Positions 1-28,888 are shown, counted from the first letter of the stretch. The stretch is DNA of 28,888 nucleotides from a virus (IMGVR_UViG_3300010885_029452:1-28888), one strand, 5' to 3'. Numbers and translations are program-made. The notes: a model not told the origin generated them from the letters alone.

Positions 1-495
1 CTCAACTTCTTGTTGCCAGCTGCTGCTGAATTGTGGACTACAATAACTACATTTAAGATTACAAGCGTGATTAAAATTAACTTCAACATAACTAGGTACA
101 ACATCTTCATCTCCGGTACTATTCTTAATCAAGTCGTAGGATTCTGCTGCCCAAGGTTCTCCAGAACGATAATGTCTGTCACTCAGTTCACCGTGTTTTT
201 CAATATTCCAACAATAACTACACTCGGCGGGCTTCTCGCCCGTGAGCATCATAATGCGCTGTTGCTTCTTGTGTTGTGTGTTATGCAATGCGCCCGGATT
301 ATCTTTTAATACAACAGCATCTATAGCATGCAACGGAGGATGGTAGCAGGAGTTGTTTAATCCAGTTGGCAAGTGTAGGCTTACCTGTTTCCATTTTGCC
401 AGGCAAAGAGCAGGACCTAGCTGTTGTTTCATGTCCTCTGCCGAGCTCATAAAATTACTTTTGGAGTCCACTGATTCATCACCTTTGTTTGTCAT
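1..495 (-). CDS. Radical SAM protein, N-terminal part (3' end outside window)
   Basis: This frame is open from an ATG at 495 to the window edge, giving 165 residues. The radical SAM signature CX3CX2C (CNLKCSYC, Cys145, Cys149, Cys152) is visible, preceded by a beta-strand-like VEVNFN stretch as is usual for the first strand of the SAM barrel. In this family the three cysteines hold a 4Fe-4S cluster that cleaves S-adenosylmethionine to start radical chemistry. A second CxxC pair (CSYCW, Cys92-Cys95) plus Cys31 and Cys50 precede the core and could hold an extra cluster or zinc. The start overlaps the stop of the preceding gene as TAATG and has a GAGAG Shine-Dalgarno-like stretch a few bases upstream, so translation is probably coupled. 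The substrate is unknown. It is the last visible gene of an operon containing three glycosyltransferase-like proteins, which suggests a modification pathway. Alternative starts at Met16 or Met22 would not remove any motif. Confidence 0.88.
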   Translation of the reverse strand, partial: MTNKGDESVDSKSNFMSSAEDMKQQLGPALCLAKWKQVSLHLPTGLNNSCYHPPLHAIDAVVLKDNPGALHNTQHKKQQRIMMLTGEKPAECSYCWNIEKHGELSDRHYRSGEPWAAESYDLIKNSTGDEDVVPSYVEVNFNHACNLKCSYCSPQFSSSWQQEVE

Positions 496-1055
496 TAGAT
501 CTCTCGTATTATCTTTAGATAAAATTCTGTTCGGTCTTGATAAACATCTTGTACGCTGTAGTTTACAAATATTTGATCAATCTTTTTTACAATCTCTTGC
601 GTATTATAACGCAATCTGTGGTACTGTAGGTGCAGTATTGGCAAACAAACAATGGCATTACCATTGATTATAGCAGTATCTAGAAATGTGGATACAGTTT
701 TGCAATATTCTGGTACAGTCAGATACTTGAATGATTCGGATCCTAGAAAAACTACATTATCAAACATGACATCGGTGGGCATTTTGTTTAGGGTTTTTAT
801 GAATTCCACCGGTGCATATTTTTGATGCTCCCAAATCATGCTGTTTCTTTCGAATTCGTAATGCTTGTCGGCAACTATTGCAGGGGCAAAACTGTCAATG
901 GCAACGGTGGTTCCTGTGCTGGTATTGGCATCAACAAATTTTTTCAAATCCGTGTTGTTTCTGGCCAAGGCATGCGTGGCATGATATCTTTGCCAGTTAC
1001 CTTCAAAGTCTTTGACCAAGCCTGGCTGAGTATTTTTAACTACAGATTCGTTCAT
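495..1055 (-). CDS. Uncharacterised phage protein, about 186 aa
   Basis: I do not recognise this protein with confidence. It is soluble, with no signal peptide or membrane segment. The C-terminal two thirds show alternating hydrophobic strands and helices (FDNVVFLGSESFKYLTVPEY, then a FLDTAIINGNAIVCLP stretch), which could be a small Rossmann-like domain; a methyltransferase-like fold is a guess only and no SAM-binding glycine motif is seen. The reading frame can be extended to a TTG at 1082, but the ATG at 1055 (MNESVVKN) or 1064 gives a shorter, more usual overlap with the preceding gene, which ends at 1036. Neither has a clear Shine-Dalgarno sequence, so the exact start is uncertain. The stop overlaps the ATG of the radical SAM gene (TAATG), placing it in the same translational unit. 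Confidence 0.75.
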   Translation of the reverse strand: MNESVVKNTQPGLVKDFEGNWQRYHATHALARNNTDLKKFVDANTSTGTTVAIDSFAPAIVADKHYEFERNSMIWEHQKYAPVEFIKTLNKMPTDVMFDNVVFLGSESFKYLTVPEYCKTVSTFLDTAIINGNAIVCLPILHLQYHRLRYNTQEIVKKIDQIFVNYSVQDVYQDRTEFYLKIIREI

Positions 1056-1536
1056 AATATGCATTAGTGGTAGGGTGAGCAAAATTAAAATACTGTCCGC
1101 GATCTTCTAGGTAGTGACGGGACAATTCCCGATAACCTGCCAGGCTTCTGCCAACAACATCTAATAGATCTGCATCGTAATCGTCTGTCAACCCGGGCCA
1201 TACCTGTTGTGTTTCAACTGTGTACTTGTTTACGGCTATATAAAGCCAGTCTGGACGAACTGCCGTAATACCCAGCTGTAGATCGCGTAGGAAATTTTCT
1301 AAATTCAAATTTAAATTGGTTTTTAACACAGCCAGCATAAAAGAATCAGTATGGTATTTAGACGATACTATACACTCCGGTAAACGTTGTTGGAAATAAT
1401 CTACGTCTGGGTCGCCCTGAATAGTCAGACGTTGTATGTTATTCTGTTTAACAAACTCAATTAACCGATGGTCTTGTTCTATGACACCGGTGCCGCCGTA
1501 AAACATTTCCAGTTGTTTCAATCGCCAGCTGGTCAT
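1036..1536 (-). CDS. Uncharacterised phage protein, 166 aa
   Basis: The function is not recognised. The protein is soluble and acidic, with no obvious catalytic signature. The N-terminal half carries a strand-like NIQRLTIQGDPDVDYFQQRL stretch, and the C-terminus is rich in aromatic residues (YFNFAHPTTNAYYERI). The open frame extends up to a TTG at 1599, but the ATG at 1536 is preferred: it forms a TAATG junction with the stop of the glycosyltransferase-like gene and has a GGAAGGA Shine-Dalgarno sequence just upstream. It lies between a glycosyltransferase-like gene and another unknown of similar size, and overlaps the latter by about 20 bases, so it probably works in the same pathway. Confidence 0.8.
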   Translation of the reverse strand: MTSWRLKQLEMFYGGTGVIEQDHRLIEFVKQNNIQRLTIQGDPDVDYFQQRLPECIVSSKYHTDSFMLAVLKTNLNLNLENFLRDLQLGITAVRPDWLYIAVNKYTVETQQVWPGLTDDYDADLLDVVGRSLAGYRELSRHYLEDRGQYFNFAHPTTNAYYERICS

Positions 1537-2459
1537 TACCATCCTTCCTGACTGCGTATTACTGACATTTCTGTTGTCATAATGCCACGATTGTGCCAAT
1601 TACTACGATAGTGATGCTTAAAAAAACGACTCTGTTCTGCTGTTAGAGTATTCATAGGCAAGTCTAGTTGTGTTTGCAATGATTTCTCAAGTTCTTGTGC
1701 TCGCCATGTAGGACCTGTATCACCATGTTCTTCCCAGAGTTCTGCTAACTTGTCAAAGTCCTGTACTTCTGTGTAATCCCAATCTGTTAGCATGGTCTTG
1801 TATGTGCCTAATCTAGAACCAAATACTGCCCACATGCCATTGTCTACATCAGCACCTACATTGTGCCAGATAGTTAGATGATCCAAGTTGCGTTGATGTA
1901 CACGTTCTTTAAACTCGCTTACACTGGGTCGGCTACCTTGATTTAAACACATCTTAACACCTTCGCGAAAGCCTGCTCGCCAGGCCTGAAAAGGAGAACC
2001 ATTGGGATAGGTTGTGCTATAACAGTCGTGCATGGGAATGTACCTAGGGTCGAAACAAAACTCTACATTGGTTTCGGTTCGACCATCTGTGTTCTCGTGT
2101 GTACGCATGTTGTTAGCAAAGTCTCGGGTCCAGATACTAAGGCCGCCGTTGCCATACATCAGTCCATTGATATGATTCTTTGCACGATATCTAAATACAC
2201 AATCGACATTGCCGCTATCGAGAGTAAGGCATTGGTTAAAGAAAGTAAGGTCAGGAAGATTATCACCATCAATGAGTACAAAACGGTCAGTATCGCTGGC
2301 CGCTGCTGCTGCTTTATGCGCCGCATCCGAGCCTTTGACGCTGTCCACCCGCTTGGCCCAGGGCACCATGTTTTTAATTTTTGTCCAGAATTCTTCTTTT
2401 TGCGGTTCATCGTAGCTCAAGTAAATTGTATCTAAATCTGCAACATCAATTGTTGTCAT
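1536..2459 (-). CDS. Glycosyltransferase-like protein, GT-A type (DGD motif), 307 aa
   Basis: The first 70 residues look like the start of a GT-A nucleotide-sugar-binding domain: strands, a helix, a run of alanines (HKAAAAAS) and then FVLIDGDN, where Asp64-Gly65-Asp66 sits at the end of a hydrophobic strand as the metal-binding DXD motif does in such enzymes. An aromatic region around 215-230 (WHNVGADVDNGMWAVFGSR) may form part of an acceptor site. The last 70 residues are helical and charged and could be a separate small domain. Known family members transfer a sugar from a nucleotide donor to a glycan, protein or DNA base; the acceptor here cannot be read. The ATG at 2459 overlaps the preceding gene by 14 bases. 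It is the third glycosyltransferase-like gene in this operon and is not close in sequence to the other two. Confidence 0.72.
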   Translation of the reverse strand: MTTIDVADLDTIYLSYDEPQKEEFWTKIKNMVPWAKRVDSVKGSDAAHKAAAAASDTDRFVLIDGDNLPDLTFFNQCLTLDSGNVDCVFRYRAKNHINGLMYGNGGLSIWTRDFANNMRTHENTDGRTETNVEFCFDPRYIPMHDCYSTTYPNGSPFQAWRAGFREGVKMCLNQGSRPSVSEFKERVHQRNLDHLTIWHNVGADVDNGMWAVFGSRLGTYKTMLTDWDYTEVQDFDKLAELWEEHGDTGPTWRAQELEKSLQTQLDLPMNTLTAEQSRFFKHHYRSNWHNRGIMTTEMSVIRSQEGW

Positions 2460-2790
2460 AATTTTTTAAATTCCATTTTTGATTAGGTTCACTATCAACT
2501 ACTATTGTAACATCTTCTGGGCAGCAGGCAGTACCTATTAGGCCAGGTACCAGCTTTGATGTTCTTGTTTGATATTGTTTTACCAACTTTCCATTTTTAA
2601 CTATTACTCGACCACTGCTTTCGGCATATTGTTCTGCGGTTATTTCAATATACTTGCCTGGCAGATCTTCCATGCTATAAAACAATGGATGGCCAGCATC
2701 GTCGTGATATAATCTAAAGAATACAGGCTTGGGTTCAGGCCAAGTGTATGTTTTCCAGAACTCTAAAAAATTTTGTGTGTTCTCATCCAT
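2446..2790 (-). CDS. Uncharacterised small protein, 114 aa
   Basis: I do not recognise this protein. Starting at the ATG at 2790 it begins MDENTQNFLEFWKTYTWPEP, continues with a strand-rich middle (PVFFRLYHDDAGHPLFYSME, YIEITAEQYAESSGRVIVKN) and ends in a Lys/Asn-rich tail. A GTG at 2826 would add 12 residues but would overlap the upstream gene by 44 bases; the ATG overlaps by only 8. There is no signal peptide, membrane segment or catalytic motif. It is sandwiched between two glycosyltransferase-like genes with overlaps on both sides, so it is likely co-translated and could be an accessory subunit. That is inference from position only. Confidence 0.75.
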   Translation of the reverse strand: MDENTQNFLEFWKTYTWPEPKPVFFRLYHDDAGHPLFYSMEDLPGKYIEITAEQYAESSGRVIVKNGKLVKQYQTRTSKLVPGLIGTACCPEDVTIVVDSEPNQKWNLKNYDNN

Positions 2791-3577
2791 TGGGATTCCA
2801 ATCCTTGGTGTTGTAATGAACGGCACCGTGTTGTGCCACAGTATTGATACGCAGGTTAGCGTTGTGATATTCCCAAGTCAATTCCTGTGTCCAATCTTCG
2901 GTGCGTGTACCTATAACGTGCTTCTTCATGTGTACAATTTTTGGATATGTGGCGAACGGCATGGTAACTGTTTCTAGGCCCATTATCTGCGCTGCCACAG
3001 CATATACTACATCGGTAGTGGGCTCATCGTCGGGAAATTTCAGTAGTGATTTATATTGGTCCCAGTTTTCAAATATGTTCTGTACCCAAGACCAAAACTC
3101 CTGTGCTGTTTTACTAAGACGCCAGTAGGTGATAGCATTGTATACATCTGGCAAATTGTTTGCATCAAAGATCTTGCGATACGATCTGTTGGTGGCAACA
3201 TTGCTGTAATAATCTCTAGCACCTGTTGATACCACAACATCTCTATGTTGTAACATTGTCCACCAGTGGTCTATAGAACTGGTTATCAGCATGTCAGCTT
3301 CTAGTTTGATGGTTTGTCTGAACGGACTTGCGCGAAATGCCTGCCAGTCGTTGCTGAGTCGCCAGCTGGCATTCTTGGACACATCACCGTAGGGAAGAGT
3401 TACTACATAATCAAACTCTGGCAGATCAATTTCCAGGTCGGTCAGCAGACAGGTCTTGGCACCAGGATTCCAAGTTTTTATACTGTGATTTAACTGTTGG
3501 GCGCATCGGACATAGTCCACTGTGTCAGTGTTGACAGCAATGATCAAGTATCCGCGTTCAGCTTGTACTGGCAACAA
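2783..3577 (-). CDS. Glycosyltransferase-like protein with ExD in place of DXD, 264 aa, TTG start
   Basis: The N-terminus (RGYLIIAVNTDTVDYVRCAQ, then TCLLTD) parallels that of the adjacent upstream protein (RGVVIFAYNSGEIDYQALAA, then TTLITD), so the two are likely diverged paralogues of a GT-A-like fold. At the position of the DXD metal site this copy has IKLEADML (Glu93-Ala94-Asp95), whereas its neighbour has LVLDADYV. The Asp-to-Glu change may keep or weaken metal binding. The frame has no ATG before the conserved region; an AGGAG Shine-Dalgarno sequence is followed by two consecutive TTG codons (3577 and 3574), so a TTG start is well supported. It overlaps the upstream stop by about 20 bases. 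Donor and acceptor cannot be inferred. Proteins of this kind are common near tail-fibre genes in aquatic phages. Confidence 0.72.
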   Translation of the reverse strand: MLPVQAERGYLIIAVNTDTVDYVRCAQQLNHSIKTWNPGAKTCLLTDLEIDLPEFDYVVTLPYGDVSKNASWRLSNDWQAFRASPFRQTIKLEADMLITSSIDHWWTMLQHRDVVVSTGARDYYSNVATNRSYRKIFDANNLPDVYNAITYWRLSKTAQEFWSWVQNIFENWDQYKSLLKFPDDEPTTDVVYAVAAQIMGLETVTMPFATYPKIVHMKKHVIGTRTEDWTQELTWEYHNANLRINTVAQHGAVHYNTKDWNPNG

Positions 3578-4361
3578 TATCTCCTAGATGTTTTTTACCC
3601 ATGGCATGGAAATCCTGACCAGATATTGTTATATGTTTCGACCTGCTGTCGCTGGTTTTATATGAAACTTTAAATGTGTCAGCATCTATATATTCTAATT
3701 CATGATCCGGTACTACGCTGGCCAATCTCCACGGAACGCTGGGCCACCGAGCTTGATGCCCGTGCAGCGTATTAAGTGCTATGCTTAAAGCATAATCGTT
3801 TCGATAAGTTGATTGCGATATTCCATATAAATTGCGATAGTGTTGCCAATTGTTTCGTATCATCAGCATCATATCAAATATATTTTTACTCAATTCAGAT
3901 CGAGTAAATCTCATTACAGTGGCCCAGGCCATTGGCATACGATTTGTGCCAAACCAATTTAAATCATCAAATGTGCGTGTGTTGGTGATGTCGTAGGCTG
4001 TGATAGGGGCTAGAAATTCTTGAGACATTTCAAATAGCAAATTTAATTGGCTACTGCATACTACATAATCTGCATCTAATACCAAGGTTTCGTTGTATGG
4101 ACTTAACTCATACACATCCATTCGATTACCATTGAACCAAGTGACATTGCTGCCAATGTCAGAAAAATATCGATTGCCGCCGGCCACTGCGGATGTTATT
4201 ATAACATTGTCAAACTCAGCGGAATGCATTGGAGCACAATCTGTAATCAGCGTGGTTGGTAATTTCAAATGACGCTGTATTCGTCTGGCGTTCCAGGCTG
4301 CCAGGGCTTGATAATCAATTTCGCCGCTGTTGTAGGCAAATATTACAACGCCCCGGGTCAT
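3558..4361 (-). CDS. Glycosyltransferase-like protein, GT-A type (DAD motif), 267 aa
   Basis: The protein opens with a hydrophobic strand (MTRGVVIFAYNSGEIDY) and a helix, then a second strand (TTLITDC), as in the Rossmann-like half of GT-A glycosyltransferases. ETLVLDADYVV places Asp96-Ala97-Asp98 at the end of a strand, the usual site of the metal- and nucleotide-sugar-binding DXD. A loop rich in aromatic residues and a YRNDYALSIALNTLHGH segment around 190-210 resemble the acceptor side of such enzymes. The frame extends upstream to 4418, but the ATG at 4361 is chosen because it forms an ATGA junction with the preceding gene and begins right at the conserved strand. The adjacent downstream gene appears to be a diverged paralogue. 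The transferred sugar and its target are unknown. Confidence 0.75.
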   Translation of the reverse strand: MTRGVVIFAYNSGEIDYQALAAWNARRIQRHLKLPTTLITDCAPMHSAEFDNVIITSAVAGGNRYFSDIGSNVTWFNGNRMDVYELSPYNETLVLDADYVVCSSQLNLLFEMSQEFLAPITAYDITNTRTFDDLNWFGTNRMPMAWATVMRFTRSELSKNIFDMMLMIRNNWQHYRNLYGISQSTYRNDYALSIALNTLHGHQARWPSVPWRLASVVPDHELEYIDADTFKVSYKTSDSRSKHITISGQDFHAMGKKHLGDIVASTS

Positions 4362-4663
4362 CGTTGTTTCTGCAATTCCGCCCATTCCACCAACCAGGCG
4401 TTCATTTGTTCGCGCCATCTCTTTTGCATTTCGTCTTTGAGTTCAGCAGCATTTACCTTTACCGGATTGTGGTAAAGATCAACCATCACAATATCCTCAT
4501 TGTTGTATAAACTAAGAAAGGTTATTGTCTCCGGAGTTGACTTGAACATGCCACCGGCGTGTGCAAACAACATTCGGGCTTCGTATTTTTCTTTCAATAC
4601 TCGATTTGCTGCCGCATGGTCAAAGCGGCTACGAGCTTGCTTGACAAGATTATTTGTATCCAT
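4358..4663 (-). CDS. Conserved-looking small phage protein of unknown function, 101 aa
   Basis: A short, charged, mostly helical protein: an N-terminal helix (LVKQARSRFDHAAANRVLKE), a central strand region (GMFKSTPETITFLSLY, EDIVMVDLYHNP) and a C-terminal amphipathic helix with several tryptophans (KRWREQMNAWLVEWAELQKQ). I recognise the general type as a small protein found near tail-fibre genes in aquatic T4-like phages, but no function can be assigned. It is the first gene after the terminator at 4690-4720 and ends in an ATGA overlap with the first glycosyltransferase-like gene, so it leads the distal operon. No Shine-Dalgarno sequence is visible before its ATG. The upstream bases instead contain a sigma70-like -10 box so close that the mRNA could be nearly leaderless. 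Confidence 0.82.
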   Translation of the reverse strand: MDTNNLVKQARSRFDHAAANRVLKEKYEARMLFAHAGGMFKSTPETITFLSLYNNEDIVMVDLYHNPVKVNAAELKDEMQKRWREQMNAWLVEWAELQKQR

Positions 4664-4669
4664 TGTTTG

Positions 4670-4698
4670 ATTGTACAGGAAAATGAGATAAAAGTAAA
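4670..4698 (-). promoter_or_regulatory. Possible sigma70-type promoter for the distal operon
   Basis: On the minus strand TTTACT (4698-4693) and TACAAT (4675-4670) are separated by exactly 17 bases, matching 4 of 6 and 5 of 6 positions of the TTGACA and TATAAT boxes. The -35 box overlaps the 3' arm of the terminator stem. The predicted transcription start would fall at or very near the ATG at 4663. A chance match in AT-rich DNA is possible. Confidence 0.4.
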
Positions 4699-4720
4699 GG
4701 ACTTATTTGAAGTCCTTTAC
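4690..4720 (-). terminator. Intrinsic terminator ending the structural operon
   Basis: A perfect 10-bp inverted repeat (GTAAAGGACT at 4694-4703 and AGTCCTTTAC at 4711-4720) encloses a 7-base loop. Read on the minus strand the stem is followed directly by TTTTAT and a further T-rich stretch. It lies 17 bases after the stop codon of the 332-residue gene, where a terminator of the late structural operon would be expected. Confidence 0.85.
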
Positions 4721-4737
4721 CGAATTGCTTATGCTAG

Positions 4738-5736
4738 TTAAACTGCTGTAGCTGCAATAGTGGGTGTTCCCCAGGCTGCACTTGTCAAATAAGTAGAACT
4801 TGGCGGGAAATATGTTACCAGGGTTGTTGGTGCTGTAGCAGCGCCAATGCTAGTGGCCGGACTAGATACCGCAGTACCACCCGAGATGTTATCGCTAGAC
4901 CCTGCACCCGAGCCGCCGGGATCAGTCCAAACTGTAGTTAGTACTAGCTGTGTGCCTGTTCCGGCTGTTTTAGCATTGATCTGTATGAATGATCCGGTGT
5001 AGGGCGAAGTGTCTGCAAACTGTTTGTAGATCAAGGTATCAGTAGTCAGCAAGTCATACCAACCTGTTGTGGTCAACAAGGTAGTTGGGGTGCCGGTGCC
5101 ACCGCTCTTGGTTGTTCCTGTGTAACTGGTACCAGCAATAACTTGTGTGCCTGTTCCGCCTGTGATGTAAATGTCACCTACCAAGGTATTGGCCAGGTCA
5201 TTCCATTCTGTGTCAGATTCTGTAGAGTCTGCTGTTTTGCTGGTTTCCCATTTGATTCTACCGCCGGCATTGAAGAAATAACGTGCTGCGGCAGCACTAG
5301 CCCAGGTAATGGTGTGTGTGAAAGTAATGGTCCAGGCAGTAGAACCAGATCCAGTGGCAGTGGTTTTTGATACTGCTCCAGTGAAAGTACCGTATTGAGT
5401 ACCGCTTGCAGCAGCATTACCTCTGTTGGTGGTCAGTGTTGTTAAGTCAGTATTAAGATTGCTCAATATTGTGATAGTATTGCCAGCAACAGGAGCAGAT
5501 CTCGCGGTAATAACAGTGCCTTGATGGCTGCCCATAGAACTAACGGTGTTGACCAGGCTAGCCCAAGAAGTGGCAGTCACAGTGCCAGCAACCGATACTG
5601 TGCTGAGAGCAGTTTCTCCGTATCCCGAATCTGTGGCTCCTGCGCCCCAGATACCGTTGACATTGGCACCCACTGTGGTGCTCACAAATCCATTATAATC
5701 TGTTGCTTGTATTAATCCGCTTGCTGAATAGGTCAT
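4738..5736 (-). CDS. Low-complexity Thr/Ser/Gly/Ala-rich virion or adhesin-like protein, 332 aa
   Basis: The composition is dominated by Thr, Ser, Gly and Ala with alternating hydrophobics, the pattern of a beta-rich extracellular or virion fibre protein. The N-terminus (SGLIQATDYNGF, NGIWGAGATDSGYGE) and an HQGT stretch near residue 75 resemble structural proteins of aquatic T4-like phages, but I know no experimental function. A Trp/Phe-rich middle (WTITFTHTITWASAAAARYF, KWETS) may form a compact core domain. There is no signal peptide or catalytic motif. It follows the tail-fibre-like gene by 15 bases, with GGAAAC as a modest ribosome-binding sequence, and is the last gene before the strong terminator. 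A receptor-binding tip or decoration protein is the most plausible role; this is inferred from context. Confidence 0.8.
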   Translation of the reverse strand: MTYSASGLIQATDYNGFVSTTVGANVNGIWGAGATDSGYGETALSTVSVAGTVTATSWASLVNTVSSMGSHQGTVITARSAPVAGNTITILSNLNTDLTTLTTNRGNAAASGTQYGTFTGAVSKTTATGSGSTAWTITFTHTITWASAAAARYFFNAGGRIKWETSKTADSTESDTEWNDLANTLVGDIYITGGTGTQVIAGTSYTGTTKSGGTGTPTTLLTTTGWYDLLTTDTLIYKQFADTSPYTGSFIQINAKTAGTGTQLVLTTVWTDPGGSGAGSSDNISGGTAVSSPATSIGAATAPTTLVTYFPPSSTYLTSAAWGTPTIAATAV

Positions 5737-5751
5737 TTTTTATGTTTCCGA

Positions 5752-7110
5752 TTAGTTGATGGTCACGATTGCTTCAATGACTCCAAGACTTTCGCTTTCT
5801 TTGGATTCTAAAGCACGACCAATTGTGTTGAACGCTGTGGCTTCTCCTGCCTTGGCAGCGCGAGCTAGACCGTTACCTGCTGCCACTAATCGATCACCTT
5901 TACAGATTGACCCTGTTACTCTAACTGGTACACGACCTGTCATTGCGATAGGAGGATGAGTTGAATCTGTTCCTGCACCAGAGTTCATTAGATAAGCAGC
6001 TCTTGTACTTATCACTCCGAAGACATTTTCGCTTAATTCGTTAACAGATTCGGTGATTTCGGCTGAGCCGCCCAGCTCAACCACTGTGCCTGGCAGCATT
6101 TCTACATCTGCTGCAAAACGTTCTGCAACGTCGGCATATTGTGCGCTGGTTGCTTTGGCAAATATTGTATTAAAGGCTGTGCCTGAAGAACCAATATTAC
6201 CAACCCCGTCTGCATTTAAGTTAATGATACCAAGAACACCTACTTGACTGGTAGAACCATTGACCAACAAGGCCGTGGTAGTTACACCGCCGTCGTTAAC
6301 AACAATAGCAATGTTGGCATCTGCTGTTTGATTTTGAATATTGACAGAGCTGGTTGCTGTAGTTACAGAAATCTTAGCGTCTGAGTCAGCACCAACTGTT
6401 AGGCCTGTGTCGTTTAATACGCTCAATGTACCACTTGTTGTATCGTTTGCATCGCTACGCAGGAATGAAGCTGCTGACACACCGCCTAACGAATTTGAAT
6501 CAGTAGACGTACCTCTGAACAGGTTGTTGCTTACTGTGCTACTAAGCTGAATTCCTGGACTAATAGTAGCAAACCCTGCGATTGCAATCTGAGGAGTGAA
6601 TGTTGCATCTTTTGAAATAATACCAACCACTGTATTGGCAACATACAGTTTGATAACAACGTGATCAACACTGACGTTATCTGTTACTGTTTCAACAATG
6701 GCACCACTTGTGCCTTGGCTAGAAGAACTGGCAGGACCAACCAAAACAAATGCAGTACCATTCCAGACTTTTAACTGTTGATTAACAGTGTCCCACCAAA
6801 TGTCGCCTGTGACGTTACCGGTTGGTGCTGTAGCACTGGCAGTGGCAGCACTAATAGTCTTAAAGGCTGTACCTGTATAAACTTTCATCAAGCTGTTGGC
6901 AGAATCCCACCATAGTTGGCCTGTTAAGGGCGCACCAGGAGCTGTTGCGTTAGAGCCGTTCTCTAAGAGATGAATAAAGTTTTCATCAAGAAACTCGCCA
7001 TAACCAGCGTAATTTTTACCAACCAAGATCATGGCCGAGTTGGTGTTAATGGTACCATCTGCTATGGTAGCAAATATAGTGCCATTTGTTAAGTTAATTG
7101 TATATGCCAT
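5752..7110 (-). CDS. Tail-fibre-like protein with GQLWWD repeats and YADVAERF-type C-terminal domain, 452 aa
   Basis: Three parts are visible. Residues 1-60 form an attachment-like domain (DGTINTNSAMILVGKNYAGY). Residues of about 62-121 hold two copies of a short repeat (GQLWWDSANSLMKVYTGTAF and GDIWWDTVNQQLKVWNGTAF). A Thr/Ser/Asn-rich beta shaft with long hydrophobic alternation follows to about 315. The C-terminal 135 residues start at AQYADVAERFAADVEMLPGT and continue with a GVISTRAAYLMN strand and a GRVPVRVTGSICKGDRLVAA stretch. This domain type ends many T4-like aquatic phage fibres and resembles the peptidase G2-type fibre domain; whether it self-cleaves here cannot be seen. The ATG at 7110 has a GGAG ribosome-binding sequence, and a TATAAATA-like late promoter lies 22 bases upstream. 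The protein is probably part of the distal tail and host recognition apparatus. Confidence 0.85.
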   Translation of the reverse strand: MAYTINLTNGTIFATIADGTINTNSAMILVGKNYAGYGEFLDENFIHLLENGSNATAPGAPLTGQLWWDSANSLMKVYTGTAFKTISAATASATAPTGNVTGDIWWDTVNQQLKVWNGTAFVLVGPASSSSQGTSGAIVETVTDNVSVDHVVIKLYVANTVVGIISKDATFTPQIAIAGFATISPGIQLSSTVSNNLFRGTSTDSNSLGGVSAASFLRSDANDTTSGTLSVLNDTGLTVGADSDAKISVTTATSSVNIQNQTADANIAIVVNDGGVTTTALLVNGSTSQVGVLGIINLNADGVGNIGSSGTAFNTIFAKATSAQYADVAERFAADVEMLPGTVVELGGSAEITESVNELSENVFGVISTRAAYLMNSGAGTDSTHPPIAMTGRVPVRVTGSICKGDRLVAAGNGLARAAKAGEATAFNTIGRALESKESESLGVIEAIVTIN

Positions 7111-7131
7111 TTTTAGACTCCGTCCTGTCTG

Positions 7132-7164
7132 TATTTATGTAAGTATTTTATACCCATATTTATG
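7132..7164 (-). promoter_or_regulatory. Candidate T4-type late promoter pair before the tail-fibre gene
   Basis: On the minus strand CATAAATA occurs twice (7164-7157 and 7139-7132), exactly 25 bases apart, with GTATAAAATA between them. The T4 late promoter is a single TATAAATA box read by gp55-directed host RNA polymerase. Both copies match 7 of 8 bases. The proximal copy ends 22 bases before the ATG at 7110 and leaves room for the GGAG ribosome-binding site. Confidence 0.45.
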
Positions 7165-7765
7165 CTGCACTCAAATTGGTCAAAGTTTGGATTCTCACAG
7201 TATAATCTATTTGAATCTGTCTGTTCAGACTCTTTTGAACAGGGTGGAAAATCACATGGGTAATCAACATAAGATCATCTGATGATCCTTCCCAAGTTTT
7301 TAATCCTAACTCATCAAACACAAATTCGCCGTTAAAATTGGTGCTGTTGTCAAAAGCCTGTTGCCCAGCTGGTTCGCCGTAGTCCAACAAACAAGTTACT
7401 AAAACATCAGTGTAAACTTTTCCTGATGTATGCAGCACTGTGAGATTATTGCGTGTGGGATCTGTGTTGGCCGGGCTGTTTCCGTCAACAACTTTCAAGT
7501 AGGTCTGGTTATATAAGTCAGCGTTTTGTCCAGTTACGTTAGGCGGAAGATAAGTGATAACCCCGGTGGGGTCTACACTACTGCCACCATTACCAAATGC
7601 CATGGCATAGATGTAACCAATGTTTTTGTTGGCTATGCTTTCAGCCAAAGCTATACTCATATTTTCATAATGAATCGCATTGTGTTTATCAACAAACACT
7701 TCTTTTGAATCGGGGTCGTGGATTTTAAGAAATCCCTCTACCATCACTGGTCCTAGCGACATCAT
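7160..7765 (-). CDS. Virion structural protein of unknown role, 201 aa
   Basis: A soluble protein with a strand-rich N-terminus (VMVEGFLKIHDPDSKEVFVD) followed by NAIHYENMSIALAESIANKN and a Gly-rich FGNGGSSVDPTG stretch. The C-terminal half is predominantly beta (FVFDELGLKTW, LITHVIFHPV, IQIDYTVRIQTL). Proteins with this pattern occur between the baseplate genes and the fibre genes of aquatic T4-like phages, so a baseplate-to-fibre connector or wedge component is plausible, but I cannot equate it with T4 gp8, gp9, gp10 or gp11. The start ATG overlaps the stop of the preceding 55-residue gene (ATGA). Its first 30 residues are repeated in that small protein. The stop is followed by a 49-base gap containing candidate late promoter boxes. 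Confidence 0.8.
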   Translation of the reverse strand: MMSLGPVMVEGFLKIHDPDSKEVFVDKHNAIHYENMSIALAESIANKNIGYIYAMAFGNGGSSVDPTGVITYLPPNVTGQNADLYNQTYLKVVDGNSPANTDPTRNNLTVLHTSGKVYTDVLVTCLLDYGEPAGQQAFDNSTNFNGEFVFDELGLKTWEGSSDDLMLITHVIFHPVQKSLNRQIQIDYTVRIQTLTNLSAA

Positions 7766-7929
7766 GCTCTTTTCTCCACTATAACTTCCTGCGTGTTTGG
7801 ATCAAAAATCTTTACAAATCCTTCAATATGAAGTGCCCCGGTTTCGTTAGGCCGTGTGGGCTTCTTTATTGCAGCCGATTCTGTTTTTATGACAGGTTCT
7901 AATTTTTCGTTCATGTTGTTATTTACCAT
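7762..7929 (-). CDS. 55-aa mini-protein copying the N-terminus of the next gene
   Basis: A short frame of 55 codons plus stop. After a charged leader (MNEKLEPVIKTESAAIKKPT) it contains HIEGFVKIFDPNTQEVIVEK, which matches MVEGFLKIHDPDSKEVFVDK of the downstream 201-residue protein at 11 of 20 positions. It therefore looks like a partial tandem duplicate, or a detached N-terminal domain. The ATG at 7929 follows the giant gene's stop by two bases, with GGTGA six bases ahead as ribosome-binding site; an in-frame ATG at 7935 would instead overlap that stop as ATGA. Its own stop overlaps the next ATG. The packing argues it is translated. The function is unknown; an adaptor sharing a binding surface with the 201-residue protein is a guess. 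Confidence 0.7.
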   Translation of the reverse strand: MVNNNMNEKLEPVIKTESAAIKKPTRPNETGALHIEGFVKIFDPNTQEVIVEKRA

Positions 7930-7931
7930 GC

Positions 7932-10900
7932 TCATTCACCCTGTATAAACCTTGCTGCCACAGTGTCCTGTTCTTGCAGGGCAATACCGTTACTGGCAGT
8001 ACCGTCTCCGGGTGCATACCAGCTTAGACCGCGTTTAACCAAGACAGTGACCTGGTAATTTTCGCTAGGAGCGGTGGCAAACACAATTATCACTGGGTCT
8101 GCGGCTTGAATAACATAGCCGCCAGTTTGGCGTATTCCGCCAACATAGACTTCCACAGCTTCGTCTTGCTCAGTTGAATCCAGAGTTGCTACTGAAATAT
8201 CTTCAGCGGTAAATGTTGTTTCTACGCCGTCGGCCAAGAAGCTATCCGAAACCACGTAGTTTTGATATGCTGCTGGTAATCGGTTGCCGGATCCAATATC
8301 ATAAACTGCTGCACCCGCAGCATGATCGGCTGCGCCTGTACCAGCTGTACCTCTGCGTAATCCACTTACGGTATTATTCGCAGTATCTCTGCTGCGATAA
8401 GCAATACGCTCGCCGTTGATAGTTATCAGACCAAATATGCCTTGTGGTAAGTTTGGTTCGCTAAGAGCACTGGCATCTCGAACCGAGATAACGTCTGCTG
8501 TGGCTGACAGATTGGTCACAAGTTCAGTTGTAGTTGACGGTGTGATACGATATGTGCTTTGCAGACCGCGCATGTCTTGGAATATGCGGAAAACAATGGC
8601 GCCCGGTATTACACTGGCAGTATAGCTGGTAATACCGACCACTTGCGCGGCATTGATCACCGGGCCAGATATAGTAACTATTGATCCTTCTGCTGTATAT
8701 CCAATACCTTCAAACAAGAAAAATCCATCAAGTGTGACTTCAATTCTATCAGAATCTGCTATTGGACGGCCTGTGTCAAACTTATTGGTTTGAATCACGC
8801 TACCTGCGCTGTAGTCAAATGCCCCGGGTGCATTGTTTACTGTGCCGACATCGTAGTCAGTGTCGTCGTATCCTTGGCTGATCAACACACCTTCTGTACT
8901 TGGACCTTGGAATACCTGTGTTAGAATATTTTGTTCGCTGGTGTCATTGAACGTAGTCACTGACACCATGTCTCCAGCAATTGGAACCAAAGATCCTGTT
9001 GTTTTCCAAATTAGTGTATTGCCACTGATATAGTATTGGGCAGCAGTACGCACTGATATCAAGATTGTAGCACCTGCAGGTGGTGATGCGGTCAATGTAA
9101 CGGTTCTGTCTGTGCTGCCGTCATATGGATCCACTACAAATCCAATACCTAATACCAATGGCACGTTGTTGACATAAACACTGACATCATTATCAGAAAT
9201 TAAAGCCTGGCTGTAACCGCCGCGAGTTGGCAAATAGTATTGCAAGCTGGAACCGTCGTCGATGTATTCTACACCTTCTGCGGGTCTGGCTCTGATACCG
9301 TTCTTTTCCACAATTACGTTGGCAGGGTTAGTACCTTCCAAGCTGTTGGTCAATGTATAGGCAAAGTTTACACCGTCGGCCACAAAATACTGTGTGACAG
9401 GTATGCTCCATGAGTAGCCACCGGTGGTAGTGCCCATGGCAGTGATAACCAGTTGGTCGGCCGAGGTATATGCACTTGAGAATGTAACCTGTATGTTATA
9501 GGTATCATAGTCTGCAAATGTGTAATTGGTAATTAACTCACCGTTGACAAATATTACCATCTGCTCAACAAGACTGTATTCAACAGGCAATATCAGTGTG
9601 TTTGATTCTATATCTGTGCCGTTGACTGAGTTAACATAAAGCTGATTGCCGCCACCTAAGCTGTAGGCTGTTATCACCAGTGTATCGCCTTCCTGGGCGC
9701 CACCTGATACTGCGGCTGTTTGATCGGGCCAATCTAACTCAAAATCTACATCTGGTGTCAGCTGTACGCCGGTGGTCAAGTTGTAGACCTGTACAACCGT
9801 TGGGTAAGTCAACAATCCTGCCCAGTTATAGTTTTCTGTAGCTGCTGCGTACACATATCTACGTGACGACACCGGGAATCCGTGCCCGTTAACGTCCCAA
9901 TCTGATCCCGGAGTGGTAAACACACGCATGTCTAAGGTATCAAACATGGCGCCTGGCACTAGCTCTTCTGGTGCATGGCTTGAGTATGTGTCAACAAATG
10001 CACCACCGTCAACTATGATTGGGTTAGGACCAGTAGTAGGCGGCGCACCGTTGTAGGCCGGTGCTGGCAATGTGCCCAGGAACGGATCTGTAAACTCGCT
10101 AGCGTAGACAGCATCTAAGATAGCAGGATCATATGTGGGGCGACCTTCTGGACCATAAGCCAAGTTGTCAAAAGGATTGATGTCAAAGTTGCCTACATCA
10201 AAGCCAGTATTTTGATTGAAGTCCGGAGCAGATACCTGCACACCTGGATAATCAACACCGGTGATCAACAAGGCCAGGTCCAGACCAGGTTCATTCACTT
10301 CTGGCGTATAGTAACCCATTGTGCGGTCAACACCACTAAGGTCGCCGGCCGGAACAATGGTCCATTGGTCTGGATCAAAGGTCGAGCTTAGTACTGCGGT
10401 ACTGTCGTCAGAGTTAGCAGCCCATACACGATTGATGTATCTGACTTGTGTGCCGTTGTCGTACCCAACATCTGGTTCCCAATCTACAATAGTAGTTTGG
10501 TATTGATAACGATCGTACTTGATCGTGGTCACAATATCTCTTACTAGTCCATTGCCCATTACTGCCACGGCCCTGGCTCGTCGGCCCAGGTAAGTCAAGG
10601 TAGCAGTTCCGTCGGTCACCGGAGATACTGTTGCAGTAGGCGGCACTGCATTTAAGAATCCACCGACAGTGACGTTGTATACTAGCCCCGATGGAGTTTG
10701 GAATACTGTGCCAGAGAATACCTGAATGCTGCCTACCCAGACCACTGCTTCTGGTAATCCGCCCAGGATAGTTATTGTGGGAGTAGTGGCAAAATTATCT
10801 AACGTGCCAACAACATCAACAGCCACAACTACTCCGGCACTGCTGACACGACTGACTAGAGCAGTGGTCGGTTCACCATTTAACAACACATCTGGCGGCA

Positions 10901-13900
10901 CTTGATAACCAGCACCACCGTCGGCCACAGTTACTGATTCAACTGTGAGTAGATAGTTTTGATACCACTGGTTCCACGGTAACGTTTGCCAAACTTCGCT
11001 GCTGCTAGGTACGCTGCTGGTTGTGCTTAGTACTGGTGGAATTGCGTTGTCCAATACTGGACTTATGTAAAGATTTTCGGCAGCATCCCAATATGCCGGC
11101 AAATCAAAGTCGTTGACTGTGCCGCTGTACTGATCAAAGCCATCATATATCAAATTGAATTCACGAATTTGCACGTGATAAGGTTTAACTTCTTGAATAT
11201 AGTTCAATACAAAGTCTTGATTGTCCTTGCGATAAGACTGGAATGGTACCAATTCTCGTATGGTATGATTAACATCGATCAAGCTGGTCTTGGCTAACCA
11301 AGTTGGAGCTTGTTCTTCTGTCATAATGTAATTAAACATTAGAATCAATGCACGGTTACGTTCAATCAACAACTCACCAACCAATAATTCTTCGTTGACA
11401 GCTTGTATAATCTTACGTGTTTCAATTACCGGCTCTTGGTCGTAGTATTGTGCATCAAATACTTCGGTATCAAAGCCAAAGCGACCCAGGCTATAATCCC
11501 ATAATGTGGCAGAAAATTCTATTGTGCCATCTTGTAGACCCACTCTAGTCCAGGTCGGAACAGTGGCATCTGTCAGCTGATAAATTTCCCACTTGCCTTG
11601 AGCGTTGGCAGTTATCTTAACGCTGCTGCCTTGCGGTACTGTGATTGTATCCAGGGCTGAATAATTGGCAACTTCCACAATGATGCGTGTTGCTGAATTG
11701 TACCCGGGCTGGTACCAGTCGATATAACTCCAGTACAGTCGGGTGTCGTAGTTTTGAACTCTGACTAATAATAATACTTTTTCACCGGGTAATACACCGT
11801 TGGCAACCTGGTATATGGTCCATAAACCGTTGTTGGTCACATCGCTGGCCACCAGATACAAATAACCCACGTTCACTGCTGCCAAGTCTTGATAAGTTAG
11901 TTCTTCGTAGTTGGCCACACGCTTGTTCCACGCACCCGAATAACTTGACGGCTCGGGTTCTGAGCTGTTCAACAGATTGAACACACGAGCTTCTGCAATA
12001 GGAAGTTGTAATAGAACCGTATTGACACGAGTCAGATAGTTCTTCAGCGCCAAGAATCTGTTGACAAACATGCTCTGACGAGGTCTTGACGCCACACCAT
12101 ATCGTTCGCTGACAGGTGCTGTTGGGTCTGGTACTGACGCACCTGTTATGTCTACGCCACAGAAACTGTCTTGTAGCTTATTGTAAAGTTGAGGAGATAA
12201 AAATCCATCCGCTCTATCCTGTACTATCAATTGATATTCTATGTGTACCGCTGCATCATTGATAGTTTGGTCATATTCCACATGTAATATAGTGTCTTGT
12301 GCAGAGATATATTCTAACCCATTGTAGATGGCCACGGTGCTGGCGTTAAGCGGAGCAATATAACTTATACCACTGCTTCTGGGACTTTCAATGTAGTTGC
12401 GAATAGTTTCAATGCTGAGAGTTTTCTTAGCAGCAGTATTGACTGTGTTTATTCCCGAGACCCAGAAATAATATTCTGTTGAGAATATGCCTTGCTGATT
12501 TAAACTGCTGGAAATAACATAATTTCTGCTGTTCAACGGCGTTCCAGGACCTGTATAATCAACTGGCGCTACTGTGCTAGAAACCCATTGGTATACATCA
12601 ACTGAGCTGCCTGTAAACAATTGCCCCCATCGTCGGCTGGCATATACAACATCATCTTGATTTACATCAATGAATCTGGCATTGCCGGTATTCCACCAAA
12701 TTTCTCCCACATGATTTTGTGCCCAACTACTGCCGTAATTGTTGAGTTCGCCTACATTGTACGCAGCAGGATCTATTGCACCAATATAGTTGATGTTTTG
12801 TGCAACTACACCTAGCAATCGGCCTTGTAGCGGATCAAAATAATCAAAGTACTGCTTTGGCTTGTTGGTAACACGATCATACATGTAAACAGTATTCAAC
12901 AGGTTGATGTCGACCACCGGTTGCTGTACTCTCGTGACTTGCCAGGCCGGTAGCTGGTTATCATTTCTAAACCAAACAGCTCGCCCATATTCGGATGTAC
13001 TATCACCTTGATCGTTGCCAGGTGCACCTATTAACAAGGTACCAGTGGTGTAATCAATCCCGGCGCCAAACTCATCCAAGCTGGCCATCGAGTTATCAAA
13101 AATCTGTTGTCCAAATACAAACTGTGCAGGATTAGATACCGATGGTGAAGCAGATGGTAAACGGTCGTACAGATAAACCACACCGCTTTGTGCGATTCCG
13201 TCTGTGAATACAGTAGTCTTGGCATCAAACGTTGTGGTTTGATCGTCAAATGTCACAAACTCTATTACGGCACCGTTTGGTGCGCTGATCAGCAAACTGG
13301 TGGTGTCATCGCTGATAAACACTTTCTTGCCAAAGTTTGCATAAGACTGTGGCAACGGCGATAAGATCTTCTGTTGGTGAACATAGATATCAAATCCTAC
13401 ATCAGCAAATGCAGTTCCGGTGCCTGGCAAAACTTGCATTCTGTTGTAGGGAGTTGATGCTGCAAAATTCTTTACTGACAGAACCATTCTACCAGACACC
13501 ACGGTAATTACGCTGCCGTAAGTCGGAGCTGTAGTGAATGTTACAGTTTCGTTAGTGTTGCTGTACACATAGTTTACGCCGGCAGTTTGCACCACATCAT
13601 CAATTAGCACCAGGGTAGTATAAGATGCAGCAGCAGAATACACTGATCCAACGTCGAACACTGTGGAAGTTCCGTCACCTAACAATTCCACATCAGTGGT
13701 TGCAGCAGCTTGCATGTTGGGAACGTTGGCTGCGTTGATGTCGCTGACTAGGTCTTCTACTGTAGTGCCTGTGAGTGCAACAAAGAAATTACGAATACGC
13801 AGAGTGTTGCCCACTGTCAGCACAGGGTTGGCAACAGTGCTGGTGATTGTACCATACACACGAGCTTGGTTAATATCAAATTCTACAAACCCCGACTGCA

Positions 13901-16900
13901 ACAGTTCAGAGTCAGCAAATGGTGCTCCAATGTACATGCTGCAATCGTTGACGCACTGATCAACTGAATACCCAAACTGATCGCTATTGCCAGGAGTAGC
14001 TGATATGACTGTTTGTATCAGTACAAAGTTGTTGGTTTCAACTGTGACAATGTCACCCACAGAAATAGTAGTGTCAACCAGTGTCACTGTGCTGCCGGCA
14101 ACAGAGAACGTTCCTCCAATATTGCCGTCGGTATTGGTCAAGAACTGTCCGTTCAACAGGACCGAAACAGGTGCAGTTGGGGATTCTACAGTGGTATATG
14201 CAACCACACTGGCATCGGTTACTTGGAAATTCTGTATACTTCTATCGAAAACATACACAGTACCGGCGTCAGCAACGCCATCAACTGCAACAGTGGGAGT
14301 ACCTATTGTAACTTGGCGGCCGTCGGTGGTTGTAGATACACTGAATCCAAATTGTTCTGTGCTAGATAATCCTGGCACAGTTAAAGTATCTACCAAGGTG
14401 TAGTAAGTTTGTGCTTTTACAGAGATCAGTGCATCGTTGTCAGGTGTAGCGTCAAATATTAAATTCTGCGATCCATCAATTGTGTAGTCAATAACAGGAC
14501 GCTGTATTGCCGAATCAATATAGACCGCAACTGCATACTCATTGACAGCAGAATATATGTTGTACAAGCTGAAAATGGTAGTAGTTCCGTCGCCTACAAA
14601 AGACGAAGCAGCACGACGAGTAATTGTTATCAACGAACCTTCTGTTGGAGGAACAGGAAACACCACATAGTTGTCTGACACAGTGTAATCTATGTCAAAT
14701 GTTTGAATCTGATCACCAACGGCCACCGCCAATTGTTCGTCGGCAGCAATGACAATTTTATCGCTGTACAAGAATGAGTTTTGACTGGCACCTGCAATCA
14801 ATCTTGTAGATTGTGGTTGATAGTCTACACGTCCGTATGCATAAACAATATTTCCGCCAGGTGCACCCACATAAATCCAACGCTCATCTTGACTCATTGT
14901 AACTGAGTGTCCAAAGCGATCAGTAGCGGTTACAGCATCACCCGGGGCGATTGCCAGCAACTGTGCTTGTTCAAATACGTTTGAACCTGGGCCTCTATAG
15001 ATTACAGCAGCATATCCGCGATCAGCAGAACTGGCACTGGCACCAACAATAGCCCAGCTTTGATCGCCAATGTCAGACGCATTACCGTAACCGGCGGCAT
15101 CGGTGGTGCCTAGTTGTAAAATACTGTTTTGTTCATACACATTGTCGGGTGTCTTGACATAAGTGTACACGGCGCCGGGAGCATCAGACAATGCTGTGGG
15201 ATTATATCCTGGTGCACCAATCAAGGCGCTGAGGTTGCTGAGACCTTGAGCCACGCTGGCACCGAAGCGGGTATTTTCGTATTGTGTTTCTGGTGCAAGT
15301 TCGGTAGGCAAGCCAAACGGATCTGTTTTTTCGATAACTTCCCATAATCCGTCGCCGTTGTTGTCTACCCATACTCGGGCACCAGCTGTGAGTTGCAGTG
15401 CATATGGAAGATCAACAACATCAGCTGCTTGTGCAACACGGGCAGTCTGTAGAGTAAATCCAATGCCGGTACCTGTTACGACAGTTTGGAATCCAGTGAA
15501 CACATAATCAATCAACAAGGACGTGATATCTGTTACTACACGTACACGGTAAACACCGTTGATGCCAGGATCAAAGTACTTGATCACCAGCACATCACCT
15601 ACTGACAATCCGTGTGGTTTACTAAATTGTACCAAGGCTCGACCGTCTAAGTTGTCTGCAACAGATGTAATATCTCCTGATATTAGTTCGGCGCGATAAA
15701 CATTCCATTCGTAGGAATTAATTTTAGCTACCCAGATTGTAGTTGCTTGACCAATGTCGGCCGATACCAGACTGCCGAATCCTGCATCAAAATCAAAAAG
15801 AGTCAGGTCTACATCATTTAAGTTGACATATCCTGCAGTAGGTAATGCAACGTCAGCTGAGGATGGAACAGTAGTTGTAGGTAGGATATCAGGAGAATTT
15901 AATACTGTGCTGGACTTCCATACATTCTCTAATAGTACTGTTTGATCAGCTGCTGATTCCTGCTGTGGCAATACTACTTGAATCAAGCTAGGGTTGCTGA
16001 CTAGCAGGGCTTCGTTTAATCTCAGCTCAAAGTAACTACGATTTGCGGTGGCGCCGTATTGGCTGCGTAGGATGGCCCAATATTCGTAAATGTCGTATTG
16101 TGCTACTTCTTTGCCCAGGTCAGCAAGACTAAACAGTTCTGCTGCACGTATGGTACCTTTTGTTCCTAAGAATTGTTGGTACAGGTTGACCTGGCTTACG
16201 TCATCTAAGTTTAGAGCTTGCATGTATTCTCTTGGCCGGAATCCAATTAAGCCGTAGCTGAACAGGTCAACTTCAGATTCAAGATTGGCATCAAATACAC
16301 TGTAAGCTGTGGCCAACTGATCGCTGGCATTGGCTGCATTGGGTAACAGACCTTTTTGTATTGCACCGTAATCGCTCTTGATCCAAAGGTTGTAATTGAA
16401 TTCCCGAGTTGGTTGAATAATTGTGCTGGCAGACCAGTACTCATTCTTGAACAGTACAATCTCGCCTTTGGCATACTTGGTATCTGATTGCCATTGCAGA
16501 ATATTATCCTGGTTAAGAACAAAACCAGGTGCATTAACAGTACCGTTCCAGGCGCCGCTGAGATTACCGGCGATCAAAATACGATTCTGTCTAGCGCCAG
16601 TTGCTGGTTGATAAATTAAGTCGGCAAAAATGCTACGGTTGTCTAGGACCATTATATGTTCATAGGCAGTGAATTTTAAATTAACAAAGTTTATAGTATC
16701 ACTAGTTAGAGTTGTTATCTTAAACAAATTGTTTAAACGCTCAATTACCATGTTGCCGGTTGACAATGGCTGGCGATTTTGATTCAAGATAATATCTTCT
16801 GGACTATATGTTTTAATGCTGTCAACTACACTAAGCGGTTGATCAACACTGATGCTGGAAGCAGCTGGATTTAGGTTAATGATTGTACCGACTGCCCAGC

Positions 16901-19900
16901 CTTGTTGAGTCCAGTAAACAAATTCCTGGGCCATCTGCAGCCAATCAAGAACATATCCATTTTCTCTATCGGCAAATACCAAGCCTTGATTTTCCAGCAG
17001 TTTGCCGTAGCTGACCAAGAAGTCACACACGCCGCCAATGTTGGTGAATGTAAATCCGTATGGAACTTTAACTACATTTGTAGTGTGCTCCAGCGAAACT
17101 CTGACTTCGTCGGTGCCAATGACAACTGTCGAATAACGGCCACTTGGTCTTGACACTAATATTTCAAAGTAAGGATTCCGTGTACTGTATCCCAGTACAG
17201 TATACCCAGCTTCGACCTTTTGAATGATGACTGAGCTGTAGGTTATTTCGTTGAAGGGCTGATTCTTGTACAGCAACAACTGATAACTTTCGTCAGGTAA
17301 TAGCAAGCTGGTATTAAGGCTGCTAGGTGTAGATCTTTCGGTATAAACTTTCAGGTAATTCTTATCGCCGAATGCTGCCATTCTCCAGCATAGACGTATA
17401 TCAATATTGTTCAAGGCTAATGTAAGATTGGTTGTTGAGTTGATACCCAACTGACGATTGTAGTCAATGATCCAGTTTAAATAACTGGCCTTGCTGGTAC
17501 CATTACCGTATAACGGTGTTAGTTTTTTGGCATCTAACCGATACCGACCATCCCAGAGATACTGGTCCAACGGTGCATCAAACACATAGCGATCACGATC
17601 AGACAGCAGGCTAAAGAATTCAGCTGGCTTAGTTAATGCCAGAAGTCGCATGACCGCAAACGGCCAAGCACTGCTGGTACGCCAAGTGTTTTCTACAGGG
17701 CCGTCATCACCAAATACCCAGCTGCGACGGAAACTGGTAGCATCGTAATTGCCAATGACTGAATACAGCGGGCTAACCAATTGACCTTCTGAATCAACAG
17801 GTAATACTCCCAACAATTCTGGACGAACAAAACGTGGGTCAACTCTGTAGTTGCCGGGTTCCTTAATAAGACCGGCAGCCAAATCGTCCCATAGAACTGT
17901 GTTGCCCGAAGTGTACGGCGCATCGCCGTATTCTGCTGACCACCAATCGGGTTCCTCGGTCAAGCCCAGCATCTGCCACGGTGTTGAATCTGGTGTGTAA
18001 GTATCGTAAAAATAATTGTAAAGGCCGCGCCAGGCTCCAGCTTGGGCCGGTTCTGTAGTTAGTACATTAGAACTCTGACTATAGTTGTAGGTAAATTCGT
18101 TTCCGGCAATATAATTTTGCGTAGAATAATCTAATTTGTTCCACCCTACCCAGGTCAAAAAGTCAGTGCTGAGAATATCGTTGACTTGAGTTAAAGTATA
18201 GTCAGTAGTTCTAAATTGACCAGGAATAACATCCTCTGATATCAGTGGTATTTTGGAAACAATCTTCAAGTTGTTGAAAATTCTCTTTTCAAATTCTAAC
18301 AGCACCTGATCTCTAACGTCATTAAATGCCAATGTGATAGAACCATCGTGCCCACGAATCACTACACGAGGATCAATGTACGTGGTATCAACGTAAATTG
18401 CCGGACGGAATGCAGGGTAAAGCCCAATCTTGGTTGGAGTATTGGGCACATAGTTGCCGTATGTTGTAGGATATTCGCGAATCTTAATAACATCACCAAC
18501 TGCTAATGCTGTAGTAATAACAAGACTTGGTGCATCTACCACTACATCATAATCGTATCCACGAGTCAATAGTGTACCGTTTAAGAATACCGACAGTCCC
18601 AAGTAGTTTGATGCTGTAAAATCATAGGTCTGTACCGTATCAAATGTGGGTGTGCTGACAAACGAATAAGTGTAGGTATTTTCAGTATACGTTTCGCCTG
18701 CAGTGATCATGTCCGACCAGTAGAATGGCGATATCTCGCTGCGGCCTAGGCTGATCTCCTGCAACACTGTGTCAAGTACTTGTGAGGCTGTTAAGTTTTC
18801 AAAGTCACCGTTGACAGTAAGATCCAACAACAAGGCCTTGAACTTGGAATATTCTCTGCTGTTGAACTCCAACGAATTAAACAGTTCAAACTGTTGCTCT
18901 CTCAAAAACACACCAGTTAGTGCCAACGGCGACGAGTGTTGAACAATAATATCGCCATAGGTAATAATATCACCCAAGTCACGGCTGTTGTTGGCTCCAA
19001 CAATCGGGCCTTGGATAGTTTTTAGATTCTGACCAATACTTTCGTAGTGTGTGCGAATAGTACCCAATGTAAATGTGTTGCTGTTTTCGTTCAACGGATT
19101 ATTTTCTAAATTTAGCGGTATTTGATAGAATCCAACACTACTAGTTTGGCTGCTTAGAACTTCCGCTTCAATTACCGCACCTATTGCTACACTATCTATT
19201 AATGTTATAGTGGTAGAATTTGTTCCTACTGAGTAAGTGTAGTTTGAAGGATCTATAAAAATACCTTCCACAAATAACTGTATTGGTACATATACTGTTT
19301 CTGTGTCAACGGCAATATCTAGAACCAATGGTGATTGATCGTATACAAAACTAAACACCTGACGACTGCGATTTTCGGCAGCAGCACGTTGCCATCCTAT
19401 TAGGCTGCCAAACGTCACACGATCAATGTACTGTCTAACGAATCCTGTGCTGATTGCCAATTCTGTACTGGCATTATTTCGTACGTAAATGAACGTGTCG
19501 GTGTAAAGATAATTTTGAAATACAATGTCGCCTACATTGTTGATGTTGAGATAACGCAACGGAAATCCCAAGAACTCGTCAATAATGTCAGTTGACCCGG
19601 CGGCATATCCAAACAGTTGGCTACCTCGAAAAGTGGTACTGGGATAAACAGCAAGATTACCAAAGCTGATACCATCAATATCAAACACATCAAACAAGGG
19701 CGGTTGATTGACGTTGAGTTTTTCTTGCGCCGGTAACCAGTTAACTCCATCAAACCAAAAACTTTTTCCTTGCAGCGTATTCCCGCTCAAGGAAACTACC
19801 GTTTGATTAATTAATGCAGTACAATCAGTGCATTCAATCAAATCAATAATTAAGGTACCGCTGTTGTTGGGATCAATGAACTGTACTTCGTAAATTTTAT

Positions 19901-22052
19901 TGCGTACATTGGAATCAAGATCAGCAGCAAATATTACCCGGCTTCCGTTGATGAATGTGTAGCCATCAATACCGTAACCACGCTGCCCGTTTATATTGCT
20001 AAGAGCATCAGTTTCGTTAAAGTCAATGACATTGACTGGTTGCTTGCCTTGTGTTCCAAAATTATAAAGGTCGATGTTGGCCCGAAATTCAATAACAGGT
20101 CGTTTTGCACGTTTGCGATTGTCAATTGTCTGATCTTGATTATTATAGGTAGCTGTGGCTCTAATGACATCAATATGGAACCAGCGGTTACTACGTGCCC
20201 ACGCATTGAGGTCTCGGCTGGCACGATTGATGGTAATATAATCTGGTACAGCAGGTGCATTCAAACTGGAGTCGTAGGGTTCGCTGTCGTAGCTGGTGCT
20301 GTCGTATGGAACTGTTGCGCTGCGTGTATATGTTTCAGGAGTTACAAAATCACTCACTGGTAGTAGTTTTATACCGTTTCCTATGTTAACACCTGAAACT
20401 GGTGTGCTAGTTAGTGCTGCGCCTGCAGGAGCACCTGCACCTGTATTCAATATACTTTCTTCTACTGTTTTGTAAATGTACTGCTGAAAGGTAGTGGTAG
20501 AATGTATCGCTCCAGTCATTAACTGGCCTTGATATATGTGGGCAGCACCAAAATAAGCTTCACCATCTACGAATCCTATACGAACATCAACTCCAGGACC
20601 GGTACCAACACCCTCTACATAGTATTCTAAGTTTTGATAACGAGCAGGCTCAACCAGTCCGCGGAACTGCACTTTAAGTCCATTAGTAAACACCACTCCA
20701 TTGGGGCTGGTATAATTTTTAGCACCAATGATGTCGCCTAGATCAATGAATAACTCGTCGCCTGGATCTACCAGTCTGATGCGGCCATACAAGGCAGGAT
20801 TCTCACTGTCTTGATAAAACAGATCGTCAAGCACCGCAGTCAACAATGGAACTTGCTGGAAGTATCCTTCAGCATCTTTATACCATTGAGTGCTGGCGTA
20901 ATCTGTTCCAAAATTAATAACAAACTTGCTGAAGTTAGGAATCGTCTCAATGCTGGTCAACTGCATAAACGGATTGCCAGACAAGTCCTTAATGTATTGA
21001 ATCTGCCAAATACTGTAACGCAGTGTCTGGCTGTCAATGTTGGTGGTTTGATCAAATGTGGTTGTATCAAAACTGCCAAGACCGCTGACTACATTGCCAG
21101 CATTGGGCAAAGGATCAAACTGTGTGGTCACTTGCCATCCGCCTGATTCTGCATCAGCAGTGGTGTTGGTAAAGATTACAGTACGACCATTGAGGTTGGT
21201 GATACCATCAATTCCGGCTGGGTATTGAGCCAGAAACTCACTGACATATACATTGTTTAGTTGATTAAACTTTAAATCTGTCAACAAATCTACAGTGCCA
21301 ATATTGGTCAGTGTGTAATAAAAGTCTTGTGCTGTCTTAAGCGGAACGTTGAACGTGACTGTGCCTTGAGATTCGCCGTTGTTGACAACTCCCAGGACAT
21401 CTCTGCTGCTGATATTAGAAGCAGCAGGCATTGTTCCACTGATACCCGGTGCTGCTTGAATCCAGAAATTAAATCCAGGTTGATTAACAACAAAGTCGTA
21501 GTTGCCGCCGCGTATCAGAGTCAATGTAGGATTACCGCCGGCGAGATCGCTAAATGTATAAGCTGTTTCTCCGCGTGTGATATCCCATGAGTCTGTCAGC
21601 GCAATTGGTGTTCCAAAAACATCAACTGAATCTGGACCTTGCGGTAACCAATAATATTGACTGTAGTTTGTAAACTTATCTAGATCGCAGAACGGATCCC
21701 ACGTATAGTATTCGCTTTTGAACAAGGCATCTTGTCGTGTAGTATCAGCACCTCTGAGATTTAGTGCGTCAATAATGCCCGGATACGTAATAGCATCTGC
21801 TACTGTGTTTGTGTCAGGCTTTAAGAAAACAACACCAGGTTCAAGTTGATAATCGCTACGAGTTACAGTTGGTTCTGTAACATAGTTGTCAGCTGAATTT
21901 ACTCCAGGGCCGACTCTACGTCCTACATATCCTTGTGTGCGTTTAATAACAGCTTCTTGAGTCAGCTGATCAAGTGTGGCACTGAAGAATTGTTTGTTCG
22001 TTTGAGTACGAAATATTTCTGGTAGTAGGTCTACGGTGCGACGTGTAGCCAT
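7932..22052 (-). CDS. Giant 4706-aa virion structural protein (distal baseplate/tail fibre region)
   Basis: One uninterrupted frame of 14.1 kb directly follows the gp6-like gene with a TAATG junction and a GGGAG ribosome-binding site. The N-terminus (TVDLLPEIFRTQTNKQFFSA) and the LYSVIGNYDATSFRRSWVF region near 1430 are of the kind found in very large structural proteins of aquatic T4-like phages. Beta-sandwich modules with a V-Y-V-N-G, D-Y-T, A-P pattern recur at about 915, 1150, 2430-2545, 2625, 2790 and 4085-4675. Residues 2263-3030 form seven FG-GAP-like blades. A mixed region of about 3050-3700 has helical, charged segments (for example VNEELLVGELLIERNRALIL). The C-terminus ends QEQDTVAARFIQGE. 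It sits where T4 has gp7 and the later wedge and fibre genes and may replace several of them. Role as structural protein is likely; wedge versus long fibre is unresolved. Confidence 0.85.
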   Translation of the reverse strand: MATRRTVDLLPEIFRTQTNKQFFSATLDQLTQEAVIKRTQGYVGRRVGPGVNSADNYVTEPTVTRSDYQLEPGVVFLKPDTNTVADAITYPGIIDALNLRGADTTRQDALFKSEYYTWDPFCDLDKFTNYSQYYWLPQGPDSVDVFGTPIALTDSWDITRGETAYTFSDLAGGNPTLTLIRGGNYDFVVNQPGFNFWIQAAPGISGTMPAASNISSRDVLGVVNNGESQGTVTFNVPLKTAQDFYYTLTNIGTVDLLTDLKFNQLNNVYVSEFLAQYPAGIDGITNLNGRTVIFTNTTADAESGGWQVTTQFDPLPNAGNVVSGLGSFDTTTFDQTTNIDSQTLRYSIWQIQYIKDLSGNPFMQLTSIETIPNFSKFVINFGTDYASTQWYKDAEGYFQQVPLLTAVLDDLFYQDSENPALYGRIRLVDPGDELFIDLGDIIGAKNYTSPNGVVFTNGLKVQFRGLVEPARYQNLEYYVEGVGTGPGVDVRIGFVDGEAYFGAAHIYQGQLMTGAIHSTTTFQQYIYKTVEESILNTGAGAPAGAALTSTPVSGVNIGNGIKLLPVSDFVTPETYTRSATVPYDSTSYDSEPYDSSLNAPAVPDYITINRASRDLNAWARSNRWFHIDVIRATATYNNQDQTIDNRKRAKRPVIEFRANIDLYNFGTQGKQPVNVIDFNETDALSNINGQRGYGIDGYTFINGSRVIFAADLDSNVRNKIYEVQFIDPNNSGTLIIDLIECTDCTALINQTVVSLSGNTLQGKSFWFDGVNWLPAQEKLNVNQPPLFDVFDIDGISFGNLAVYPSTTFRGSQLFGYAAGSTDIIDEFLGFPLRYLNINNVGDIVFQNYLYTDTFIYVRNNASTELAISTGFVRQYIDRVTFGSLIGWQRAAAENRSRQVFSFVYDQSPLVLDIAVDTETVYVPIQLFVEGIFIDPSNYTYSVGTNSTTITLIDSVAIGAVIEAEVLSSQTSSVGFYQIPLNLENNPLNENSNTFTLGTIRTHYESIGQNLKTIQGPIVGANNSRDLGDIITYGDIIVQHSSPLALTGVFLREQQFELFNSLEFNSREYSKFKALLLDLTVNGDFENLTASQVLDTVLQEISLGRSEISPFYWSDMITAGETYTENTYTYSFVSTPTFDTVQTYDFTASNYLGLSVFLNGTLLTRGYDYDVVVDAPSLVITTALAVGDVIKIREYPTTYGNYVPNTPTKIGLYPAFRPAIYVDTTYIDPRVVIRGHDGSITLAFNDVRDQVLLEFEKRIFNNLKIVSKIPLISEDVIPGQFRTTDYTLTQVNDILSTDFLTWVGWNKLDYSTQNYIAGNEFTYNYSQSSNVLTTEPAQAGAWRGLYNYFYDTYTPDSTPWQMLGLTEEPDWWSAEYGDAPYTSGNTVLWDDLAAGLIKEPGNYRVDPRFVRPELLGVLPVDSEGQLVSPLYSVIGNYDATSFRRSWVFGDDGPVENTWRTSSAWPFAVMRLLALTKPAEFFSLLSDRDRYVFDAPLDQYLWDGRYRLDAKKLTPLYGNGTSKASYLNWIIDYNRQLGINSTTNLTLALNNIDIRLCWRMAAFGDKNYLKVYTERSTPSSLNTSLLLPDESYQLLLYKNQPFNEITYSSVIIQKVEAGYTVLGYSTRNPYFEILVSRPSGRYSTVVIGTDEVRVSLEHTTNVVKVPYGFTFTNIGGVCDFLVSYGKLLENQGLVFADRENGYVLDWLQMAQEFVYWTQQGWAVGTIINLNPAASSISVDQPLSVVDSIKTYSPEDIILNQNRQPLSTGNMVIERLNNLFKITTLTSDTINFVNLKFTAYEHIMVLDNRSIFADLIYQPATGARQNRILIAGNLSGAWNGTVNAPGFVLNQDNILQWQSDTKYAKGEIVLFKNEYWSASTIIQPTREFNYNLWIKSDYGAIQKGLLPNAANASDQLATAYSVFDANLESEVDLFSYGLIGFRPREYMQALNLDDVSQVNLYQQFLGTKGTIRAAELFSLADLGKEVAQYDIYEYWAILRSQYGATANRSYFELRLNEALLVSNPSLIQVVLPQQESAADQTVLLENVWKSSTVLNSPDILPTTTVPSSADVALPTAGYVNLNDVDLTLFDFDAGFGSLVSADIGQATTIWVAKINSYEWNVYRAELISGDITSVADNLDGRALVQFSKPHGLSVGDVLVIKYFDPGINGVYRVRVVTDITSLLIDYVFTGFQTVVTGTGIGFTLQTARVAQAADVVDLPYALQLTAGARVWVDNNGDGLWEVIEKTDPFGLPTELAPETQYENTRFGASVAQGLSNLSALIGAPGYNPTALSDAPGAVYTYVKTPDNVYEQNSILQLGTTDAAGYGNASDIGDQSWAIVGASASSADRGYAAVIYRGPGSNVFEQAQLLAIAPGDAVTATDRFGHSVTMSQDERWIYVGAPGGNIVYAYGRVDYQPQSTRLIAGASQNSFLYSDKIVIAADEQLAVAVGDQIQTFDIDYTVSDNYVVFPVPPTEGSLITITRRAASSFVGDGTTTIFSLYNIYSAVNEYAVAVYIDSAIQRPVIDYTIDGSQNLIFDATPDNDALISVKAQTYYTLVDTLTVPGLSSTEQFGFSVSTTTDGRQVTIGTPTVAVDGVADAGTVYVFDRSIQNFQVTDASVVAYTTVESPTAPVSVLLNGQFLTNTDGNIGGTFSVAGSTVTLVDTTISVGDIVTVETNNFVLIQTVISATPGNSDQFGYSVDQCVNDCSMYIGAPFADSELLQSGFVEFDINQARVYGTITSTVANPVLTVGNTLRIRNFFVALTGTTVEDLVSDINAANVPNMQAAATTDVELLGDGTSTVFDVGSVYSAAASYTTLVLIDDVVQTAGVNYVYSNTNETVTFTTAPTYGSVITVVSGRMVLSVKNFAASTPYNRMQVLPGTGTAFADVGFDIYVHQQKILSPLPQSYANFGKKVFISDDTTSLLISAPNGAVIEFVTFDDQTTTFDAKTTVFTDGIAQSGVVYLYDRLPSASPSVSNPAQFVFGQQIFDNSMASLDEFGAGIDYTTGTLLIGAPGNDQGDSTSEYGRAVWFRNDNQLPAWQVTRVQQPVVDINLLNTVYMYDRVTNKPKQYFDYFDPLQGRLLGVVAQNINYIGAIDPAAYNVGELNNYGSSWAQNHVGEIWWNTGNARFIDVNQDDVVYASRRWGQLFTGSSVDVYQWVSSTVAPVDYTGPGTPLNSRNYVISSSLNQQGIFSTEYYFWVSGINTVNTAAKKTLSIETIRNYIESPRSSGISYIAPLNASTVAIYNGLEYISAQDTILHVEYDQTINDAAVHIEYQLIVQDRADGFLSPQLYNKLQDSFCGVDITGASVPDPTAPVSERYGVASRPRQSMFVNRFLALKNYLTRVNTVLLQLPIAEARVFNLLNSSEPEPSSYSGAWNKRVANYEELTYQDLAAVNVGYLYLVASDVTNNGLWTIYQVANGVLPGEKVLLLVRVQNYDTRLYWSYIDWYQPGYNSATRIIVEVANYSALDTITVPQGSSVKITANAQGKWEIYQLTDATVPTWTRVGLQDGTIEFSATLWDYSLGRFGFDTEVFDAQYYDQEPVIETRKIIQAVNEELLVGELLIERNRALILMFNYIMTEEQAPTWLAKTSLIDVNHTIRELVPFQSYRKDNQDFVLNYIQEVKPYHVQIREFNLIYDGFDQYSGTVNDFDLPAYWDAAENLYISPVLDNAIPPVLSTTSSVPSSSEVWQTLPWNQWYQNYLLTVESVTVADGGAGYQVPPDVLLNGEPTTALVSRVSSAGVVVAVDVVGTLDNFATTPTITILGGLPEAVVWVGSIQVFSGTVFQTPSGLVYNVTVGGFLNAVPPTATVSPVTDGTATLTYLGRRARAVAVMGNGLVRDIVTTIKYDRYQYQTTIVDWEPDVGYDNGTQVRYINRVWAANSDDSTAVLSSTFDPDQWTIVPAGDLSGVDRTMGYYTPEVNEPGLDLALLITGVDYPGVQVSAPDFNQNTGFDVGNFDINPFDNLAYGPEGRPTYDPAILDAVYASEFTDPFLGTLPAPAYNGAPPTTGPNPIIVDGGAFVDTYSSHAPEELVPGAMFDTLDMRVFTTPGSDWDVNGHGFPVSSRRYVYAAATENYNWAGLLTYPTVVQVYNLTTGVQLTPDVDFELDWPDQTAAVSGGAQEGDTLVITAYSLGGGNQLYVNSVNGTDIESNTLILPVEYSLVEQMVIFVNGELITNYTFADYDTYNIQVTFSSAYTSADQLVITAMGTTTGGYSWSIPVTQYFVADGVNFAYTLTNSLEGTNPANVIVEKNGIRARPAEGVEYIDDGSSLQYYLPTRGGYSQALISDNDVSVYVNNVPLVLGIGFVVDPYDGSTDRTVTLTASPPAGATILISVRTAAQYYISGNTLIWKTTGSLVPIAGDMVSVTTFNDTSEQNILTQVFQGPSTEGVLISQGYDDTDYDVGTVNNAPGAFDYSAGSVIQTNKFDTGRPIADSDRIEVTLDGFFLFEGIGYTAEGSIVTISGPVINAAQVVGITSYTASVIPGAIVFRIFQDMRGLQSTYRITPSTTTELVTNLSATADVISVRDASALSEPNLPQGIFGLITINGERIAYRSRDTANNTVSGLRRGTAGTGAADHAAGAAVYDIGSGNRLPAAYQNYVVSDSFLADGVETTFTAEDISVATLDSTEQDEAVEVYVGGIRQTGGYVIQAADPVIIVFATAPSENYQVTVLVKRGLSWYAPGDGTASNGIALQEQDTVAARFIQGE
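8030..9800 (-). repeat. C-terminal tandem beta-sandwich modules of the giant protein
   Basis: Within residues of about 4085-4675 at least five modules share a pattern of a strand with (V/I)x(V/L)NG or similar, a DY or GY turn, a hydrophobic strand, an AP or equivalent loop and a closing ITV-like strand. Examples are MVIFVNGELITNYTF, VSVYVNNVPLVLGIGF, IEVTLDGFFLFEGIGY and VEVYVGGIRQTGGYVI. This resembles N-terminal modules of T7-type tail fibres. The repeats are diverged in protein and are not obvious at the DNA level. Confidence 0.65.
12965..15266 (-). repeat. Seven FG-GAP-like blades in the giant protein (beta-propeller)
   Basis: Motifs of the form FGxSV followed by (I/V)GAP begin at residues of about 2263 (FGASV, LIGAPG), 2320 (degenerate GYGNAS, IVGASA), 2380 (FGHSV, YVGAPG), 2568 (FGFSV, TIGTP), 2693 (FGYSV, YIGAPF), 2907 (FGKKV, LISAPN) and 2995 (FGAGI, LIGAPG), several followed by a VY or VW strand and an aromatic. 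Seven copies is the number needed for an integrin-alpha-like propeller. The first three are 57-60 residues apart; later ones are separated by inserted beta-sandwich modules. Confidence 0.75.
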
Positions 22053-25000
22053 TAGTAACTACTCCCTGTTGGCGTGCCTTGACTGATAGATGTTGGGTAT
22101 AGTCCAGACACAGTGGTTTGACTGCGAATGTTGCTTTGTGTAAGAGCATCAATGACTTCAACGTCGGCAACTGTGGCAGCACTGACAAAAATTTCATTGG
22201 CTGCGGAACGTATTTCGTACAGGTCACCAAAACTCTTGAGAGGATTCAGTGGTACCAGTACCACCGAACTCACAATTGATCCTAGCTGTGTATGCAGGTA
22301 CGCTGACAATTCGCTGAAGAAGAAATTATCACCAAAATCCCACTTGTCTATGGTAAAGTATTCATTCACATTGGCAATCACTCGACTCTTGATTTCGCTT
22401 ACACTTGCTGTGGTATTGGCAGCACGGACTACCTTGATTGTGGCTCGGAGTTCTGGTGTTGCTTTAACCCCAAACAGAGGTTTAAATACCACAGAGTTCA
22501 GAATCATATTGTCAGATATCATCTTGTAATCGTTAAGCTCAGAATAAGCCACACTAAGATCATTAATGGTAGGTGCAGTAGGTTCTTGAACAGAGCCAGT
22601 TGTATCTTTGATATAATTTTGATAAGCAGTATAGTATTCTTGATTGACCAGATAAACATCAATAATGTTGGTGATACCCGGATCAATCACATTGGTTAAT
22701 CCGCTGTTGTGACGATATTGAAAGTATAGATCCTGGCGACCAACTCTGACTGTAAAATCAGCTCTGGGTAATATAGTGCGTTGTATGACACCGTTGATAT
22801 TGTCAATCACCAGCTCGTAAAAGAGGCCGCTGGTGTAAGCGTAGAAAATTTGTCCGTTAATGTATTGACTTTTTACCAATTCAATAGCATCTTTGGTAGC
22901 ATACGTTGAATTAACTATGCCGGCTGCAACTGGAAGATAATTTTCAGTGTTGTTGGCATCTGTTGTTAGTTGCAGGAATACCAGCTTGGAATTGGGATTA
23001 ACTGATGGTGCTACAATTTCGTCGAAGAAGTCTGGGTTATCAGCAACGCCGTCGGAATCACTGTCCCTATAACTAACTACAACTTGAAAATCGTTTACAT
23101 ATCCGTCGCTTTGAACCGGCTGAGCAATGATTTCCATTGAGATGTCGCCACTCAGCGGCGAGTTTGAATCTGGTTTAGAGTTGGTTTTAAGTACACGAAC
23201 AAAATCTTTTATTACTTTACCAGTTTTACTGTCGTATATTTTTTCGCTGGTATCAAAGAAAAATCTAGTTTCAATAATGCTGGCAAAGATATAGTCTAAT
23301 CCGCGTGTTGTTACAGAGTATGATTGACCATTACTTACAAACTGTGCCAACCAGCTGGCGTCAAGCGCAATGCCTTGTGTATTTTGTGCATACTGTAGGC
23401 TAAAGGCAGAGTCTTCAGCAAGATTAGTGCTGGTAATAATGTACCATGTCGCGGTCAGATTATTGTAACCTAGACCAAAATTTCTAAATAATTCAATCTG
23501 TTGCAACATACTTTGTTCGACACTGGCCGGAATATCATCTATAAATTTTGGAATTACTTGTTGTGTTAAAGCACCAGTAGGCACAAATACATTAAGTGCG
23601 ACAGGACCAGACCCATCAGGTAAATTGCCCAAGCCCGATGCAGTACCTTCAAGTACTACTGCGCTTACAGTGGCCCATATTTCTAATTTTTCATCTGCCC
23701 GTATCGGGACGCCAGCAACCAAGCGGTTATTGGCATCAAAGAAATAACCAGCAGGAGGAATAAATTTCACCAAAGAGCCTTGCGTAATATACTTGGCGTT
23801 GTTACTGGCATATCCTCCAATGTTTTGCGGCGTTAGATTGCTGGTATTGTAAAAATAGCCGGTGGTTTCATTTACCACTGTTGTGCTTTGGTTCCATGCT
23901 AGATTTAACACCAACAAGTTAGGGCGTAAAAAGTTAGCATAATAAAACTGCAACAAGCTTCTTGAACTCAGTAATGGTTCAATTGAATTTGTAATGACAT
24001 CTACAATGTCGTTACGGTTAATCCAATCAAATTCAAAACTATTCAACGGGTTTTCTTTGTACAACATACCGTCGCCGGCAAAAATATTTGTACTTGAATA
24101 CTTTCCAGTCACGTCTGTCAGGTCAATGTATCGTGTAGTACCAGTGGCGCTACGTGCCACTGCCTTGCTTTTTACAATACTGTTATAACGGGTAAACGGA
24201 AAGTTATTGTAATCTTCACCGTTGACCATACGATTCTGTGTATAATAACGAGCAGGCGCACGTTGCTTAATTTCTTGAATTGTTTCGCGCGGTTGAGCAT
24301 TGCTAACAGGGTTAGTAATACCACAGTTAAATGTCAATACTTCGTTGCGACCGTATCTGCTGACATAGGTAACCTGCAACACAACACTTTGCATTTCTTC
24401 TGGATTGATAATATACTGCAATCCGTTTGAAGCACGAACATAGGTACGAAAAAATCCCACAGGCACTTCCGAGAATACACCGTCACCAAACGTCAGAGTG
24501 ATCTGATCATTTACACGGCTTGTGATACTGTAAATTTTTCTTTGATTCGGCGCCAACTGTTCGATTGCTGCCGCGTAAATACTTTCGGCATACGCCCACT
24601 CACTGGCCACTGTTCCGACATCGTCTAGTTGATATAGCCAATAATCTTCGTTGTTGATTCCTTCAATGTTGATTTCAACTGTGCGATTGGTAATTGCTTC
24701 GGCCAAATTAAAGTCTTGGTTCTGTAATACTCCCTGCTTGAACAAAAAGAAGAAGCCAGTATTGTTGGATCCAAACCCCAATTGATCGTTACGGTATAAG
24801 ATATTGAATTCGCCGTTGGGCTGCGGTGCTGGTTCGTACACATAGTTTTTGCCTTGTGTTGACGAACTCACTGCTTCAAATGGCATGTTTATTCCGTCGA
24901 CATTAGAAGTGTAGGGTATAACTGGTAAAAATCCAGCGGCAAAATTTATAGTATACTCTGCGGTCTCAACACCCAATATTGTTTGTTTGCTGGCAGGGCG

Positions 25001-25513
25001 TCCAAATTTTTGACTGTCAACAAATGCTGCATTCATTACATAGGTAAATTGCTCAAGCCAATTAGCGTTGGTGGGATCATTCCAGTTGATGGTGACATTT
25101 GATAAGTTGACACCGTTGAAGTCTGTAATACTTTCTGTGGTTTGTACAGAAAACACTTTCAAGAAACTTTGTGCTGCCTGATTACGCTTGGGAGTGTAGC
25201 TGACTAAATCGGCTAACCTAACTACCGAGTCTCGGCGTTCTGCTGTGTCTAGAAAATTCTCTCGTGCATTTAAATCATTACGGAAGGCCAAGGCTTGACC
25301 CATAAATGCCATGACATCAAGAATTGCTATGAATTCCGATGACTCAATATAGTCGTTGAAAGTTTCTGGATAATATAAACGCAGATAGTCTACAAAACTC
25401 TTACGTAGAGTCTCAAAGTCGTAGCTTTGGAAGTCGGCTTCTCTGTAGGTCTGGTACAGACGCTTCCAATCTTCTACTCCAAATATTGCTGTTTGTCGCG
25501 CAGTCTTAGCCAT
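22052..25513 (-). CDS. 6: Baseplate wedge protein, T4 gp6-like, 1153 aa
   Basis: The N-terminal 120 residues are characteristic of gp6/gpJ-type wedge proteins: a helical start (FETLRKSFVDYLRLYYPETF), NDYIESSEFIAILDVMAFMG, then RNDLNARENFLDTAERRDSV and VVRLADLVSYTPK, which set the protein's dimerising core. Further on, QEIKQRAPARYYTQNRMVNG and EDYNNFPF match the conserved domain of baseplate J-like proteins. T4 gp6 holds the inner baseplate ring together with gp7, gp25 and gp53; this copy is much longer than the 660 residues of T4 gp6, mainly through beta-rich insertions in the middle. The ATG at 25513 has GAGAT as ribosome-binding sequence and a TAATAAATA late-promoter-like box about 19 bases further upstream. 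Its stop overlaps the start of the giant gene. Identification is confident; the symbol follows T4 naming. Confidence 0.93.
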   Translation of the reverse strand: MAKTARQTAIFGVEDWKRLYQTYREADFQSYDFETLRKSFVDYLRLYYPETFNDYIESSEFIAILDVMAFMGQALAFRNDLNARENFLDTAERRDSVVRLADLVSYTPKRNQAAQSFLKVFSVQTTESITDFNGVNLSNVTINWNDPTNANWLEQFTYVMNAAFVDSQKFGRPASKQTILGVETAEYTINFAAGFLPVIPYTSNVDGINMPFEAVSSSTQGKNYVYEPAPQPNGEFNILYRNDQLGFGSNNTGFFFLFKQGVLQNQDFNLAEAITNRTVEINIEGINNEDYWLYQLDDVGTVASEWAYAESIYAAAIEQLAPNQRKIYSITSRVNDQITLTFGDGVFSEVPVGFFRTYVRASNGLQYIINPEEMQSVVLQVTYVSRYGRNEVLTFNCGITNPVSNAQPRETIQEIKQRAPARYYTQNRMVNGEDYNNFPFTRYNSIVKSKAVARSATGTTRYIDLTDVTGKYSSTNIFAGDGMLYKENPLNSFEFDWINRNDIVDVITNSIEPLLSSRSLLQFYYANFLRPNLLVLNLAWNQSTTVVNETTGYFYNTSNLTPQNIGGYASNNAKYITQGSLVKFIPPAGYFFDANNRLVAGVPIRADEKLEIWATVSAVVLEGTASGLGNLPDGSGPVALNVFVPTGALTQQVIPKFIDDIPASVEQSMLQQIELFRNFGLGYNNLTATWYIITSTNLAEDSAFSLQYAQNTQGIALDASWLAQFVSNGQSYSVTTRGLDYIFASIIETRFFFDTSEKIYDSKTGKVIKDFVRVLKTNSKPDSNSPLSGDISMEIIAQPVQSDGYVNDFQVVVSYRDSDSDGVADNPDFFDEIVAPSVNPNSKLVFLQLTTDANNTENYLPVAAGIVNSTYATKDAIELVKSQYINGQIFYAYTSGLFYELVIDNINGVIQRTILPRADFTVRVGRQDLYFQYRHNSGLTNVIDPGITNIIDVYLVNQEYYTAYQNYIKDTTGSVQEPTAPTINDLSVAYSELNDYKMISDNMILNSVVFKPLFGVKATPELRATIKVVRAANTTASVSEIKSRVIANVNEYFTIDKWDFGDNFFFSELSAYLHTQLGSIVSSVVLVPLNPLKSFGDLYEIRSAANEIFVSAATVADVEVIDALTQSNIRSQTTVSGLYPTSISQGTPTGSSY

Positions 25514-25529
25514 GTTATCTCGTTAGTAG

Positions 25530-25541
25530 AGTATTTATTAC
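25530..25541 (-). promoter_or_regulatory. Candidate T4-type late promoter before the gp6-like gene
   Basis: The minus strand reads TAATAAATAC at 25540-25531, matching the T4 late box TATAAATA at 7 of 8 positions when aligned as AATAAATA. It lies in the 47-base gap between the gp25-like and gp6-like genes, 19 bases before the ATG. The same TAAATAC core is found upstream of the tail-fibre gene. Confidence 0.45.
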
Positions 25542-25560
25542 AGTTAAAAACGACGTAGTT

Positions 25561-25935
25561 TTAGATAAAACTGGCTCTGCGAGATTCTTGATCGAGAAAT
25601 AGAGACAACAGTTGTGCTTCTGAACTGTTTACTGTTCTGATGAACAGCTCTATTAGAATGCCATTTTCTTGTGGATATATCTGTGCATCTTGCAACGAAA
25701 CTCTTGGATCGCCACCGGCAACCCGTTGCAATTCAGCCAACATGGATTCAGTGGTATCAGTTGCTTGATTTTCAAACACATAACTCCATATTATTGTCCC
25801 GTACTCAGGACGGCCTGGTACCTCTCCCTTTTGAATGTTAAAGGCATTGGCCAAATCACGTTTGATCAACTCAAAGTCAACCAAGGTAAATTTTTTATAC
25901 TGATTAATAGTATTAAATCCAACAAATGTAGTCAT
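25561..25935 (-). CDS. 25: Baseplate wedge/sheath initiator, T4 gp25-like, 124 aa
   Basis: Length (T4 gp25 is 132 residues) and sequence fit the GPW/gp25 family. After a helical segment (FELIKRDLANAFNIQKGEVP) comes GRPEYGTIIWSYVFEN, which holds the family's conserved E-x-PxR-P-E-Y-G turn, then a helix with LAELQRVAGGDPRVSLQDAQ and closing beta strands. In T4 gp25 joins the gp6/gp7/gp53 wedge and starts sheath polymerisation; the fold resembles a sheath-subunit fragment and type VI secretion TssE. The gene lies between the gp5-like and gp6-like genes, the expected late order. The ATG at 25935 is preceded at some distance by AGGA. It has its own 48-base leader, which contains one arm of a stem-loop. 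Confidence 0.93.
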   Translation of the reverse strand: MTTFVGFNTINQYKKFTLVDFELIKRDLANAFNIQKGEVPGRPEYGTIIWSYVFENQATDTTESMLAELQRVAGGDPRVSLQDAQIYPQENGILIELFIRTVNSSEAQLLSLFLDQESRRASFI

Positions 25936-25965
25936 AACAATACTTATCCTGAGTTAGTAGTTGTG

Positions 25966-26001
25966 CTTGCTGCAAAAAATCTCTTACTTCTTTGCAGCAA
26001 G
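25966..26001 (-). other. 11-bp stem-loop spanning the gp5-like stop codon
   Basis: CTTGCTGCAAA (25966-25976) and TTTGCAGCAAG (25991-26001) form a perfect 11-bp inverted repeat with a 14-base loop that contains the gp5-like stop codon at 25984-25986. On the minus strand it is not followed by a T run, so it is not a standard intrinsic terminator. It could act as an RNA processing or stability element, or affect translation termination. A chance origin from the Ala-Lys-rich tail is partly possible, since one arm encodes the sequence KLAAK. Confidence 0.6.
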
Positions 26002-28710
26002 TTTTGCTTCTCGTGCAATTTCAGCATCAAGTTGGGCCTGTGATTGAAATTGCGAATCTCCGGGATTGACATTTACCCCCCTGGTTTGTGCCAATGCTGC
26101 GTCTGCATTTGATCCTGTATTAGATACTGGTAGACTGGACACCGAGATGTTTTTGCCTCCCAGGAATGTGGATTGGCCGGGCGCTTGTGCAGTTTGTGTA
26201 CCAAACTCTCGTTGAAATTCTCCCAAGCCTCGTGCAGCAGGTACTGGTGCGTTTCCAGTAGTACCAGAACTAAGTCCTGCGGACTTACCGGCTTGACCCA
26301 GTGCCTCAGCCCCGGCCAAGTTACCGGCAGCAGCTGAAATATTCTGTGCTTGTTCTTCAGATTTACCTTGTGCCCTGGCCTCTTCATAGGCTTTTACTTT
26401 GGCCTCTTGTTGTATACCAGTGACATCAATTCGGGTGATGTTCTGATAGTCAGGAACAGGAACTTTCTTATCACCAATAACTCCAGCTACCGCTGTGGTT
26501 ACCGGTAAACGATTAACAGTTCCTATTATACCAGCAATAGCAACAGGGCCGCGAGCACTGGATCCGCCAAACACAGCACCAATAATGCTGTTGGCAACTT
26601 TGATTGCTACCTGAGCATTTTTAGACAGCTTGTTGATTTGATTTAATACCACTGCATTTGCTTGCCCAAGTGCCCAGGATTTCACTGCATCAGGGCCAAA
26701 CTTGGCAGTTGACTGTAGCAAGGCTCCCAACTGCGGAACTTTTTCTAATCCGTTAAGCACACCAGTTTTGCGTAGTGCCACAAGTCCGTCTTTCATTAGG
26801 CCTTGTTGTAAGCGTGTCTGCAATGCTGGATTGGTCAATATACCACCTATGTTGCTGACTCCATCTTTGCCGGTCCAGATAGTAGGACTTGTTAGTACAG
26901 CATTGAGTGCGTTGGAATTTCCTAGATATTTGCGAATTGTGCCAGGCTTGATCAAGCCCAGTTGTTCCAGCTGCAATGGCGCAAGTCCGTATTGTCCTAT
27001 ACCTTTTAGTGCGCTAAATGCACCTGCTGCTTGACCTACACCAGCAGCAGCTGAACTCAACAGGCTGGTCACTTGCGGCACATTTAAACTTCCAATACCA
27101 GAAGTAGCCTGTACCTGTTTTAGTATTTGTGCAGGGCTAACAGCACCTGTTACAGGTAAGCTAGACAATTGTGCTGTAGCTGCTGTGGTAGGGGTCAGAG
27201 GGACCACAGTAGCAGTTTCGGGTGTGCCTACAAATCCTGAGCTATCACCGCTGGCTCCACCACTGGCAGTAAATTCAGTCACTGCGGACTTGGCTTCCAC
27301 ACCACGATTGTGATACGGATAAGGTTCGTGAGTGGGCGCACGACTCACAATGGTTATCAACTTGCTTTTTTCTTCTTCCCATCCTTTACCTTCAACCCAG
27401 GCCACATCCGGCAATTCGATATCTTCCAGCAAGGCTGGTTTTGTTATTGATCCGGCTCCGGCTCCTGGGCCGTTGAGATTGATTGTGCCGCCTTTGAGTG
27501 CCAGACTTGATCCGCCGTCCCAGTTACCAGATTGACTCTTGATACCCAAGCTGCCAGTTGCAGTTACACCAATTGTGTTTTCGCTGAATAAGGATATATT
27601 GGTTTTGCTGGTCAGGTCCAGGGATTCAACAGAATTAATTCTTACAATTTTACTTTTGATATTGATGCTTTCGCCCGCATACATGTTGATGTTTTTATCA
27701 GCATGTAAATTAATTTCGCCTTGTGAACGCACGTTAACTGAGTTTGTACTAAAAAGATCAATGGTGCCTTCTGCACCTAACTCCACCCAAGTTTGTCCGT
27801 TGGCATGTAGGATGTAGAAGAAGTTGCCATCATCACTCATGGTAATCTGATGACCTTTGCTGGATCGAATTCTTACTAGATTGTCTCGGCCTTCAAGATC
27901 GCCATCGTCCATTACCAAACTGTGACCACCACGGCGAGCTACAACTTTGACACTGGCCAATTTGGAATCTTTATTCTCAACTGTTTTCTTGATCTGTTTA
28001 TCGTCATCGCCGCCTTGATATACCGGCCGGCCAGGAGTGCTTATTCCAAATACTGCACTGGGACTTTCACGCTGACTGTTACTGGTAATAGGACCGCGCT
28101 CAGTGTCGTTGATAACTCCTTGCTGAAGCATTACTCCTGCTAGATAAGAATGTACCGGCTTCTTTTGATTAAAAAATTGTGGGTTGTTTTCAATTTCGTC
28201 GTTTTCGCTGTTGATTTCAGTAACTGGTAGCTGCTTGGCGTTTTTAAAGTATTCTTTTTGATCAGAGTTTTGCGTATCAAAGTTTTTGCTGGCACCAATG
28301 GCCGGGATCATATGGCCGATACCTTCGTCTGGGACACACCCTATATAGTAACCTTGATTGGGATCGCCGGCAACAAAAAAGCAAATGACTTGTGTGTCGA
28401 TATCAGGTGGAGTAAACCACATACCATAACTTTGAGGATTACCAACAAATGTTCCTGTTCCTTTGTTGGTACCTGTTTGAGATACTGCTCCATAAAATGG
28501 CGGAATGTAATTGACTGTTCGCCAGAGGCTTTGGTCGTCAGGGTTGTCGCCGCCGAACTGTTCAATGTAGACCTTCAGGCGGCCGGATCTTATGTTGTCA
28601 ACGTTGTTTTTGACTTCGCCAATAAAGGGACCAAACTCAGTGGGATTACCACCACGATCAAACTTGTAGTTTTTACTTCGGCCACGATTGCGTTGTATAT
28701 TTTCTGACAT
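25984..28710 (-). CDS. 5: Baseplate hub/tail spike protein, T4 gp5-like, without visible lysozyme, 908 aa
   Basis: Residues of about 28-150 form the OB-fold domain (FIGEVKNNVDNIRSGRLKVY, then MWFTPPDIDTQVICFFVAGD and NQGYYIGC). Residues of about 250-400 begin with VARRGGHSLVMDDGD and KGHQITMSDDGN and run into repeats such as INLHADKNINMYAGESINIK, the triple-stranded beta-helix of gp5 and VgrG spikes. The remaining 500 residues are Ala/Gly/Pro-rich and partly helical, with YGLAPLQLEQLGLIKPGTIR at about 570-590 and a SPTIWTGKDGV stretch near 608; this extension is known from aquatic T4-like phages but its function is unclear to me. T4 gp5 is 575 residues with a lysozyme between OB fold and helix; here that space (150-250) has no lysozyme-like sequence. 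The ATG overlaps the upstream stop (TAATG) with AAGGA ahead. Confidence 0.9.
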   Translation of the reverse strand: MSENIQRNRGRSKNYKFDRGGNPTEFGPFIGEVKNNVDNIRSGRLKVYIEQFGGDNPDDQSLWRTVNYIPPFYGAVSQTGTNKGTGTFVGNPQSYGMWFTPPDIDTQVICFFVAGDPNQGYYIGCVPDEGIGHMIPAIGASKNFDTQNSDQKEYFKNAKQLPVTEINSENDEIENNPQFFNQKKPVHSYLAGVMLQQGVINDTERGPITSNSQRESPSAVFGISTPGRPVYQGGDDDKQIKKTVENKDSKLASVKVVARRGGHSLVMDDGDLEGRDNLVRIRSSKGHQITMSDDGNFFYILHANGQTWVELGAEGTIDLFSTNSVNVRSQGEINLHADKNINMYAGESINIKSKIVRINSVESLDLTSKTNISLFSENTIGVTATGSLGIKSQSGNWDGGSSLALKGGTINLNGPGAGAGSITKPALLEDIELPDVAWVEGKGWEEEKSKLITIVSRAPTHEPYPYHNRGVEAKSAVTEFTASGGASGDSSGFVGTPETATVVPLTPTTAATAQLSSLPVTGAVSPAQILKQVQATSGIGSLNVPQVTSLLSSAAAGVGQAAGAFSALKGIGQYGLAPLQLEQLGLIKPGTIRKYLGNSNALNAVLTSPTIWTGKDGVSNIGGILTNPALQTRLQQGLMKDGLVALRKTGVLNGLEKVPQLGALLQSTAKFGPDAVKSWALGQANAVVLNQINKLSKNAQVAIKVANSIIGAVFGGSSARGPVAIAGIIGTVNRLPVTTAVAGVIGDKKVPVPDYQNITRIDVTGIQQEAKVKAYEEARAQGKSEEQAQNISAAAGNLAGAEALGQAGKSAGLSSGTTGNAPVPAARGLGEFQREFGTQTAQAPGQSTFLGGKNISVSSLPVSNTGSNADAALAQTRGVNVNPGDSQFQSQAQLDAEIAREAKLAAKK

Positions 28711-28888
28711 TAATAATCCTTGGCTCCATTCTGCGGTGGTGTATTTACTGGGGCGGCACGCCCTCGACCTACGAATGTGGCAGCGCCGCCTGCATTGATA
28801 GTTGTTGAGGGAGCGACTGGCTGACCTCCACTAGTAGGTGGGTTATTTTTTAATGGCTGTGCAGTTGCTGGCGCTGTTTTGGAAGCAG
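28710..28888 (-). CDS. C-terminal tail of an unidentified structural gene (5' part outside window)
   Basis: Only 58 residues are visible, read from the window edge to a TAA that overlaps the gp5-like ATG. They are rich in Pro, Ala, Thr, Gly and Asn (QPLKNNPPTSGG, NTPPQNGAKDY) with one INAGGAATFVGRGRAAP stretch that might be the end of a beta domain. The other two minus frames are closed by stops close to the edge, supporting this frame. The composition suggests a flexible linker or tail. Position just upstream of the spike gene makes a hub, tail-tube or PAAR-type tip protein possible, but the visible part is not diagnostic. Confidence 0.6.
   Translation of the reverse strand, partial: ASKTAPATAQPLKNNPPTSGGQPVAPSTTINAGGAATFVGRGRAAPVNTPPQNGAKDY
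28741..28750 (-). promoter_or_regulatory. Weak late-promoter-like box before the gp5-like gene
   Basis: The minus strand reads CAGTAAATAC at 28750-28741, sharing the TAAATAC core of the boxes before the gp6-like and fibre genes and matching TATAAATA at 6 of 8 positions (AGTAAATA). It lies inside the end of the upstream coding region, 32 bases before the ATG. Chance occurrence is quite possible. Confidence 0.22.

Follow-up and report, generated by a model that had tools for sequence, protein, structure and literature searches.

A predicted seven-bladed FG-GAP_2 propeller with modules inserted inside its blades, in a giant baseplate-associated protein of uncultured jumbo phages

The window analysed here is the whole of a viral record from IMG/VR, 28,888 bases in length, and all features described below are located on its minus strand. 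Genes for a gp5-like baseplate hub protein (25984-28710; phrog_13211, E 1e-32, and Phage_base_V), a gp25-like baseplate wedge protein (25561-25935; PF04965 and phrog_43), and a gp6-like baseplate wedge protein (22052-25513; phrog_10646, E 5e-286) are followed, in that order, by a gene encoding a giant virion structural protein of 4,706 amino acids (7932-22052). The gp6-like product matched gp6 of CBB, the RaK2 group, and Atu_ph07 in tblastn searches, and the giant protein matched phrog_10938 with 1044 bits, being a homologue of the structural protein encoded after gp6 in PA5oct, RaK2, and CBB. The gene for the giant protein also directly follows gp6 in Atu_ph07, 121Q, and Phosso. Approximately 1,500 N-terminal residues are conserved across cultured jumbo phages of the RaK2, CBB, 121Q, PA5oct, Atu_ph07, Phosso, and SCTP-2 groups, and a block in the last third of the protein (approximately 600 C-terminal residues of the query) is conserved in the same seven groups. 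The block that immediately follows the propeller described below is likewise conserved in cultured jumbo phages.

Homologues of the giant protein have been found in virions by mass spectrometry, both in PA5oct (gp355, from the note in its database record) and in CBB (CBB_236, 21 peptides; PMC5259590). Judged by homology and by its position after gp6, the giant protein appears to be a virion protein of the RaK2/PA5oct type, and it would be expected in the particles of its own phage. The phage-tail setting proposed in the original prediction is supported by the gp5-, gp25-, and gp6-like neighbours together with the virion proteomics of the homologues.

Seven FG-GAP-type repeats had been predicted in residues 2263-3030 of the giant protein (12963-15266), and motif mapping and Pfam both confirmed them at the positions claimed. 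The FG or YG motifs begin at residues 2263, 2322, 2380, 2568, 2693, 2907, and 2995, with a degenerate YG at residue 2322, so that successive motifs are separated by 59, 58, 188, 125, 214, and 88 residues. A strict FG-x-[SAK]-[VI]...GAP pattern was found five times, against 0.007 expected from shuffles of the same protein (an approximately 700-fold excess). The whole protein matched Pfam FG-GAP_2 (PF14312) with 43.7 bits (E 3e-11; cut-off 23), and the excised propeller region scored 56 bits. When blades were scanned singly, blades 1, 3, 4, 5, 6, and 7 matched FG-GAP_2 with E values of 5e-4 to 0.05, each under the per-sequence cut-off when taken alone, and no FG-GAP_2 match was returned for blade 2. 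Profile detection, for which at least five segments had been anticipated, therefore extends to six of the seven, and a profile built from one blade recovers most of the others. Among 27 sequences tested, 26 matched FG-GAP_2 at E ≤ 0.1 in Pfam, and PF01839 was marginal at best (2 of 27). The VCBS family, suggested for profile searches in the original prediction, was not detected: no VCBS or FG-GAP_3 model was among the Pfam matches of the whole protein, the region, or the relatives. The propeller belongs to the FG-GAP_2 (PF14312) family, as assigned by its curated Pfam score and predicted fold.

A scan of IMG/VR for relatives of the propeller detected 451 candidate stretches that encode one, 80 of which were retrieved; contigs that bear the propeller reach 344 kb. 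An alignment of 86 sequences was built. AlphaFold2 was run with this alignment on residues 2190-3061 (872 residues; 12870-15485) and gave the confident model that had been anticipated (pLDDT 91.5, pTM 0.90), with 28 strands following the order A-B-C-D seven times. The best PDB matches in Foldseek were complete seven-bladed integrin-alpha propellers, aligned end to end (best E 6e-10), with TM scores of up to 0.62 when normalised by the 440-residue integrin chain, and the best 50 PDB matches all had E < 1e-7. Viral predicted structures also matched, the top one being an uncultured Caudovirales protein (E 3e-33), and proteins named FG-GAP repeat were among them. The whole giant protein had no match when its sequence was searched against solved structures. 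The region is predicted to form one closed ring of seven four-stranded blades, on the basis of the model's confidence scores and of the end-to-end Foldseek alignment.

The model begins with an N-terminal hairpin, RVWVDNNGDGLWEVIEK (residues 2225-2243; 15324-15380), which probably belongs to the scaffold because a similar hairpin is found in propeller-less relatives. Blade 1 follows (residues 2250-2313; 15114-15305), with a single-blade FG-GAP_2 E value of 0.028 in addition to its model strands, and then blade 2 (residues 2314-2368; 14949-15113), where a degenerate YG...GAS motif accompanies four model strands. Strands A-C of blade 3 occupy residues 2369-2410 (14823-14948; E 7e-4). Strand D of blade 3 is continuous with strands A-C of blade 4 (residues 2549-2607; 14232-14408; E 5.5e-4 and model strands), strand D of blade 4 with strands A-C of blade 5 (residues 2677-2731; 13860-14024; E 0.052), and strand D of blade 5 with blade 6 (residues 2889-2985; 13098-13388; E 0.045). 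Blade 7 is the last of the series (residues 2986-3045; 12918-13097; E 7.8e-4). The B-C loop of blade 6 carries the motif FD..TT.FD, in which D2936, T2940, and D2943 show no variation among the 86 aligned sequences; this invariance was taken from the alignment, a strict pattern for the loop having been found in 56 of 122 regions.

The long intervals between motifs hold extra modules, as originally predicted, but the models place each of them within a blade (blade 3, 4, or 5), in its C-D hairpin, rather than between blades. In model numbering (to which 2189 is added to give the residue number in the full protein), strands C and D lie at 213-220 and 361-368 in blade 3, at 408-415 and 487-493 in blade 4, and at 532-539 and 701-707 in blade 5. 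The divergent relative L042 lacks the residues equivalent to 2407-2545 of the window protein (insert A) and essentially those of 2604-2673 (insert B), and its own model (pLDDT 78, pTM 0.83), which matches seven-bladed WD40 proteins, contains strand pairs at 170-176/180-187 and 230-238/241-249 that form tight C-D hairpins exactly at the insert A and B sites. An alternative, that the modules sit in the loops connecting strand D of one blade to strand A of the next (D-A loops), much as the alpha-I domain of integrins separates blades 2 and 3, is suggested by the raw motif spacing and by occasional D-A loop insertions in a few relatives (at 2373, 2561, and 2986). We consider it very improbable, given that strand D of blades 3, 4, and 5 comes after the insert and before the next FG strand in the window model, and that L042 has direct C-D hairpins at two of the sites. 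It is nearly as improbable that the seven segments are separate blade clusters interleaved with beta-sandwich domains and form no single ring. Such an arrangement would account for the long interruptions and for the lack of a Pfam match to blade 2, and covariation does not single out closure: in a direct coupling analysis of the 86 sequences (effective number 59), aimed at the hairpin that closes blade 7, known strand pairs barely exceeded background. Against this stand the pTM of 0.90 over 872 residues and the end-to-end alignment to complete seven-blade propellers. The structural description of a decorated propeller carries high confidence.

Insert A, in the C-D hairpin of blade 3, consists of two modules, A1 (residues 2414-2482; 14607-14813) and A2 (residues 2484-2548; 14409-14603), the latter of a GDGTTT type. 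Insert B, a single beta module, occupies the corresponding hairpin of blade 4 (residues 2610-2676; 14025-14225). Insert C, in the C-D hairpin of blade 5, is modelled as a flagellin-IN-like domain (residues 2732-2888; 13389-13859), with weak matches to PF07196 (flagellin IN motif) in some relatives, and a further module of 66 residues is nested within it (residues 2786-2851; 13500-13697). HMM comparison showed that the GDGT-type modules A1 and A2 and the nested module are mutually related, and also that they are related to modules at approximately 4166-4205, 4287-4335, 4604-4670, and 1133-1192, which bears out the predicted kinship with modules near the C terminus. In relatives, modules of the propeller region match Phage_T7_tail, CBM_5_12, or CBM_X2, mostly weakly. 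Phage_T7_tail (PF03906) was matched in 7 of 27 relatives tested (best 1e-7), including by modules related to A2, and in one relative (L035) the match falls in insert A.

The modules are gained and lost repeatedly. The nested module is present in 34 of 86 sequences and absent with clean edges from the other 52, with no intermediates, and its distribution requires at least 4 changes on a tree of the flanking segment (shuffled mean 25). On the flanking-segment tree, 13 changes are required for a CBM-like insertion in the insert C domain, and 13 also for an additional stretch within insert A. Inserts A and B are retained in 84 of 85 relatives and are not hypervariable, with a mean identity of 33-43% against 42-60% for the blades, and so they may be structural.

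The site that holds the propeller varies among related phages. Between the same flanks, RaK2, CBB, 121Q, and PA5oct have approximately 170-180 residues, against nearly 1,000 in the window, so that their slot is approximately 800 amino acids shorter and contains no propeller. In relatives L045 and L047, the slot holds a YHYH domain (Pfam, 1e-32 and 5e-28, respectively), and in SCTP-2 it has approximately 300 extra residues that are LamG-like by eye and without a Pfam match. When the window, L042, and L046 versions of the propeller were used in tblastn searches of 50,697 phage records, no counterpart was found, and the propeller was absent from all cultured phages searched; at E ≤ 10 there were weak partial matches only, mostly to insert modules. 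A search of 84,980 prokaryote species genomes likewise yielded no relative. Across ten relatives, conservation along the giant protein is among its lowest in the propeller bins, and this region evolves faster than the flanks. The sequence comparisons show that the content of the slot is exchanged between phages. We tentatively propose that the fixed slot is a cassette site that takes up whole ligand-binding domains (a propeller, a YHYH domain, a LamG-like domain, or nothing), with the C-D hairpins of the propeller taking up modules and these in turn further modules, such that a laterally decorated adhesin with three levels of nesting would diversify by insertion rather than by point mutation.

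The integrin-alpha propeller (FG-GAP/Cage) is the closest known system by fold, sharing seven FG-GAP blades and providing the best match among solved structures. Domain insertion into an FG-GAP propeller is already known from integrins, some of which carry an alpha-I domain between propeller blades 2 and 3 (PMC3192720), which shows that such a ring can accommodate an inserted binding domain. The phage inserts differ in lying in the C-D hairpins of blades 3, 4, and 5, and the phage propeller differs in matching FG-GAP_2, with PF01839 at best marginal. Integrin-type propellers also have DxDxDG calcium loops between strands 1 and 2 of several blades (PMC3192720), but no DxDxDG loop was present in any of the seven A-B loops in any of the 86 sequences, and the phage propeller is not an integrin-type calcium propeller. 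A calcium-binding reading was dropped, the sole DxNxDGxxE string in the window lying in the N-terminal hairpin and only 7 such strings occurring in the 86 sequences. In integrins, the 1-2 and 3-4 loops share one end of the blade, the calcium end (PMC3192720), and by analogy the inserts, carried by three neighbouring blades, would be expected to protrude from the same face and the same side of the ring.

Beta-propellers have been described in other host-recognition parts of phages, namely a seven-bladed propeller at the C terminus of gp131, located at the baseplate periphery of the jumbo phage PhiKZ, the five-bladed propeller of the phi11 receptor-binding protein, with a proposed receptor-binding role, and the head of PRD1 P2, and the portion of the source drawn on here describes no nested insertions in them (PMC4901313). 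These proteins were not among the best 50 Foldseek matches, and no solved chain had a sequence match to the phage protein. The inserted GDGT modules have weak to moderate similarity to the T7 tail-fibre N-terminal domain (PF03906) and DUF2460-type beta modules, but they lie within hairpins of the propeller instead of forming the N terminus of a fibre.

The reading that we favour, with a probability of roughly 55%, is that of an exchangeable, laterally decorated FG-GAP_2 propeller at the baseplate periphery that presents its modules to the host surface. On this reading, a closed seven-bladed propeller would have entered a conserved giant protein associated with the baseplate of uncultured jumbo myoviruses as a single cassette, and small beta modules would have been added in the C-D hairpins of blades 3, 4, and 5. 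By propeller geometry, these modules would stand next to one another along a single rim of the ring. The ring would serve as a rigid platform at the baseplate periphery and, during adsorption, would offer both the modules and its own loops to the host surface as an adhesive element that can be exchanged. Binding of the host surface by the propeller itself has, in our estimate, an even chance of being correct. Of the unusual phage-tail adhesin originally predicted, the tail setting is supported by the baseplate neighbours and proteomics, and the adhesin function is a plausible assignment.

A possible but somewhat doubtful alternative is that the propeller never meets the host and is instead a structural hub, with the inserted T7-tail-type modules serving to attach tail fibres or adjoining proteins of the baseplate. 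Among named domains, the one to which the GDGT modules are most strongly related is the T7 tail-fibre N-terminal domain, which holds the fibres on the T7 virion. This relationship, the PF03906 matches in relatives, the near-universal presence of inserts A and B in the clade, and the recurrence of similar modules elsewhere in the giant protein all point in this direction. However, RaK2, CBB, 121Q, and PA5oct make virions although their homologous protein has no propeller, an argument against the propeller being structurally essential, and neither the faster evolution of the region relative to its flanks nor the different domain carried at the same site by other relatives sits easily with a hub. 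It seems improbable that the propeller is an enzyme, e.g. a glycan-degrading depolymerase with its site in the invariant blade-6 loop. The identity of D2936, T2940, and D2943 throughout the alignment would fit a catalytic site, but a structural role for this loop is equally likely, no credible enzyme family was among the Pfam matches, and binding propellers gave the best fold matches.

The open-access literature searched contained no relevant paper on FG-GAP with phage baseplates or jumbo phages and, as far as this search shows, nested C-D hairpin insertions in three adjacent blades of a jumbo-phage baseplate-associated protein are undescribed. A decorated propeller of this kind would add a phage branch to the integrin-like propellers, one that has no calcium loops and carries its insertions in another loop, among the giant structural proteins of jumbo phages, most of which have no functional label. 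Relatives with none, some, or all of the insertions exist side by side, and the slot, the ring, and each module consequently have clean boundaries and could be tested singly.

At the slot filled by the propeller in the window's giant protein, other domains were found in several relatives. The same conserved giant-protein flanks surround a YHYH domain (PF14240) instead of the propeller in two relatives, L045 (10019-11203) and L047 (7035-8189). The slot domain of the cultured jumbo phage SCTP-2 (L133; gene 140, about residues 2110-2340) is without any Pfam match and, judged by eye, looks like LamG/concanavalin A. The propeller itself is preceded in the window by the hairpin RVWVDNNGDGLWEVIEK (15324-15380, minus strand) and ends in the hairpin RAVWFRNDNQLPAWQVTRVQ (12930-12983, minus strand); a scaffold hairpin may have been duplicated or reused upon propeller insertion. 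The preceding hairpin shows likeness both to the terminal one and to an earlier hairpin, TIWVAKINSYEWNVYRAE.

Within the propeller, the B-C loop of blade 6, FDDQTTTFDAKTTVF (13206-13250, minus strand; residues 2935-2949), carries D2936, T2940, and D2943, which are the same in all 86 aligned sequences of the propeller region and its relatives, even at 25% identity. This loop is a candidate ligand or metal site or, alternatively, a candidate structural clasp. Blade 5 has a CxxxC motif in its A-B loop (CVNDC; 13941-13955, minus strand; residues 2700-2704); both cysteines are retained in at least 90% of relatives and may form a disulfide or a metal site. In L035 (10028-13141) and L027 (10028-13369), an additional stretch of NGGTGY type is nested within module A2 of insert A, the insert in the C-D hairpin of blade 3; at that position, 27 of the 86 sequences have a stretch of >50 aa. 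Giant proteins of the relatives reach 6,391 aa in L038 and 6,227 aa in L042.
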